Source: Cafeteria roenbergensis (lineage: Eukaryota; Sar; Bigyra; Bicosoecida; Cafeteriaceae). Taken from it: a stretch of 64,000 nucleotides of DNA. This document shows positions 1 to 64,000 of the stretch, piece by piece. Location: assembly GCA_008330645.1 (NCBI GenBank), contig VLTN01000018.1, positions 186,001-250,000 on the forward strand, in the 5' to 3' direction. The translations under genes were made by a program, and so were the position numbers. Numbering within the stretch: position 1 is the first letter of the stretch; each line of letters begins with the position of its first letter. The notes beneath the pieces were generated by a model. It saw only the letters and a list, made by a program, of their open reading frames with translations, was not told where the DNA came from and made no database searches.

Positions 1-773
1 TGGAACATCCCGCTTTTGGGAACCCTCGCTGACAATAAGGAGGACACGTCGCGAGATAAATCGCGCAGAGTCACGTACCCTTTGGAGAGCAGGTCAAAGT
101 CTGCGAAGAGCCTGATCAGCTTCACCGTGTCTGGGCGACTCAGGGGCAGCAGCAGCCCCACTGATACCCGCGAGAGGGATGCAGCTGCAGCCGCATGCAC
201 TTTGGAGTGCTCCAGCAGCGCCCGCCCGTGCCACACTAGCGCTTCGGCGCGAGCCGTCAGGGCGTCGGCGGCGCCTGGCCTGGAGCGTGCCGACGGAGCC
301 ACGCCTGGCCCGCGGGGGCAACAGCCCCGCGGGCTGACGACCCTTGCCTGGAGGAGCACGACGCACACGCGGAGCTCTTCGCCAGGCCTATCGATGTGTA
401 GTACGTGCTCGAGCGGCCACCACGGAGGCAGCGGAGGCCCGGCGTCGTCGGGGTGAACCACCTTGACCCCGTTTTCCGGCAAGCCCGCGCTAGACACAGC
501 CGCTGACGACACAAGAACATAACCCGACTTGAATCGGTCCTCGGGTGGCTCTCCCGGAGCGGCAGCGCGCCTGCGTAGGTCTTCCGCACGGTCTTGCATT
601 CGGGGGTTTCGCTCCGCCGTTTTGATGTCAAGCCTCAGGACCAAGAATCGCAGCGCGTTCAGCAGCTGAATGTCCGACCAGTGCCACATGTCCGACACCC
701 GGGCAGGCCACGGCACCGGTACCAAGGGCGCTGCGCCCTCGGGAATGTCGGGCAAGGAGGGTCCGCAGCCCAT
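1..773 (-). CDS. Unknown protein, N-terminal part (runs off left edge)
   Basis: A reading frame on the minus strand opens at an ATG at 771-773 and stays open to base 1 without a stop, so at least 257 residues are visible and the C-terminus lies outside the window. The protein begins MGCGPSLPDIPEG. Gly2 followed by Cys3 is the classic N-myristoylation plus palmitoylation signal, so membrane anchoring is likely (inference). The middle carries well-mixed, non-repetitive sequence (WHWSDIQLLNALRFLVLRLD, then WPLEHVLHIDRPGEELRVCV), which argues that the frame is real. Near the left edge, FADFDLLSKGYVTLRDL resembles a degenerate EF-hand loop: Asp at 1, Gly at 6, Val at 8, Asp at 12, but Leu and Lys at ligand positions 3 and 5. 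I do not recognise the family. The competing minus-strand frame at 257-631 looks like a shadow. The gene lies about 212 bp downstream of the large kinase gene on the same strand. Confidence 0.6.
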   Translation of the reverse strand, partial: MGCGPSLPDIPEGAAPLVPVPWPARVSDMWHWSDIQLLNALRFLVLRLDIKTAERNPRMQDRAEDLRRRAAAPGEPPEDRFKSGYVLVSSAAVSSAGLPENGVKVVHPDDAGPPLPPWWPLEHVLHIDRPGEELRVCVVLLQARVVSPRGCCPRGPGVAPSARSRPGAADALTARAEALVWHGRALLEHSKVHAAAAASLSRVSVGLLLPLSRPDTVKLIRLFADFDLLSKGYVTLRDLSRDVSSLLSARVPKSGMF

Positions 774-985
774 GGTCGCGAGCGCACCGCGGCCAGCTCA
801 AGGCCGCGCCACCCTCCTTTGCCTGTCGCTCTGGGTGGCGCGTGCGGCACGCGACAGGCTCGCGCTTTGCTTGCAGGAAAGGTGGCAACCGTGTGCTTGC
901 GCTCGCTTGCTTGCTTCAATGGCGGGCAGAGCGCACATTCGATTCTTGCATCTTAAGCAACGGGACAAACGCACAGCCGGCTGGA
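774..985. other. Short intergenic spacer
   Basis: This is the spacer between the stop of the SPRY-ankyrin-kinase gene and the ATG of the left-edge gene, both on the minus strand. It should hold the kinase 3' end and the promoter of the MGCG protein. I see no TATA box, repeat or RNA gene in it. Confidence 0.5.
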
Positions 986-3900
986 CTAGTCGAATTCGCC
1001 GTACGCGGCCCGGGTCGTTGCCTTGGGTGCTGGTGTCTGCGGCGCTGCTTCGACGCCGTGGGCTTGCAGCCGAACCGCCGCCGCAATACGGCTCAGCTCG
1101 GCAACGACCTCCGTGCTCTTGGGCCGCTGCGTGGGGTCATACGAGCAGCAGCGGGCGATGAGCACCGCAAGCGAGCGGGGCATCGCCCTGGCGGCTTCAT
1201 AGTCTTCCTTTTCGAACTGGTCGTCGTCGTCAGACATTGCGGCGTCGCCAGCGAGCGCCACCTCAAAGTCCGCGCCGTCTGCAGATGACACTCCAGTGTT
1301 CACGCCAAACCCAGCAGACTGCGTGGACTGCAGTCCGGCCTGCGGCGGGTGGGAGCCGGACTCTCCCTCGAACCAAGCGAGGTCCGTCCAGTCCCGACCG
1401 CCCACCTCGCACTCGGCCTCGGCCTCGGCCGCCCCCGCCTCCGCCTGCCCCATCTCCTCGAGGCTGCGGTGCGCGGCAGCGTCCGCCTCCTCGACGAGAC
1501 GCGCTTCCAGGGGCCCGGGAAGGCGGCGCTCCGTCACAATGCAGCGGCTGATGTCCATCACCTCCACGTCGCCACCGAAGGGAGGCAGGAGCGTCACCGT
1601 CTCCCACATGAGCACCCCAAAGCTGAACACGTCCTGGGCGAGATCATTTTGCAAAGCCAAGGCCGTTTCGGCGGCAGTGGGGGGTGCGGCGCGCGGCGTC
1701 TGCCCCCCTCGGCGCTGGTCCCGGCGCTGGCGCCGCGCCTTCCTCGACACCCACACTTCCGGCGCGCGGTACTGCATCGTGGTCGCGAACTTGCTCGTCT
1801 TGGTGGCCTGCTCGGCCACGCTGCGCACCTTGGAAAGGCCAAAGTCGCTGATCATGGCCCGGGTTCGAGACTGGTCGAGCAGGATGTTGTCTGGCTTGAG
1901 GTCCCGGTGCGCAATCGGCTGGCGCGTGTGCTGCTCCGCGTGCAAGAAGGCCAGCCCCGACGCGATGTCGGTCAGCAGGGCCATGCGGCTGGTGAGGGGA
2001 AGGGTCACTGGGTCTTCTGTGGAGTCCAGCAGGGACCGGAGCGAGCCCCCAGCTGCAAAGTCAAGAACAAGCCCATACGCGAGAGGGCGGCCGTTGCTGC
2101 TGACACCGTGGTCCTCGGCAATGAGCCCAATGAACTGCAGCACGGCCGGGTGGTGGATGCTGCAGGCCATTCGCATCAGCTTGACCTCCTGTAGCAGCAT
2201 CTCGCGGTGGTCGTCGTCCAGCGCAGTCACTGTCTTGAGCTGCTTCACGACCACCTTGGTTCCAGGCATGTGCTCCAGCTCCGCCTCCATGACGACGCCG
2301 AAGCCACCCTCGCCCAGCTTCCGCCCCAGCCGCACCACCTTGGGCTCGATGAGGTGAGGTCCGACCAGTGCGGCCAGCTGCGCGGCCGCCCCAATCGGGG
2401 CTGTTTCCGTCGACCGCTCAGCGCGGGTGCTGATGGCCTCGTGAATGATCCCAACGAGGTTGTGCGCCTGCAGGCGGCGAGCCAGCGCAAGTGGCGTCAC
2501 CCCGTCAGTGCTGGGGTACTCGGGCGACGCGCCCGCACGCAGCAGCAGCGCCACCATGGACTGGGCTCCTTTGGTGACTGCGACGTGCAGCGGGGTGAAG
2601 CCGGTCTTCTTGTGGCTCACGTCCACCTTCGCCCCGCGGTTGCAGAGCAGGCTCACGATGTGCCTGTGGCCGCCGGACACGGCGGAGTACAGGGGGCTGG
2701 CGGAGTCATCTTCGTGCTCCAGCGATGCCCCACAGGCGAGCAAAAACACTGTGGAGTCCCAGCAGCCGCAGCGGGCGGCGAAGTGAAGCGGACGCCGGCC
2801 GGAGCTGTCGCAGGTGTTGACCGCTGCGCGGACGGCGGGGGAGGCAGCTAGTCGCTTCAGCAGCCGCTGGTCGGGTACAAGTGGCATTCCCGCGCCGGAC
2901 GAAGCCGCAGCAGCGCCGCCACGCGATGCCGCCTCATCCTCGCCCGCAGGCTCCACCAGAGGCAGCAGCAGGATTTTCATCACTTCCACGGCAACAGCGC
3001 CCTCGGAACACCGGCTTGCGCAGTGAAGCGGCGTGGACAGAGCGTGGTCAGTGGCCATAGTCTTTGCTCCGCGGTCCACAAGGCGGCCGACCATGTCGGG
3101 CGACGGAAGGGGCGCCGCGCACAAGATATGCAGGGGAGTCCTGCCCAGCGCGTCGGCTGTGTCCTCGATCCGGGCACCCGCAAGCGCCAACACGCGCTCG
3201 CGCTCAGACAGCTGCGAAAGAATCGACATCTGGAGCAGCTGGGACGCGGCCCTGACAGCGCTCAGGTTTGCGACCTCCCGGTCCGCTTCCGACAGGAGAG
3301 GCGGGGGACGCTCCCAGGATGCCTCGCTTGCTGCTGGGCCGTCCCCTCGCCACCCCAGGCGGCGTGCGAGACCGAAGAGCAGCCACACGCAGTCCACAGC
3401 GGGGCTGGTAGCGACGCCAAGCAGGTCCACGCCCCCCAGCTGGTGCCAAAGCTCCGGGGACAGCACTTCGGTGCTGTCCGCAGCATCGATGCCCTCGCTG
3501 GCAAGCCTTGCAAGCCGGTGGGGGTTGTACAGGGTTGACAGGCGCACCCAGGCAACCTGGCCGCTGGAGGAGTTTGGCTGCGTCTCCGTCGTGGCGGCCG
3601 TGGCGCTTGCACCCGGTCTGCTCAGGGGAAGGAAGACAAGTGCGTGTGATGCCCTTGGCTGCGGCAAGGGCCCGGCTTCGAGCAGCCAGGGCTGCAAGAC
3701 CGAGGGACAGCTGCCCGATTCAACAACTGCCCGCGGGATGGCGGGACCGCCGGCGTCGCCTTGGAGGCTCCCGAGGGCAAAGACTCGCCTTGCAGCCGTT
3801 CTGGACGCGATGGTGCTGATCTGCTTCACGAACGAGCGGATGAGCACGTCGTCCTCTGAATCGTCGTCGCGCGAGGTTCCATCGCTCCCCTCGACTGTCC

Positions 3901-6900
3901 ACGCCGCGCCCGGGTCGGCGTCTGGTGAGGAGGGCACATTTGCCATTGCCAGGTCCAAGAGACTCGATCCCCCGCTGACGGGGCGCACAAGCGACGCTTC
4001 AAGCGTGCCGAGCTGCCATGCGGTGTGCAGCATGGCCACCGAGCCGTTCCGGACGCAGGCAGCGAGGAGCGAATCCCCGCTCGCATCTGCTGCCTCGAGC
4101 AACGTCCGGAGGACGCCGCCCGCGTCCCCGTCTCTCTCAACTCTAGGCTCTGCCACCCAGTCGATGCTCACGGCAGCCTTGGAGGTCATGAAGCAGGTGG
4201 GGCAGATGCACGACGGAGCCGGGCGCACAAGTCGGTCCGCCGAATCCAGCAGCGGGACATGGCCCTGAGCCGTAATGACTCGAAGGGAGCGCGGGTGCGC
4301 CGTCCACTCCGTAGTTCCATCGTCCTCGACAAGCTGGACTATAGCTGAGTCCTTGGCCACGTTGCCGATGGCGCACGACTCGACGACCTTCACTGTCTGG
4401 TCCGCCTGCCTGTCGTACCAGGTCACCTTGGTGCCGGCATCCTTGACGGCAAGGATCTTGCGCACTGCGTCGTCGACGGCGCAGGACCACGCGGCAACTT
4501 CGCGAGTGTGATCTCCGACCGCCACCCACGTCTCCGGCGCGGCAATCCGCAGGCCGCACATGCGGCAGTTGACCTCGGCATCCGTGTCCCGAAGCTCGAG
4601 GACCACGGACTGCTCCTCCGTGCCAAGCTCAACGGCGGACTCAACGCGCACAGAAACCGACGGATGCGCAAGCACCACGACCGGGACGAACACGGACCCG
4701 CTGTCGGTTGGGAGGCCCGTCATTGCAGGACCCAAGGTGTCCTCGACCCCGTCGACAGCAAAGGTCAGGGTGCCGTGCCCCGGCCGCAAATCCAAGCGCA
4801 TGGTGACCTTGCTGCCGGGCAGCACCGATGGCCCGCCAGCCGAGCTCCGTGCCCCGCCTCCCTTGAGCGTGCCCGTCGCGAGGGTGAGCGTCCACATTCG
4901 CGACAGCGGCTCGCCAGCCACCGCAGGCCGCATGGCAACGCCGATTCGGCTCGCGTCCGAGTCCATTCCGCCAGTCACGGAGGCCAGCTCCACCTCGTAA
5001 ACTCCTCCAGAAACGAGATTGACGTTGACAGGCACAGCTGCCTCGGCAGATTCGGCGGCCGAAACTGTACGTCCCCCCTGGGTGAGCTTGACAACCTGGG
5101 CGCAAAAGCTGGGATCGAACACGAGGGAGGGGGCGTCACCACCCTTCGCGCCTGCTGCTGGCTCGCTTGGCGGGGCTGCGCTCGCGGTCTCTGCTCCTGC
5201 CGAAGGTGCGCTACGATCGGCTCGCTGAGCCGTCTCTGCAGCGTCGCGCTCCCGCTGAAGCGCTTCGACAACGGAGCCGGCACCGCCGGCCGTGTAGCAG
5301 AGCGCCTCGCCATGCGCAAAGCTTGTAAGGGCGTCCAGTGGCACCTGAGACCCGGACAGCAAAAAGAAGCACCCTTCGCCCGCTGGGTCGACGTCGATGA
5401 CGTGAATGCCGCTTTGGTCCTCACCGCTGCCGAGGCTGAGCGATTCGACTCTGTCTCCCAGCCACCTGACCTGCACGGGGCCGTCGGGCCCATCGCCCAC
5501 CGCTTCCACCCAGCCAAACTCTGAACTCTCGGACCGGGGCGCATTCGGAGGGGTGGTGACGAACATGCCAACGGCTATGCGGGAGACGTCCCTGGTCGCC
5601 CCGCGCCGTCTGAACCGCAGAGTCAGCTCACTGAGCTCAGTCTCCTCAGGCCACGCGAATCGCCTGAAGCCTCTCAGACTCCCGCCGAGCATATCGATGT
5701 GCAGCAGCTCGAGTCCCATTGAGCCAGGGGCAACGGACACCCGGGTGGGCTCGTTCCCGTCTTCCCAGTCCACCTGAGCCTCGGCCCCCTCCTTGACCTC
5801 AACGTCTGCCTGGATGACGCCGAACTGATAGGTGCTGCTTGTGCCGGCGGCGGCCGCCGCTGCCGAGTCGCTCACAGAAGAGGTAGTCCGCGCCCTTCCC
5901 ACGGCAGTCCCGGCGACGAGCACCGTGCCTGCCTTCGGGGCAGGAAGTACCGCCCCGCGGACAGGCACCCGCTCGCCGTCGAGCAGCAGCGATCCGACAC
6001 GATCAAACCAGCCAGTGGGAACCGACGAGACATCCCAGGGCCCGGTCTTGCGGCGCTGCCCACCGCTGCCTGTCGTGAGAGTCGGCAACGGAGTCCTGGT
6101 TTCTGTCGGAATTGCGGCTCGCCCAGAGAGCTCAAGTCCGTGAAGCACGCGGAGCGCAGTGGACAGGCCTTGCGATGCGACGCGCAGAGGCATGCGCCCT
6201 TGCTTGCACCGCTTCGTGACGTCAGCTCCCAACGAAGCCACCAGCCGCGCCACGTCCAGGTCCAGCATTCCCATTTCGGCCAGCAGGTGGAACACTGACC
6301 GGCCCTGGCTGTCGCACTCGTCCACCGGGATGCCACCCTCAACAAGCGTCGCCAGCAGTTCACCGGGGGTCGCCACTGTGTCGGGAGCGTCGGGCAGGTC
6401 AGAAACGCCGCGAGGCGGCGGAGTAGGCGGGTCCGCACCGCGGGTGGCCGCGGCCCCAGCACCCGAAGCGGCTGCATGGCTTGCGCTCCAGTCGACCTGC
6501 GCGGGAAGCAAGGCTGCCCCCTCGGTGCGCGCCTGGCTCTTGGCAGCATCCGTGGCCGCACGGAGCCGAGCCGCGTCGCTCTTCGAGCACAGCGGCCAGA
6601 TCGCTGCGCCCCATGTCCGAGCCACGGTTTCTAGCTGAACGATCTGGCCCGAGTTCCTGTAAAAGGCAACTGCCGGGTAAAAGGTGTCACTCAGCTGGTA
6701 CTTGACACCCGACCGAACGACCCGAAACGAGCTTGCATTTGCCTCGGTGGCGACCGATACAGAGGCAAGTCCGCCCGCGCTGAGGTGCAGGCGGAGCGAA
6801 ACCGTCTGGCCAGGGTGGATTGTGCCGACCTTGCTCACGCTTGGCTCGCTGCCGGAGGGCCCGTAGACATCGCCGTTATACGCCCTCACGAAGAACGAGC

Positions 6901-9097
6901 GCTTCGCGATCTCCGAGTCCTTGTACGAGGCCGCTTTCGGTCGGTTCCGGACGAAGCCAAACAAGGTGGTCTCGTCCTTGAGCTTGTCCTTCACCAGGCG
7001 CGCCGTGAAGGTGAACGTGCCAGGTCCCCGCAGGCCGCGAGTCAGGGGGACGACAGCACTGCTGGCCTTGCAAGTAACGGCAGTGCTGCCTTCGCTGAGC
7101 AACAAATGGCCATCGCTAGTGTTGGCGTTGGACACGTCCCACAGCCCCCCAGCAAGCGGGGAGCTGCACATGGTAACGAGCGTGTGCGCGAGCGGCTCCC
7201 CTGGCTTGCGGAGCACCTCCAGGGTGCTCGGCGCTGCCTTTGCAAAGGCGCCGATGATGCCCGGCCTGGCTTCCGCTGTGCAGCTGCCGAGGGCGACCTG
7301 AAGCGGAGTCTCGCCGCCGCCGACAGACGATGTTACTTCCTCCGAGTGGGCTGAGGCCTCCTTGGCAATGGCGGCGGCGTCCCCCGACAAGCAGGCCAAG
7401 AGCAGGCCGCTTTCGCGCACGTTTGGGATGCCCATGGCGTCGCATAGGAGCTGCACGATGCTTGCGTGGTTGCCGTGCCTGGCCAAGTCCAGCGCAGTGA
7501 AGCCGGAAGCATTCCGCACAGTGCATGAGGCCTCTGCGCCGAGCAGCGCCACCACCACCGCTTCGTGCCCAGCTGCTGCGGCGCGGTGCAGCGGCGTCGC
7601 GCGGTCGCCCCTGATCGACCGGGCATCCACATTCACGGCAGAGCCTGCCACCTCGAGAATCGTCGAGAGCGTGAACACTTTCCCGGCAGACGCCGCTGCA
7701 TGCAGCAGCCCCTCACCAGACCGCTCGGAGGACACCACCGTTTCAGTCTCGCCCTCGATCGGGTGAGGTCTGCCCAGCAAGATGGTGTGCGAGGAGTCCA
7801 TGACGTCGAACACAACGTTCAGAATGTTGGCCTTGGTGGCCTCGTCAGACATTGCAGCATCGCAAATGAATGTCCAGCACCGACTGGCCATGACCCTCTC
7901 CAGGTCATTAAACTTGAGTTCCGCCATCTCTGCCAAGATTTCAGCGGACTCGTCCCTCTCGGGTGGGCCGGCCTTCGCTCCAGAGGACGCAGCAGCTGCA
8001 GGGGCGGCTGCATCCGACGGCGCTGCAGCCGACGACCTCGCTGCAGCGGAAGCGCCCGCCCCCGTCGCCACGCCCCCACTTGCTGTTTCGGCGGCGCCCG
8101 CCCCTGCGGCCGGAGCTCCAGCCTCGGCAGAAGCAGCCTCGCCGGCCAAAACGAACCCGCCTTCCTCCCCGCTGGCAACGGCGCTCAGCCTGTCGTGTTC
8201 GTCGGCCACAGCCTGCAAGTGGGTCGCCCAGCCAGCCGGAGTGTAGCCTCGGTGCGCCAGCAGCGGCTCCTGACCTGCGGCGTCCGGGCCACCCACTCGC
8301 AGTTGGAAAAGCTCCCGACTTGCGCCAGACGGAATCGTCGCCTCAAACGACACTGCTGGCACGAGGGCCCGTCCGGCACCCCGCCTGGCGTCGTGCCCCA
8401 CCCGTTTGAAGGCCTGCTCGAGAGAGTCCCCCGTCAAGAAGAACTCGAGCGCCTGCCCTCCGACGTCCAGGGCGCAGCCAAGCACGTCCCCTTGCCGTGC
8501 AGACCGCCCCATGCTGTAGCCGAGAGCGGAGATGGGAACGTCGGACTTGCAGAGCGTCTCGTTGCAGCCGGCGCGAGTGCAGCCGCAACGCGGCTTTGCT
8601 CCTGCTGCTGCTCCAGACGACGCGTCGGTGGCGGAGGTTGTTGAGCTCGCTGGCTCGTCGGCAGGTGCCTGGTGCAGCAGCTTCTGATGGAGCGCATCGA
8701 ACGCCCAGCTGTCGAGGCACCCGCCCAGTTGCGGCCCTGACTCCTCTAGGCACCGGGAGCCCCTCGCGGCCCAGCCCAGACGGAGCGCGTCCAGCCTTGC
8801 ATTGCAACTGGGGTTGCTTCCGGATCGCATCCTCACAAGGCGCCTCGGGCCTTCCACTGGGCACGCTGCCAGCAGGCGCACGTCAAACACGAGCGTCGCA
8901 GGTGCAGCGTCTCCGGCCTCGGGCGTGCCGGGCTCGGGGGGCTGCCCAGCGACCAGGGCCGGAAGCTGCCTGCCAAGCTCGGCGCCGTAGTCGGCAACCA
9001 CGATTCCGGACACCTTGCCGTCCTGCAGCGCCTGCACGACGCCTGTCGCTGGGTCCACTTGCGCGCCATCGCTGATAATGACCAGCCTGAGGGCCAT
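986..9097 (-). CDS. Giant SPRY/ankyrin-repeat protein kinase (TKL-like)
   Basis: A single uninterrupted frame encodes 2,703 residues from an ATG at 9097. Residues about 68-270 look like a SPRY/B30.2 fold (VFDVRLLA, LRLGWA, GDVLGCALDVGGQALEFFL, ALVPAVSFE). A second lectin/SPRY-like segment lies near 665-830 and a third beta-rich segment near 1365-1490. Isolated ankyrin repeats occur near 490-565 and 920-990, and a block of at least six near 1965-2220 (GRTPLHILCAA, RRPLHFAARCG, GFTPLHVAVTKG). The C-terminus, about 2250-2670, is a kinase with all key motifs: GEGGFGVV loop, VVVK lysine, HRDLKPDN catalytic loop, SDFGLSK and RAPE. An insert of about 35 basic and Ala/Pro-rich residues follows APE. 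The ankyrin-kinase order and motif style suggest the tyrosine-kinase-like group, a signalling serine/threonine kinase. Substrate and location cannot be read. It lies 239 bp upstream of the oxidoreductase stop, and the CCAAT motif 100 bp upstream may drive it. Confidence 0.9.
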   Translation of the reverse strand: MALRLVIISDGAQVDPATGVVQALQDGKVSGIVVADYGAELGRQLPALVAGQPPEPGTPEAGDAAPATLVFDVRLLAACPVEGPRRLVRMRSGSNPSCNARLDALRLGWAARGSRCLEESGPQLGGCLDSWAFDALHQKLLHQAPADEPASSTTSATDASSGAAAGAKPRCGCTRAGCNETLCKSDVPISALGYSMGRSARQGDVLGCALDVGGQALEFFLTGDSLEQAFKRVGHDARRGAGRALVPAVSFEATIPSGASRELFQLRVGGPDAAGQEPLLAHRGYTPAGWATHLQAVADEHDRLSAVASGEEGGFVLAGEAASAEAGAPAAGAGAAETASGGVATGAGASAAARSSAAAPSDAAAPAAAASSGAKAGPPERDESAEILAEMAELKFNDLERVMASRCWTFICDAAMSDEATKANILNVVFDVMDSSHTILLGRPHPIEGETETVVSSERSGEGLLHAAASAGKVFTLSTILEVAGSAVNVDARSIRGDRATPLHRAAAAGHEAVVVALLGAEASCTVRNASGFTALDLARHGNHASIVQLLCDAMGIPNVRESGLLLACLSGDAAAIAKEASAHSEEVTSSVGGGETPLQVALGSCTAEARPGIIGAFAKAAPSTLEVLRKPGEPLAHTLVTMCSSPLAGGLWDVSNANTSDGHLLLSEGSTAVTCKASSAVVPLTRGLRGPGTFTFTARLVKDKLKDETTLFGFVRNRPKAASYKDSEIAKRSFFVRAYNGDVYGPSGSEPSVSKVGTIHPGQTVSLRLHLSAGGLASVSVATEANASSFRVVRSGVKYQLSDTFYPAVAFYRNSGQIVQLETVARTWGAAIWPLCSKSDAARLRAATDAAKSQARTEGAALLPAQVDWSASHAAASGAGAAATRGADPPTPPPRGVSDLPDAPDTVATPGELLATLVEGGIPVDECDSQGRSVFHLLAEMGMLDLDVARLVASLGADVTKRCKQGRMPLRVASQGLSTALRVLHGLELSGRAAIPTETRTPLPTLTTGSGGQRRKTGPWDVSSVPTGWFDRVGSLLLDGERVPVRGAVLPAPKAGTVLVAGTAVGRARTTSSVSDSAAAAAAGTSSTYQFGVIQADVEVKEGAEAQVDWEDGNEPTRVSVAPGSMGLELLHIDMLGGSLRGFRRFAWPEETELSELTLRFRRRGATRDVSRIAVGMFVTTPPNAPRSESSEFGWVEAVGDGPDGPVQVRWLGDRVESLSLGSGEDQSGIHVIDVDPAGEGCFFLLSGSQVPLDALTSFAHGEALCYTAGGAGSVVEALQRERDAAETAQRADRSAPSAGAETASAAPPSEPAAGAKGGDAPSLVFDPSFCAQVVKLTQGGRTVSAAESAEAAVPVNVNLVSGGVYEVELASVTGGMDSDASRIGVAMRPAVAGEPLSRMWTLTLATGTLKGGGARSSAGGPSVLPGSKVTMRLDLRPGHGTLTFAVDGVEDTLGPAMTGLPTDSGSVFVPVVVLAHPSVSVRVESAVELGTEEQSVVLELRDTDAEVNCRMCGLRIAAPETWVAVGDHTREVAAWSCAVDDAVRKILAVKDAGTKVTWYDRQADQTVKVVESCAIGNVAKDSAIVQLVEDDGTTEWTAHPRSLRVITAQGHVPLLDSADRLVRPAPSCICPTCFMTSKAAVSIDWVAEPRVERDGDAGGVLRTLLEAADASGDSLLAACVRNGSVAMLHTAWQLGTLEASLVRPVSGGSSLLDLAMANVPSSPDADPGAAWTVEGSDGTSRDDDSEDDVLIRSFVKQISTIASRTAARRVFALGSLQGDAGGPAIPRAVVESGSCPSVLQPWLLEAGPLPQPRASHALVFLPLSRPGASATAATTETQPNSSSGQVAWVRLSTLYNPHRLARLASEGIDAADSTEVLSPELWHQLGGVDLLGVATSPAVDCVWLLFGLARRLGWRGDGPAASEASWERPPPLLSEADREVANLSAVRAASQLLQMSILSQLSERERVLALAGARIEDTADALGRTPLHILCAAPLPSPDMVGRLVDRGAKTMATDHALSTPLHCASRCSEGAVAVEVMKILLLPLVEPAGEDEAASRGGAAAASSGAGMPLVPDQRLLKRLAASPAVRAAVNTCDSSGRRPLHFAARCGCWDSTVFLLACGASLEHEDDSASPLYSAVSGGHRHIVSLLCNRGAKVDVSHKKTGFTPLHVAVTKGAQSMVALLLRAGASPEYPSTDGVTPLALARRLQAHNLVGIIHEAISTRAERSTETAPIGAAAQLAALVGPHLIEPKVVRLGRKLGEGGFGVVMEAELEHMPGTKVVVKQLKTVTALDDDHREMLLQEVKLMRMACSIHHPAVLQFIGLIAEDHGVSSNGRPLAYGLVLDFAAGGSLRSLLDSTEDPVTLPLTSRMALLTDIASGLAFLHAEQHTRQPIAHRDLKPDNILLDQSRTRAMISDFGLSKVRSVAEQATKTSKFATTMQYRAPEVWVSRKARRQRRDQRRGGQTPRAAPPTAAETALALQNDLAQDVFSFGVLMWETVTLLPPFGGDVEVMDISRCIVTERRLPGPLEARLVEEADAAAHRSLEEMGQAEAGAAEAEAECEVGGRDWTDLAWFEGESGSHPPQAGLQSTQSAGFGVNTGVSSADGADFEVALAGDAAMSDDDDQFEKEDYEAARAMPRSLAVLIARCCSYDPTQRPKSTEVVAELSRIAAAVRLQAHGVEAAPQTPAPKATTRAAYGEFD

Positions 9098-9336
9098 CGC
9101 GGCGGCGGTCGCTGCGGAGGGACGCGCTGACCTGGCCGGAGTGGGCGTTCGAGGTGAACCGCAGAGCGTGGCAAAGAATTTTTCGCCTCTCTGTGTTTAT
9201 TGGACCGACTCGCGCGCGTCACCCTGTGCCTCGAGCGTCGGCGCAAGCGCAGGCTGCAGGCACGCCACACTCCAATTGTCAGCGCACGGCATGAGTGACC
9301 GCCTCAGGTCGCTCGAAAGGCAGCGGCCGCCCGGCG
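9098..9336 (-). promoter_or_regulatory. Upstream region of the giant kinase, with CCAAT box
   Basis: This 239-bp spacer precedes the kinase ATG. It holds a conspicuous AT-richer patch (about 9170-9205) in otherwise GC-rich DNA, and a CCAAT pentamer on the minus strand at 9199-9203, about 100 bp upstream of the ATG. A second CCAAT lies on the plus strand at 9272-9276. CCAAT boxes are NF-Y targets in eukaryotes generally; function here is inferred. The right end also holds the 3' flank of the oxidoreductase gene. Confidence 0.35.
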
Positions 9337-10695
9337 TCACGAGCGCCGCGCAGGCGGCAGCAACACCGCTTTGCCGGTGACGGCTCCGCTGTTCAACCAG
9401 GCAAATGCGTCCCCAGCGCGGTCGGCGGCGAAGACCCGCTCGATCTTCGGGGCCGGCGCAACGCGACCTGCCAGGGCGTTGACTCGAACGCCCTCGAGGC
9501 CCTCCACGGCCGCGCGCAAGCTTGCGTCGTCGCCATCAAGCTGGCAAGCCGCAACCAGCCTGGTCTGCTCCGCAAACCGGGCAAACTCCGATGCCAGATT
9601 CGCCTTGTCCGCGTTGGTCTTGCTGCGCAGCGTCGACCCCGTCAGAGTCACGCGCCGCAGCATCAGCTTGGTCATGTCGAGCTCGCACTTGCGGCCTGCC
9701 TGCTGCCCGATGGACACGACGGCGCCCTTGTAGGCGCAGCAGTCGACGCTCTGCTGAATCGCACTCCCGCCCAGCATGTCCAGTACGACATCCACGCACC
9801 CGAGCGGGCGCCTCGAAGCGGCAGGGTCCGGCACGTGACCCTCGAGGCTGCGAGCCGAGAGGGGCACCCCGTCCACGCGACGCAGCGCGTCCTCCGCGCG
9901 AGCGGCGGCAAGGTCAACAAGCGCCCGGTCCACCTCAGGGAGGCGCAGCACCTCCTTGAAGTCGACCCGCTTGTAGTCGAGCACGAGGTCGGCGCCCAGC
10001 GCAAGCGCCGCCTCCGCCTTTTCCTCGCCGCTGGCCATGGCCACCACCACGCACCCGAGGCGGCGCGCGACGGCCACGGCCATGCCCCCGACTCCGCCCG
10101 AGGCGCCGTGGATCAGGCAGATCTTGCCGGGCCCGGCGCCCCCTGCCTCCACCAGGTTGCCCCACACCGTCAGGCCCGCCTCGGGGATGGCGGAGGCAAC
10201 CACGGCCTCGCAAGTGGCCGCGTCCGCGTTTCCCCCGGCCGCCTCCACAAGCGGTGCCACGCTGCCGGCGCGTTCAGGCTCGAGCGCGGGCAGTCGCATC
10301 ACTTGGCCCGACGGCACCGCCACCAGCTCGGCGAAAGCGCCCCCGTTGGCCAGCGCCATGACCCGGTCGCCCACAGCCCAGTCTCCCGCGGCTTCCACCA
10401 CCGTCCCCGCGACCTCCAGCCCCAGGGTCTGCGAGTGCCCCCGCGGGGCGGGGTACAAGCCCCTCGCTTGCAGCCAGTCCGGCCTGTTGACCCCCGCCGC
10501 CTCGGTCCGAATGAGCACGTCCGATGGACCTGTGCGCGTGGGCACGGGCACGTCGCGCACTGAGAACCCCACGCTGCCGTCAGATGCGGGCTCGGCGTGC
10601 ACAGCCCACATGGAGGCAGATGCCATTCGGCGGCTCTGGGCGTTTGCCACACGGAGCGACCGCGCAGAGCGAGCAGCCAGACTAGCCACACGCAT
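9337..10695 (-). CDS. Quinone oxidoreductase, MDR family (PIG3-like), mitochondrial
   Basis: This encodes a 452-residue medium-chain dehydrogenase/reductase of the zinc-free quinone oxidoreductase (TP53I3/PIG3) type, which reduces quinones with NADPH. The GroES-like half shows GPSDVLIRTEAAGVNRPDW and LGLEVAGTVVEAAGDWAVGD. The Rossmann half shows HGASGGVGGMAVAVARRLG, the AxxGVG nucleotide-binding loop, followed by GADLVLDY. Zinc-ligand cysteines are absent. An insert of about 40 residues follows the nucleotide domain's second strand. I chose the ATG at 10695: the first 30 residues (MRVASLAARSARSLRVANAQ) are Arg/Ser/Ala-rich with no acids, a good mitochondrial presequence. The frame stays open much further upstream, but that stretch is antisense to eIF2D and low-complexity. 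It is divergent from eIF2D with 229 bp between start codons. Confidence 0.9.
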   Translation of the reverse strand: MRVASLAARSARSLRVANAQSRRMASASMWAVHAEPASDGSVGFSVRDVPVPTRTGPSDVLIRTEAAGVNRPDWLQARGLYPAPRGHSQTLGLEVAGTVVEAAGDWAVGDRVMALANGGAFAELVAVPSGQVMRLPALEPERAGSVAPLVEAAGGNADAATCEAVVASAIPEAGLTVWGNLVEAGGAGPGKICLIHGASGGVGGMAVAVARRLGCVVVAMASGEEKAEAALALGADLVLDYKRVDFKEVLRLPEVDRALVDLAAARAEDALRRVDGVPLSARSLEGHVPDPAASRRPLGCVDVVLDMLGGSAIQQSVDCCAYKGAVVSIGQQAGRKCELDMTKLMLRRVTLTGSTLRSKTNADKANLASEFARFAEQTRLVAACQLDGDDASLRAAVEGLEGVRVNALAGRVAPAPKIERVFAADRAGDAFAWLNSGAVTGKAVLLPPARRS

Positions 10696-10924
10696 GGTGT
10701 GCGCCTTGGCGGGCCGCGCGGACACTCTCGCGTTGGGTGTCGCGGCCGCAGCGGCCGGGCAGGCGCTGGCTTGGCTGGCAGAGCCGCTGTTCCAGCGTTC
10801 CGCCGCCGCGACCCGCTTCGGCCCTGGCGCCCCGCCCTGGCGGCACTCGTGGCGTTGCGCCGCGCGAGAGGGAGGGACCCGCACCCGCCGAGCGCCCTGA
10901 CCGGGGAGGGACGTGCCCGCGCGG
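10696..10924. promoter_or_regulatory. Divergent promoter, oxidoreductase / eIF2D
   Basis: These 229 bp separate the ATG of the minus-strand oxidoreductase from the ATG of plus-strand eIF2D, so both promoters must lie here or overlap the genes. The stretch is GC-rich with no TATA or CCAAT box that I can see. Confidence 0.4.
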
Positions 10925-13435
10925 ATGTTCGCGAAGGAGCACGATGTCAGCGCGTCCACGCAGTCGCTGCTGAAGAACAAGGAGCGCCGCCGGTTCCGCG
11001 AGGCGCTGGCCGAGCTCGCGCGGGGAGCTGAGGGCGTCGTCGACGCGCTGGTGCCCGCAAAGGCCAATGTGGAGGCGACGAAGCTCAAGTCCAAGGTGGT
11101 GCTCTTTTCGCTGCAGGGCGAGGCGTGCCCGCTTGTGTTTGACATCTCCCTCGGAAAAGGCAAGCAGGAGTTTGTCCCCACCGTTTTTGCTGCCTGGCGG
11201 CAGCCTGCGGTGCTCCCCCACATTTTGGTGCACCAGCACGTGTCGCTGCCGCTTTTGCGCGGCGCCGACCTGATGGCTCCCGGGGTGCTCGTGCCGCCTG
11301 CCTCCGGCCTGCCGGACCTCGCGAAGGGGGCCCCCGTCCTGATTCGCGCCCTTGGCAACCCCATGCCGTTTGCTGTCGGAGTCATGGACGTCTCCACCGC
11401 TGACGCTCTGGCGGGGGGCATGCGCGGCCGTCTGGTGCGCATCCTCCACCGCTTCCGGGACGCGCTCTGGGAGGCCGGAGGCCGAGCGGTGCCCAACGAG
11501 GGCTTTGGCCGATCGTCAATCTCAGCGCTTCCCGAGTTTCTGGCCGGGGACATTGCTTCCCACGGATGGACCACTGCAGAGGAGGCCTTGCCGGAGGGCG
11601 CCGGCGAGGAGGACGGCAGCGGCGGCGGGGAGGAGGATGGCGGGGGGGAGGAGGAGGAGGATGGCGGGGGGGAGGAGGAGGAGGGGGAGGAGGGGGAGGA
11701 GGACAGCGCTGGCGCTGGCGCGGGCGCTGCGGCGGCTGCTGCTGCCGCGGCGTCGTCGGCGGCGCCTGGGGATGGGTCTGCGTCGGGCGCAGGCGGCCCT
11801 GCCCCGCCGGACAGCGCGCCGGCTGCCGTGCCGGAGGAGCTCGCTGCGATGGCGGCGGACCCCAGCGAGCTCCTGCTCGCTTGCACGCTGCAAGCCCTCA
11901 AGACCCGCCTGCGCGCGTCGGCGCTGCCGCTGCTCTCCAACGCCTTCTTCGCGTCCTTCGTGCTGCCGTGCCGGCCCCGCGGCTCCACCGTCGACGCGAA
12001 GAAGAGCAGGTGGGGCGGAGTCGGGGCTCTGCTCAAGTTCTTGGAAGAGCAGGGGGTGATGGTGCTCGGAACCAATGAGGAGGAGACCGCCACGCTGATC
12101 GAGAAGTTCGACAAGACGCACCCCATGGTGGCCGACCACAGGGCCTGGCCCAAGGGCGTCACGGTGGAGGCGGACGACGCCGCGCGCGCCGCGGCCGAGG
12201 CGGAGGCGGCGGGCGACGGGCCCATCGGTGCAGAGGCGGCCACGCTGGTGCCGCCCGCAGTGGAGGACTTCTTCAAGCCCCGCACGCAGGCGGAGCGAGT
12301 GTACGCGGTGGTGCTGCAGGAGGTGGCGAAGCGGGCCTGGCTGCGAATCAGCGCCGCTGTGGCAGAGGCGGGCGCGGCAGCCAGAAAAGCAGCTCTGTCT
12401 GCGCTCGGCCCGGACGTCACTGAGGAGTCCCTCGACGAGGACGCGGCGGCAGCCGTCGCCACGGCCGTTGCAAAGGCGGAGCGGGACGCCAGGGACGCCG
12501 CGGAGGCCGGCGCCCCGGAACTGCCCGGCGTCGACGTCTCGCACCTGCGTCACCGCAGCAGGGACGGGATGAGCGACGCAGAGCAGCGCAGGCTCGCCCT
12601 TGTGGCCCCCATGAGGCTGCTCCGCACTCGCCTGTTTGCCCCCTCCGAGTCTACGCGCGTGCTCGGGCTGTACGCGTCCATCCGGGGCCTCAAGGACGCC
12701 CCTGAACGCACCGCCATGCTGGTCGACGAGCCGCTCGCCGCCGCTCTCTCCGTCACCCCGGAGGCGCTGCGCAGGGCAGGCGGCGTGGGCGGCAGCGGCG
12801 GCGGACGCCGCGGTGCTGCTGCTTCAGGCGCCGGTCCCGCCTTCCCGCGGCTCCCTGGCGCCGCCGCGGACGCGGAAGCGGCCGCCAGCGCTGCCGCCGC
12901 AGACGCTGCGAGCGCCGCCCAGGCCGCTCTCGAAGCGACTCTGCCGCCGCTGGCAGAGGTTGCCCCTGCCTCCACCCCCATCGGGTGCCTTCCCAAGAAG
13001 GACGCGGCCATTCGGTTCTCCAAGGCCCACGACCCCTGGTACCTCCTCACCAGGGCCACGGGCGACCAGGACTGCAAGGCCGGCACGCCCCCCTGCGTCA
13101 ACGTCATCGTGGAGCAGGTGCGGGGCCGCAAGAAGCACGTCACCCACATCCGTGGCCTCGAGAGCCTCGGGCTGCCCATCGAGCCCCTTGCGAGGCAGTC
13201 CAAGAAGCTCTTCGCGTGCTCCGCCACCACCCAGGCGGTCCCCACCGACCCCTCGCGCACCGAGGCAATGGTGCAGGGGGACGTGGGGGAGGGGGTGGTC
13301 GAGTTCCTGGTCAAGGCCTACGGGCTGCCCCGCCGCCTCGTCGACCTCAAGGGCGGCAGCGGAGGAGGCAAGCCCAAAGGCGGATCCGGCGGCGGTGGTG
13401 GCGGCGGCGGTGGCGGCAAGAAGAAGCGAAAGTGA
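10925..13435 (+). CDS. EIF2D: Eukaryotic translation initiation factor 2D (ligatin)
   Basis: This encodes 836 residues from the ATG at 10925; the in-frame codon 12 bases upstream is GTG. eIF2D delivers initiator tRNA to the ribosomal P site independently of GTP and helps recycle post-termination 40S subunits. The N-terminus MFAKEHDV...KNKERRRFREAL matches the family's start, and a PUA-type domain follows at about 90-180 (LVHQHVSLPLLRGADLM, GVLVPPASG). A winged-helix segment near 350-400 has VDAKKSRWGGVGALLKFL and HPMVADHRAW. The C-terminal SUI1 domain, about 715-805, has VNVIVEQVRGRKKHVTHIRG and VEFLVKAYGLPRRLVDLKG. The ends are extended: an acidic Glu/Gly repeat near 225-260 (bases about 11600-11705) and a Gly-rich tail ending KKKRK, which may act as a nuclear signal. 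Human eIF2D is 584 residues, so the linkers are expanded. No intron is needed. Confidence 0.95.
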   Translation: MFAKEHDVSASTQSLLKNKERRRFREALAELARGAEGVVDALVPAKANVEATKLKSKVVLFSLQGEACPLVFDISLGKGKQEFVPTVFAAWRQPAVLPHILVHQHVSLPLLRGADLMAPGVLVPPASGLPDLAKGAPVLIRALGNPMPFAVGVMDVSTADALAGGMRGRLVRILHRFRDALWEAGGRAVPNEGFGRSSISALPEFLAGDIASHGWTTAEEALPEGAGEEDGSGGGEEDGGGEEEEDGGGEEEEGEEGEEDSAGAGAGAAAAAAAAASSAAPGDGSASGAGGPAPPDSAPAAVPEELAAMAADPSELLLACTLQALKTRLRASALPLLSNAFFASFVLPCRPRGSTVDAKKSRWGGVGALLKFLEEQGVMVLGTNEEETATLIEKFDKTHPMVADHRAWPKGVTVEADDAARAAAEAEAAGDGPIGAEAATLVPPAVEDFFKPRTQAERVYAVVLQEVAKRAWLRISAAVAEAGAAARKAALSALGPDVTEESLDEDAAAAVATAVAKAERDARDAAEAGAPELPGVDVSHLRHRSRDGMSDAEQRRLALVAPMRLLRTRLFAPSESTRVLGLYASIRGLKDAPERTAMLVDEPLAAALSVTPEALRRAGGVGGSGGGRRGAAASGAGPAFPRLPGAAADAEAAASAAAADAASAAQAALEATLPPLAEVAPASTPIGCLPKKDAAIRFSKAHDPWYLLTRATGDQDCKAGTPPCVNVIVEQVRGRKKHVTHIRGLESLGLPIEPLARQSKKLFACSATTQAVPTDPSRTEAMVQGDVGEGVVEFLVKAYGLPRRLVDLKGGSGGGKPKGGSGGGGGGGGGGKKKRK

Positions 13436-13478
13436 GCGGCGCATCGGAGGTGCATGTTGCGCGCCTTGAGTGGACGCG

Positions 13479-13603
13479 AGCCGACCTATGCTGCGCACGC
13501 AAGCCGACCTATGCTGCGCACGCAAACCGACCTATGCTGCGCACGCAAACCGACCTATGCTGCGCACGCAAACCGACCTATGATGCGCACGCAAACCGAC
13601 CGC
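13479..13603. repeat. 23-bp minisatellite, about five copies
   Basis: Five tandem copies of a 23-bp unit (core CCTATGCTGCGCACGCAA) start their CCTATG at 13485, 13508, 13531, 13554 and 13577, with a decayed sixth edge. Copies differ by one or two bases (AAGCC versus AAACC, and ATGCTG versus ATGATG in the last). The array lies 44 bp after the eIF2D stop and about 75 bp before the TANGO2 stop, in the convergent 3' spacer. Because 23 is not a multiple of 3, all frames read through it as a 23-residue repeat, which is not evidence of coding. Confidence 0.95.
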
Positions 13604-13678
13604 ACGCAGTCACGGCAAGCTCGCCAGCGAAACCACGACCGGTGCCTGGGAACGCAAGGCGCGCAGCGCCGCAAAGGC

Positions 13679-15095
13679 TCAGCCGCGAATCGGCACTCGC
13701 CCCACGCGCCAGCGCTGCGACCAGGCCTCCTCAAGCTGTTGCCTCAGCCGAGCGCCGCCCGGGTCTGGCCCGGCCTCCCCCCCGAACGGGGCCACCGCAG
13801 CCAGCCCTCTTCCCGCAGCCTCGTCAACCGTGATGGGCGATTCCGCTGGCCAGGCCTCCCCCACCAGCTCGTGGAACGACGCGCTGACGTCGGCGACTCC
13901 CTCTCCAGCCGTGAATTCTCCCGCCACTCCGGCGGCTGGCTCGCCCGCCGCTGCCCGCTGCACCGGCTCGAGGTCCTTGGAGGCGAAGTATGCGAAACCG
14001 TCCGTGTGCGCGGCCACAGTGACCGTCCTTGTGGTCAGCGAGGCGGGGTACCCGGGCGATGCGGCCATGAACGGGCCTCGCTGCAGCCGCAGCTCGACGT
14101 CTCGGGGGGCCTGCGACCATGCCACGTCATCGGCCGAGACCGACGCCTCCCACTCGGCTGTGGTGACCGAGGTCGCGAGCATCAGCGGCGCAAGCGTCCG
14201 CACAAGCTCTGCCAGAGCGGGCAGAGCCGGATCCTCGTCACGCCCAGAGCCGGCTCCCGCATTGGCGGCAGCAGCAGCAGCAGCGGCAGCAGCAGCACGG
14301 GCAGGGGAACCAGGTTCACCAAGCCCCGTGCGGGCGGCGTCTCTGGCACTCCCCGAGGCGCGCATGCGCTCGAGGGCCCTGACCGCCTCGTGGCGCAGCC
14401 ACCTGACCTTGGGCCACGCCTGGTCATCCATGACGCTGTTGGATACGCAGTGGGCGCCATCGGCCAGTGGCGTGAGCGTCGCTGTCCGGCCCTCAGGACC
14501 CTCATCCTCCGGGCCGCGCACCACGCCGATTTCGGCTGCCAGGCAGCCTCCCATCGTGCTGCTGGCGCGCGTTCGGTTGGTCAGGAGCGAGGGCGCGTCG
14601 GCTCCAGGCTCTGCCACCACGAGGTTGAATCCCGCCATCGGGCCTGGCAGCGCCACGCACGTCTCGCCTCCGGAGCTCGCGCCGCCTCCCAAATCGCCTT
14701 TCAGTGCAGAGGTGACGAGGATTCCACGCGACACGGCCTCGTCCTTGGACGGGCCAACAGTGGAGCGCACGTTTGTGAGCGACGCAATGCGGCCGGTCGC
14801 CACGTCCATACCCATCCACGTCCCCCCCGCCTCCTGGTCGAACACCGCAAGTATTCCGTCCCTCACCTCCAGCGGGCCAACCGCCCTGGACTGCGGCGGT
14901 TGCAGAGCATTCGCGTATCCTCGAGCGGCTTTTGCGTGCGGGCTGCAACTCTCGAGCCTGCGCGCGACCTGCACGTCGACGAGCCAAGGCCATTCGGCGC
15001 ATCTCCGTCTCGCTCACGATAACTTCGTCGCGGTTGTGCATCAGTAAGAAGCGGACTCCGGGGACGGGGCGCCGCAGAATCAACAAAATGCACAT
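13679..15095 (-). CDS. TANGO2: TANGO2 family (NRDE) protein
   Basis: The model is two exons, complement(13679..14968, 15018..15095), 455 residues. Exon 1 encodes MCILLILRRP...LLMHNRDEV. MCI plus the NRDE tetrapeptide is the hallmark of TANGO2 (transport and Golgi organisation 2), a conserved protein of Golgi/ER and mitochondrial lipid or haem homeostasis whose chemistry is unsettled. Exon 2 carries ILAVFDQEAGGTWMGMDV, GRIASLTNVR and SRGILVTSAL, the next conserved blocks. These blocks lie in a different frame from NRDE. A 49-nt intron (donor GTGAGC at 15017, acceptor GTGCAG ending at 14969) joins them in phase. Human TANGO2 has 276 residues; here Ala-rich inserts (eleven alanines near 14265-14300) and a longer C-terminus add length. 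The gene is divergent from the NEK kinase (242 bp between ATGs). The family call is strong; the tiny intron is inferred. Confidence 0.85.
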
Positions 15096-15337
15096 TGTTT
15101 CCAGTCAAGCTCGCGACCCCTGCCGCCGCGCGCAAGCCTGCACGCGACGCCGGTCGGTTGCGGCCAACGAGGCAGGCAAGTGGAGGCGACGGCGGGCAGG
15201 GGCGGGCGCTCGGTCACAGGGGGTGCGCCCTCGCGCCGTGTGCGCATCGCCTGCAGCTTCCTGCTGACAAGCGCGCCCCGGACGGCAGAGCCGCCCTGCG
15301 GCTGGCGCCCGTTGCGGCTGGCACTCATCCTGCAGCC
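15096..15337. promoter_or_regulatory. Divergent promoter, TANGO2 / NEK kinase
   Basis: These 242 bp between the two outward-facing ATGs should hold both promoters. It is GC-rich. I found no TATA, CCAAT or repeat. Confidence 0.4.
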
Positions 15338-17430
15338 ATGGCAGCCGCCGCGGCTGGGTCCTCCTCAGCGCGCTCCACTAGCTCCGGCTCACGGAGCTCG
15401 CTTGACATGTACGAGCGCATCGGGACGATCGGCAAGGGCTCCTTCGGCACGGTGACCAAAATCAGGCGCAAGTCCGACGGACGGGTGAGTGGCTGACACT
15501 CACCGAGTTTGGCGCCTCCCGCTTCCGCGGCCCAGCGGCCCCCAGCGCCCCTCCCCCGTGCCTGATGAGTGACCCTCATTCCCACCACGACCCCTCTGGC
15601 GCCGCAGATCCTTGTGTGGAAGGAGCTCAACTACGGCCACATGCGCGAGAAGGAAAAGCAGCTCGTTGTCAGCGAGGTGAGCAGCAGGCTTTGCCGCGCG
15701 GTGCGCAGGCCCCAGACACCTCCGCCTGCGGCAGACGCCTCACCACGGCGGGCCCAGGGCCTCCTTCGCCGCCAAGGGCAGGACCAAGGCTGGGCGTGAT
15801 GCGGGCAAGGCACCGGGCGCTGGCAGTGGCGCGCTGGGACGCCGTTGGCAGGAACAACCAGCCCGCACTACGGCGCATGCCAACCCACGCCACGGCGTTT
15901 GCCCGCCCCATCTGCTTGTGTGACGATGCGCCGTGTGCCCCCCACGCGGCGGAACGCGAGGGCGCTTGCAACCGGACAGTCGAGCGCAACGCTTGTTCTT
16001 GCCGTTTGTCGCAGGTGAACATCCTGCGCGAACTGCGCCATCCGTTCATTGTGCGGTACTACGACCGGATCATTGACAAGGCCACGACCCGCATCTACAT
16101 CGTGATGGAGTTCTGCGAGGGAGGGGACCTCGGCCGGATCATCAAGCGCTGCCGGCGCGACAAGACGTACCTGGACGAGGCCTTTATCTGGAAGTGCTTC
16201 TCCCAGATGGTGCTCGCGCTCAAGGACTGCCACCGTCACAAGGAGCCTGCACCCGCCGCCGGAAGCGGCTCCGAGGCCGCGGCTGCTGGCGCTGGCGCTG
16301 GCGCTGGGTCCAGCGCCGCCGCTGAGCGTGTCAAGCCAATTCTGCACCGCGACCTCAAGCCGGGAAACATCTTCCTCGACAGTGCGCGCAACATCAAGAT
16401 GGGCGACTTCGGCCTCGCCAAGGAGCTTGCCTCGGAGAGCAAGTACGCACAGACCAACGTTGGCACGCCGTTTTACATGAGCCCGGAGCAGATCAACGAG
16501 CAGCGCTACAACGAAAAGTCCGACATCTGTGAGTGACGGCTGTTGCCCCCGTGCGCATAGTCGGCCGCGATCCTCGGCTTGCTGCGGCATCTCCGCCTCT
16601 GCAACCGCGCCCAATGCTGTCCTGCCCACTGCTGTTGCTTCGACGTCGCAGGGGCGCTCGGCTGCCTGCTGTATGAGCTGTGCGCGCTCGTGCCTCCCTT
16701 TGAGGCGACGAACCACCTCTCACTTGCCGTCAAGATCAACGCCGGCAAGTTTGCACGCATCCCCTCCAAGTACAGCGACAACCTGTACCGCGCGATCCGC
16801 TGGATGATCCAGGTGGACCCGAGCAAGAGGCCGACAGTGGAGGACCTCGAGCGCATCCCGGACATGCGCACCTTTGGCAAGGACGCAGGTCACGCCGTGC
16901 GCGAGCACCAGCTCGGCCAGAAGTACGCATCCCGCATGCGCGAGGTGGCTGCGCGGGAGGAGGCGGCGCGCAAGCGCGAGGAGGCGCTCGCTGCCCGAGA
17001 GGCGTCTGCCGCGGCTCTGGAGGCCTCTCTGGCCGAGAGGGAGCGCGCCGTGGCGATGAGGGAGCGCGCGGTGGCCCAGGCCATGGCGGCTCGCCCTCCC
17101 GCCCCTGCGGCCACGGGTGGCCTCCCCAGCTCCTCGTCGAGCTCCTCCGCGTTTGGCGCGCAGCCTGTCATGCTGGCTCGCGCAACCTCTGCCCCCGACG
17201 GGGGTCATGGTCACGGTCACGGTCACGGGCACGGGCACGGGCACGGGCACGGAATGGGGCTCGGTTTCGGCGGACGCGTGGCCCCGCCTGCCCCTCCCGG
17301 CGCCGGTGCCGAGAACGCTGGTGCGGGCCTGAGGCACAAGGCCGTGGCTGCGATCCGGCGCACGCACTCGGCGCGCGCCTACGCCTCAGACACATCCGAC
17401 TTGTCCATGGGCGGCGACGGGGGGCTGTGA
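15338..17430 (+). CDS. NIMA-related kinase (NEK2-like)
   Basis: Four exons, 15338..15484, 15608..15676, 16015..16528 and 16652..17430, give 502 residues. Introns are 123, 338 and 123 nt, each GTGAG...CGCAG. The kinase domain spans about 24-320: GTIGKGSFGTV, VWKELNYG (VAIK-equivalent lysine), HRDLKPGNIFL, MGDFGLAKEL, VGTPFYMSPEQI and SDIWALGCLLYEL. Intron 3 interrupts the Trp codon of SDIW. GTPFYMSPE and the KELNYG box are typical NEK signatures; the family controls centrosome or basal-body events, mitosis and flagellar length. An Ala/Gly insert sits before the catalytic loop. After the kinase comes a charged coiled coil (REVAAREEAARKREEALAAR), then eight Gly-His pairs and a Ser-rich tail. The kinase identity is very sure; assignment to NEK2 rather than another NEK is moderate. 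Confidence 0.93.
17203..17252 (+). repeat. Gly-His codon microsatellite in the NEK tail
   Basis: A six-base repeat (GGTCAC changing to GGGCAC) runs for eight units and encodes eight consecutive Gly-His pairs near the C-terminus of the NEK kinase. The synonymous switch from GGT to GGG halfway suggests two expansion episodes. Such a run could bind Zn or Ni ions, but it may be neutral slippage. Confidence 0.85.
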
Positions 17431-17878
17431 CCTGCCCGTGGCTGCTGCGGCGAGCGTTCTTGTTCATGCGGTGAGTTGCATATGACTCGATTTTCTCTTT
17501 CGTAGTGCACGCGCGCCTGCTGGACCCGCTGTGTGCTGGTGCTGCGCGTGTGTGATGGAGCAGGCAAAACTATCGAGCTGCTCCTGGACGCGCGCTTGCT
17601 GCGTGAGATCCCAGGCCATTGCTCACACAGCTGCCCCACAGCAAAGCTTCGAACTCGTGAGCTGCAGCCCGGCATGGCCGCCGCAGCACGAAGGCGGAGG
17701 AATCGCACTTGTCAGGCGCGGGTGGGGTTGGTAGCACGCGCGCCGCGCCGCTTGCGTCTCTCCTTGTTTGACGCAAGCCACAGAGACACTCACTCACACG
17801 CACACGCCCATGCGCGCGCCACACGTGTGCGCGCACCGAGGAGCCAAACGAGAGGTCCGTACCGGTCGCGCCAGCGCG
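17431..17878. other. Convergent 3' spacer, NEK / ESF1
   Basis: These 448 bp lie between two facing stop codons. They contain an AT-richer patch just after the NEK stop (about 17475-17505) and a CA/CT-rich simple tract near 17775-17815. Open frames crossing the region have shadow-like composition. I see no gene here, and 3' untranslated regions probably fill it. Confidence 0.5.
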
Positions 17879-20800
17879 CTATGCCTTGCCCGCCGCGCGG
17901 CGGGCCGCCTTGCGGGATGCTTTGCCGACGCGCAGCATCGAGTCGCGGTCTGGCGCTGCCGGGCGCGCCGCCGCGGCGCCAGTGGCCTTGCGCTTCACGT
18001 TGGCGATGAGAGAGGCAAGAGCCGCGCCGCCGCTGACGGTTGCCGGGCCGCCGCCAAGGGTGGTGGTCACCGTCTCCTCCTTGCTGCGCTTGGCACGCTT
18101 GCCTCCGGGAGCTGCCGCGGCTGCAAAGTCGGCCTCCTCCTGCTGCACGCGCTTGTCGCGGCGCTGGCGGCGCTCGCGCATAAGCTGCCGCATCGCGGGG
18201 GTGTCCTTGAACGCGGGGTTTGTCGGGTCGATGGCCAGGTCCGGGTCTGCGCCCACGCGCGCGAAGCGATCGTCCGACGTGTCCACGGTGAAGCCGTCCT
18301 TCTCCAGAGCGGCCTGCGCGTCCTCTCGGCGGCGCTTGCGCGCCTTGGAGCCGCCCTTGCCGGAAGCGTCCTTCTGGGCCTTGGCCAGCTCGCGCGCGTC
18401 GAACCCGCGGCCCACCACGGTGGCCGCGCCCTCGGCGGTGCCCGGGTCGGCCATGAGCATGAGCTCGAGGTTGGCGCGCTCGCGGCGCTCCTGCTCGGCC
18501 TCCTCCGCGGCGCGCGCAGCCTTCTCGGCACGCTCCTGCTGGCGCTGGCGGCGGGCTCGCTCCAGGTCCTCCTTGGCCGCAACACGAAGCCCCTTTGCAG
18601 CGGCGCGCTCGGATGCCGCGCCCGCAGACGAGAAGCCGAGCTCCGCGTCGTCGGCCCCGAGGCGGAGGTTCGCCTCGGAGAAGAAGGGGTCCTCCTCCGC
18701 CCCCATGCGGCCGCCGTCGTCGTACAAGTCGGTGCCCCCGTGCTCGCCGCCCGCCGCCCCGGCGGCCGCCTCGTCCGTGGCCCGGGCCGCGGCCTTCCCT
18801 TCCTTGCGCTCGCGGCGCTTGGCTGCGCGCTTCTCCTTGCGCTTGCGCAGGTACGCGTCCCATGCGGTCTCGCCCTTCTGCTCCTCGCGCCGCTGGCGCT
18901 TCTCAGCGAGCGCCTCGCCCAGGCCGGGGGTGAACGTGGCCTCGCGAACATCGCCGTCGTCATTGGCCCTGTTGATGCGGCTCTTGCTGAGGCCGACGTG
19001 GTCGTCCTCGTCGTCGCTGCCAAGCGCCGCGGACAGCAGCAGCTTGGCCTTGCGACGAGCCTCCGCGCGCTTGGCCTGCTTGCGGGACGCAGCGTCACTC
19101 TTGGCAGCGCTGGCGTCCGGGTTGCCGGAGGACTTGAGCGCCCGATGGCGCCTCCGCTCTGCCTTGGACGAGCGGTCAGCGGCCTTCGCCCGGTCCTCGT
19201 CGTCCTCGCCCTCCTCGTCCTCCTCCTCGTCATCGTCGTCGCTGCTGGAGTCCACGATGGCGTCCGCCGCGCCCCGATGGTCGTCGTCCTCGTCCTCGTC
19301 GTCGCTGGGGGGAGCGAGGAACTGCCTCAGCTCCTTCTCCTGGCGGGCGAGGGCCTCTTCGCGCGTCTCTCCACCTCGGGCCCGCTTCTTGCCCTTCTTG
19401 GAGGCGGCGGCGTCCAGCTGGCGCATCTCCGCGATCCAGCGGCGCATCTTGAGGTCGCGACGGGCGTCGGGGGCATCCCACGAGAGCTCCACGTTGGTGG
19501 AGCGCAGAGCCGACGTGGAAAAGTCCGGCGCCTCATACCGGCCGTCCTCTACGCCCGTGCACACGTCGCGAGGCGTCTTGTGCGTGAAGGTGGTGTCGTC
19601 AGGAACGAAGCGCAAGTCCAGGACGTTTCCGCTGGAGCCGAACTCCCGGCCGTCGCACTCCTCGTAGACCTTGTTGGCCGTGGCGGCCGAGTCGAACACG
19701 GCCTCGGCAAAGAAGTACCGAAGGCGGGCCAGCTCGTAGCGCCGGAGGCGTTCGGGGTCGAACGTCTCTTCGCCAGCGTTGTCCGCCTCCTCTTCGTCGT
19801 CGTCGTCTTCATCCTCGTCGTCCTCGTCGTCGTCTTCGTCCTCGTCGTCCTCGTCGTCCTCGTCCCCGCTGTCACCCTCACCATCGCCCTCGCTGCTTGC
19901 GCCCTCGTCCTCCTCGTCCTCGGAAGCTTCCGTCCCGCTGGCCGCGTCTTCGTGCTCCTCCGCCGAGGCGTCGTCGCCCTCCTCCTCGTCCGAGTCCGAC
20001 TCCTCGTCGGCCTCGCCCGCCCTCCGGCGCTGTCTGGCAATCGCTTTCTCACGCTTCATGCTCTGGCGCTTGTCCTTGGCTGCGTCGATCTCTGCGAGGC
20101 GAGCCTTGCGAGCCGCCGCGCCTTGGTCCTCCTCCTCCGCCGCCCAGATGCCCTGGGGACCCATGCGCTCCTCCTGCTCGATCATGCGCTCGCCAAAGTC
20201 CGACGGGTACACCCGCACGCACTCTAGCCTTCCGCCCGCAGGCACGAACGAGGAGAGCGCCACGAAAATGTCCTCGGCGCGGGTGTTGTCCCAGTCCAGG
20301 TTCACCAGCGCCACGCGCTTCGTGATGGTCTCGGTGACCGGTGCGGTGGCGCCCTCGCCAATGTCGGGGGCGGTGTCGGCTGCCTCCGCCTCGAGCAGCT
20401 GAGCGTCCAGCTGGTTCGCCATCCGCTCTGCCAGCGTGGAATCGCGATCGAAGGCGTCCAGGCCGTCGTCCTCGTCCTCGTCGCTGCTCGAGTCGCCGTC
20501 CACCTCAATCTCACCACGCGCCATCATGTTGAGCAGCTCCAGTCGCTCCTCCAGCGTCTGGAAATCGGACCCAGCCTCCTCGCCCGACGGCGCGGCGGCC
20601 GCGCCTCCCGCGGCGGCCGCATCCTTGCCCTTGCGCTTTCCCTTGTCGGACTGCGGCTTGGCTACGGCTGCCTCCTCCTTGTCGTCGACGGCAAACTCTG
20701 CGCAAGCGGAAACACGAAAGCCACGCGGGCAGCAACCTGGTCGAGGCTGGCACACCGTGCTCGGGCTACCGCGCTCCGCCCAGCCACGCCTGCTCACCTT

Positions 20801-21127
20801 GGGCAGTCTTGGACTTGATGCCCAAGTCGTTGAATCGCTTGTCCGTGGCAAGGCGGGCGAACCGCTTGTCCACCTTCACTGCTGTGTCCTCCTTTCGGTT
20901 TTGCCGGAATCGCTGCGCATACAAGCGCCGCCACCGACATGCCAAAGCACAGCACCCAGTGAGGCGGTGCCACACGCGCGCTTGGCCGGGCCTGCTTGCG
21001 ACTGCTTGTCCGCGAGCGCTGTTGCGAGCCGTCAGGCACTCACGGGGTCGTAGGAGAAGGCAGCAAACCGCGCGTCCGGCCGCGCTGCCGCCGCAGCGCC
21101 ATCGGCGCCCCGCTTGGACGACGACAT
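17879..21127 (-). CDS. ESF1: ESF1, pre-rRNA processing protein
   Basis: Three exons, complement(17879..20697, 20798..20912, 21044..21127), encode 1,005 residues. ESF1 is a nucleolar factor needed for 18S rRNA maturation in the small-subunit processome. Exon 1 ends FAAFSYDP and exon 2 begins RFRQNRKED, rebuilding the family's DPRFR motif across a 131-nt intron. Exon 2 continues KVDKRFARLATDKRFNDLG. Exon 3 has RVALVNLDWDNTRAEDIFVALSSF and CVRVYPSDFGERMIEQE, the conserved RRM-like core, then SSTLRSTNVELSWDAPD and near the end DDRFARVGADPDLAIDPTNP, the NUC153 motif. Long acidic stretches (bases about 19780-20010) and Lys/Arg-rich coiled segments are typical. Introns are 131 and 100 nt with GTGAG donors and GCGCAG acceptors. 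The protein is somewhat longer than human ESF1 (851). Large open frames on the opposite strand are composition shadows. Confidence 0.93.
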
Positions 21128-21261
21128 TGCACCGGTCCCTGTGCCCCTCCTGGGCCTCTGGCCGTCGCGCGCAGCCCAGAAGCAGCCGCGGGCAGAGCCT
21201 TCGCTTCTTGCCGCGCAGCTCTGCCGCAGGCGACCTTGCCTTGGAGTGCGGACCTGACGCG

Positions 21262-21286
21262 CTGATTGGCTGATCGCGATTGGCAT
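21262..21286 (-). promoter_or_regulatory. CCAAT-box pair upstream of ESF1
   Basis: On the minus strand two CCAATC boxes occupy 21279-21283 and 21265-21269, 14 bp apart and 138-156 bp upstream of the ESF1 ATG. A matching pair with near-equal spacing and distance sits upstream of the transporter gene at 52.7 kb. The motif is known to bind NF-Y in eukaryotes; binding here is inferred. The rest of the 21128-21418 spacer shows nothing else. Confidence 0.45.
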
Positions 21287-21418
21287 GGCCCGAGCACGAG
21301 CGCTCTCTGACGATGAGCAGAGCGAGCCGAGCAGCGGACCGCAGCGGCCAGGCGCCCAGGCCGCGCAACGCGTCACACAAGCAAGACCCCCAAAGCAGCC
21401 GGCCACAGCCGCACGGTC

Positions 21419-22795
21419 TCACGGCGGAACCGGCTGCGTGACCGCATACCAGAGCGTGGTATACACAAAATACTGCACCAGCGCTGCAGGGAAGGTCTTG
21501 ACGGCCTGGGGGATGATGCCGCGGTACAGGGAGATCCAGCCCTCCTCGGCAACCATGCGCCGAAAGCAGGCGATTGCGGACCCGCCATACTTTGGGCGGT
21601 GCAGCGTTGTGCCAGCCCAACCGGAGAACCAGGGCGGAAGCCGCAGGCGTGCGCGGAGGGGGTTGACGATTCCGGCGGGGTCTGGAAGGCGCTTGCGCAA
21701 GGCCCCGAGGTCGAGCGCCGGCGCCGCCTTGGCCGCCGCCGCCTGAACCACATCCGGCACGGTCGACGCGAGAGTAGCAGCAGCGCGGGTCGCGGCGGTT
21801 GAGGCCGCTTTGCCTGCGCCCGACGCCGTCGCTGCCGCGCCCCTGGCGGCCTTGGAGGTGGCTGCCTCGACCGCAGCTGCACCCTTTGCCGTCGCCGCCT
21901 CCAGGGAACCGAGGGTCCCGAGTCCGTGGTCCGGCGCGGTGACGCGATGCCCCACCGTCGCGAACGGCCCGTCGTGCAACGCCGCGGACCCGTCGAGCTG
22001 CAGCCGGCGCCGCACCGTGTCCAGCGGGTAGACTGCGAGCTGGGCGGCCAGCGCGGCCGTCGCGCCCACGCTCACACGGGCAATCGCCTGCCACGCCCAG
22101 TCGTCCCTCCCCGACAGCATGGTCTGCCTCAGAGCGTCGAAAGTCGCGTGCGACACGACGAGCATGGGCAGCACGGCGGAGGCCGACACCAGAAACCCCT
22201 TGTAGAGCGCGGGCACGCCCTCGCTGCGGGCAGTGGCCACCATGCAGTCCAGCACCCCGCCGTACGTCCGCCTCCCGTTTGTCATCGCGACGTCGCACGT
22301 TAGCCGGGTGCGCGCCACCTCCAAGGGGTAAAGGAGCGCGAGCGTGCAGCCCACAGAGAGCGTCCCGGCGCCTGTGCGCAGCAGGAAGAGCCCCAGGCTG
22401 GACGCTCGGTCGTGCTGCACCCCCACGGCGTTGGCAAGCTTCCGCTTCCACCACGGGAAGAGGGCGTGGTTGAGCGCGGCAGTCGGAAGAATCCGCAGGC
22501 AGTTGGTGCCGTTGCCGCGCCAGAACCCCATCAGCCCGTCCGCGCGGTACATGGCCCGCGCGACTGCGCGCCACCCGCGGGACTTGATCCCGAGAGACGT
22601 CATGGGCAGGGGCGCAGCAAGCGCGCGAGCGGTCGATTCCGCCACCGTCATCGCGACCGGCCGCAGGCCTTGGCGCGGCTGCGGCCACACTTGCAGGAGC
22701 GTCTTCACCCGCGAGAGGGGCGCCATGGTCGTGCGGGAGATGGCCGCCGCGCCCCCTCCGACGGCCAGCTGGACGCAAGTGTCGATGAAGCCTTG
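21419..22795 (-). CDS. Mitochondrial carrier, ADP/ATP-carrier-like
   Basis: The main exon encodes 458 residues of a mitochondrial solute carrier (SLC25). Repeat 1 has AAISRTTMAPLSRVKTLLQV and FWRGNGTNCLRILPTAALNH. Repeat 2 has YPLEVARTRLTCDV and GVPALYKGFLVS. Repeat 3 has YPLDTVRRRLQLD and GWISLYRGIIPQAVKTFPAA. These resemble the ADP/ATP translocase more than other carriers, but the RRRMMM signature is replaced by RRRLQL and about 110 Ala-rich residues are inserted in repeat 3, so substrate is uncertain. The frame has no ATG before the first helix. A splice acceptor (ATCGCAG, ending at 22796) fits a start of this exon at 22795. A tentative first exon is 22841..22960 (MGNCISQRG..., 40 residues), joined over a 45-nt intron with a weak GTGCCG donor. 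Confidence 0.8.
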   Translation of the reverse strand, partial: QGFIDTCVQLAVGGGAAAISRTTMAPLSRVKTLLQVWPQPRQGLRPVAMTVAESTARALAAPLPMTSLGIKSRGWRAVARAMYRADGLMGFWRGNGTNCLRILPTAALNHALFPWWKRKLANAVGVQHDRASSLGLFLLRTGAGTLSVGCTLALLYPLEVARTRLTCDVAMTNGRRTYGGVLDCMVATARSEGVPALYKGFLVSASAVLPMLVVSHATFDALRQTMLSGRDDWAWQAIARVSVGATAALAAQLAVYPLDTVRRRLQLDGSAALHDGPFATVGHRVTAPDHGLGTLGSLEAATAKGAAAVEAATSKAARGAAATASGAGKAASTAATRAAATLASTVPDVVQAAAAKAAPALDLGALRKRLPDPAGIVNPLRARLRLPPWFSGWAGTTLHRPKYGGSAIACFRRMVAEEGWISLYRGIIPQAVKTFPAALVQYFVYTTLWYAVTQPVPP

Positions 22796-23382
22796 CTGCG
22801 ATTTCGCTCGAGCGGGTGCGCGCACACGGAGTCACGGCACGCACGCGGTCGCCGGCGTGGACGACTGAGCAGTCCACCTAGACTCGCCCAAACTGGCGGA
22901 GCGGGTTGCGCGCAACCCAAGACGGGGCGCGCTCCCTCGCTGGCTGATGCAATTGCCCATGCTCTCACGGACGGCTTCCGCTGAGGCACAGCGGCCTGGC
23001 CGCTGTGGCGAGCGGCCATGCCCGGATCCACGCGGGCGAGTGGCTGGCGGCACAAGGCGGGGGCCGAGGTGCGAGCCCTGGAGCGCGGAGCGCCTGCCGC
23101 CACAAGTGCGAGTTCCACGGCAGTGTGGTGCTGGCTCTACTCTGGCCGATCGACTCGGAGCCCTCGTCGCCAGCGACCCGAGCCCGGGCGCGAGTCCTCC
23201 CACTGGACCAGGCCAATGCGGTAGCCCAGATAGGGCCTTGAGTGCGTGCTGCGCCGCAGCGTGGGCAGTGAGTGCGGGAGTGCGCTCGCGTGTGTGCGCG
23301 CCACGCCCTGCCAATGAACGAGGGCCGGGCAGCTTGGCCGGCAGCGGATGACGCAGCTGCTGTTGAGTTCGCCAGGGCCGCG
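22796..23382. other. Spacer with possible first exon of the carrier
   Basis: These 587 bp separate the carrier's main exon from the Tubby gene's stop. The minus-strand stretch 22841-22960 could encode a short first exon for the carrier (MGNCISQRG...). Beyond 22960 I see only GC-rich, low-information sequence, presumably promoter and 3' untranslated DNA. Small plus-strand frames at 22947-23351 have no family features. Confidence 0.4.
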
Positions 23383-26247
23383 TCACGCAACAGCCCACTT
23401 TTGCGCAAAGGATGTGAGGGCGATTCCAAACGCCGCTGCGGGGGACAGAGGGCGCGCAAAGTCGAGGCTGTAGAGGTCCTTCCCTCGCTTGCCCATGAGG
23501 AAAATCACGTCGGGCTCCGCGTCGTCCCGCTGTCCCGAAGGCACCAGCTGGAAGTTCTTCTTGGAAGCGAGGGTGGCGCGCGAGCGGAAGTCCATGGTCC
23601 ACGCCTCCATGTCCTCGTTCCAATCCGGCTGCCTGGACGCGAGCTTGACCACGTTGCGCGGGGCAAAGGCGGGCCGCACGCCCGTCGTCTCGGCGACGTG
23701 GTCTGCCATGATGCTGCTGTGGGCGTCCGCCGCGTCCGCCTTGGACCGCCCCACGCCAATGCACATGCTTCGCGAGGTGCTGTCCGGCGCGTCCGGCATC
23801 CTCACCGGGGACGCGTCGCCGTCCATGGAGAAGAGCATGGCCGCCCCGCCCTCGAACACGCTCGACACGAAGCGGGTCGCGGAGGCCAGGATGCCAGCGC
23901 CCGCGAGGGCCGACTGGTTGGCGATGCTGCGCTGCCGCGCCATGTTGAGCTCCTTGGGGAGCAGGTCCTCTGCCTGGCTGTTCGCGGGCGTGGGGTGCAG
24001 CACCACGGAGCAGGAGTTGGGGACGGTGCCCATCACGTTCGTGTCGAAATGGACCTCGGCCACGATGCGCTGCGCGAGGGAGGGCACAATCTCGGCGAGG
24101 CGGCGCGCGGGGCCAGGGCCGGTGCCTGGCGACATGCCAAAGTCGTGGATGAGGAAGCGAGTGCCGAGGCGGTCGCCGCGCACGGCGCCGATGTAGTGGC
24201 GGCCGTGGGGCCTGACGTCGTCCGAGCGGCGCGTGAAGACGAAGGACCCCGACTCGTCAACGCACACAGCCGCCATGATGAGGGAATGGTCCCTCTCGCG
24301 TCGCAGCTCGTAGTAGTGGCGCCGGCCGCGCCCGCACATGGGAACGCCGCGGCCGCCCTTGGACGCCGCGATGACCGCAGCCGCGCCAGCAGGACGGCGC
24401 ACCCTGGCCTCCGCCTCCGTCCTGGTGCTGTCCTTGTCCTCGCCGAGGAGCTCGCGCACCACCCTGCGCCACTCCTGCTCCGGCTCGCGCTGCCTGCACG
24501 CCCCGAAGCCATCCCTCACCCGCCGGATGTAGCACCTGTTCATGCCGGGGTAGCCTGCTCGCCGGGGCTTCTTCACCTTGAGGAACCGTGCCAGCCGGCC
24601 CTGCTCGCGCCGCAGCTTGAGCTCTCGGTAGCGGGCCACGTCCTCGGCCTGGATGACGCCCTCGCTCAGAGGCTCGGGGCACACGTAGCCGAGCTCGACA
24701 GCTTCGTCGGCCGCGATCGCCAGGTCCATGGCGGAGGGGCCCTCCGGCGCGGGAGGGGCCGCGGCAGCCTCTGCCGCCGCCTCCTCGCCAGCGCCAGCTG
24801 CGGCCGCTCCCGCTGCCTTGCCGGGGGCGCCCGCGGCTGCCTCTCCGTCGCCTCCCGCCGCGGACCCCGATACCGGCTCCCCCTCGTCGTCGCTGTCGTG
24901 CGCGATGCCTGCCTTCTCGGCGTCCGCGGCGGCTGCTGCTGCCGCAGCCTTGGCCGCCGCAGCCGCCTGTGACGCCCCCAGCGGGTCCGCCGTCGGGTCC
25001 GCCGCAGCGAACATGGTCACCCGCCCGTCCTCCTCCGCCTCTCCGGCTTCGTCGGCGTCTTCGTCGCCCAAAAAGTCTCCGGCATCGCCCGCTGCATGCT
25101 CGCCGGCCAAGCCTTCACCCTGCAGCGCCCGACCGGCCCCGGCCCCACTCGCGAAGGCATCGACCCCGCCGCCCCTTTCCCCTGCCCGCCGGCCCGCACC
25201 ACCCGCCGCCTGCGGCGGCAGAGGCGGCGGCGACGCTGGCATGTCCACCAGATCCACTGGCAGGAAGAACGCCCGCTTCGCCTCCCGCTCCTGCCTGGAC
25301 AGCTCCACCAGGGTCTCGAGGCCACTGATCCGGCCATCCCGGCCTTGCAGCTTGCCTGAGATGCCGTCGACGTCAAAGGCCGGTCCCATGGCCTGCGCAG
25401 AGGACACGTCGTCGGCGCCGACTCCGCGCCGACGAGCGCCCCAGCCGCCGCCTGCCACCGCAGCAGCGCCAGCAGCAGCAGCTCCCCCCGAAATTTCGTC
25501 CACCCGCCGCTCGACCTCCCTGGCAATCGCGTCAGCCGTGGAGCCGGCAAAGTTGGGGTCGCTGCTGCGCTTGATCCAGCTGTAGCAGCAGCGCGCCAGG
25601 CCCCGCATGCCGCGCGCTTCTGCGATGGCGAGAGCCCCAATGATAGTGTCCTCGTTCAGGTTGAGCGCCACGTAGCGCTCGCAGCGCTCCTGCAGCGCGC
25701 TGAGCTGAAGCTTGTGCGCGAGCGAGAGCACTTGCAGCTGCGTGCCCTCCGTCACCACAACGCTCCGCGAGTCCTCCATCGAGGACAGCACTGCCTGCAT
25801 CGCCTCCAGGTGCTGGGTGGTCGGGAGGGTGAGCCGTACCCCGCGCTTGCCGCTCCACGGGCCGGCTAGCTGCGAGGCGTAGTAGGGCGACCTGCGAAGC
25901 TGAGACAAGGTCAGCACGACCGTTGCCTTGCGAGAGTACTCGCCCATCTCGATGCCATCCAGCGCAGCTTCGGCGCCCTCGTGGTCAAACGACGAGGGCG
26001 GCGCCTGCTTGCTGGTTCGCAGCTCGAACCGGAATGTTGCTGCCTCCGGACCGTCCCGCTGCGCCGGGCTGGCGCCCGCGGCCCCCCTCGACGCCATGCC
26101 ACTCGGCTCCGACATGGGCAGCCCGCTCTTCTGTCCGCTGAGCGAGTGTGGCTGCAGCCGGGTGGGTCTGCGGCGAGCACCGCTGGACCCGGCAGGGCGC
26201 CGCTGCGGCTGCGGCGCAAGCCGCGTGCTGCTCTGCCGGCTTGTCAT
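23383..26247 (-). CDS. BTB/POZ + Tubby C-terminal domain fusion protein
   Basis: The frame gives 954 residues from the ATG at 26247; ATGs at 26337 and 26115 (MSEPSG, 910 residues) are alternatives. Residues about 105-250 form a BTB/POZ-like domain (QLRRSPYYASQLAGPWSG, RVRLTLP-type strand, LQVLSLAHKLQLSALQERCE, LNEDTIIGALAIAEARGMRG), an adaptor fold for CUL3 ligases or dimerisation. An Ala/Glu-rich linker follows. From about 565 to the end is a Tubby domain: NRCYIRRVRDG, a long loop, HYYELRRERDHSLIMAA, HYIGAVRGDRLGTRFLIHD, APRNVVKLASRQPDW, ASKKNFQLVPS, DVIFLMGKRGKDLYSLDFAR and the terminal AFGIALTSFAQKWA. Tubby domains bind phosphoinositides and ciliary cargo. The LxRRKRxx-type basic cleft cannot be judged by eye. 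Both domain calls rest on motif memory; the Tubby call is the stronger. BTB with Tubby in one chain is unusual. Confidence 0.82.
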   Translation of the reverse strand: MTSRQSSTRLAPQPQRRPAGSSGARRRPTRLQPHSLSGQKSGLPMSEPSGMASRGAAGASPAQRDGPEAATFRFELRTSKQAPPSSFDHEGAEAALDGIEMGEYSRKATVVLTLSQLRRSPYYASQLAGPWSGKRGVRLTLPTTQHLEAMQAVLSSMEDSRSVVVTEGTQLQVLSLAHKLQLSALQERCERYVALNLNEDTIIGALAIAEARGMRGLARCCYSWIKRSSDPNFAGSTADAIAREVERRVDEISGGAAAAGAAAVAGGGWGARRRGVGADDVSSAQAMGPAFDVDGISGKLQGRDGRISGLETLVELSRQEREAKRAFFLPVDLVDMPASPPPLPPQAAGGAGRRAGERGGGVDAFASGAGAGRALQGEGLAGEHAAGDAGDFLGDEDADEAGEAEEDGRVTMFAAADPTADPLGASQAAAAAKAAAAAAAADAEKAGIAHDSDDEGEPVSGSAAGGDGEAAAGAPGKAAGAAAAGAGEEAAAEAAAAPPAPEGPSAMDLAIAADEAVELGYVCPEPLSEGVIQAEDVARYRELKLRREQGRLARFLKVKKPRRAGYPGMNRCYIRRVRDGFGACRQREPEQEWRRVVRELLGEDKDSTRTEAEARVRRPAGAAAVIAASKGGRGVPMCGRGRRHYYELRRERDHSLIMAAVCVDESGSFVFTRRSDDVRPHGRHYIGAVRGDRLGTRFLIHDFGMSPGTGPGPARRLAEIVPSLAQRIVAEVHFDTNVMGTVPNSCSVVLHPTPANSQAEDLLPKELNMARQRSIANQSALAGAGILASATRFVSSVFEGGAAMLFSMDGDASPVRMPDAPDSTSRSMCIGVGRSKADAADAHSSIMADHVAETTGVRPAFAPRNVVKLASRQPDWNEDMEAWTMDFRSRATLASKKNFQLVPSGQRDDAEPDVIFLMGKRGKDLYSLDFARPLSPAAAFGIALTSFAQKWAVA

Positions 26248-26891
26248 GGGAGTTTTGCTTTCGGCCCACGGGCTGATCTCGGTGTGTGTGCGTGTTCTGG
26301 TCGAGGGCTGGCGCGGCCGGCAGGGCAAAGCAGTCATGGGGACTCTCCGTGTTGTTGTTTTGGCGGGGGGGGGGGGGGGGCAAAGGTGCAGCGTGGGTCG
26401 CGGGGCAGCAGCAGTATCGCACAAGGCACGCGGAAGCCGGCCTCGGTGGTCGCTCGGGGCAGCGCCCAACAGAGAGCACAGCTATTGTTGGTCTGCGCAC
26501 TCGGCCATTGACGCGGTGCGAGCACGACAGCGAGCCAACTCGCACAGCCGCACCACTAGTCAAGGACAAATAACGATCCGGTGGGGCATGCTGCCACGAG
26601 CGGCGGAGACGCTGGACGTCGCAGCAGCGCCAGCCAAGCGCCAGAGCGAGAGCCTCGTGGAGGGAAGGGAGACCGTAGGAGCTTGACGCTCTGCGCAAAG
26701 GGCCGATCCATGGGGTGGTGGACGCGGCGGGAAAGAAGGCACGCCCGCGCGCCCGCGCTTCGCGCCCGAGGAAGCCAGCCGGCCTGCCAGGTGCGATGCG
26801 GCTACAGTGCACGCCCCAAGCACACCTGTTCCTCGGCGAGCGGCAGAGCACGCGGAGCCAGAGACAGATGGGCGAGGCCAGCGGGCTTCGC
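26248..26891. other. Spacer upstream of BTB-Tubby, with a 16-G tract
   Basis: These 644 bp lie between the PEPCK stop and the BTB-Tubby start. They include an uninterrupted run of 16 G at 26365-26380, which reads as a C tract in the Tubby gene's 5' direction. The Tubby frame stays open through it (poly-Pro), so a longer N-terminus starting at 26337 or an upstream exon cannot be excluded. No other gene is apparent. Confidence 0.45.
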
Positions 26892-29077
26892 TCAGGCCGA
26901 GGTCACGCGGGACTTGAGCGCCTCGAACTGCTCGCGGACCGCGGCGGGGACGCGGTCGCCGAAGCTGTCGAGCGTCTCCTTGTGCAGGTGGAGATCCCTC
27001 TCCCACGCGGCCTTGTCCACGGTGAGGATCTCCTCCATGGCCTCGGGGGTGACGTCGAGGCCGGACACATCGAGGCCGGTCTTGGCATCGGGGACGTGGC
27101 CGACGGCGGTGGTGTTGGTGCGGGCGTCCGGGGCATCGCCGGCGTTGCAGCGGTGGAAGACCCACTCGAGCACGCGGCTGTTGGAGCCGAAACCGGGCCA
27201 GACGAAGCCACCGGTGCCGTTCTCCTGGCGGAACCAGTTGACGAAGAACATCTTGGGCAGGTTCTTGCCCCCCTCCGCGGCAGACGTGCCCATGTCAAGC
27301 CAGTGCTGGAGGTAGTCTCCGACGTTGTAGCCGATGAAAGGCTTCATGGCGAAGGGGTCGGAGCGGAGCTCGCCGGGCTTGCCCTCGGCGGCGGCCGTGG
27401 TCTGGGAGAGCATGGTGGCGCCCATGTACACGCCGTGCTCCCAGCTGAGGGCCTGCGCCACAAGAGGCACCGTGGTGGCACGGCGGCCGCCCATGAGGAA
27501 GGCATCGATGGGCACGCCGGCCGGGTCCTCCCAGTTGGAGGCGATGATCGGGCACTGGCTCGCGGGGGCGGTGAAGCGCGAGTTGGGGTGCGCGGCGGCG
27601 CCCATGCCCGCTTCGGGGCGCCAGTCACGGCGCAGCCACGAGGTGGCGCGCTCGGGGGCCTCCTTGGTCATGCCCTCCCACCAGATGTCGCCGTCGTCGG
27701 TGAGCGCCACGTTGGTGAAGATGCAGTTCGCGTGCAGGGAGTCCATGGCGTTGGGGTTGGTCTTGGCGGAGGTGCCGGGGGCGACGCCGAAGAAGCCAGA
27801 CTCGGGGTTGGTGGCCCAGAGGCGGCCGTCAGGGCCGGGGCGCAGCCAGGCGATGTCGTCGCCGACGCACTCGACCTTCCAGCCCGGGAGGTCCGGGGAG
27901 AGCATGGCCAGGTTGGTCTTGCCGCAGGCGGACGGGAAGCAGCCGGCGATGTGCTTGACCTCGCCCTCCGGGCTGGTGAGGCGGAGGATGAGCATGTGCT
28001 CGGCCATCCAGCCCTCGTTGCGGGCCTGCACGCTGGCGATGCGCAGGGCGTGGCACTTCTTGCCGAGGATGGCGTTCCCGCCGTAGCCGCTGCCGTAGGA
28101 GATGATGTGAGGCTCCTCGGCGTCGGTGAAGTGGGTGATGAGCTTCTCGTCGCTGCAGGGCCAGGCAGAGTCCGGGGTGCCGGCCTCAGTGAGGGGCTCG
28201 CCGACGGAGTGGAGGGCGGGGGTGAAGCGGTCCTCCTCGTCGATCTTGGCGAGGGCCTGCTTGCCCATGCGGGTCATGATGCGGACGTTGACCACGGCGT
28301 AGGCGCTGTCGGTGATCTGCACGCCGGACTTGGAGCTGGCGCCGCCGATGGGGCCCATAGAGTAGGGCGCCACGTACATGGTGCGGCCCTTCATGCTGCC
28401 ATCGAAGAGGGTGTCAAGGCGCGCCTGCATCTCCTTGGGGTCGGCCCAGTTGTTGGTGGGCCCGGCGTCAGCCTCGTCGTTGCTGCAGATGAAGGTGCAC
28501 TGCTCGACGCGGGCCACGTCCTTGGGGGAGCTGCGCGCAAGGTAGCTGTTGGGGCGCTTCTCCGGGTTGAGCTGGATGAGCGTGCCGTTGTGCACCATGT
28601 GGCGCTTGAGCTCGGCGTCCTCCTCCTCCGAGCCGTCGAGCAGGTGCACGCGGTCGGGCTTGCAGAGGGCCACAGACTCGCGGATCCACTTCTGCAGCTT
28701 GGCGCTCTTCGTGAACTTGCTGCGGCGAGGAGCGAAGCAGGACAAGGATCAGGAGGGGGGGGCGGCGGCGGCGCAATCGAGTCCGAGAGAACGCGCTGGA
28801 ATGTTCGTGGTCAGACCGGCGTCCGGAGGCAGGCCACGGCGCTCGCAAAAGCGCCAAAACAGCGCGATGACCCCGTCCCCGGGGCCCGCAGGCGCGCAAA
28901 ACAGCGCCGCAGCTCGGGGCGATTGCGCGCCATGTGGCATCGCGAGCGACGGAAACCGCTCCAAGCCCGCCGTCAAACCAGATCCTGACTGCCGACCGCG
29001 GACGCAGAGGCCCCGGCTCACCCAAGCTCGCCCTCGAGGTCGGCCACGGCGACGGACGAGGCCGCGCGCGCAAGAGC
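26892..29077 (-). CDS. PCK: Phosphoenolpyruvate carboxykinase, GTP type (5' end incomplete)
   Basis: The main exon, 26892..28719, encodes 608 residues of GTP-dependent PEPCK, which converts oxaloacetate and GTP to PEP, GDP and CO2 at the entry to gluconeogenesis. Key motifs are HLLDGSEEED, YVAPYSMGPIG, GSGYGGNAILGKKCHALR, the P-loop FPSACGKTNLAML with its reactive Cys, VGDDIAWLR and MGGRRATTVPLV. These belong to the GTP (animal and bacterial PckG) class, not the ATP class of plants and diatoms. The frame lacks an ATG before KFTKSAKLQKW; the first codons upstream are non-ATG. A 302-nt intron (donor GTGAGC at 29021, acceptor GCCGCAG ending 28720, with a C-rich tract) links in phase to a 56-nt exon at 29022..29077 encoding ALARAASSVAVADLEGEL. 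At least one further 5' exon with the ATG remains unresolved. The Arg/Ala/Ser-rich lead could be part of a mitochondrial presequence. Confidence 0.9.
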
Positions 29078-29688
29078 CTGCGGGGCGCTCGGACGGCGGA
29101 GCGGGGAGGCAGGGGGTGGCGCATGCGGCTGGCAGGCCGGGGGACGCCGCGACAAGCAAGCTCGGCACCAGCGAACGCCCGAACGGCCGGCGCCAGCTTG
29201 AAGCAGCAGCGAGGGGCCCGCGGGGCGCGCGGCCCTGTGGCGCAGCCAGAGCAGGCAGGGCTCACCCACGAGGACCCTGCGACCGCGCGGGTGGCGGAGC
29301 GGCACGACCTGCGGAGCGGCGCGCAGCGGCGCAAGGAGGGGAAGCGGCGACCGATCAACAGCTGATCAACGTAGCAGCGAACGCCCGCCACGGCAGCCTG
29401 CCCCGAGGCAGGCCATGCTCCGGAACCGCCCCCCAGGCGAGCCACCTGGCCGGCTGCCCCGAGCGCCCAGCTCACCGAGCGAGCATTGCTGCTGTCCGAG
29501 GAGATCGGCGCAGAGGTGCGATATCAGGCAAGGTCGAGACTCGCAGAGCGTCGCGCGCTTGATCGAGGCTCTGCCCGGCGCTGCTGCGCGCCCGCTTGCG
29601 CTCCATGGCGCTTGCACGCCGTTCTGGCGTGAGCGACAGCCGTCCGCAACGCTGCTGCAAGCTGCCCCCGGGCAGGGCGCAGCCAAGC
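29078..29688. other. Divergent spacer, PEPCK / glycosyltransferase
   Basis: These 611 bp must hold the missing first exon of PEPCK (minus strand) and both promoters. Candidate donor sites occur (for example GTGAGC on the minus strand near 29270), but no ATG-containing exon joins in phase convincingly. An in-frame upstream ATG of the glycosyltransferase lies at 29605. No repeat or RNA gene is visible. Confidence 0.4.
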
Positions 29689-31579
29689 ATGCCTGGCGCG
29701 CGCGGGGCCACGTGGCCTGCTGGCGTCCTGCTTCTCGCCGTTCTGGCGGCAGCCGCCCCCAGCTCCGCGGCGGCTGGCGGCAGCGACAAGCTGGGCGTTC
29801 ACTGGATGGCCCCGTTTTTCAGGTACGCACGCGCCGCTTCCTGGCAGGCCCCATAGTCGGCGCTCTGGTGCGTGCACCGGGCCGCCAGTTGCAGCAGCCG
29901 CGCCCACGGCTGCAGCTCGCGCCTCTCAGGCGGGCTGCTTGCAGCATGGCGCCGCCGGCCTCGACGCGCTGCCCGTGAGACGAGAGCGCCTTGCTGGGGT
30001 CCATCGCAGCGGGGGCGGGTACTGCAGCGAGGCCGTTGCGTTTGTCATGGCGCTCGACGCGCACTCGGACCGCCCGGTCAGCATTGACCAGCACGGCGAC
30101 GCTGTGAACCGGAGGTTCCTGCAGGAGCTGCCGGCGGCAACGTCCGCCAGCTTGCAGCGCATGTACCGGCAGCACGCCGACCCGACCAGGTCCGTGTGCG
30201 TGTGTCACTCGGAGCCCGGCGCCTGGACTCCGCCGCGTTACCCGACGACGGCCTGCCCGCCGCGGGGCGCGCGCTTCACAGTCGGGCGCACCATGTTCGA
30301 GACGGACAGGCTTCCCTCTGGCTGGGCCGAGCGGCTCAACCGCATGGACGAGGTGTGGGTGCCCACCGAGTTCCACCGCCGCGTGTTCCGGCAAGGCGGG
30401 GTCGCCGCCGCCAAGCTCCAGGTGCTTGGGGAGCCCGTGGACGTGGACGAGTTCGACCCGGGCAGGGTGGACCCGCTGCCCTTCGACGTGATGGAGGGCC
30501 CTCGCGGCCAGAGAGGTCCCTGGCAGAGCGCCCTCGAGGCATCGGACGGCTCCAGCGAGGACGGGGAGGGCGCCCCGTCCTCTTCTGGCCGGAGAGTGAC
30601 GCGCTTCTTGTCCGTGTTCAAGTGGGAGTACCGCAAGGGCTGGGACGTGCTCCTCAAGGCGTACCTCGGCGGTTTCACCGCGACTGACCCGGTTGTGCTC
30701 TACGTGCTGACGTCCGCGTACCACTCCTCCTCGGACTTTTCCGGGGAGATGCAGCGATTCATGCGCGCCAACTTGGACTGCGCCACGCTCGACTCGACCG
30801 CCGACGCCGTCCTGGACATGCACGGAGGCGGGGACGGCCAGCACTCTTCCGCTGTTGACGATGCCCTTCCGCGGCCCAGCGACTTCTGCATCGAGTTTCC
30901 GGCGGACGGAGCCGGGGCTGGCCGTGAGCCCACCGACCTGCCACAGGCCGACGAGGCCACGGCCAGCCGCGCGGCTGCCATCCGCGCCAGCATCCGGCGC
31001 ATCCCGCACGCCTCGCTCCCGCGCGTCAGGCTCCTCCGCCGGCTCTCCCAAGGCGAGCTGCCCGGCGCGTACCGCTCGGCCGACGCCCTCGTGCTGCCGA
31101 GCCGCGGGGAGGGCTGGGGCCGCCCCCACGCTGAAGCCATGGCCATGGCCCTGCCTGTGCTGGCCACCAACTGGTCCGGGCCCACCGCCTTCCTCAACGA
31201 GCGAAACGGGATCCCGCTGCCCTTCACGCACCTGCGGCCCATCCCCGAGGGCGCCTTCGCAGGCCACCTGATGGCAGAGCCGGACGAGCGAGCGCTGCGC
31301 GACGCCATGCGCTGGGTGAGCGACCACCCGCAGGAGGCGGCGGAGCTGGGTGCGCAGGCGCGGCGCGACATGGTGGAGCGCTTCAGCCCGGGCGTCTTTG
31401 CTGAGAAGCTGGAGCAGCTCATTGGCGGCATTGAGCAGCGGCTCAAGGGGCAAGCGGGGCAGGCTCGCGGCGCAGCCCGCTCCGAGGGAGACCGCAGCCC
31501 GCGGCAGCCGGCGGACGCGGACGAGGCCGTTGCCAGAGCGATTGAGCGAGAGGCGCGGCGGCGCGCGCAAGAGCTGTGA
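29689..31579 (+). CDS. Secretory GT4-type glycosyltransferase
   Basis: Two exons, 29689..29822 and 30010..31579, encode 567 residues. Exon 1 gives a signal peptide (MPGARGATW then VLLLAVLAAAAP) followed by KLGVHWMAPFF. A 187-nt intron (GTACGC...CGCAG, phase 2) joins to SGGGYCSEAVAFVMALD, restoring the N-terminal substrate loop common in GT4 enzymes. Later motifs are VSIDQHGD, VGRTMFETDRLPSGWAERLN, DEVWVPTEFHR, SVFKWEYRKGWDVLLKAY, LPGAYRSADALVLPSRGEGWGRP and EAMAMALPVLATNWSGP. The E-x7-E-like region (GEGWGRPHAEAMA) binds the nucleotide-sugar. The fold is GT-B, and the signal peptide places the enzyme in the ER/Golgi lumen. Donor and acceptor sugars are unknown. An upstream in-frame ATG at 29605 would mask the signal as a signal anchor. 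It converges on the JMJD8-like ER gene. Confidence 0.87.
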
Positions 31580-31847
31580 GGCAGCGAGAGCGGGCCGTGG
31601 CTTGCTGTGGCGCGTGTGGCGGGGCACGGCGTCACTGAGCGACTCCGAGGGCTGAGTGAGGGGCAGTGGGACAACCCGGCGCGTTGGCGCACGACGAAAA
31701 TCTCCGCCGACCGCTGGGGCAATCACAACAACGACATTAACAGCAACACTAGCGACCGGTTGCGTCAGCGTGCGTAGAATGGAATCGCAAGGCGGAGGGT
31801 GGGGGTGGAACAGCATAACCGCCGGGGCAGCGGGGGTGGCGGTGCGC
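31580..31847. other. Convergent 3' spacer
   Basis: These 268 bp lie between the facing stops of the glycosyltransferase and the JMJD8-like gene. A slightly AT-richer patch near 31725-31760 is the only feature seen. It is probably 3' untranslated sequence. Confidence 0.4.
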
Positions 31848-32786
31848 TCAGAGCTCCTCGCCCCGCGGGTCCTCGCGCTCCGTCGGTGGCTCGTGCGTAA
31901 ACGTGGAAACGAAGACGTTCCAGTCGCCCATGTTGAGCGTGGCGTGCCACCACCCGTCCGGAATGTAGATGGCGCTGCCGGCCGGAACCGTACACTCCAG
32001 CATGTCAACGGGGCTGCGCCAGCCGCTCTCGTCCAGGGTTGCGCAGGCGGCGGGGCTGGCCGAGGCCATTGGGCACTGCCTGATGAACGCCGGCAGCCAG
32101 CGGTTGTGCACCCACGCGACGGAGGATTCGTTGGGGTGAAAGTCGGGACGCCGCGCCGGGGGCGAGAGGAACCAGCGCTTGGAGCCATGCACGGTCTCGG
32201 CGAAGGCGGGGCCGTGCGTGTGGAAGCTGACTCCGCTCCCCAGCCCGCCGAGGCCAAGCGAGACGGCAGGGTCGTCGAGGGGGCCGTCTAGGGGCGGCTG
32301 GTACTGGCTCTGGAGTCTCAGCCACTCGGGCCCGCGAGTGTCCCCGAACAGGTACCAGGACTCGTTCGCGCGCGAATCCGGCCCCTGCTCCATCATAAAG
32401 GACTCGATGTAGTCGCCGAGTGTCGTGTCCATGCGCCCCGCCGAGAAGCTGTTGGAAGAGGACAGGGTAACGTCGATCGAGCCGTACTCCGCAAGCAGCG
32501 CTTGCCGCGTGGTCTCGTTTCGGAACGCCCCGTCGCCCGCCCTGAAGACCACGGGCTTGCGCCCCTTGAACAGCTCCCGAAACATTGCGACGCTCAGCAG
32601 GTCCACCTGCTCGATGTTGCAAGGGTTCTCGGTTCCCAGCCAGCCGAGCTGCGCCCAGTTGCCGCGCGGTGCGTCCGCCAGGTGGCGCCTCGCAGGCCTG
32701 CCGCCGCCCTGCGGGCGCTCCCCAGCCCCCACACTGCCTGCCGCAAGCAGTGCCGTCAGCGTGATGCCAGCAAGGGTCGCCCGCAT
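31848..32786 (-). CDS. JMJD8-like JmjC/cupin protein of the ER lumen
   Basis: This encodes 312 residues with no intron. A signal peptide (MRATLAGITLTALLAAGSVGAG) is followed by a cupin/JmjC fold: KPVVFRAGDGAF, TLSSSNSFS, TLGDYIESFMM, then SFHTHGPAFAETVHGSKRWF, FHPNESSVAW, ECTVPAGSAIYIPDGWWHAT and FVSTF. The order and spacing match JMJD8, an ER-luminal JmjC protein with no proven demethylase activity. The metal site reads H-T-H plus a distal His in WWHAT instead of the HxD/E...H of active JmjC oxygenases, and I recall the same substitution in JMJD8. Asn-linked glycosylation sequons are present. The chain ends GEEL, loosely like a KDEL-type retrieval signal. It is divergent from the SIR2 gene (152 bp) and convergent with the glycosyltransferase. 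Confidence 0.85.
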   Translation of the reverse strand: MRATLAGITLTALLAAGSVGAGERPQGGGRPARRHLADAPRGNWAQLGWLGTENPCNIEQVDLLSVAMFRELFKGRKPVVFRAGDGAFRNETTRQALLAEYGSIDVTLSSSNSFSAGRMDTTLGDYIESFMMEQGPDSRANESWYLFGDTRGPEWLRLQSQYQPPLDGPLDDPAVSLGLGGLGSGVSFHTHGPAFAETVHGSKRWFLSPPARRPDFHPNESSVAWVHNRWLPAFIRQCPMASASPAACATLDESGWRSPVDMLECTVPAGSAIYIPDGWWHATLNMGDWNVFVSTFTHEPPTEREDPRGEEL

Positions 32787-32938
32787 GGCGCCGGCACCGC
32801 TCCAGCCTCGCTGCCCGTCCGGTGGCTGCCCGAGGTTGAGTCGGCAGGCCAGGCCGCTGGCGTGTTTGGCAGCTGCAAAGATTGCCGGTGCAAAACGATT
32901 TGACTCCAGAGGCCACTGCCGGTCCTGCGGGGCTTGGC
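32787..32938. promoter_or_regulatory. Divergent promoter, JMJD8-like / SIR2
   Basis: Only 152 bp separate the two outward-facing ATGs, so the transcripts probably share a promoter. The plus-strand frame is open upstream of 32939 to 32882, but only with non-ATG codons. No TATA or CCAAT motif is obvious. Confidence 0.4.
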
Positions 32939-35900
32939 ATGGCGATCTCGGGCTGGGAAAGCGGCCACGTTTTCATTGTTCGCGGGGACGCCGCCAAAGT
33001 GGCATGCGATGCGCAGCTGGTTGACTACGTGGCCGAGGACGACGCGGGCTCGGCGCCCAAGTTCCTGCCCGGCGACATTGACATTGCCTGCATTCGGGAG
33101 CGCAGCCAGCTGGAGAGCCCCCGGTTCCTGGTCGACTTTGGCCCGTTGCAGGGCATCCCTGAGCTCATGGAGGACGTGGTGTCCGGCAACGAGAGCTTTG
33201 ACACGCTGGTCGCCAATTTTGTCGAGCAGTCGATTCGCGCCCTCGTGGCCAAGGCCTACGAGGCCCTTCGCACGGTGTGGAGCGCGTACATCATGAAGGC
33301 GGGTCCGCCGCGCTTCCGCCGGGCCCGGCCCCTGGTCGCGCTGCCCCTGCTCAAGGGGCACCTGCTGCCGAGCACGATGGGCGGCGAGTGGGTTCACACT
33401 CGCTGCTCCGTGCCGCACGCGGTCAAGGCCGCTGTGTTCGACGCTCTGAACAGCCTCTTGGCGGAGGACTCCATCACGGCCCCGCTGGCCCGGGAAATGC
33501 TGCGGGCAATGACGAAGGCCTGCAACGAAACTGGCATCGACGTGGTGCTGGCGGCAGAGTCCAAGGCGCAGTTCGTTGCGCTGCAAATGGGCCGCTGCGC
33601 CGCCCGCCTTGCGCCCGCCGGCTCGCGTGAGTCCCGGAACGGCAGGAGCGGCACCGTCTACCCCGCCTGGGAGGGGCTGTCGGACTCTGGGCGGGAAGAG
33701 GCGCGAAAGCTGGCCACGCACGCCGCGTCGGGGCACCTCACAGTCTTCGTCGGCGCCGGCGTCAGCGCGGGGGCGGGCCTGCCCACATGGACGGAGCTGC
33801 TGAAGAAGCTGGCGCGCCGCGCGCACCTCTTCACGAGCAAGCGGCCACGTCGAGCGAGCCTCGAGGGCAGGTCAGGGCGCCGCTCGGCGCAGCGCCTGAG
33901 CCATGCCGTGGCATCCCTGGAGGAGCAGCAGCAGCGCGCGGAGGCAGAGTTCGACCGGATGGACCTGATGGACCAGGCCCTGCTGGTGGAGCACGAGCTG
34001 GAGAAGCGGGGCAAGAAGTTGGGCATCGAGGTTGCCAGGATGCTGGGCTCCAAGGAGTACGCGCTGGGCCACGCTCTCGTGGCGTCGCTGGGGGCCAAGA
34101 ATGCGGTCACGACCAACTACGACACGCTGCTGGAGGACGCCATCCGCAGCACGAACGAGGCCATCTCCGTGATGCCCAACGGGCCCGACGACCCCAAGGC
34201 CGACCGCTGGCTCCTCAAGATGCACGGCTGCGTGCTGCAGCCGAGCGGAATTGTGCTCACCCGGGCCGACTACGCGCGCTTCTCCGAGGAGTCCGGCGCG
34301 CTGCGAGGCGTGGTGCAGGCCTCCCTCATGACGTCGCACATGCTCATGCTGGGTTTCGGTCTGCAGGACCCCAACTTCTACAGCCTCTACAACGACGTGG
34401 AGCGGGCGGTGAAGCGCGGCGAGGGCGTCGGGGGCCAGCCGAGGCGCCTCGGCACCGTCATCACTCTGCAGCACAACTCGATGCAGGTGCGGCTGTGGGA
34501 GAGGAGGCTTCACTTCGTCTGGATCGACAAGCTGCGCTCGGCGGCGGAATCCGGACGGAAGATTGGGGGCGCGCTGCCGCTGATGAAGCGGTCGGCGACG
34601 GGGCCGGTGGGGGGCACCTTGCGGCCGGCGAGGGCGGAGGACGAGACTGACGCGGCCCTGCTCGCGGCCTTCGAGCGAGCCAACGGCAAACGGGGGGGGG
34701 CACATGCGGAGGGCCCCTCGAAGCCGCGCCAGCCGGCGAGCCGGGCCAAGAGCGCCCGCTTCCTCGCCCCCGCAAAGCTGCGAGGGGGCTCTCTCCTTGC
34801 CGTTGGGGAGCCCGCCTCGGAGGGCGGCAGCAGCAAGACCAGCTGCGCGTCGGAGTCGACGGGCGCCTCCGATGATGAGGGTTGCCCGGACTCGGCCGGC
34901 GACCACGGCCGAGCCGTCGCGGCGGCCAGCACCGCGGCCTCGACTGCAGGCGTGTCGAGGGCACTGTTCGCTCAGGATGCGGGGCACGGTTCGGCCCTGG
35001 CCGCATCCCGGCCGGAAACGGCCGAGCGCCCGCGCGTCGCCCGGCACAGCGCCGCTGCCGCCAAGCCCCGCGCTGCAGCAGACTGCTCTGCTCCGCCTGA
35101 CCACCCCGCCCCGTCCGACGTGGCCATCCTGGCGCGGCTCCACGACGTCTTCCTCGACTTCGTCGTCTTCACCAGCTTCCACAAGGCGCCGCACCGCCAC
35201 ATGCCCGACCCGGCCCCCATCCTGGGCGCCGAGCGCATCGAGCTCAACTCCGACGACTGGCAGCTCCGCCAGGCGGTGCAGAAGTTCCTCACCGACCTGC
35301 CACAGTGCTGCCGCATGTCCCCGGCGTTCGAGCCCATCGCCGCGGCAGTGCGCAGCCTGGGCGGCCAGCAGCTGCTGCAGGACACCAAGAGGGCCGGCGC
35401 ACGCTTCTTCGTCACAGGGGTCACGGACGAGGGCGCAACTCCCATGCCGGAGCCACGCGCGCGGCGGGACCGCCCTCCGCCGCCGCCGAGGCGGAAGCGG
35501 CCTGCGCGCTCCCCACTGCACTTCAAGCGCCCGAAGGCTCCCCCACGCCGCGCGGCCATCGTGGCCAACGGCGGGATCGCCGCGCCGCCCCTGCAGGCGG
35601 CGCCTTCGGACCCGCACGACGCAACAACAGGTCCCGCGGCGTTCGCGACGAAGGCGACCCGCGAGGACACGGCCGACCCGGAAGGCGTGGCAGCGGCTGC
35701 GGCAGCAGCGCCCCCGGAAACGGCAGTGCCCTCCCCCTCTCGTGGGCAGCAGCCCCCGCCCTTGCGCAGCGAGGCGGGGACGGGCGAGCCTGCGTGGCCG
35801 GCTTCCAGTCCCGCAAGCCCGCCCTCCCCGCCGGCAGGCCGAGCCTCTGCCGTTTCCGCCGAGACGCCCGACGAAGCCTTCCACTCATCATCTGTGCTCA

Positions 35901-36784
35901 CTGGGAGCCCTGGCGGGGCCGCGTCGCCTCCGGGCCGGGCTTCGAGCAGTCAGGCATCGTCGGCAAGCCGCCTACCTGCTTCAGCCGCCCTCACCAAGAG
36001 CGCGCCTCGTCGAAGAGCCACCACCGGGCCGCGCGACACGGGAGACGACGGCAGTCACCCCGGCTCCTGGTCTCGGAGCGGCAGTCCCTCCCCCGCTGGG
36101 CGGCGAGCTGCGCCGGACGGGCTCGACGACGAGGGAAGCGGCAGTCCCTCCAGCGGCATGGCTCGCTACTCGCAGCGCTTCGTCGTGAGCGGACAGAAGG
36201 CCAGTCCGTCGTTGTCCGTGTCGGCCGCAAAGCCCGCCAGGAGGTGCCGCGGTGCCGCCCTCGCCGCCGTGCGGAGCAACACCTGCTCTGACGCCGGCTT
36301 GGACGAGCAGGCGGGGCGCTCGATGCGGACGGCTGGCTCGGACCCCGCGGGCGGATACGCTATGGGGTGGCCCCAGCCACTGCAGGCCTCTGCAAGCGCC
36401 ACCTCGGCGCCCATGGGCTTGGCGCAGTCGGCCGGCGGTGGGCACGACGGCGCGGCGGGACCCCCAATCGGACCAGAGGACTCCGGGTCCGCAGGCGCCG
36501 CAGCCTCGACCCACATGTCCGCCCAAGAGCGCGAGCGCTACCAGTCGATGTCCATCCGCCGAGCGACGGCCTGGTCCCTCCTCCGCGACATCGGTCAGGG
36601 CCGGCGGCAGATGTGGGACTCGCCGGAGCGGTCGGGCGAGCCGCTTGCCCGGGCGGGATCCAACGACGCGCCAGAGCCCGGCATGCCTGCCCGGGGCCAC
36701 CCGCACCTCATTGACCAGATCGACGAGGCGGTGGAGTCGGATGATGGCAGCTCCGGCTCCACGGCAGAGACGCAGCGGTCGTAG
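32939..36784 (+). CDS. Macro-like + SIR2-like protein with long disordered tail
   Basis: The ATG at 32939 gives 1,281 residues; upstream in-frame codons are non-ATG. Residues about 5-235 form an alpha/beta domain (GHVFIVRGDAAKVACDAQLV, RPLVALPLLKGH, GIDVVLAAESKAQFVALQMGR) that by eye resembles a macro/ADP-ribose-binding fold. Residues about 260-500 are a SIR2-like domain of the SIR2_2 type: VFVGAGVSAGAGLPTWTELL, VTTNYDTLLEDAI, LLKMHGCVLQPSGIVLTRADY and MLGFGLQDPNFYSLYNDVE. The NAD-binding GAG, the Asn of TTNYD and the His of MHG are retained, so NAD hydrolysis or deacylation is possible. SIR2_2 domains are known mainly from bacterial anti-phage NADases (Thoeris, DSR) and from some fungal and protist proteins. 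Residues about 530-720 and 840-1281 are Ser/Ala/Pro-rich and probably disordered. One ordered island at about 725-830 (VFLDFVVFTSFHKAPHRH) is unrecognised. Role unknown; the immunity link is inference. Confidence 0.8.
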   Translation: MAISGWESGHVFIVRGDAAKVACDAQLVDYVAEDDAGSAPKFLPGDIDIACIRERSQLESPRFLVDFGPLQGIPELMEDVVSGNESFDTLVANFVEQSIRALVAKAYEALRTVWSAYIMKAGPPRFRRARPLVALPLLKGHLLPSTMGGEWVHTRCSVPHAVKAAVFDALNSLLAEDSITAPLAREMLRAMTKACNETGIDVVLAAESKAQFVALQMGRCAARLAPAGSRESRNGRSGTVYPAWEGLSDSGREEARKLATHAASGHLTVFVGAGVSAGAGLPTWTELLKKLARRAHLFTSKRPRRASLEGRSGRRSAQRLSHAVASLEEQQQRAEAEFDRMDLMDQALLVEHELEKRGKKLGIEVARMLGSKEYALGHALVASLGAKNAVTTNYDTLLEDAIRSTNEAISVMPNGPDDPKADRWLLKMHGCVLQPSGIVLTRADYARFSEESGALRGVVQASLMTSHMLMLGFGLQDPNFYSLYNDVERAVKRGEGVGGQPRRLGTVITLQHNSMQVRLWERRLHFVWIDKLRSAAESGRKIGGALPLMKRSATGPVGGTLRPARAEDETDAALLAAFERANGKRGGAHAEGPSKPRQPASRAKSARFLAPAKLRGGSLLAVGEPASEGGSSKTSCASESTGASDDEGCPDSAGDHGRAVAAASTAASTAGVSRALFAQDAGHGSALAASRPETAERPRVARHSAAAAKPRAAADCSAPPDHPAPSDVAILARLHDVFLDFVVFTSFHKAPHRHMPDPAPILGAERIELNSDDWQLRQAVQKFLTDLPQCCRMSPAFEPIAAAVRSLGGQQLLQDTKRAGARFFVTGVTDEGATPMPEPRARRDRPPPPPRRKRPARSPLHFKRPKAPPRRAAIVANGGIAAPPLQAAPSDPHDATTGPAAFATKATREDTADPEGVAAAAAAAPPETAVPSPSRGQQPPPLRSEAGTGEPAWPASSPASPPSPPAGRASAVSAETPDEAFHSSSVLTGSPGGAASPPGRASSSQASSASRLPASAALTKSAPRRRATTGPRDTGDDGSHPGSWSRSGSPSPAGRRAAPDGLDDEGSGSPSSGMARYSQRFVVSGQKASPSLSVSAAKPARRCRGAALAAVRSNTCSDAGLDEQAGRSMRTAGSDPAGGYAMGWPQPLQASASATSAPMGLAQSAGGGHDGAAGPPIGPEDSGSAGAAASTHMSAQERERYQSMSIRRATAWSLLRDIGQGRRQMWDSPERSGEPLARAGSNDAPEPGMPARGHPHLIDQIDEAVESDDGSSGSTAETQRS

Positions 36785-37038
36785 CCGGCGACACCGGAGT
36801 TTCGCCTCATTTGGCCGGGTTGTGTGATGGTGGCGTGCAAGGCCTCGCCCGGGCTGTGTAACTGCATAGCGCACGCAAGTCGCGCTGAGTGTCCGCGCGC
36901 TCGGCGCGCCAAACAGTGGCCGAACGGCGCGCCCAAGTTCAACAATCACCATGCAGGCCGGCAGAGCGGCCAAGACAAGAGTGTGTGCGAGTGCCGCCCG
37001 CAAGCACCGCCCGCCTCCAGCGCGGCGGCCGCGCGAGG
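36785..37038. promoter_or_regulatory. Spacer and promoter of the ankyrin-FN3 gene
   Basis: These 254 bp lie between tandem plus-strand genes. They hold the SIR2 gene's 3' end and the promoter of the ankyrin-FN3 gene. No TATA or CCAAT box is seen. Confidence 0.35.
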
Positions 37039-40000
37039 ATGGCGGCGCCAGAGCCGCCAGGGCTGCACCCGCTCCTTCGGGCCGCACGTGACGGCGATGT
37101 AGACGCCCTGAACAGGGCAACCACCGAAGCGCTCCGCGCCGCTCGAGACAAGGTGAGAGCAAGCAGCGGCGCCCCCGCCGCGGCCTGGCACCACGGGACG
37201 ACGCTTGCCACCACACGCCCTTTGCTGGCGGTGGCGCCTCCCTTCGAGGCAGCGAGCGGGCCGCGCTCGTGCGAGCCTGGCTGCGCGAGCCTGGGGGAGG
37301 CACTGCCGCTGCCCTTGGCTGGTCCTCGCTGCTCGATGCCCGCCCCACCTCCCCGCCCCTCGAACCCCGCCCCAGCGATGGATCGGCTTGTCGTTGTCCT
37401 CGTTGGCTTTGCTCTGTCTTGCGTGTGCAGGAGTCTCGCGGGGCCATTCACCATGCAGCGCTCGGCAAGCAGCTGGCGGCCCTGGAGTGCTTGCTTGACA
37501 GGGGCTTGGACCCGAACGACAAGACATCCAAGGGCCTGTCGCCGGTGCACCTGGCGGTGCACGCCGGCAGTCTCGAGTGCATTCAGCTGCTGGCAAAGCG
37601 AGGAGCAACTGTGGCGACCCCCGACAAGGTGAGTTGGTGCGCGCGGCGCTCAGTGCGCCCAGGATTGCCAGGTCGCTCCCGCCGCCCACGCGAACGGGCT
37701 TGGGGCCGCCGCGGTGCTTGCGCCTGCCAAGCCAAGCGCCTGCTCCCTTGCTGACCTGTCGGCTTGCCTCGCGGCGCAGTCCGGTCGGTCGCCGCTGACC
37801 GTGGCGGTGATGGGAGGCAAGGTGGACCTGGCCGAGCATCTCTTTGCCGTTCACAAGCTGCTCCCCGTGGACCGCAACAGCGACGGCATGGACGCGCTTC
37901 ACTTTGCGTGCCTTGGAGGGCACATCAGCGCCTGCCGCTGGTGCGTCGAGCGAGGCTGCAGCCCTCGCCAGCAGACCGCCGCAGGGTGGGCGCCGCTGCA
38001 CTACGCGGCCGTGAGGGGGCACATGGAGGTGGTCATGTGGCTTCTGGGCGAGCAGGGAGTGCCCCACTCCCCCGCGGACGAGACAGGCGTCACGCCGCTG
38101 CACCTGGCCGCCACCGGGCCCTCGGAGGTGGTGCTCGTGACGCTGCTCAAGGCAGGCGCCGACCCGAACAGGAAGGATGCCCGGGGCCACACGCCGCTAT
38201 CCCTCGCGTCGGCCCGCCCCGCGGCCTCGCGGGGGTCCGTCGCGGGGACCGCGGCCTCGGCCACTGCCCTCATGAGGGAGGCCACGTCTCCCCCGCAGGC
38301 GCCCCCCCGCCCCACCATCTTCCTCGTCCGCCCCGGCGCCATCGCCGCGCGCTTCGAGGGCCCCATGCCTGGCCCCGCCTCTCCTCCCGTGGAGTCCCTC
38401 CAGGTGCAGCGGGCGGTGCGGGGCGTCCTCGGGCTCGGCTCATTCGTCGACGTCGACGAGGGCGCGCTCGATCCGGCCTCCACCTCGGCGGACCTCGGGT
38501 TTCTCAAGCCCGACGCGGTGGTGAGCGCGCGCGTCCGAGCCAAGAACCGGAACGGGTGGGGCGCCTGGAGCCCTCTCGCCGAGGAGACGTCCATCGCCGC
38601 GCTCAGTCTCGCCGCGGCAGCCGAGAGGGACGCCGCCCAGGCAGGCACCGGCGCCGACGGCGCCACTGCGCCCGCCGGTGCAGGCGGGGCAGCAGCTGCC
38701 GGAGCAGCTGCTGGCAACGGGGAGGGAGGCGGCGGCACGTCCCGGGAGCCTGCCGCCGCCAGCGGAGCCGCTGAGGCGGCAGGCACAGCGGGCAACGGCT
38801 CCGCCGCGGCAGAGGCGGCCCCAGTCACGCTCGACCGTGTCACCGCCATGGCGGCCCTGAGCGGCGACATTGACGCGCTCGTCGACGCCCGCAGGCGCGG
38901 GGTGGACCTGCTTCGGGCGGTGTGGGCCGGGAGCTCCGACCTCCCTGCCGCTGGCTCTGCCGGCGACGAGGCGACGGAGGCGCTGATCAAAGAGGCCGCG
39001 CTGGGGCGGACGGCTCTGCACCTGGCTGTCGGGGCCGGCAGAGCCGAGGCGGTGCAGTGGCTGGCCAGGCTTGCGCCGGAGGCCGGAGACGTGGCCGCTG
39101 GCGGGGGCAGCGCCGTTGACCTGCGCGATGCCAAGGGCGCCACCGCCTTTCTCCTCGCGGTGGTCAACGGCGACCTGGCATGTGCCCGGGTGCTTGCGGC
39201 TGCCGGCGCGTCCATCGACACGAGCGACCTCAAGGGCTTCTCGGCGCTTCATTACGCCGCCCACAAGAACCACGCCCGCGTCTTCTGCTGGCTGCTGGAG
39301 GCCGGAGCGGACCCGGACGCCAGGACCCGCTCGGGCAAGCCCGTGGAGGCCGTTGCAGCGGCCCTCCGGGCCGGCGCAGCCATGCTCTCGTCCGCGCGCG
39401 CGCCCCCGCCTGCGCCTCCGCCCGCCGTGTTCCTGGCGGCGTCCAGGCACGCCATCGCCGTGGAGCTGCCCGCCTTGCGTCTGGCCCCCGGCTGCCCGCG
39501 CCCTGTGGAGCTCGAGGTGTCCTACGGGCCCAAGTTCGCCATCCTCACCAGCGCCGCGACAGTCAGGGTGCCCTACGAGGCGCCAGCGCGCGGCGCCGAT
39601 CCGTCCTCCTCCTCCACCATGCGGCACGTCCTGTCCGGCCTCTCGCCCGACACCGTCTACAGCATCCGCACGCGCGCCCGCAGCGTTCGCGGCTGGGGCG
39701 GCTGGTCCTCCCGCTCCCTCGAGGTGACCACGAGGCCAGCCTCGGACAGGCGGGGCATCCCGGCGGGGCTGGTGCGGGGACGAGGCATGCCTGGGGACGA
39801 CGGGTCCCGCACCGAACAGTCCTCCGAGCCCGACCACGACGGCGCCTATGGCACCGGCTCAGGCACCCCGCAGGGGGCTGGAGCAGGAGCAGGAGCCGGC
39901 GGCGGCGGCGGCGGCGGCGACGCCGACTCCGTTGCGGACGGCCGGCCCTCCCCGTCGCTCGGCGCGGCCACGGGGCCTGCCACGCCGCGGAGCATGAGCG

Positions 40001-42582
40001 GCAACGCGGCCAGGTTCGGGCTCACGCCCTCGGACTCGCCCGCCGTCCACACGCCTGCCGCAGCCGGCGTCCGGCACGGAGGCGTTGCGGGGGACTCACC
40101 CCCCATCGCGACCGCAGCGGAGCTCGTCTCCCCGACCGCCGAGGACGCGGCTCCGGCCGCCGGGAGGCCGTCGCTCGCCGCCCGCGCGGAGGCCGCCGTG
40201 GCCGCGGACGCAAGGGCTTTCTGGCGGGCCGCGGCCGGCACCATCGCAGGGCGGCTCGCGCCAGCAGGCGGTGCGCAGTCGGAAGGCACTGACGGCACGC
40301 CGCCCACTGCTTCCGGCGCCGGCGCGGCCGGCCCTGCTGACGACCCGGAGGCAGCCGCCGCTGCCGGGCTTCTGCGCGCGCTGAGGGACGCCTGGCAGCC
40401 CCGAGCCCTGCTGCGAGAGGCCGGGCCGGCCGTCCGCGCTGTCCGCCGCGCAATCCTCCGCCAGGCTGCGGCCTCCCACCGAAGCGGCCCCGCCGCTGAC
40501 GACGCCGCATCCGACGCGGATGGTGGCCCCGCTGCCTCTGACGTGGACCGCGCCGCCTGGGCGAGCCTGCTCGAGGCCTGCGGGGCGTGGTCCGGCGCGC
40601 CGGGGCTTGGCTGGGCGCTGGGCCTGCGCCCCGAGGACCTGGTGGCGCCACCAGCGGGCGCCAGCGCTCCTGACAGCGACAGCGATGACGACGCTGGCTT
40701 GGTCGCGTTTGGCGCCACTGACGCCGACGTGGCCCCGCCCCAGGCCCGCCAGGTTCAAGAGGTGGACTTTGTGAGCGGCGGCGCCTCTGCTGACGGCCAG
40801 GGCCGCCGCCACAGGCGCCGCAAGGCCCGGCTCCAGCGAGCCGCCGCGGTGCTTGCCGAGGCCGCTGGGGCAGCGGGGTCGCCTGACAAGGCATGGGTGG
40901 CCGCTGCGGCTGTGCTCTCCTCGGGTGCCACGCTCGGGAAGCGGGCGGGCGGCAAGGCCCGACGCGGCGGCGCCTCGGCGGCGGCGATGCGGGAGGGGCT
41001 GGCCGTCGACGGGGCGGGGCCGCCGCCGGAGGCTTGTGCGGTCGCGACTGCCCTAGCCTGCTGCGTCGCCGCTGGGGCCGACCCGGGACGATTCTCCGCC
41101 TCCCTCGTCGCAGCCGTGGCGGCGGCGAGCTCCGACGCCGGCTCCGACGCCCCGAAGCCGCCGACCGCCGGTCGCGCCTCCTCGCCGCCCCCCACTGCGG
41201 CCGCGGCTGGCGTCGAGGACGAGCTCGCTGCAGCGGCAGAGCAACGCTCTCTGGCGCGCTTCCTGTCGCTTCGACCCGGCGCCGCCGGTGCGCCCTGGTT
41301 GCCTCACAGCGCCGCGTTCGCAGGCAACCTGTCCGCGCTGGTGCTGCTCGACTCCGTGGCCGCGGCGTGCGGGGCCACGCCGCGACTGCTGGGCTCGGCC
41401 GACGGCTCGTCTGACGACGCGGCCTCCGACGCGGACGATGCTGGCGGGTCGGGCGCTGGCAGCGCCTCCAGGCCGGCCTCATGGGCCGCCGCCTCCGCAG
41501 ACTCCCGCGGCGCTGTGGCCCTCCACTACGCGGCCCTGGGCGGAAGCGCCGCGGCCGTGGCCTGCCTATGCAGGCTCGATTCCTACGCCGTCCCGGAGGA
41601 CGACCTTGGCCGGTCGCCGCTTCACTGGGCGGCAGCGGCGGGGCAGGCCGAGGCTCTGGCTGCGCTCTGCACGCAGACCTCCGTGGCCGCGTCTGCCAAG
41701 GGCTGCGCGACCCTCGACTGGTCGGCCGCCGCGGCGGCGGCCACGCGCCCCGACGACCACGGCTGCTCCCCCCTCCACATCGCCGCTGCCTCTGGCGCGC
41801 CCGCCTGCATCGTCCTCCTCCTGTCCGTCGTCGCGGCGGGGGCCAAGGACGCGGCCGCCGCGGCAGCCGCTGTCGCCGCCGCGCTCGCAGCCCAGGACGC
41901 GGCCGACCGCACCCCCCTCTCCATCGCAGCGGCCACCGGCGCCGCGCCGGTCCTGGCGACGCTCCGCGCCTGGCTGCAGCCGCCCCAGCCCCCCACCCGG
42001 CCCAAGGCGGCCCCTGCCGCGGGGGTGTCCTCGGTGGCAGCAATGCGGCTGGCCTTCCGCAGCGGGGGCCAGGATGCCGAAACGGACGCCGGCCCAGCGC
42101 GCCTCGAGTGCTTCCAGCTGCTCGCGGAGGGCACATCGGAAGCGGTCGGCGCCGCGGCGGAGGCGGCGGTCTCTGCCTCCGCCGCCATCACGGCGGGATC
42201 CCACCTCCTCCCCGTGCTTGCAATGCTGCCGTGCGAGCACGCGGTGGCGGAGGTGGACTGGCTCGACACCCACCCGGCAGCCAGCCGCCCCTCGCTCCGC
42301 CCGGGGGCAAGCACCGCCCGCCTCGCTCTCCCTGCGATCGACGGCTCTGCCGACGCCCCCCGCACGCGCGCTGGGGACGTTGAGCTGTGGCTGGAGCGTC
42401 CCGACGGCGCCTCTGGGGCGGCCGGCCCGTCGCGCCTCGCCCTCTGCGTGGAGGCCTTGGAGCCCACCGACGACGGTGCCACGCCTCGCAAGCCCGCAAA
42501 GCTGCGCGTGAGGTTGCGACTGGGGAGCTCCACTGTGGGCGAGGGCGCCTGGTCAGCCTGGTCTGAGGCCATCGTGCGCTGA
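37039..42582 (+). CDS. Large ankyrin-repeat / fibronectin-III-like protein
   Basis: Three exons, 37039..37152, 37431..37628 and 37780..42582, encode 1,704 residues. Introns are 278 and 151 nt, both phase 0, GTGAG...GCAG. Exon edges coincide with ankyrin repeats: exon 1 is LHPLLRAARDGDVDALNRA, exon 2 is GAIHHAALGKQLAALECLL and SPVHLAVHAGSLECIQLLA. Ankyrins fill about 1-265, return at 460-630 (GRTALHLAVGAG, GFSALHYAAHKNHARVFCWL) and again at 1270-1505 (AVALHYAALGG, RSPLHWAAAAGQAEALAAL). FN3-like beta domains lie near 280-380 (VSARVRAKNRNGWGAWSPL), 645-757 (SIRTRARSVRGWGGWSSRSL) and at the very end (RLGSSTVGEGAWSAWSEAIV). Residues about 760-1270 are Ala/Gly-rich filler. No signal peptide or membrane helix is seen, so it is probably a cytosolic scaffold. 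No specific ortholog is recognised. Confidence 0.88.
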
Positions 42583-42990
42583 TCCAAACCCACTGGCAAG
42601 CCGCGGGAGGCCCGGACAGTGGGGCGATCATCCGTCACGAGTTCGCCGGCCGTCGCCCAGGAGCGAGGATTGAATGTGCTGAGACGCCTCCGAGAGCGCG
42701 GTTGGGCGATGCCGCCGTCGCGACTCGCTGTTCGGCTCGCCGACAATGTTTGCTTGAGCAGCGCTCATCGCCCTGAACGCAAGCAGTCACCCGAATGCTC
42801 ACGCAAGCACGCGCGCGTGAAAGCACGCAAGCACACTAACGCAGACGCACGAGCGCGAGTTCACCTGAGCGCTATTGTGCGCGGGCCTGTCTGCCTTGGC
42901 GAGCAGGCTTGTTGTGGTCCGCGGTTCGTCGGCGGGGCGCCGAGTTGGAACGGCCTTGGCAGAGACCGTCAGCGCTGATCGAACAGACGC
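42583..42990. other. Convergent 3' spacer between two ankyrin genes
   Basis: These 408 bp lie between facing stops. They include loosely repeated ACGCAAGCAC-like words around 42775-42865, which do not form a regular array. Overlapping small frames show no family features. It is probably 3' untranslated sequence of both genes. Confidence 0.45.
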
Positions 42991-44298
42991 TCACCGCCGG
43001 ACGGCCGACGCGGTGCCGCCTAGCGCCTCGACCTCCACGCACACAAAGCGCCTCCCCTCCGCCGCCTGAAGCTTCCGGCTGAGAGCCGAGAAGCCCTCCC
43101 CCATCGCCGCCTCCGAGGCGAGCACCCCGCGCTCGTCCGGCACAGCGGCCGCCACGCCGCTCACCGCGTCGCTCAGCAGCTTGCAGCTCTCCTCGCACCC
43201 TCGCTCCGCTGCCCAGTGCAGGGGCGTGCGGCCGCTGCCCTTGCCGAACACCTGGCGGTGCCACGTGTATGTCACGCACAGAGGGTCCGCGCCGCGCTCC
43301 AGGAGCGCCGCCACGGCCTCGTACGCTCCCGACCCGGCCGCCCAGTGCAGCGGGGTGGACCCGTTTGCCGCCCTCGCGTCCACATCCGCCCCGCTGGCGA
43401 GCAGGACCGCTATGCCCTGGTCGACGTCGCCTCGCTCCTCGCCCGCGGGCCCCGCGACCAGCACGTGAAGGGCTGTCGCACCAGAGTCGGGGTGGGCCTC
43501 CGCCACCGCGGGGACGAAGCCCCCGGCTCCGGAAGGCGGCGCAGCCTCGAGAGGGGCGCCGCTCTGCCCGGCTCTGCCGAGCAGCTCCCTCAGCTGCTGG
43601 ATGTCGCCCGCCGACGCCGCGGCGTGAAGCGCCTCGGCTGCAGGGGATAGCTTTGGAGGTGGCCGACGCGGGGCGGACGCTGAAGACCTCGCGGAGTCGA
43701 GCAAGGGCATTCCGCGCCCCGGGAGCGAGGGCACCGACTCGGCGCGCGCGGGCGCTGCCACGTCACCGGCCGAGTGACCCCGCCCGACCACAGCGAACAA
43801 GGACGTGGCAGCAACCAAGGACGCCTTGTCAATGGCAGAAATGGCCGCGATGGCGTCACTGGCGTGGGATGGATGCGCGTGATCGACAGGGGCAGCTTGC
43901 GCTTCCGCGGCGATGCTGGCGGCGGCCTGGCCAGCGATTCCCCGCGAACCCGTGGCCGCTGAGAGGAGGACGTGCGCGTCCTCCTCGGCGATGAGAACGG
44001 TGGTCCTGCCGCCCACGGGCAAGTCGCGCACCACGTCAGCAAGCTGAACCACGCCCGGCTGTCGCTTTGCTCCCACCACCGGAAACGCGGGGGCTCGCCT
44101 CAGCCACGACGTCGAGGCGCTCTCCGATCCAGCGGGAGCACCCGAGCTTGCCACCAGGGCGCCCGCGGCCTGCGGCCGGGCCTCGCTGGCCTGGGCCGCC
44201 GCCTCGGCTCCGGTCAGAACGCGCAGCCGCACGCTCGTCGAAATCGCAACGTCGATCACGGCCGCCGCCGAGCGCCGCGCCGCCTGCGAAGGGCGCAT
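42991..44298 (-). CDS. Ankyrin-repeat protein, 435 residues
   Basis: An intron-less frame starts at the ATG at 44298. The N-terminal half is Ala/Ser-rich with little recognisable structure (RPSQAARRSAAAVIDVAIST, then GRTTVLIAEEDAHVLLSAAT). From about 215 the ankyrin repeats begin: AAEALHAAASAGDIQQLREL, GATALHVLVAGPAGEE with a long loop, IAVLLASGADVDARAANG, STPLHWAAGSGAYEAVAALL and RTPLHWAAERGCEESCKLL. A conserved-looking end follows (RRFVCVEVEALGGT). It is probably a cytosolic protein-protein adaptor; no ortholog is recognised. It converges on the ankyrin-FN3 gene. Confidence 0.82.
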   Translation of the reverse strand: MRPSQAARRSAAAVIDVAISTSVRLRVLTGAEAAAQASEARPQAAGALVASSGAPAGSESASTSWLRRAPAFPVVGAKRQPGVVQLADVVRDLPVGGRTTVLIAEEDAHVLLSAATGSRGIAGQAAASIAAEAQAAPVDHAHPSHASDAIAAISAIDKASLVAATSLFAVVGRGHSAGDVAAPARAESVPSLPGRGMPLLDSARSSASAPRRPPPKLSPAAEALHAAASAGDIQQLRELLGRAGQSGAPLEAAPPSGAGGFVPAVAEAHPDSGATALHVLVAGPAGEERGDVDQGIAVLLASGADVDARAANGSTPLHWAAGSGAYEAVAALLERGADPLCVTYTWHRQVFGKGSGRTPLHWAAERGCEESCKLLSDAVSGVAAAVPDERGVLASEAAMGEGFSALSRKLQAAEGRRFVCVEVEALGGTASAVRR

Positions 44299-44560
44299 TC
44301 CGACGCCTGAGTGCGCTGAGCGAGCGCCGGTTCAGTCAAGAGTGTGTGCGGAGCTGCGCGAAAAAAGCAAGCTGCGCGGAGGCTCTGCATGCGATGCCAT
44401 TCTCAAAGCAGCACACACTGCGCGGCCACCGCAACCTAAAGGGCCGGAGCAACACGTCGAGCCTCACCGAGCGGCCGCGCGATTTGCTGAGCCGTGGCAA
44501 CACAGCATTGCCTCGCTCGCTGCGCGGCTCTCTGCGCGAGGCAGGGTTGCTCCTCCGGCG
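44299..44560. other. Intergenic spacer
   Basis: These 262 bp hold the promoter of the 435-residue ankyrin gene (minus strand) and the 3' end of the next minus-strand gene. No motif or repeat stands out. Confidence 0.35.
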
Positions 44561-45920
44561 TCACTGGTGCGTACGCTCGTCCTCGACGGAGCTTGGCAGC
44601 GCCGCTGTAGGACTGCTCGGTGCGCTGTGCGCGCCCCTGAGACTGGCCCGGCGCAGCTCCGCCGTGCGCGCAGCGATGCGTCTGGCGGTGCCCCGCATAT
44701 CCAGAGCCACGGAGGATCGCAGCCGCCGTAGCTGCGTGTACCGGGCACGGAGGACCTCGTCGCTCTCCACCATGCGCCGCCCTTGGGGGTCCGCCGTGCG
44801 GGGCCGGACCCCGCTGCTTGCGCGGCCCGCCCCTCGGCCGGCGCCCAAGCTCCACCCCCGCCGCTCCCCCGCCCCCGCTGTCCCTGCGGCGCCGCCTCCG
44901 ACAGGGTTCTGTGGCGACGACGGCTCTGCTGCTCGACGGCGAGCCGCCGCGGCGGTCTGCGGCCGGACCCTCGGCGCGCCGGCGGCGGGTGCCACCTCGT
45001 CCAGCGCTGCCCTGCCCACCTGGGCGGCTGTCAGCGGAGCGACGTAGGAGCGGACAAGGCCCTTCCTGCGAGGAGGGCTCGTCGAGGCCAGCGGCTCCAG
45101 CCTGTGGCGGCCCTCCCCGGGGACTGCGGCGGACGAGCGGACTGGCCGCGGCGCCGCCCCTGCTCCTGCCCCGCCCTCGCGTGCCTCCACCCGGGCGGGG
45201 CAGGAAGGCGACCCGCCCTCTGACGCGTGACCCTGCCTCGCGCTGGCCGCTGCCCGTGGGCCCGGGGTGCGGTCCCGGCGGGGCGACACCCTGGGCCGGC
45301 TGTCGCTCGGGCCGCTGCTCGGCGATGGCGACGCCAGAATGGGCGACGGCGGGCGAAAGCCCGGGCTGGGCGTGTGCGACGACTGTGTCATGCATTCCCC
45401 GGATGCACGCGGCGCGCAAGGAAGCCCGCCGTCGCGCGAGATGGCAGAGGGCTCGACCGAGTCCAACTGGATGGAGTCGCCCTCGTCGCAACCGCCGTCC
45501 CATCCACCAAGCACGCTCGCCGACGCCATGTCGGCATCGCCTGCCGCGGGGGGTGCCGTGGGCCGCGGCTGGCTGCGCAGCGCGCCTCTCGAGGCGGAAA
45601 CGTGCAGCTCGAGCCTTTGCCTCACGCGGCTCGGGGTGCACGGCCGCATGCGCCACCGCCGCAGCCGATACCGGGGCGGCCGACTCGCAGCGGGCGCGCG
45701 AACACGGGGCTTCTGCAATCGGCGATTGAACCGGGGCCCAGTGGTCGTCCGCAAGCGGGGTCCGAGCAGCAACTGCCCCGAGCAGAGCCGCGCCAGCCTC
45801 GAGCGTGGATGGTAATGACGTAGCCAACGCCGGACTGCGAAACGGTGCTCCAACGCTGCCGTCGGGGCTCAAGCGTCGGCTTGGGTGGTGATTGCGTGGC
45901 TCTGGCCACCGCGAGGGCAT
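44561..45920 (-). CDS. Unknown protein, two exons
   Basis: The model complement(44561..45540, 45626..45920) encodes 424 residues from MPSRWPEPRNHHPSRRL. The join is inferred: two adjacent frames have coding-like composition, and an 85-nt intron (GTGAGG donor, C-run then GGCAG acceptor) links them in phase. Without it, a shorter product could start at the ATG at 45529 (MASASVLGGW, 322 residues). The middle is Ser/Pro/Arg-rich and probably disordered, with RPQTA and RPRTA repeats. The last 70 residues (SDEVLRARYTQLRRLRSSVA, MRGTARRIAARTAELRRASL) look helical and amphipathic. I do not recognise any domain. Confidence 0.5.
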
Positions 45921-46119
45921 TTGAGACTCGGAGTTGGCGGCCGGCGCACAGGACACAGGAACGAACACATGCGACGCAAAGAGGCAAGCAAAGCAGCGAC
46001 ACGCAGGGCCCCAGTATGTCAGTTGTGCTACGCAAAAGACGAGGGAGGGGGGGGGGGACGGGGGGGCGGCGGAGTGGGAGGGGCCAAGGGGGGCCAAGGC
46101 GAAAGCAGGAGCCGTCGGG
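45921..46119. other. Spacer with an 11-G run
   Basis: These 199 bp hold the 5' region of the unknown gene and the 3' end of the Nudix gene, both on the minus strand. G-runs at 46047-46057 and nearby read as pyrimidine tracts on the minus strand. Confidence 0.35.
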
Positions 46120-47328
46120 TCACTCATCTGCGGCCGCCGCGGCTGCTGCCGCCGCCCGCTCCGCACGGCGCTTCCCCAGACCAATTCCAAACGCGCAGCC
46201 CACCGCCCCCACGGCGGCGAGCGTGAAGACGCGGCCGATGAGCGAGCCGGCGCCAGCCGCCCGGCTGCGCCCTGCGCGCATGAGCCGCTGCGCATCCGAG
46301 GTGCCCTCCAGCACCCCCGTGGTAGCCGCGGTGAGCCAGCGAGGGGCGGTGTTCATGGCAGCTGCCGTGGGCTGCATGTGGTGCGCTTCCGGCAGGAGCA
46401 TTCCGAGCGTGGCGGTGGGCTTCGCCGCCGCTGCCGGGTCTGTCGCGAGCTTCGCCGCCCGGGGCTGCGCGAGCAGGATGTTGGTGAGGCGCTGCGGCGC
46501 CCCTAGACCGGTGTCGACCACGGACGGGATGTAGAGCGTGACGGGGCCAGAGGAAGAAGGCACCCCGGTGGCGATGCCGATTCCCGCCCCCTCCGTCTGG
46601 TCGGACTCCAGGCCTGGAGGGCGGATCACGCCCGCCAGCGCGGCGGCACGGGCCACGGCCGGCCAGCCCTCCCACACCTGGTCCTTGAATTCCGCGGCGG
46701 TGTACCGGTCCGGGCCGACCCACTTGGCCGCCGAGAGCTCGTCGGTGTCGATCTTGGGCTTGAGCGCAGCGTCCGAGTAGTCACAGGGGCGCATGAGGAA
46801 GAAGAACTGCAGGCCGGTGCTCCAGTACGGTACGTCGCCGCGCGGGGACTCGCGAAGCATCAGCAGCGACGTCACCTCGGCGGCAATTCCGGTCTCCTCA
46901 AACACCTCCCGCGAGGCGCACTCGGCCGCGGTCTCTCCGGGGTCCACAAAGCCCGCGGGGAGGGTCCACTTGGCGGGCTCCTTCGCGTACGACTGCTTGA
47001 CAAACAAGACGCGGTTCTGGGCGTCGACCACGACTCCGGCCGCGGAAGTTGCGGTAAATGGCCCAGTGAACATCTTGTCCGGCCCCTCCTGGGTCCACAG
47101 CCGCATCACCACCTCCGTGCCCTTGACGCTGAACACGCGGAAGCCGAGCTGCAGGGCCTTGGGGATGAGAGCCGCCTGGGAGGCTGGCCCGCTCAGGAAC
47201 AGGAGGGCGCCCCTGTCGGCCTTTTCGGCGGCGCCGGCGAGAGCGTCCGCCGCACTGCTCAGGTCGGCGCCCCGCTCCACATGAATGTCCAGATCCCCAA
47301 ACTGGTTCTTTTCGACGGTCAATGGCAT
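46120..47328 (-). CDS. Nudix hydrolase (NUDT6-type) with C-terminal membrane anchor
   Basis: This encodes 402 residues from the ATG at 47328. The Nudix box reads GFVDPGETAAECASREVFEETGI, matching GX5EX7REUXEEXGU in full (positions 46883-46951), so hydrolysis of a nucleoside diphosphate linked to another moiety is expected. The N-terminal part (VFSVKGTEVVMRLWT, then GPFTATSAAGVVVD) resembles the pre-Nudix region of NUDT6 and plant NUDT2/7/8, which act on NADH, ADP-ribose or CoA derivatives. After residue 250 comes an extension without family match, and near the end one hydrophobic helix (RVFTLAAVGAVGCAFGIGLG) flanked by basic residues, then a short Ala tail. That layout suggests a tail-anchored protein of a mitochondrial, peroxisomal or ER membrane. 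The anchor is inferred. Confidence 0.88.
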   Translation of the reverse strand: MPLTVEKNQFGDLDIHVERGADLSSAADALAGAAEKADRGALLFLSGPASQAALIPKALQLGFRVFSVKGTEVVMRLWTQEGPDKMFTGPFTATSAAGVVVDAQNRVLFVKQSYAKEPAKWTLPAGFVDPGETAAECASREVFEETGIAAEVTSLLMLRESPRGDVPYWSTGLQFFFLMRPCDYSDAALKPKIDTDELSAAKWVGPDRYTAAEFKDQVWEGWPAVARAAALAGVIRPPGLESDQTEGAGIGIATGVPSSSGPVTLYIPSVVDTGLGAPQRLTNILLAQPRAAKLATDPAAAAKPTATLGMLLPEAHHMQPTAAAMNTAPRWLTAATTGVLEGTSDAQRLMRAGRSRAAGAGSLIGRVFTLAAVGAVGCAFGIGLGKRRAERAAAAAAAAADE

Positions 47329-47904
47329 TCCCCTCCCGGCCGGCGCGCAGGCGCGATGTGCCCCGCCAGGCGCCGGCGGTCAGCGCGACTTTGGTGCCGC
47401 CGCTCTGCCGTCGTGGGTCAGCGCCGACGACGGGGCCGGCTTTGGCCCAGCGCACAGCGATGCCTCTCAGAAGCGGACCGCAAAAGCCGAGCCTGGCGCA
47501 TCCCTCGTGTCGTCGAGCCGGCGCACGGTCGGAATCGGATTGGAGAGCGCTGCTCGCTGCCCCGGAGGCGCGGGCCTGCTGCACAGCGTGGCTGAGCGCT
47601 GTTTCGCAAACCGGCGGAGGTGTTTCTGCCTGCGCGCGCCCCAACTGTGCGCCGGCGTCCGCTTGGCGTGGGAACGAGGCGCGTCCGAGTGGCTGTGCTC
47701 CGTGGGCGCCAGCTGCATTGCGCTGGCGGCTGAGGGGGACAGATTGCCTTGGCGAAACGCTGGAGTCCGCGCGTCGCCGGCACGGGCCATCAGAGTCGCC
47801 TGAGAACAGGGCGCCCCGCCTCATGCCGCCCTGCAAGTGCCTCTGTGCCGATGCGTGCCGTGGGGCGCTGACATTTCGACGCCCGCCTGCGGTCGGAGCT
47901 GCAT
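47329..47904. other. Spacer upstream of the Nudix gene
   Basis: These 576 bp separate the Nudix start from the stop of the next minus-strand gene. A CCAAT box on the minus strand near 47537-47542 lies about 210 bp upstream of the Nudix ATG. Plus-strand open frames (for example 47285-47803) have no domain and biased composition. I see no gene. Confidence 0.4.
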
Positions 47905-48956
47905 TCATCGCACCGCGCACGGAAACTTCTCGACACTTGCCGCATTCACACCTGCCCCCTCCGGCACAGCCACGCCTCGCCCGTCAACGGCGGCGCTGAG
48001 CCACCGCCGCCGCGCTTCTACCCGCTGCAGCCCGAACCGAAACGCCGTCATGGCGCTCAGGAGCCCCTCCGTGGCCGCGCTCACTGGCCCGCGCACACCG
48101 GTCGCCGCAGACGCTGCAGCCGCCTGCTCTCGAGCGCTGGCCTCCACCGCGCTGTAGAAGAGCCGGACTTCGCCCTCCTCGGGCCCTGCCGGGCCCCGCA
48201 CGCCCGAGGGCTGCGCCGGCTGGTAGCCGAACCTGCGGGCCGCCTCGCTCGCGCACATTCGGCCGACGTGCGCCTCTGCCCCGCCCTTGGGACCGCAATT
48301 CCGGGCAGGGCCCTGCCCCCCGGCGCGAGGGGCCCGGCAGGCGGCCTGGGTCAGCGCCATGCTTGCCCCCGCTGCCCGGCCGCCTCGCGACAGCTCCCCC
48401 CTCCGGCGCGTGAAGCTGGAGGCGAGCGCATCCTGCGCCCGGAGGTCCCACTGCGGGCACATGCTGGTGTCCCCCTGGCCGACCATGGCCGTTGCCACGT
48501 GCCTGCGCACGTGGGCGCCGCTCATCGTCCGCTTGAGCAGAGGCGCGGCAGCGGAAAGCGGGACGGACACGCGCAGCGTCGTTGCGACTCGGTGCTCAGG
48601 GCACTCGTTCGAGACCAGGGGCGGGACGTCCGACGGGCAAGACGGGTCCCGGTGCCTTGCCACGGCATCCCAGGCCTCCTGCGAGCTGCCAGAACCTCCC
48701 AAGGCGAAGCTCCGGGGCCGGAGCGGCACCGAGGGCAGCGGGGCCGACGCCGTCAGAGACGTGCCTGCAAGCGGCGGCGGTTGTGACGGAAGCGATGCCG
48801 TGAGGCAGCCGGTGAGGCGCGGGAGGCGCGGAATGGCAAGCGGGGCCAGCCTCAGCGAGCCGCGGTCTCACGAGCGCGGGCGACCGCCGCGGGCGTCCGC
48901 AGCTCCGGATGGGCCCGAAAGAACTGAACTGCTCGCGCAGCTCGCGCGTCGTCCAT
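47905..48956 (-). CDS. Unknown protein, two exons
   Basis: The model complement(47905..48764, 48872..48956) encodes 314 residues starting MDDARAARAVQFFRAHPELR. A 107-nt intron (GTGAGA donor, CTTGCAG acceptor, phase 1) joins it to TSLTASAPLPSVPLRPRSF. Exon 2 contains moderately complex sequence (ECPEHRVATTLRVSVPLSAA, SMCPQWDLRAQDALASSFTR, EEGEVRLFYSAVEASAREQA, LLSAMTAFRFGLQRVEARRR) but no domain I know. In-frame ATGs at 49142 and 49184 would lengthen the N-terminus and make it abut or overlap the D-lactate dehydrogenase start. I prefer 48956 because it leaves a 184-bp divergent spacer like the other pairs here. Confidence 0.5.
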
Positions 48957-49140
48957 CGCCGGGCCGGGCCTCGCCTCGGCTGGAGCACGCAGTGCCGGCA
49001 ACGGGCCGCAGCCTCGCAGGCGCAACCGTGGGCAGAGCCCGCTGGTCAACAGCGGCGAAAACGCAGCGTCGAACGACTGCTCCACGGACTCCCCCTCGCA
49101 CTCCCCGGGGTTTCGCCCACTCAGAGGGGCGGTGAGAGGC
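48957..49140. promoter_or_regulatory. Divergent promoter, unknown gene / LDHD
   Basis: These 184 bp lie between the preferred ATG of the unknown gene (48956, minus) and that of LDHD (49141, plus). The minus-strand frame is open through the spacer, so some of it could be coding if an earlier ATG is used. Confidence 0.35.
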
Positions 49141-50864
49141 ATGGCGGCCGCGAGGGCGGCATCCGGCCGCGCTTCACGCCTCATGCGCCGTCAAGCCGCG
49201 CGGTGCACGGCGGTCGCAGGCGCCGCCTCGGCCTTTGAGCCCTCGTTCGACGCCTGGAGGGCCGCAGCCGCAACTGCTGCGGTTGCGGTGGCCGCTTTCG
49301 TGGCTGGCTCAGTGGCGCATGCCGACGATGGTGGCGCAAGCCTGCCCGCAGGTGAGCTGCGGCGAGGGCGCTGGCGCGCTTCTCGAGGCGTCAGCGCGGC
49401 TCCTGACCGCGTGCAGCTCCGATTCCATCGCCCCCTCCCCTCCCTCGCTCTGCCCCGCGGTCCCCCCGCCTGCCTGCCTGTGGGTTCTCCGGCGCAGCCT
49501 GCTTGGAGGAGCTGCGCGATGCCGTGGGGGCAGCCAATGTTTCGGACGCAGAGGAGGACCGCGCAGAGTTCGGGCGGGACAAGTACTCCCACCACCACGG
49601 CCCGCCCCCCGCGGCGGTGGTCCGGCCTGGCTCCACCGCGGAGGTTTCCGCGGTGCTCAAGGCGTGCCACAGGCACGGCGTGCCCGTCGTGGCGTTCGGG
49701 TCCGGCACCTCGCTGGAGGGCCACACGGTCCCGTCTCCAGCCGGCATTGTGCTTGCGATGGACAGGATGGACGGCGTCGTGCGCCTTGACGCCGCAGGGC
49801 AGGACGTCACTGTGCAGGCCGGCTGCGTGAAGGACCTTCTCAACGAGCAGCTGCGCCCCCACGGCCTGTTCTTCCCCGTGGACCCCGGACCGGGCGCCAC
49901 GATCGGCGGCATGTGCGCCACGGGCTGCTCCGGCACCAACGCCGTGCGCTTCGGCACCATGAAGGACAACGTTCTCGCTCTCACTGCGGTGCTGGCTGAC
50001 GGCACAGTGCTCACCACGGGTGGCAGAGCCCGCAAGTCTAGCGCAGGCTACGACCTCGCCCGGCTCCTCGTCGGTTCGGAGGGCACCCTGGCAGTCATCA
50101 CCGAGGCCACGCTGAGACTCCGCCCCCTGCCCGAGACGACGGCTGTGGCCGTGGCGGCGTTCCCCACCGTCGGCGACGCCGCCGCCGCCGTGATGCGCTT
50201 GCTGCGGGAGGGCGTGGAGGTGAGCTGCGTGGAGCTGCTGGACGACGGCATGATCCGCGTGATCAACGAGCAGTCGGGCTTCGACCACGCCGTGGCCCCC
50301 ACGCTCTTCTTCAAGTTCGCCGGGTCCCCCGAGGCTGTGAAGGAGTGCGCGGCCCGGACTGCGGACGCCATCCGCCACCACGGCGCCGACGGGTGGCGCT
50401 GGGCGTCGGACCCCAAGGAGGTGGCGCGACTCTGGCAGGCGCGGAAGGTGGCGCTCTGGTCCGCGCAGTCGGCCCACCCCGAAATGGAGGTCGCGATCAC
50501 AGACGTGTGCGTCCCCGTGTCGCGGCTCGCGGAGGCTGTGACGGAGACCAAGGCTGACATCGACGCGAGCCTGCTCGCAGGCCGCGCGCCCATCGTCGGC
50601 CACGTCGGCGACGGCAACTTCCACACGTTCCTCACCTTCGACGCGCACAACCCTGTGGAGAGCCAAGAGGCTGAGCGCCTCAACGACCGCATGGTGAAGC
50701 GGGCCATCCGCCTCGGCGGCACGTGCACTGGCGAGCACGGCATCGGACTCGGCAAGCGCAAGTACCTAGAGGAGGAAATCGGCGAGGGCGGGCTTCACGC
50801 CATGCGGCTCCTCAAGGCGGCGCTTGACCCACGCAACATCCTCAACCCCGGCAAGGTCCTTTGA
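49141..50864 (+). CDS. LDHD: D-lactate dehydrogenase (cytochrome), mitochondrial
   Basis: Two exons, 49141..49351 and 49498..50864, encode 525 residues. It oxidises D-lactate to pyruvate with FAD and passes electrons to cytochrome c in mitochondria. Exon 1 (MAAARAASGRASRLMRRQAA) is a presequence followed by a hydrophobic stretch (AAATAAVAVAAFVAGSVAHA), suggesting inner-membrane or intermembrane-space sorting. A 146-nt intron (GTGAGC...GCGCAG, phase 1) restores ACLEELRDAVG. FAD-domain motifs are PVVAFGSGTSLEGH, PVDPGPGATIGGMCATGCSG, NAVRFGTMKDNVL, KSSAGYDLARLLVGSEGTLA and ITEATLRLRPLP. The C-terminal cap has GHVGDGNFHTFL, GTCTGEHGIGLGKRKYL and LDPRNILNPGKV. Catalytic and metal-binding histidines are present. 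SSADH follows on the same strand. Confidence 0.95.
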
Positions 50865-51151
50865 GCGCGCGTGCGCGCGCGTGTACCAGTGCTCGGCCTC
50901 GCGACTTGCCGGCGTACGAGCAGCGGGCGAACGAGCCGCAGCCGCGGCTGTAGCGCGCCGCTCTGGTCGCGTCATTTGTGGCTGCTGCGTTGTGTCTGGC
51001 GCGTGTTGCGTTGTGACACCAAAACGGGTGGTTCGGGCCGCAAGTCGAAAGGGCGTGCGTGGCGAACCAGCGCGACCGGGCGAACTATTTGCGCATCCCG
51101 AACATTGGCCGCGGCGCGCGCGCGAGTGCGCTCAAAGCGCACTTGGACGCA
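50865..51151. promoter_or_regulatory. Spacer and promoter of SSADH
   Basis: These 287 bp lie between two plus-strand genes. An inverted CCAAT (ATTGG near 51104-51108) lies about 45 bp upstream of the SSADH ATG. The SSADH frame is open upstream to 51059 only through a GTG codon. Confidence 0.35.
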
Positions 51152-52678
51152 ATGATCCGCACTGTCCATGCGCTCTCGCGGTCACCGGGGCTGCGCGCCG
51201 CCGCCCCGCTTTCCCGGGCGCTCTCGTCTGGCAAGACCCTGGACGTGCGCAGCCCGTCGACCGGGGAGCTGCTCCAGACTGTTCCATCCGTGACCGCGGC
51301 GGGCGCGCGAGACGCCGTCCGGGCAGCTGCTGCGGCGCAGTCCGCCATGGCCGCGATGCTCCCTGCTGAGCGGGAGGCGGCGCTGCTTCGCCTCGCCGCG
51401 GCTCTGGAGGCCAGGAGCGAGGAGCTAGCGCTGACGATGGCTCGCGAAGCCGGCAAGCCGCTGCGCGAGGCTCGCGGAGAGGTCGCATACTCCCTGGGGT
51501 TCTTCCGGTGGTTCGCAGGCGAGGCCAGGCGGAACTACGGGCGCACGATACCCACCACGCACGTGGATAGGCGTCTGTGGACGATTCGGCAGCCGGTCGG
51601 CCTGTGCGCGCTCATCTCGCCGTGGAACTTCCCGCTGGCGATGCTTGCACGCAAGCTCGCGCCCGCGATTGCCGCCGGGTGCGCCTCTGTGATGAAGCCA
51701 GCGGAGGACACGCCCCTCACAGCCCTCATCCTGGCCGAGGAGGCGGCCCGGTGCGGCATTCCGCCCGACGCCGCCTCCCTCCTCGTGTGCTCCAGAGACG
51801 ACGTGGCTGAGGTCGGCGAGGTCCTGGCGACCGACCCTGCGGTCAAGAAGCTTTCTTTCACCGGCTCCACCGCGGTTGGCAAGCAGCTGGCCAGCTGGGC
51901 CTCCGGCACCGTGAAGCGTGTGTCGCTCGAGCTGGGCGGCAACGCCCCCGCCGTGGTGTTCCGGGACGCAGACATCGGCAAGGCGGCCGCCGCAATCGTG
52001 GCGTCGCGCTTCCGGAACTCGGGTCAGACGTGCGTGTGCACGAACCGCGTTCTCGTCGACGCGAGCGTGGCTGGACAGTTGACTGACGCCATGGCCGAGC
52101 TGATTGATGGGCTGGTGATTGGCGACGCTGCTGACGAGCGGACAGACGTCGGCCCGCTAGTGAACGAGCGCGCAGCCGCCTCCGCCGCGAGCTTCCAGCA
52201 GCAGGCGCTCGACGCAGGAGCACGCCCAGTGGTGGGCGGCCGGGGCCGGGTCAGCGCGGCCGGAGGGGTGAGGCGGGTGGGCGACGCCCCCACGGCGGAA
52301 TTCGACCCCGACGACGGCACGACCTTCTTCGAGCCCGTGCTGCTCGTGGGGGCCTCTCCAGGCATGCGCTGCGTTGCGGAGGAGTCGTTCGCGCCCATTC
52401 TGCCGGTGACCACGTTCGACGTGGAGGCAGAGGCGGTGGAGCTGGCCAACCACGCCAGCGCAGGGCTTGCCGCCTATGCCTTCACGAGGGACCTGGGCCG
52501 CGCGCTCCGCATGTCCGAGGCGCTGGAGTTCGGCATGGTCGGCGTCAACGAGGCGGTGATCAGCACCGAGGTGGCGCCCTTTGGGGGCATCAAAGAGAGC
52601 GGCACCGGGCGCGAGGGGGCAGCCGAGGGCATTGACGAGTACACGGAAGTCAAGTACGTTGCAGTTGGGGGCGTGTGA
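51152..52678 (+). CDS. ALDH5A1: Succinate-semialdehyde dehydrogenase, mitochondrial
   Basis: An intron-less frame of 508 residues starts at the ATG at 51152; the upstream in-frame codon is GTG. The first residues (MIRTVHALSRSPGLRAAAPL) form a mitochondrial presequence. ALDH-family motifs follow: LISPWNFPLAMLARKLAPA, AGCASVMKPAEDTPL, KKLSFTGSTAVGKQL, the catalytic Glu in SLELGGNAPAVVF and the catalytic Cys in RNSGQTCVCTNRVLV, then EESFAPILPV and PFGGIKESGTGREG. The order and the EYTEVKYV end fit ALDH5A1/GabD, which oxidises succinate semialdehyde to succinate in the GABA shunt with NAD(P). The TCVC pair equals the redox-switch cysteines of human SSADH. Other ALDH5-like substrates cannot be excluded. 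Confidence 0.92.
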   Translation: MIRTVHALSRSPGLRAAAPLSRALSSGKTLDVRSPSTGELLQTVPSVTAAGARDAVRAAAAAQSAMAAMLPAEREAALLRLAAALEARSEELALTMAREAGKPLREARGEVAYSLGFFRWFAGEARRNYGRTIPTTHVDRRLWTIRQPVGLCALISPWNFPLAMLARKLAPAIAAGCASVMKPAEDTPLTALILAEEAARCGIPPDAASLLVCSRDDVAEVGEVLATDPAVKKLSFTGSTAVGKQLASWASGTVKRVSLELGGNAPAVVFRDADIGKAAAAIVASRFRNSGQTCVCTNRVLVDASVAGQLTDAMAELIDGLVIGDAADERTDVGPLVNERAAASAASFQQQALDAGARPVVGGRGRVSAAGGVRRVGDAPTAEFDPDDGTTFFEPVLLVGASPGMRCVAEESFAPILPVTTFDVEAEAVELANHASAGLAAYAFTRDLGRALRMSEALEFGMVGVNEAVISTEVAPFGGIKESGTGREGAAEGIDEYTEVKYVAVGGV

Positions 52679-52701
52679 GCCGCGTGCGCGAGCCCTGCAG
52701 C

Positions 52702-52719
52702 CCAATCAATGCGCCCAAT
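52702..52719 (+). promoter_or_regulatory. CCAAT-box pair upstream of the transporter
   Basis: Two CCAAT boxes at 52702-52706 and 52715-52719, 13 bp apart, lie 151-168 bp upstream of the transporter ATG. An AT-rich patch (52716-52737) follows. The arrangement mirrors the pair upstream of ESF1. Confidence 0.45.
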
Positions 52720-52869
52720 ATTTGATTTTTGCTTTTGACTCGGCACGGCCAAGCGCGCTCACTTGCAGCGAAGCCCCACCCCCGAACGCAACCGCAAGGC
52801 CCTGGCAGCGTAGGAGGCAAGCTTGCCCGGCTTGAGGGTGGCAGCGCCGGAGGGCGAGGAGGGGGTCGA

Positions 52870-54252
52870 ATGGCCCTCAAGGGGCCGGCGCTGGCGATTC
52901 TGGTTGTTGTGTGGTATGCCCTGTCCTCGGGATACAGCCTGTACGCCAAGATAGGCCTCAGGGAGGACCCAGAGGTGTCCGACGCGGTGCTAACGCTGAT
53001 GCAGCTTGTGCTGGGAGCGGCGGCAAGCGGCCTGGCTTTGGGGCAGGGCGCCTGGGGCATTGTGGAGCTGGCCTCTCGCAGCCCGTCAATTTTGCTCATC
53101 GCTGCGGCGTACACGGCCGGGGCTGCGCTCACGTCAGCGTCCATGGCCCTCGGTTCTGTTGCAATCGCCTACGTCATCAAGTCGACGGAGCCGCTGGGCT
53201 CGGTTGCGCTTTCGCGGCTGCTGCTCGGGCAGCGCTTCTCCGCCTGGACGCTGGCCACCATGCTGCCGTTATGCCTCGGGCTCGTGCTCGCCTGCTACTC
53301 GCCGGCTCCCGCCACAGCAGAGTCGGCTCCGGAGGCCGGGGGCGGCCGGTCCACGCAGCAGCTGGCGGGAGCGCTGCTGGCTCTGGCAGCCAACATGGGC
53401 ATGTCGGTGCGCAACGTCACGACGAAGCTCCGTCAGGTCCTGCGAGAGTCAGGAGGCAGACTGACGGCGGCAGGCCGCTCAAAGTCCGCGTCAGGGAGCG
53501 ACGTGGACACACTGGGAGCGGCCGCCCCGCCGCTGCCCAACCCCAGAGCGCAGACGAAGCCAGGCCACCTCCCCGCCGCCTCCGCCCTCCACTGCGACGA
53601 CTCCGCCGAGACGGTAGGCGCTCCCGCGGCCAACGGCGCGTCCCCGGCGCCTGCGTCGCGGCTGGCTTCCCCCCCGCTTGCCCCCGAGAGCCCCGTGGCC
53701 GTGTTTGGCGCGGTGTCCCTGTGCGGGTCAGTCCTCGCCCTGCTGCTGGTGCTCGCCGACCCCTCGGGCCGGTCCCAGAGCCACCTGGCGGCGCTACCCG
53801 GCCGCCTCGCGGCGGGCAGCCCGGCGGACGTGAGCCTCGTGTACTCAGCCGCGTGCCACGCCGGATATACCCTCTGCTCGTTCGTGGCCCTGGGCACGCT
53901 GGAGCCAGCCACGCACGCCGTCGTCACGGCTCTGAAGCAGCTCAGCGTCATCGTGGCGGCGGCCCTTTTGCTTGGAAGCCCCATGACGGCGCTTCAGGTG
54001 CTGGGTGCGGCCATGGCGGTGGGCGGCGTCGCCCTGTACGGCGTGGTCAGGTCGCGGGATCCCCTTCGGGCGGAGCTCCGCCCTTGGCGCCCTGCCGCGC
54101 AGGTGCTGACGTCCCGGTCGCTGACACTGCTCGCCGCTGCCGCAGCAGTGGTCCTTGTGGCTGTGGCGAGGCCCTACCCGCCAGCCGCGGAGTCGGCGCC
54201 GCAGACAGAGCCGCTGCCGCTGACAGAGCCGCTTGGTGGTCACCCCGAGTGA
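52870..54252 (+). CDS. Triose-phosphate / nucleotide-sugar-type transporter (DMT superfamily)
   Basis: The ATG at 52870 gives 460 residues with about ten membrane helices. Motifs fit the TPT branch of the drug/metabolite superfamily: VVWYALSSGYSLYAKIGL in helix 1, DAVLTLMQLVLG, ALGSVAIAYVIKSTEPLGSV, LSRLLLGQRFS, ANMGMSVRNVTTKL, then VFGAVSLCGSVLAL, YSAACHAGYTLCSFVALGTL, THAVVTALKQLSVIVAAALL and ALQVLGAAMAVGGVALYGVV. These transporters exchange phosphorylated C3-C6 sugars in plastids, or nucleotide sugars in the Golgi. About 110 polar residues interrupt the middle, as an extramembrane loop. The usual KR pair in the VxxxKR motif is KQ here. No targeting peptide is seen, and the substrate is unknown. 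Confidence 0.85.
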   Translation: MALKGPALAILVVVWYALSSGYSLYAKIGLREDPEVSDAVLTLMQLVLGAAASGLALGQGAWGIVELASRSPSILLIAAAYTAGAALTSASMALGSVAIAYVIKSTEPLGSVALSRLLLGQRFSAWTLATMLPLCLGLVLACYSPAPATAESAPEAGGGRSTQQLAGALLALAANMGMSVRNVTTKLRQVLRESGGRLTAAGRSKSASGSDVDTLGAAAPPLPNPRAQTKPGHLPAASALHCDDSAETVGAPAANGASPAPASRLASPPLAPESPVAVFGAVSLCGSVLALLLVLADPSGRSQSHLAALPGRLAAGSPADVSLVYSAACHAGYTLCSFVALGTLEPATHAVVTALKQLSVIVAAALLLGSPMTALQVLGAAMAVGGVALYGVVRSRDPLRAELRPWRPAAQVLTSRSLTLLAAAAAVVLVAVARPYPPAAESAPQTEPLPLTEPLGGHPE

Positions 54253-54445
54253 GCGCGGTTCGGTTCGGACGGGGGGCACTGCGCTCCAGGGTGGGGGAGC
54301 GCAGGGGAGAGGAGCAAACTTGCGATCGAAGAAGGCAAGGCTTTTGTTTTTGTCGCTGCAAACCGAGCGCACAAGCACCACAGCCACGCACTGTTCGTCT
54401 CAACGCAGCCAAACCGCACGCATCAGAGCCCGGGCCTGCCACGGC
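54253..54445. other. Convergent 3' spacer
   Basis: These 193 bp lie between the stops of the transporter and the CID protein. An AT-richer patch at 54330-54365 is the only visible feature. Confidence 0.35.
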
Positions 54446-56039
54446 TCAGTCGCGCCAGTCCTCCCCGCTGTCCAGCACGGACACGGGCTGGTACTCGCGC
54501 GCGATGGGGTTGTACACCATCTTGCCCTCGTCCTCACGCCCCCGCTTCTTGGCCCGCTGCTCGGACGCCAGCTGCCTTCGCGCCTCCTCCTCCGCCTCTT
54601 CGTCCTCCTCGTCAGCCGCGCCGAGCAGGTCCATGTCGGACGGTGCGGCGCCCGACGCCGACTTGAGGCTGCCTGACCCAGTCGAGCCTCCTCTGTGCAG
54701 CAGACGCGGCGTGAAGGACTCGTCCAGCCCACCCACCATATCAAGCGACGAGGCGGCCCCCACGGATCCAACCATCGACACGCCCCCCGTCAGCCCGGAA
54801 GCAACGCCGGCAGCGGCTCCGGCGGCCGTGGGCGTAGCGCCCTGCAGCGACAACACGGCTCCGGGGCCGGGCGACGGTCCCCCGCCCGCCCCCGGCACCG
54901 TGGCTTCTGCGAGGTACTGCGCCGCCTCCAGGCGCCTGATCAGGTCCTCCACCTCCCCCAGCCTCCCAACCGCGGCCTTGGCGTCCCGGTCCGCCTGCGC
55001 CGCCTCCGCCCTCAGCTTGCTCACGAGGCACGTGTTGGCATCCAGCGACTCCTCCGCGCAGAAGCGCAGGCGGGCGAGCACCGAGCAGGCGCGCAAGGCG
55101 TCCGTGGCCTCGGCCTCCCTCTGCGCGCGAGGAAGCGTCTGGAGCCGCGGGAGGTCCGGCCCTCCGCTGAGCAGCTCTGAGCTGAGGTGGCGCACCCGAG
55201 ACGCAACGGCTGTTGTGACGCGCTGGCGGAATGCAGCGTCTTCCAGCGCCTCCGACAGGGACGCGGCCTCTGTGCGGGGGGCGGCAGGGGGGCGGTCCAT
55301 GACCCCAGCCATGCCCGGCGCAGCCGCAGGCTTCGAGTCCGGCCCCGCCGCGCCCGCGGAGGAGCGCGAGCCGTCGCCGGCGCTGGCAGCGCGCTCACCC
55401 TCCGCAGCCGGGCCGGCAGCGGAACGCCCTTCCATCGCTGCCGCGGCGGCGGGGGGCAGCTCGAGCGGGCTGGCGAGGTGGCGCGTGCTCGACGGCGCCG
55501 AATGCAGCGTGTTGCGCCAGCGGGTGCACGCGTTGCCTGAGTAGATGCGGCGCTCCTCCACGATGTTGATCACGCGGTTCACGCGCCCGCGATTCTCCGG
55601 GCAGCGCCAGTGCACGACGCACATTGCCTCGTGGAACACCTGCGAGCAGGGACATCGCAGGACCGAGGGGAAGCCGGCTGGCTGCTTTGGGCACGCAGAC
55701 GCGCAGCCAGACACTGCAGCTGCGTGCCGCATACCGCGGGCGTGGCCTCCCAGACCTGGCGCGAGCCGCGGACGACGCAGGGAGCGCGCTCACCTCGCCA
55801 AACTCCTTGATGAACACATTCAGCTTCCGCGCGGCAGCCCTCTGCACCACATCGTTCGCAACGTAGATGAGAGGAAGCACACGGTCCGAGCGGGCTGCCC
55901 GAAGCACCACGAGCCAGTTGTGGACCAGCTGCTTGGCGTGCCCGCTGTGAAGCAAGATGTAGCCCGCAATCGCCTGCACGGACTCGGCCTGGCCACTGAG
56001 GCGGACCAGCCGCTTCAAAAAGGGCCCGTTGAACGACAT
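54446..56039 (-). CDS. CID-domain protein (RPRD1 / Rtt103 type)
   Basis: Two exons, complement(54446..55639, 55794..56039), encode 479 residues from MSFNGPFLKRLVRLSG; an in-frame ATG at 56105 adds 22 residues. The N-terminal CID domain binds the phosphorylated RNA polymerase II C-terminal tail. It shows SVQAIAGYILLHSGHAKQL, NWLVVLRAARSDRVLPLIYV, ANDVVQRAAARKLNVFIKEF and, across a 154-nt intron (phase 0, GTGAGC...CTCGCAG), VFHEAMCVV and RVNRVINIVEERRIYSG. The LIYVANDVVQ element is diagnostic. A coiled region follows (SKLRAEAAQADRDAKAAVGR), then Gly/Ser-rich linker, an acidic stretch and a conserved-looking tail, NPIAREYQPVSVLDSGEDW. Function in transcription termination or CTD dephosphorylation is inferred from the family. 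Confidence 0.88.
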
Positions 56040-56565
56040 GTGGCGCCCAGGGCGGAGTGCAGCCCCCGCCAAACGCGGCGCCAGCTTTGCCTGCTGGGCA
56101 GTCATGCGGCAGAGCGCGCTACGAAGGTGCCACTGAGTTGAGTTGTGTTAGCGTCGGGTTGCGGACTACGGCATGGGGCTGGCCTCGCGCACGTCATGGC
56201 GCCCGCCAGCCGTTTGCTGGGGTGGTGCCCCCGACCTGGTCAACCCCACGAGAGGGCTGCGCCTTTGCGTTCCAAGCACGGCGCTAAGTTTCTCTGCGAC
56301 ACAGAGTTGAGGCCTGTGTGCGAAGTCTCAATTCACAAGGCCGCCCAATCAACACACCCCTCTCGCACAGCTCCGCTCAAAGGGCCGCGCCAGACCGAGG
56401 CGCGACGCTGTGCGTTCGCCCCCTTGTGCCGCGACGGCCCGCAAGGCACACGTGCAGCACCAAGAGGCAGCACCAACGCTAGGTTGCCACGCGCAAGGCA
56501 TCGCTCGGCAAAAGGAGGGGCACGCTCGCAGCCACGCAATCTACGCTGTCCACTTCCCAACCGAG
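56040..56565. other. Spacer between CID gene and importin-9
   Basis: These 526 bp contain the CID gene promoter and the importin-9 3' end. CCAATC on the plus strand near 56346-56351 is about 310 bp upstream of the CID start. Small frames at 56145-56696 have no features. I see no gene or RNA. Confidence 0.4.
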
Positions 56566-59500
56566 CTAGCCCGAGGATGCAAGTGCGTCAATCACTCCTT
56601 TGCGCGTGGCCTCCGAAAACGCGGCCATGGCAGCGCAGCAGCAGGCCCCGACCGGGGTCGAGGTGTTGCCAGCTGCGGCCTGGAAGAACTGGCTGATGAG
56701 CTTGGACCTGTCCGTGTCCCGCAGCGGGTGCTCGCGCGCCCAGAGCTCCTGCCTGTCGTCAGCGTCGCCCTTGTCAATGTCGCCACCGCCGCCGAACAGC
56801 CCCCCGTCCTCTGGGTCGTCGTCCTCGTCGTCCTCGTCGTCCGAGCCGGCCCCCATCATGCCGCCGCCCATCATCATTGCGCCTCCAAGGGCGTCGCTGC
56901 CAATCATGTCCGTCAGATACATGAGCTCGTCTGCGTCCATCACGTCCGCCAGCCCTGCACCAGCCGAGGCCATGGCCATGGCGTCCACGTCCTCCCCGAC
57001 GTCCTCGTAGCGGACGCGGACGGACCCAAGGCCGGACCGCGCGGACTGCGCCGCCGCCGCGGCTGCCTCGTCGTCGCCAGCCTCCACTCCCCAGGCAACG
57101 TCGTCATCAGCCTCCCACTCCTCCCCGCTGCGGACGTGGCGCGCTCGGTGCCGGTCAGCGAGGTCCAGGGCAACCAGCTGAATGAGACGCTGCGGCACGG
57201 GCGCCATCTCCGGCCCGTGCCCCGGGAGCGGCGCGGCTGACGTGGCTGTGGCAGCCACGCCCCCCTCAGCAGACAGCAGCTTCAGCACGCCAACGGTCAT
57301 GACCGTGCGCGCCATGGGCGCGTCCCAGTGCGGCCACATGAGGCACATGCGCTGCAGGACCCCGTTGAGCAGCGGCACGGACGTGCCGGCAGCCGGAACG
57401 AGCCCCGCCTTGGCCATCCACTCGGGCGCAGGCACGGACTCGGTGGCGCAAGCCGCGGCCGTGGGGCCCGGGTGCTGCGCCAGGAAGCTGGCGAAGGCGG
57501 TGCAGAGCCGCCCAGCCACGCTCGGCATGCGCACAGTGATCGCCCGCCGGCCCACCATCGCCACGAGGCGAGCAGCGCCGCTGGGACCCACCTGCGCCGC
57601 GCACCGCTGTGCCACGGCCATCACGACCACCCCCGCGAACATTCCCGCGAGCTCCTCGCCGGGCGGCGAATCCGGCGGCGGGGGCTCCAGCAGCGCCGCC
57701 GTTGCCGCCAGGACCGTGTCCAGCGCGCTGCGGCCCGAGGAAGGATCGCGCCAGGCGGGATCCACCAGCTGCTCCCCGCCCGCCGCATACACGAACGACG
57801 CCAGCGCCTCAGCAGCTGGCTGGCGCACGGACCGATCGGGGCACGAGCAGCCCGCGAGGATCGCAGGAAGGGCTGCGGCGGCCTTGGCCACGGGAGGGCG
57901 CGGCCCGGCCTCCAGAATGGCTGCCAGCATCTCGGCGGCAGCGGCTGCGGACCCGGACGTCTCCGTGGTCGCCGCGACCAGAGCCTGGGCAAAGGTGGGG
58001 GCGAAGCGGTCGGCCAGCATGCCAGAGACGGCAGGGTCGGGGATCTTGGCAATCCTGACGATGGTGTCCTTGAGGTCCTCGCCCAGCTCGAAGTGGTTCC
58101 CTGCCCGAATCCACATGGCAACAACGACTGTGGAGAGGTCGCGAGCCGACGCTGCGGCAGCCTTGGGGTCGGCGGACAGGCACTCCACCACGGCGCGAAG
58201 CACCACGGGCACGACCGAGGCCGGCGTGCGGGCCAGCAGCGAGGCCAGCGCGCCCAGGGCCTCCGGGACGCGGGCCCGGAGCGAGTGCGCGGAAGGAGGC
58301 ATGCGCTTGGCGAAGCGCACCAGCGCCTTGCAAGCCGCGATGCGGAGGGGCACGCCGGCGCCGTCGGCAGAGAGGGCGGTGATGGCCGCTCCCACGAACG
58401 GCTCCGCCTGCGCGTCCGTGAGTCCCTTGGACACGCGGCCTGCGGTCCAGAGGGCGCGAGCGCGAAGGTACTGCGCGGCCTCTGCAGCGTCCGCCGCGTC
58501 CATGCCCGCGGCCGGCGCGGAGCGCGTGTCCCTGGAAGAGGCGCCAGCAACCCCGCATGCGGAGATGTCCCCGGTCAGCAGGGCGAAGCAGTGCGCGGCC
58601 ACGCTGTCGGGGCGAAGCTGCAGGGGGCGAGGCGGGCCGCTGGCGCTGCGCACGCTGCCGGGGCTGCCGGCCGGCCCCGGCGAGCCAACGGCTGCCGCTG
58701 CCGCTGCCGCTGCCGCTGCTGGGGTCCCTGCCGCTGGGCTGCCCGGGGGGCCCTTGGAGCCGCCGGGCCCATGCTCGGACCACCACTTGACCAGGCGCGG
58801 CCCCACGCCGCCCAGGAGGAGCATGCCTGCCTCCTGCATCTTCCAGGCCGCCGCCCCCGCGCCAGCCGCCGCCCCGACCTGCGCTGCCGGCATGGCTCGC
58901 TCGGCTGCGGCGTCGGTCACGGCCCGGATTCCCATGTGGCCGCGCTCCGACACCAGCGTGCGCACGAGCAGCACGGCCGCGCCCCGGGCCTTGTCGCTGG
59001 CCTGGTTCAGCTCGTCGCCCTCCGAGAGCAGTGCCTCCGCGTCCGCGCTCCACGCCTCCTGGTCCTCCGTGCGAAGCTGCGCGAACCCGATCGCCAGCCC
59101 GGCGACCTCCTTGAGCCACGGCTTGCTCTGCAGCCGCAGGGCGGAGTCCGACGAGGTGCAGACCTGCATCATGACGTCCAGAGTCTTGGCCGCCAGGGCC
59201 TCGCCCACGGCGTCTGCCTCGTCGTCGCTGTCGAACTCGGCATCGCCAGCCGAGGGGCGGGAGGGGGCGGACACGTCTGCGTCGACCTCGTGCGCGACGT
59301 ACCACGGGAGGAGGCGGGTCGCGAAGCCGAAGAGGGCCTTGACCGTGCCGGAGGCGTGAGGCGCGATCAGGGAGGAGAAGTCAACGCAAAGCTCCTCGGC
59401 CAGGGCCAGGACGGACACCTGGAGGGACGCGGCGCGGGGATCGGCGGCCGGGTCGCTGGAAAGGTGGCCGGCGATGAGGGAGAGGAGGGGGGAGATGGCG

Positions 59501-60374
59501 GGCCCGACGAGCGCGACGACCTCGGCCTGCTGGTGTCCGTGAGCAGCGGCGCTGAGGGTGCGGAGGAGGCCCAGGGCAATGCGGACGGCGCGCCGCTTGA
59601 GCGCCAGCGGCGCAGACGACGCTGCCGACGCGATCCCGATGCAGTGGGGGAGGAGGACGGAGGCGGCGGCAACGGCGGAGGAGGCGGGAATGTCCTCGAC
59701 GAAGTAGGCGAGGCACCGCATGGCGCCGTCCATGAGGCGGCGCTGCTCCGGGGATCCGGCGGGGCAGCCCTCGCCCTTGGCTGCGGCGCAGAGGCTGTCG
59801 AAGAGGCCCGGCCAGCGGGTCGGCCAGTCGGCTCTGCCGAGCGCGGCGACCAGCTGGGCCGACACGGTGCGGATGCGACGAGACGCGTCGCCCAGCGTGC
59901 GGGGCGCAATCTCGCGCACGCTGGCAGCCTCGGCAGGGTCCACGGCCGGCGCAGGCACCGGGCCGCTCTCGCTCGCGGAGAGCCACCGCCGGCGCACGAT
60001 TTGCTGGCGCAGAAACAGGCCAGCCGCGCGACGAACGTCCTCGCTAGCCCCGGCCTCCGAGAACACCGTCGCCAGCGACAATGCAGCCCCTGCGCATGAG
60101 CGATGGTCGAGCCAGCGGAGCCGCGGGTGTGGATGCAAGACTCGCACTCGCCCGGCAAAAGCAGCATCTGCCGCCGCCACCGCCACTCCTCGCTCGTCGC
60201 GGCCCCCGCAGCTGCACCACGCTCGATGCTGCGCCGCTTCTCACCTGGGCACGCAGCCATGCGATGCACAGCAGCCTCCGCTTCTTTCAGGTGCGCAGGG
60301 TCGGACACATCGACAAAGGCCGACACGACTTCGAAGGCGATTTGCGGCGTGACCACCGTCCCGCCGGCCGCCAT
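56566..60374 (-). CDS. IPO9: Importin-9-like karyopherin
   Basis: Two exons, complement(56566..60089, 60245..60374), encode 1,217 residues. Exon 1 (VTPQIAFEVVSAFVDVSDPA, HLKEAEAAVHRMAACP) and the start of exon 2 (GAALSLATVFSEAGASEDVR, RAAGLFLRQQIVRRRW) rebuild the importin-beta N-terminal domain over a 155-nt intron (phase 1, GTGAGA...GCGCAG). The remainder is HEAT-repeat-like. WPTRWPGLFDSL, LSLIAGHLSSD and LPWYVAHEVD are typical. An acidic loop and the segment ELMYLTDMIG near the end, then the acidic DDEDDEDDDPEDGG, match importin-9/Kap114, which imports histones H2A-H2B, actin and ribosomal proteins. Long Ala-rich insertions include a seven-residue alanine run. Importin family is sure, the subtype moderately so. 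Confidence 0.9.
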
Positions 60375-60539
60375 GACTTGCCCGCTGTGGAAACAGCGGC
60401 CCTTGCCTCGGGTGAAGTCCCTGCCACAGCCGTGTGCGAGCGAGAGGGTCGCGGTTGCCTGCAGCCGGTGCGGCTCTGCCTCGTCGACTTTTGCGAAGCG
60501 CGCGCTCCCAGCACTCAAGGCCCGACAGCCCAAGCAGCC
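60375..60539. promoter_or_regulatory. Divergent promoter, importin-9 / FKBP
   Basis: These 165 bp separate the outward ATGs of two nuclear-function genes. No TATA or CCAAT is visible. Confidence 0.4.
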
Positions 60540-61724
60540 ATGGCACTGTCCAACGAGGAGGTGATGGAGCGGTTCATGGCCTTCACTGTGGACGGTGACT
60601 CGCCCAAGTCGTTCACGCTTCGGGGCTCGCAGCTTGTCGTCAGCTCGGTTTGCGCGTCCAAGCCCGGCACGCTGTTCGCCCAGACTCCCATGCAGGACGT
60701 CCCCATCCCGGTTGCAGTGCTGACTGAAGGCAGTTTGACCGCGCTGATGAACCTGATGTTCTTTGAGGAGGACGAGAAGGTGGTCTTCTCGACCGACGAG
60801 GGCAGCGTGCTGCACGTCAGCGGTCGCGTGGCGCTCAGCCGGGCGCTGCAGGACGAGATTGAGGACGACGAGGAAGACGTTGAGCGCATGAGGGCGGCGC
60901 TTGGTGCCTCGAGCGCGGGAGCTGATGGCGACGAGGCCGACGAGGCTGAAGACGACGAGGACGCGGAGGAGGAGGAGGAGGAGGAGGAGGAGGAGGAGGA
61001 GGAGGAAGAGGCCGACGACGACGACGACGAGGCTGAAGACGACGAGGACGCGGAGGAGGAGGACGAGGAGGACGAAGGTGCGGCAATGAGCGAAGAGGCC
61101 CAGGCCGTCAGCCGTAAGCGCGCTCGCGAGGAGGCTGCAGCGAGCCGTGAGCGGGAGGACGAGGCTCTCCTGGCGTCCGCCAGGGCGGCTGCCAAGGAGC
61201 GCGTGGCAGCCCTGGAGCCCCGGCTCAAGGAGACGAAGAAGCAGCGCCAGCGCCGGGAGAAGCAAGAAGCGGCGGAGCGCGCGGTGGCCATCTCCAAGCG
61301 CGTCGAGGAGGCGGAGGAGGCTGCCACCGAGGCCCTGGAGGTGGCCGCGGAGGCGGCCAAGGCCAAGCGGCCCCGCAAGGCCAAGAAGCAGGACCGCAAG
61401 GAGGTGCAGCTGGCACGCGGCGTGAACGGGGTGGAGCTGTTCGAGGGCATGGGCGCCTTCCCCAAGCAGGGGCGGAAGGTGACGGTCCGGTACGTGGGCC
61501 GGCTCGCGGACGGCTCGCAGTTCGATGCGAACGACCGCTTTTCGTTCCGCCTCGGCGTCGGGGAGGTCGTGCCTGGCTTCGACATCGCCGTCAAGAGCAT
61601 GCGCGTGGGCGGCAAGCGCCGGGTGGTCATCCCCCCCGAGGCCGGCTACGGAAGCCGGCGCTCCGGCCCCATTCCGCCCAACAGCCACTTGGTGTTCGAC
61701 CTCGAGCTGGTGCGCGCCCACTGA
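60540..61724 (+). CDS. Nucleolar FKBP (Fpr3/Fpr4/FKBP53 type) peptidyl-prolyl isomerase
   Basis: An intron-less frame of 394 residues starts at the ATG at 60540. The N-terminus (SFTLRGSQLVVSSVCASKPG and EDEKVVFSTDEGSVLHVSGR) is a nucleoplasmin-like domain. An acidic Glu/Asp stretch, then a Lys/Arg-rich coiled region (KRAREEAAASREREDEALL, RPRKAKKQDRKEV) follow. The C-terminal FKBP domain spans about 300-394: GRKVTVRYVGRLADGSQFDA, FSFRLGVGEVVPGFDIAVKS, MRVGGKRRVVIPPEAGYGSR and PPNSHLVFDLELV. The architecture matches fungal Fpr3/4, insect FKBP46 and plant FKBP53, nucleolar histone chaperones with proline isomerase activity. Most of the drug-pocket residues appear conserved. Confidence 0.94.
   Translation: MALSNEEVMERFMAFTVDGDSPKSFTLRGSQLVVSSVCASKPGTLFAQTPMQDVPIPVAVLTEGSLTALMNLMFFEEDEKVVFSTDEGSVLHVSGRVALSRALQDEIEDDEEDVERMRAALGASSAGADGDEADEAEDDEDAEEEEEEEEEEEEEEEADDDDDEAEDDEDAEEEDEEDEGAAMSEEAQAVSRKRAREEAAASREREDEALLASARAAAKERVAALEPRLKETKKQRQRREKQEAAERAVAISKRVEEAEEAATEALEVAAEAAKAKRPRKAKKQDRKEVQLARGVNGVELFEGMGAFPKQGRKVTVRYVGRLADGSQFDANDRFSFRLGVGEVVPGFDIAVKSMRVGGKRRVVIPPEAGYGSRRSGPIPPNSHLVFDLELVRAH
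60939..61056 (+). repeat. Duplicated acidic segment and GAG run in FKBP
   Basis: A near-identical stretch encoding DEAEDDEDAEEE occurs twice, starting at 60939 and 61026, exactly 87 bp (29 codons) apart. A GAG microsatellite lies between. This looks like a tandem duplication or slippage event in the acidic histone-binding region. Confidence 0.8.
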
Positions 61725-61859
61725 TTGCGCGCCAGCTTGTCCCCCGTTCATCGCCCCGTCGGCAAATCAGGTGTTTGTGGCTGCGCAAAGATGCGCCCGG
61801 CCGCGCTGCAGAACACACACAGACCCGCGCATTCCCACACTCCCCACAGCCCAGCCAGC
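61725..61859. other. Short spacer, FKBP / CEP41
   Basis: Only 135 bp separate the FKBP stop from the CEP41 ATG on the same strand. It is the most compact tandem junction here, with no recognisable motif. Confidence 0.35.
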
Positions 61860-63165
61860 ATGCACCGGTCCGCCAAGCTCGGTCCTGCCAAGGCCAGGAC
61901 GCCGGCCGCGCTGCTGCCCAAGTCAAAGCGCTACGACAGCGTGCAGTCCTCCCTCGACACGGGAGCGTCGATCACCAAAGCGCGAGCAAAGCCAGGTGCG
62001 ACGCTGCGACCGCGCCACGCGGCCGAATCCCCTGCCCTCTGGTCTCGAGCGACGGCACTTGACGATTCCCACGGTGCGGTGCCGTTGCCTCCGCCCTCGT
62101 CGCAGCCCGCTGTGCTGTTCTGAAGCGAATGGACGAATCGTTTGCTCGCTTGACCGTTGCCCAGCTGTACGAGCTGCTCGTGGAGGCAGAGGTCCCGCGA
62201 CCCAGAGTGGATGGCGGAGCATGTGGCGTTGGTGCCGAAGGAAGGGCGGCTGCGAGCGGGGAGCCTCGCCGCGTGGTCTACGGCGCTGATGACGAGCCTG
62301 AGTTTGTGGCACCGTTGCTGCTCGTGGATGTGCGGGACCGGGCGGACTTTGAGGACTGCCACATCATGACAGGTGGGTGATTCGAGCGCCCGTGCAGGGG
62401 TGGGGGTGGGGGTGGTGGGGCCCCTCCCAGTGGCGCGCCGCCCCGGCGCTGTCGGGCGGGGAGCTGCTGTGCGCGTGGCCCGCGACAACCACCGGCTCCC
62501 TCAACAGCCGCCTCAGCTTGCCACCGACCCGCTCCGCACCGCGTGGCTCCCTGTGGGCGTCCCCGTTTCCCGACCCCCCCCCCCCCTCCGCAGCGATGTG
62601 CTGCTCCGCGCTGGACATCCGTCAGGAGCGGATCCCGCGCGAAATCGCGCAGCTTCGCGGCCGGCCCACGGCCAAGCTGGTGCTGTACGACGAAGGGGAG
62701 GAGGCTGCCCCCGATGTGGCGCACCGGTTCACGACCAGGGGCTTCACGAACGTGTTCGTGCTGTCTGGGGGCCTTCGCGCCGTGGCAAGGCGGTCGCCGC
62801 TCCTGATCGACGGCCCGGTGCCGGACTGGCTGGTCGAGGCGGTGTCCCCGTCCAAGCCGGGCACTGCCGCCTCCGCTCGCTCCGGGGCGCCGCACTCCGC
62901 GGCGTCGACTGCCAGGCCCGGCAGGGGGGGGCGCGCGGCAGCAGGCCCGCCCTCGCGCGCGGCTCGCTCGTCGGCGGCTGCGGCGCCGGCGCCCGCCCGC
63001 CCCCCCCTGCCGGCTGGCATGTTTGCGCCAGACGCCGACCCAGTTGCAACGGCTGCTGAAGCGCGCCACGCCACCGCGATGCGGGGGCTGTCAGGGCGCT
63101 CCGGCTCGGCGGCTGCGGCGCTCATCGGCATGCCCACCCACGGCCCGTCCCCCGGAAGGCGGTGA
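61860..63165 (+). CDS. CEP41: CEP41-like centrosomal/ciliary rhodanese protein
   Basis: Three exons, 61860..61995, 62106..62372 and 62594..63165, encode 324 residues. CEP41 is a basal-body and cilium protein that supports tubulin polyglutamylation. Exon 1 has LPKSKRYDSVQSSLDTGASI, the CEP41 N-terminal motif (xRYxxxxSxLDTGxS). Exon 2 continues CAVLKRMDESFARLTVAQLY and then the rhodanese start APLLLVDVRDRADFEDCHIM. Exon 3 has PTAKLVLYDEGEEAAPDVAH and GFTNVFVLSGGLRAVARRSP. Where active rhodaneses have a catalytic Cys after the strand (YCxSG), this has YDEG, as in animal CEP41, so it is probably catalytically dead. Introns are 110 and 221 nt, both phase 1, donors GTGCGA and GTGGGT, acceptors CGCAG; the second ends in a 13-C tract. 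The C-terminal tail is Ala/Pro/Ser-rich. Human CEP41 has 373 residues. Confidence 0.88.
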
Positions 63166-63390
63166 CGCCCCAGGGGCTGCGTCGAGGCAACTGTGCCAAG
63201 CTGCGCGTTTCTCTGTCTGCGTGTGCCCTGCGTCGGTCTATTCGCTCTGTGTCCGCCGGGCGCCGCTCGCACGCGGCAGGCACATGCGTAGGGCAGAGCT
63301 GGCGCCGCACATTCCCACTCTGCTCGCCCTCTCCCCGCACCCACGCGCCGACACTCACAAGGGGCGCGGGACCAGGACCCCTGGGACACC
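63166..63390. promoter_or_regulatory. Spacer and promoter of the right-edge gene
   Basis: These 225 bp lie between CEP41 and the last gene, both on the plus strand. No TATA or CCAAT box is visible. Confidence 0.35.
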
Positions 63391-64000
63391 ATGGCAGCGC
63401 AGTCCCCGTCGGCAGACGGAGGGCCCGGCGAGGCGGCAGCGGCGCCGGGGGCAGTGGCCTCGGCTGCAAACGGCGGGCCTGCGCCCGCCGACCCCAAGCC
63501 GCTGGCCGTGGACAGCGAGGCCGTTGAGTTTCGCTTGAAGCAGAACCACTGGTTCCCCGAGCCGTCCAAGTCGGACCGGGACGCGTGGGAGGGCCTGGAC
63601 GTGCTCGTGAGCTGCCGAGCTTTCGCTGCCCGCGAGTTGCAATGCGCGCGGTCACCGTCGCTGCCAGCGCATGCGCCCACGCCTTCTAGCGTGCGCGGCT
63701 TTGCTGGGCGTGCCCGCAGGAGCGAGACCGGATGGTTGCCAGCGCTGCGCGCCTCGCCTTCTTCCGCGGGACGGTGGAGCGCAAGCCCGTGCCCGTCCGG
63801 GAGTTGAAGCGCCTTGCAGGCAAGCACGGGAAAGCCATCAAGTCGATGCTGGTGCGGGAGGTCCAGCGGTACCTGCGCAAGGCGCTTGGCCTCGACTTTG
63901 TGCCTGCCGTCGGCCTGCCCGTGCCGGTCAAGGGGAAGCGGACTCTGGACCACTCGCTCGAGGCGCGCCGCGACTGGAAGCAGCTCATCGTCGTCAGCAG
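63391..64000 (+). CDS. NSE3/MAGE-like protein, N-terminal part (cut by right edge)
   Basis: Exon 1 (63391..63606) and exon 2 (63720 to the window end) encode 165 complete codons so far; the frame is still open at base 64000. The 113-nt intron is GTGAGC...CCCGCAG, phase 0. Exon 1 is Ala/Pro-rich and ends EPSKSDRDAWEGLDVL. Exon 2 reads ERDRMVASAARLAFFRGTVE, RKPVPVRELKRLAGKHGKAI and VREVQRYLRKALGLDFVPAV. The pattern of a helix, a VPxRRxD-type turn, then a helix ending in LGLDFV fits the first winged helix of the MAGE domain, as in NSE3, a subunit of the SMC5/6 DNA-repair complex. The distal half lies outside the window, so the call is moderate. Confidence 0.6.

What the first reader, a model, noticed from the sequence alone, without database searches (positions are those of the whole stretch)
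32939..36784. Eukaryotic macro-like + SIR2_2 protein, possible NAD-linked immunity or signalling factor
Sequence shows an N-terminal IVRGDAAKVACDA-type domain, then a complete SIR2-like core (GAGVSAGAG, TTNYD, MHGC) and a very long disordered tail. From established knowledge, SIR2_2 domains act as NADases in bacterial defence systems, and macro domains bind ADP-ribose products. Pairing an NAD consumer with a possible ADP-ribose reader in one chain suggests NAD-based signalling. This is the best candidate in the window for an undescribed system. The macro assignment is by eye only.
Basis: partly seen in the sequence, partly recalled or inferred. Interest (0 to 1): 0.7.

Follow-up and report, generated by a model that had tools for sequence, protein, structure and literature searches.

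The report
Protist relative of bacterial macro-SIR2 proteins
A marine protist's chromosome carries one gene related to a bacterial family that joins a macro-type domain to an NAD-cutting SIR2 domain; the cutting site is intact, the presumed sensing pocket has changed, and a role in immunity is plausible but untested.

Summary
The reading frame is real: 1281 aa, window 32939-36784. Its SIR2_2 core is certain (89.7 bits, cut-off 24.5) and keeps both residues that ThsA needs to cleave NAD (N393, H429). The macro guess is probably right but cannot be shown from this protein alone. Bacterial relatives with the same N-terminus plus SIR2 (20 loci) give a profile whose PDB hits are mostly macrodomains (8 of 10, best E 0.002), and a model of one resembles macro proteins. 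The window's N-terminus matches that profile at 53.2 bits; the best of 5000 shuffles reached 12.4. So this is a protist member of a bacterial macro-SIR2_2 family. The genome matches Cafeteria strain BVI in size, and neighbours include ordinary nuclear genes. Three corrections: five pocket-loop residues kept in 18-19 of 19 bacterial rows are all changed here, so an ADP-ribose reader is not supported; the 'tail' holds a conserved bacterial C-terminal element (726-812) between two low-complexity stretches; and the bacterial relatives show no constant partner or defence context in the partial lists I saw. Most likely a single-chain NAD-cleaving effector with a remodelled N-terminal regulator.

The parts
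32939..36784 (+). whole reading frame, 1281 aa, stop included
   Evidence: ATG start, TAG stop; 0 of 1000 shuffles as long
32960..33604 (+). residues 8-222, macro-like N-terminal domain with altered pocket loops
   Evidence: residues 1-250 score 53.2 bits against the bacterial N-terminal profile, best of 5000 shuffles 12.4; 8 of that profile's 10 PDB hits are macrodomains; loop changes
33695..34558 (+). residues 253-540, SIR2_2 core; N393 at 34115-34117 and H429 at 34223-34225 match ThsA N112 and H152
   Evidence: Pfam PF13289 E 2.3e-25 over 389-493; PDB matches to ThsA, KomC, DSR2; residues
34559..35113 (+). residues 541-725, low-complexity insert absent from the bacterial relatives
   Evidence: composition; profile search places the next block after it
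35114..35374 (+). residues 726-812, C-terminal element shared with the bacterial relatives
   Evidence: 19.3 bits against the C-terminal sub-profile, best of 5000 shuffles 6.3
35375..36781 (+). residues 813-1281, low-complexity, presumably disordered tail
   Evidence: composition; GC3 dip near residues 900-1100

Best explanation
The gene encodes a single-chain NAD-processing effector of the SIR2_2 class, a member of a bacterial macro-SIR2_2 family that reached an ancestor of this protist, most likely by gene transfer. Shown by sequence: three conserved blocks (macro-like, SIR2_2, C-terminal element) in bacterial order, with an intact SIR2 NAD site. Inferred: the SIR2_2 core cleaves NAD when switched on; the macro-like domain is the regulatory or assembly module next to it; in this protein that module no longer has the family's ADP-ribose-type loops, so it answers to something else or acts only structurally; the two low-complexity stretches are later additions.
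For: PF13289 at 89.7 bits. PDB sequence matches to ThsA (E 5.9e-12 to 8.1e-9) and to KomC and DSR2, and Foldseek matches to the same group. N393 and H429 align with ThsA N112 and H152 (counted by hand along the printed 6lhx alignment); mutating either abolished NAD cleavage in ThsA (PMC7272460, passages). Both are the same in 19 of 19 bacterial rows, as are GAG 272-274, Y394, D395, D477 and F480. 17 of 20 bacterial loci match the query from residue 8-9 to 521 or beyond. The window falls inside the family clade at 100/98 and 100/99. C-terminal element, 19.3 bits against 6.3. Macro/SIR2 identity ratio is 0.64 for the window against 0.82 for bacterial pairs; 4 of 171 bacterial pairs are as low.
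Against: No activity data. I found no tested function for the closest bacterial relatives. ThsA's SLOG sensor is missing and no adjacent TIR gene was seen. No conserved operon or defence-island context in what was shown. The N-terminal part of the window model is poor (pLDDT under 50 at 29-74 and 140-156). The macro evidence is indirect: Pfam's Macro model does not fire and a direct profile comparison was weak. The tree does not resolve the donor, and only one eukaryotic genome was available, so the direction of transfer is an inference.
Confidence: 0.6

Rival explanations
1. It is a macromolecule ADP-ribosyltransferase with its own, now diverged, macro eraser in cis, like the two-gene sirtuin/Macro systems (SirTM) but fused.
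For: Sirtuin coupled with Macro is a known ADP-ribosylation pair (PMC9503650, passages; PMC12700824, passages). Macro-like fold by profile and model of relatives.
Against: The core is SIR2_2, closest to NADases. Only one cysteine in residues 253-540, so no four-cysteine zinc module. The loops a macro eraser would need are changed in the window protein.
Confidence: 0.15
2. It does cleave or bind NAD but serves ordinary NAD housekeeping or development, not defence.
For: Bacterial relatives show no constant defence neighbours in the families listed (25 of 44 and 25 of 102 families shown), and no relative was confirmed in three viral-contig scans.
Against: Nearest characterised relatives are anti-phage NADases, and human FAM118 is linked to innate immune signalling (PMC12700824, passages).
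Confidence: 0.3
3. It is a decaying transferred gene, kept open by chance and padded with low-complexity sequence.
For: Changed macro loops, long end branch (2.58 and 2.41 changes per column), low-complexity insert and tail.
Against: All SIR2 site residues checked are kept; the third block is recognisable beyond the insert; coding-type GC3 through the three blocks.
Confidence: 0.1
4. Bacterial contamination in the assembly.
For: All relatives found are bacterial.
Against: Internal to a 559,908-base contig with eIF2D, ESF1, mitochondrial carrier, ankyrin and kinase genes in the same window; about 40% identical at best to any bacterial row.
Confidence: 0.02

Closest known systems
   Same: Same three blocks in the same order; same SIR2 motifs; GH.F....D......D start in the 20 aligned rows
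   Different: The 19 aligned ones are 512-547 aa, without the 185-aa insert and 469-aa tail; loops LP and GTG.GG kept in nearly all
ThsA (SIR2-SLOG) of Thoeris
   Same: SIR2_2 core; N112/H152 equivalents; best PADLOC match (E 1.1e-27)
   Different: ThsA has a C-terminal SLOG sensor and a TIR partner; here the added domain is N-terminal and macro-like
TM-macro ThsA of Thoeris
   Same: Macro domain as sensor of an NAD-derived signal
   Different: Its effector part is a membrane segment, not SIR2 (PMC11204291, passages)
SirTM plus Macro pairs
   Same: Sirtuin and macro domain work together
   Different: Two genes, different sirtuin subfamily, protein ADP-ribosylation (PMC9503650, PMC12700824, passages)
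FAM118A/B of vertebrates
   Same: Eukaryotic SIR2_2 NAD-processing proteins
   Different: Vertebrate-specific clade (PMC12700824, passages); sequence match here only E 1.3 and 1.8
KomC and DSR2
   Same: SIR2-type fold among the top Foldseek matches
   Different: No macro domain that I know of (recalled); other partners or other added regions

Membership tests
SIR2_2 (PF13289) | Profile score over the curated cut-off | tested here: met
   89.7 bits against 24.5
SIR2_2 NADases | Asn and His needed for NAD cleavage (ThsA N112, H152) | tested here: met
   N393 and H429, same in 19 of 19 bacterial rows
SIR2_2 NADases | Measured NAD hydrolysis | not testable with these tools
   needs purified protein
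Bacterial macro-SIR2_2 family | N-terminal block homologous to the bacterial one | tested here: met
   53.2 bits, best of 5000 shuffles 12.4
Bacterial macro-SIR2_2 family | C-terminal block after SIR2 | tested here: met
   19.3 bits, best of 5000 shuffles 6.3
Bacterial macro-SIR2_2 family | Pocket-loop residues W26, P29, G139, T145, G146 (a feature found here, not a published definition) | tested here: not met
   0 of 5 kept in the window; 18, 19, 18, 18 and 19 of 19 in the bacterial rows. G140 of the window might stand for G139 if the loop is aligned otherwise
Macro domain (PF01661) | Profile score over the curated cut-off | tested here: not met
   no hit for the window (E up to 10), for 4 relatives, or for 6 more and L057; the distant L056 at E 0.12, under the cut-off
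Macro fold | Profile or structure similarity to macrodomains, tested on relatives only | tested here: met
   8 of 10 PDB hits of the relatives' profile, none under E 0.001; model of relative L007: 8 of the 50 listed viral matches are named macro, Appr-1-p, Poa1p-like or ADP-ribose hydrolase, with Foldseek probability 0.80-1.00 for six of them and 0.16 and 0.47 for two. Against: hhalign with five macrodomains weak
ADP-ribose-binding macro domain | Ligand binding | not testable with these tools
   loops altered; needs a binding assay
Thoeris ThsA | C-terminal SLOG domain | tested here: not met
   best stretch of the ThsA profile is 89-208 of 478; no SLOG family in the Pfam scan
Thoeris | Adjacent TIR protein ThsB | tested here: inconclusive
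   11 window frames scanned, no TIR; one TIR_2 gene over the cut-off lies on another contig; not all window frames were scanned
FAM118 | Sequence in the vertebrate FAM118 clade | tested here: not met
   E 1.3 and 1.8 to FAM118B chains; no tree with FAM118 was made
SirTM/Macro pair | SirTM-type sirtuin beside a separate macro gene | not tested
   no SirTM profile was run; here the domains are in one chain

The most novel reading that the evidence does not exclude
A partnerless, single-chain bacterial macro-SIR2_2 effector was taken into a giant-virus host and turned into an intracellular immune NADase whose macro sensor was rebuilt to detect something other than ADP-ribose, with the disordered insert and tail serving as new control or clustering arms.
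Probability: 0.18. Interest if true: 0.8.

Novelty: new variant of a known kind. Interest (0 to 1): 0.48.

Why it matters
[quoted passage not shown] It also points to a bacterial family that may hold sensor and effector in one chain, which makes the question of what switches a SIR2_2 enzyme on testable without a partner protein.

Tried and rejected
Pfam, PADLOC and NCBIfam on the window protein did not name the N-terminus. tblastn of the N-terminus alone against plasmids gave nothing. Phages (8 records) and the 30 plasmid records listed of 117 matched only from residue 281 on, the SIR2 part. Three scans of viral contigs gave no confirmed relative (18, 21 and 3 pattern matches). A direct hhalign of the N-terminal profile with ordinary macrodomains was weak (local: probability 3.8%, P 0.011, 50 columns near the end; global: 0.2%, P 0.21). 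My motif pattern found a macro sequence in only 5 of the 14 loci given to that script, so the profile was thin; still, it counts against the macro reading. Foldseek against the PDB listed only SIR2 hits in its first 50, so it neither supports nor denies the macro part.

A possible kinase-SIR2 operon was considered and dropped: a kinase frame lies directly upstream in L012 and L018, but only 5 of 111 neighbours scanned are kinases, in bacteria rich in kinases (recalled). The 25 families shown of 44 (PADLOC) and of 102 (Pfam) hold no TIR; the rest were not shown. The neighbours were 113 frames chosen by length and codon-position G+C; 111 were scanned, two left out because they run into the gene itself; none of L002's passed the filter.

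Rows dropped: L020 from the alignments (no N-terminal motif found). L050 has H where the 20 aligned rows have D24, and L042 reads GTR for GTG, so the loop motif is not universal. L041 and L051 were left out of the trees; of the more distant loci only L053-L057 served as outgroup; L002 and L054 were left out of the second tree (long branches). The two trees place the window next to different rows (65/75 with L002; 63/53 with L045), so no donor is claimed. The window's macro region could not be modelled well. Papers seen as passages: PMC6972860, PMC9503650, PMC12700824, PMC11204291, PMC7272460; others only in search listings. Searches for print on this protein or family. Not found there does not mean not in print; most subscription papers are not held.
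Full report
What is there. The frame at window 32939-36784 is open from its first in-frame ATG to a TAG and encodes 1281 aa; none of 1000 base shuffles of the stretch reached that length. It is the only place in the 36.3-Mb genome that matched SIR2_2, and the only match to its own first 530 residues at E 0.01. Six-frame searches there are lower bounds and ignore introns. Canonical SIR2 (PF02146) has nine matching stretches elsewhere in the genome and Macro (PF01661) two neighbouring stretches on one other contig.

Whose genome. The assembly has 36,303,456 bases in 167 contigs; window G+C in 2-kb steps is 65-78%. The published Cafeteria roenbergensis strain BVI assembly has 170 contigs, 36,327,047 bases and 70.1% G+C (PMC6972860, Table 3 passage). 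I take it to be that strain; the name C. burkhardae is used in the titles of later papers (listing). This is an inference from size. The gene lies inside a 559,908-base contig. Of ten other frames of the window given to Pfam, nine matched families: eIF2D, ESF1, mitochondrial carrier, PEPCK, aldehyde dehydrogenase, NUDIX, Cupin_8, glycosyltransferase and ankyrin repeats; an eleventh is an ankyrin-kinase protein. Contamination is not credible.

The SIR2 core. Pfam PF13289 matches residues 389-493 at E 2.3e-25. PADLOC's best ThsA model matches at 1.1e-27, and the solved structures hit below E 0.001 are ThsA, DSR2 and KomC chains (some are listed there under other names, such as USG protein or NAD-dependent protein deacetylase, and are named). 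The window model has mean pLDDT 70.9, with most of its SIR2 part at 80 or above, and Foldseek finds KomC, ThsA and DSR2. Counting along the ThsA chain puts window N393 and H429 on ThsA N112 and H152; mutants of these lost NAD cleavage, with the paper's caveat that H152A also disturbs assembly (PMC7272460, passages). Both are the same in 19 of 19 bacterial rows.

Bacterial family. A scan of bacterial and archaeal genomes gave 38 pattern matches, 20 of them relatives; in 17 of 20 the match starts at query residue 8 or 9 and runs to 521 or beyond. Titles name Gemmataceae and other Planctomycetota, Myxococcales or Myxococcota, a deltaproteobacterium, two actinobacterial groups and unnamed bacteria. 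In 294 genomes of the phylum of the Gemmata genome 13 matched at E 1e-10, three of them over most of the model. In 282 of the phylum of a Myxococcales genome 25 matched at 1e-20, 13 over nearly the whole model and one more over positions 105-513. Some of these are loci already in hand. The other matches cover the SIR2 part, three of them (L027, L056, L057) with the end of the macro part. At most five candidates per genome were scored, so these are lower bounds.

The N-terminus. The window's first 250 residues score 53.2 bits against a profile of 24 bacterial N-termini; the best of 5000 shuffles scores 12.4. That profile finds 10 PDB sequences up to E 10, and 8 of them are macrodomains: macroH2A twice (best 0.002, over positions 5-159), three O-acetyl-ADP-ribose deacetylase entries, 1spv and two nsP3 entries (that 1spv and nsP3 are macrodomains is recalled). 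None passes 0.001 alone. The model of a bacterial relative (L007, mean pLDDT 86, pTM 0.90) matches, in the viral library, three phage macro proteins of 172-201 residues over 172-179 columns (E 0.0017-0.013, target TM 0.47-0.54); only one of 342 matches, an unnamed one, is under E 0.001. The output does not give the aligned part of the model; that it is the N-terminus follows from the target names. A direct comparison with five ordinary macrodomains was weak, and Pfam's Macro model does not reach its cut-off. Taken together I judge the macro fold at about 90% for the bacterial family, and by homology for the window protein.

What changed in the protist. In the 20 aligned rows G9, H10, F12, D17, D24, R128, P136, G148, G149, D201 and R219 are shared by all. 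W26 and P29 in the first loop (plus a two-residue insertion) and G139, T145 and G146 in the glycine loop (plus a five-residue insertion) are replaced in the window and kept in 18 or 19 of 19 bacterial rows. The loop alignment is uncertain by a residue or so: window G140 might stand for G139. By comparison with macrodomains (recalled) these loops contact ADP-ribose. The macro part is also less conserved relative to SIR2 (ratio 0.64; bacterial pairs 0.82, with 4 of 171 as low). So the effector site is kept and the presumed sensor site is not.

The C-terminus. The bacterial proteins end with a helical block. The window has it at 726-812: 9.3 bits in the whole-profile search, 19.3 bits with the block's own profile in residues 546-1281, best of 5000 shuffles 6.3, and 23.6 against 8.4 when only residues 691-850 were used and shuffled. 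It is separated from SIR2 by 185 low-complexity residues and followed by 469 more. Automatic alignments misplace it; the profile search does not.

Origin. The window lies inside the family clade (100/98, 35 rows; 100/99, 33 rows) but on a long branch with unresolved place. All relatives found are bacterial, yet no other eukaryotic genome could be searched. Transfer from bacteria is the simplest reading, not a proven one.

Context and mechanism. Clustering of neighbour frames around the 20 loci found one family shared by five loci, protein kinases, and otherwise pairs only. Pfam's commonest family among 111 neighbours is protein kinase, 5 of 111, and the 25 of 44 PADLOC families shown are matched by five members each and are kinase-related as far as I can tell (names partly recalled). 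The protein therefore probably needs no fixed partner. The best account is an NAD-cleaving effector regulated in cis. Steps shown: domain identity, conserved NAD site, altered loops, added low-complexity stretches. Steps inferred: cleavage, regulation, immunity.

Known or new. SIR2_2 proteins with a Macro domain are noted in a figure legend of PMC12700824, without function in the passages seen. A search for 'macro-SIR2' and four similar terms found one paper, which uses 'Macro-sirtuin' for coupled systems. I rate it a new variant of a known kind.

Noticed in passing
window 989-9097 (-): Open frame of 2703 aa with SPRY, ankyrin repeats and a tyrosine-kinase-like domain.
   Followed up: no
window 37810-42582 (+): Ankyrin and fibronectin type III protein of 1590 aa downstream of the finding.
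   Followed up: no
window 32787-32938: Short 152-base gap between the finding and a divergent Cupin_8 gene (31848-32786, minus strand); a shared promoter region is possible.
   Followed up: no
window 46123-47328 (-): NUDIX-domain gene about 10 kb from the SIR2 gene; NUDIX enzymes can process ADP-ribose (general knowledge).
   Followed up: no
L074 (G000 contig C1, 630388-630708): The same genome has a TIR_2 gene (E 5.7e-20) in a 1568-residue open frame, with a possible SAM-like stretch after the TIR (by eye); a second candidate NAD-cleaving protein.
   Followed up: partly
L051: A bacterial relative whose TTNYD and KMHG motifs are lost (no SIR2_2 hit): an inactive-looking SIR2 with the macro-like start kept.
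   Followed up: no
L056, L057: Larger bacterial proteins with a more typical macro start (GDLT.LQVDAIVYPT) followed by SIR2_2, outside the family clade: a second macro-SIR2_2 architecture.
   Followed up: partly
window 36530-36640, about residues 1198-1234 of the protein: A less simple stretch (RERYQSMSIRRATAWSLLRDIGQGRRQMWDSPERS) inside the low-complexity tail, perhaps a short binding helix.
   Followed up: no
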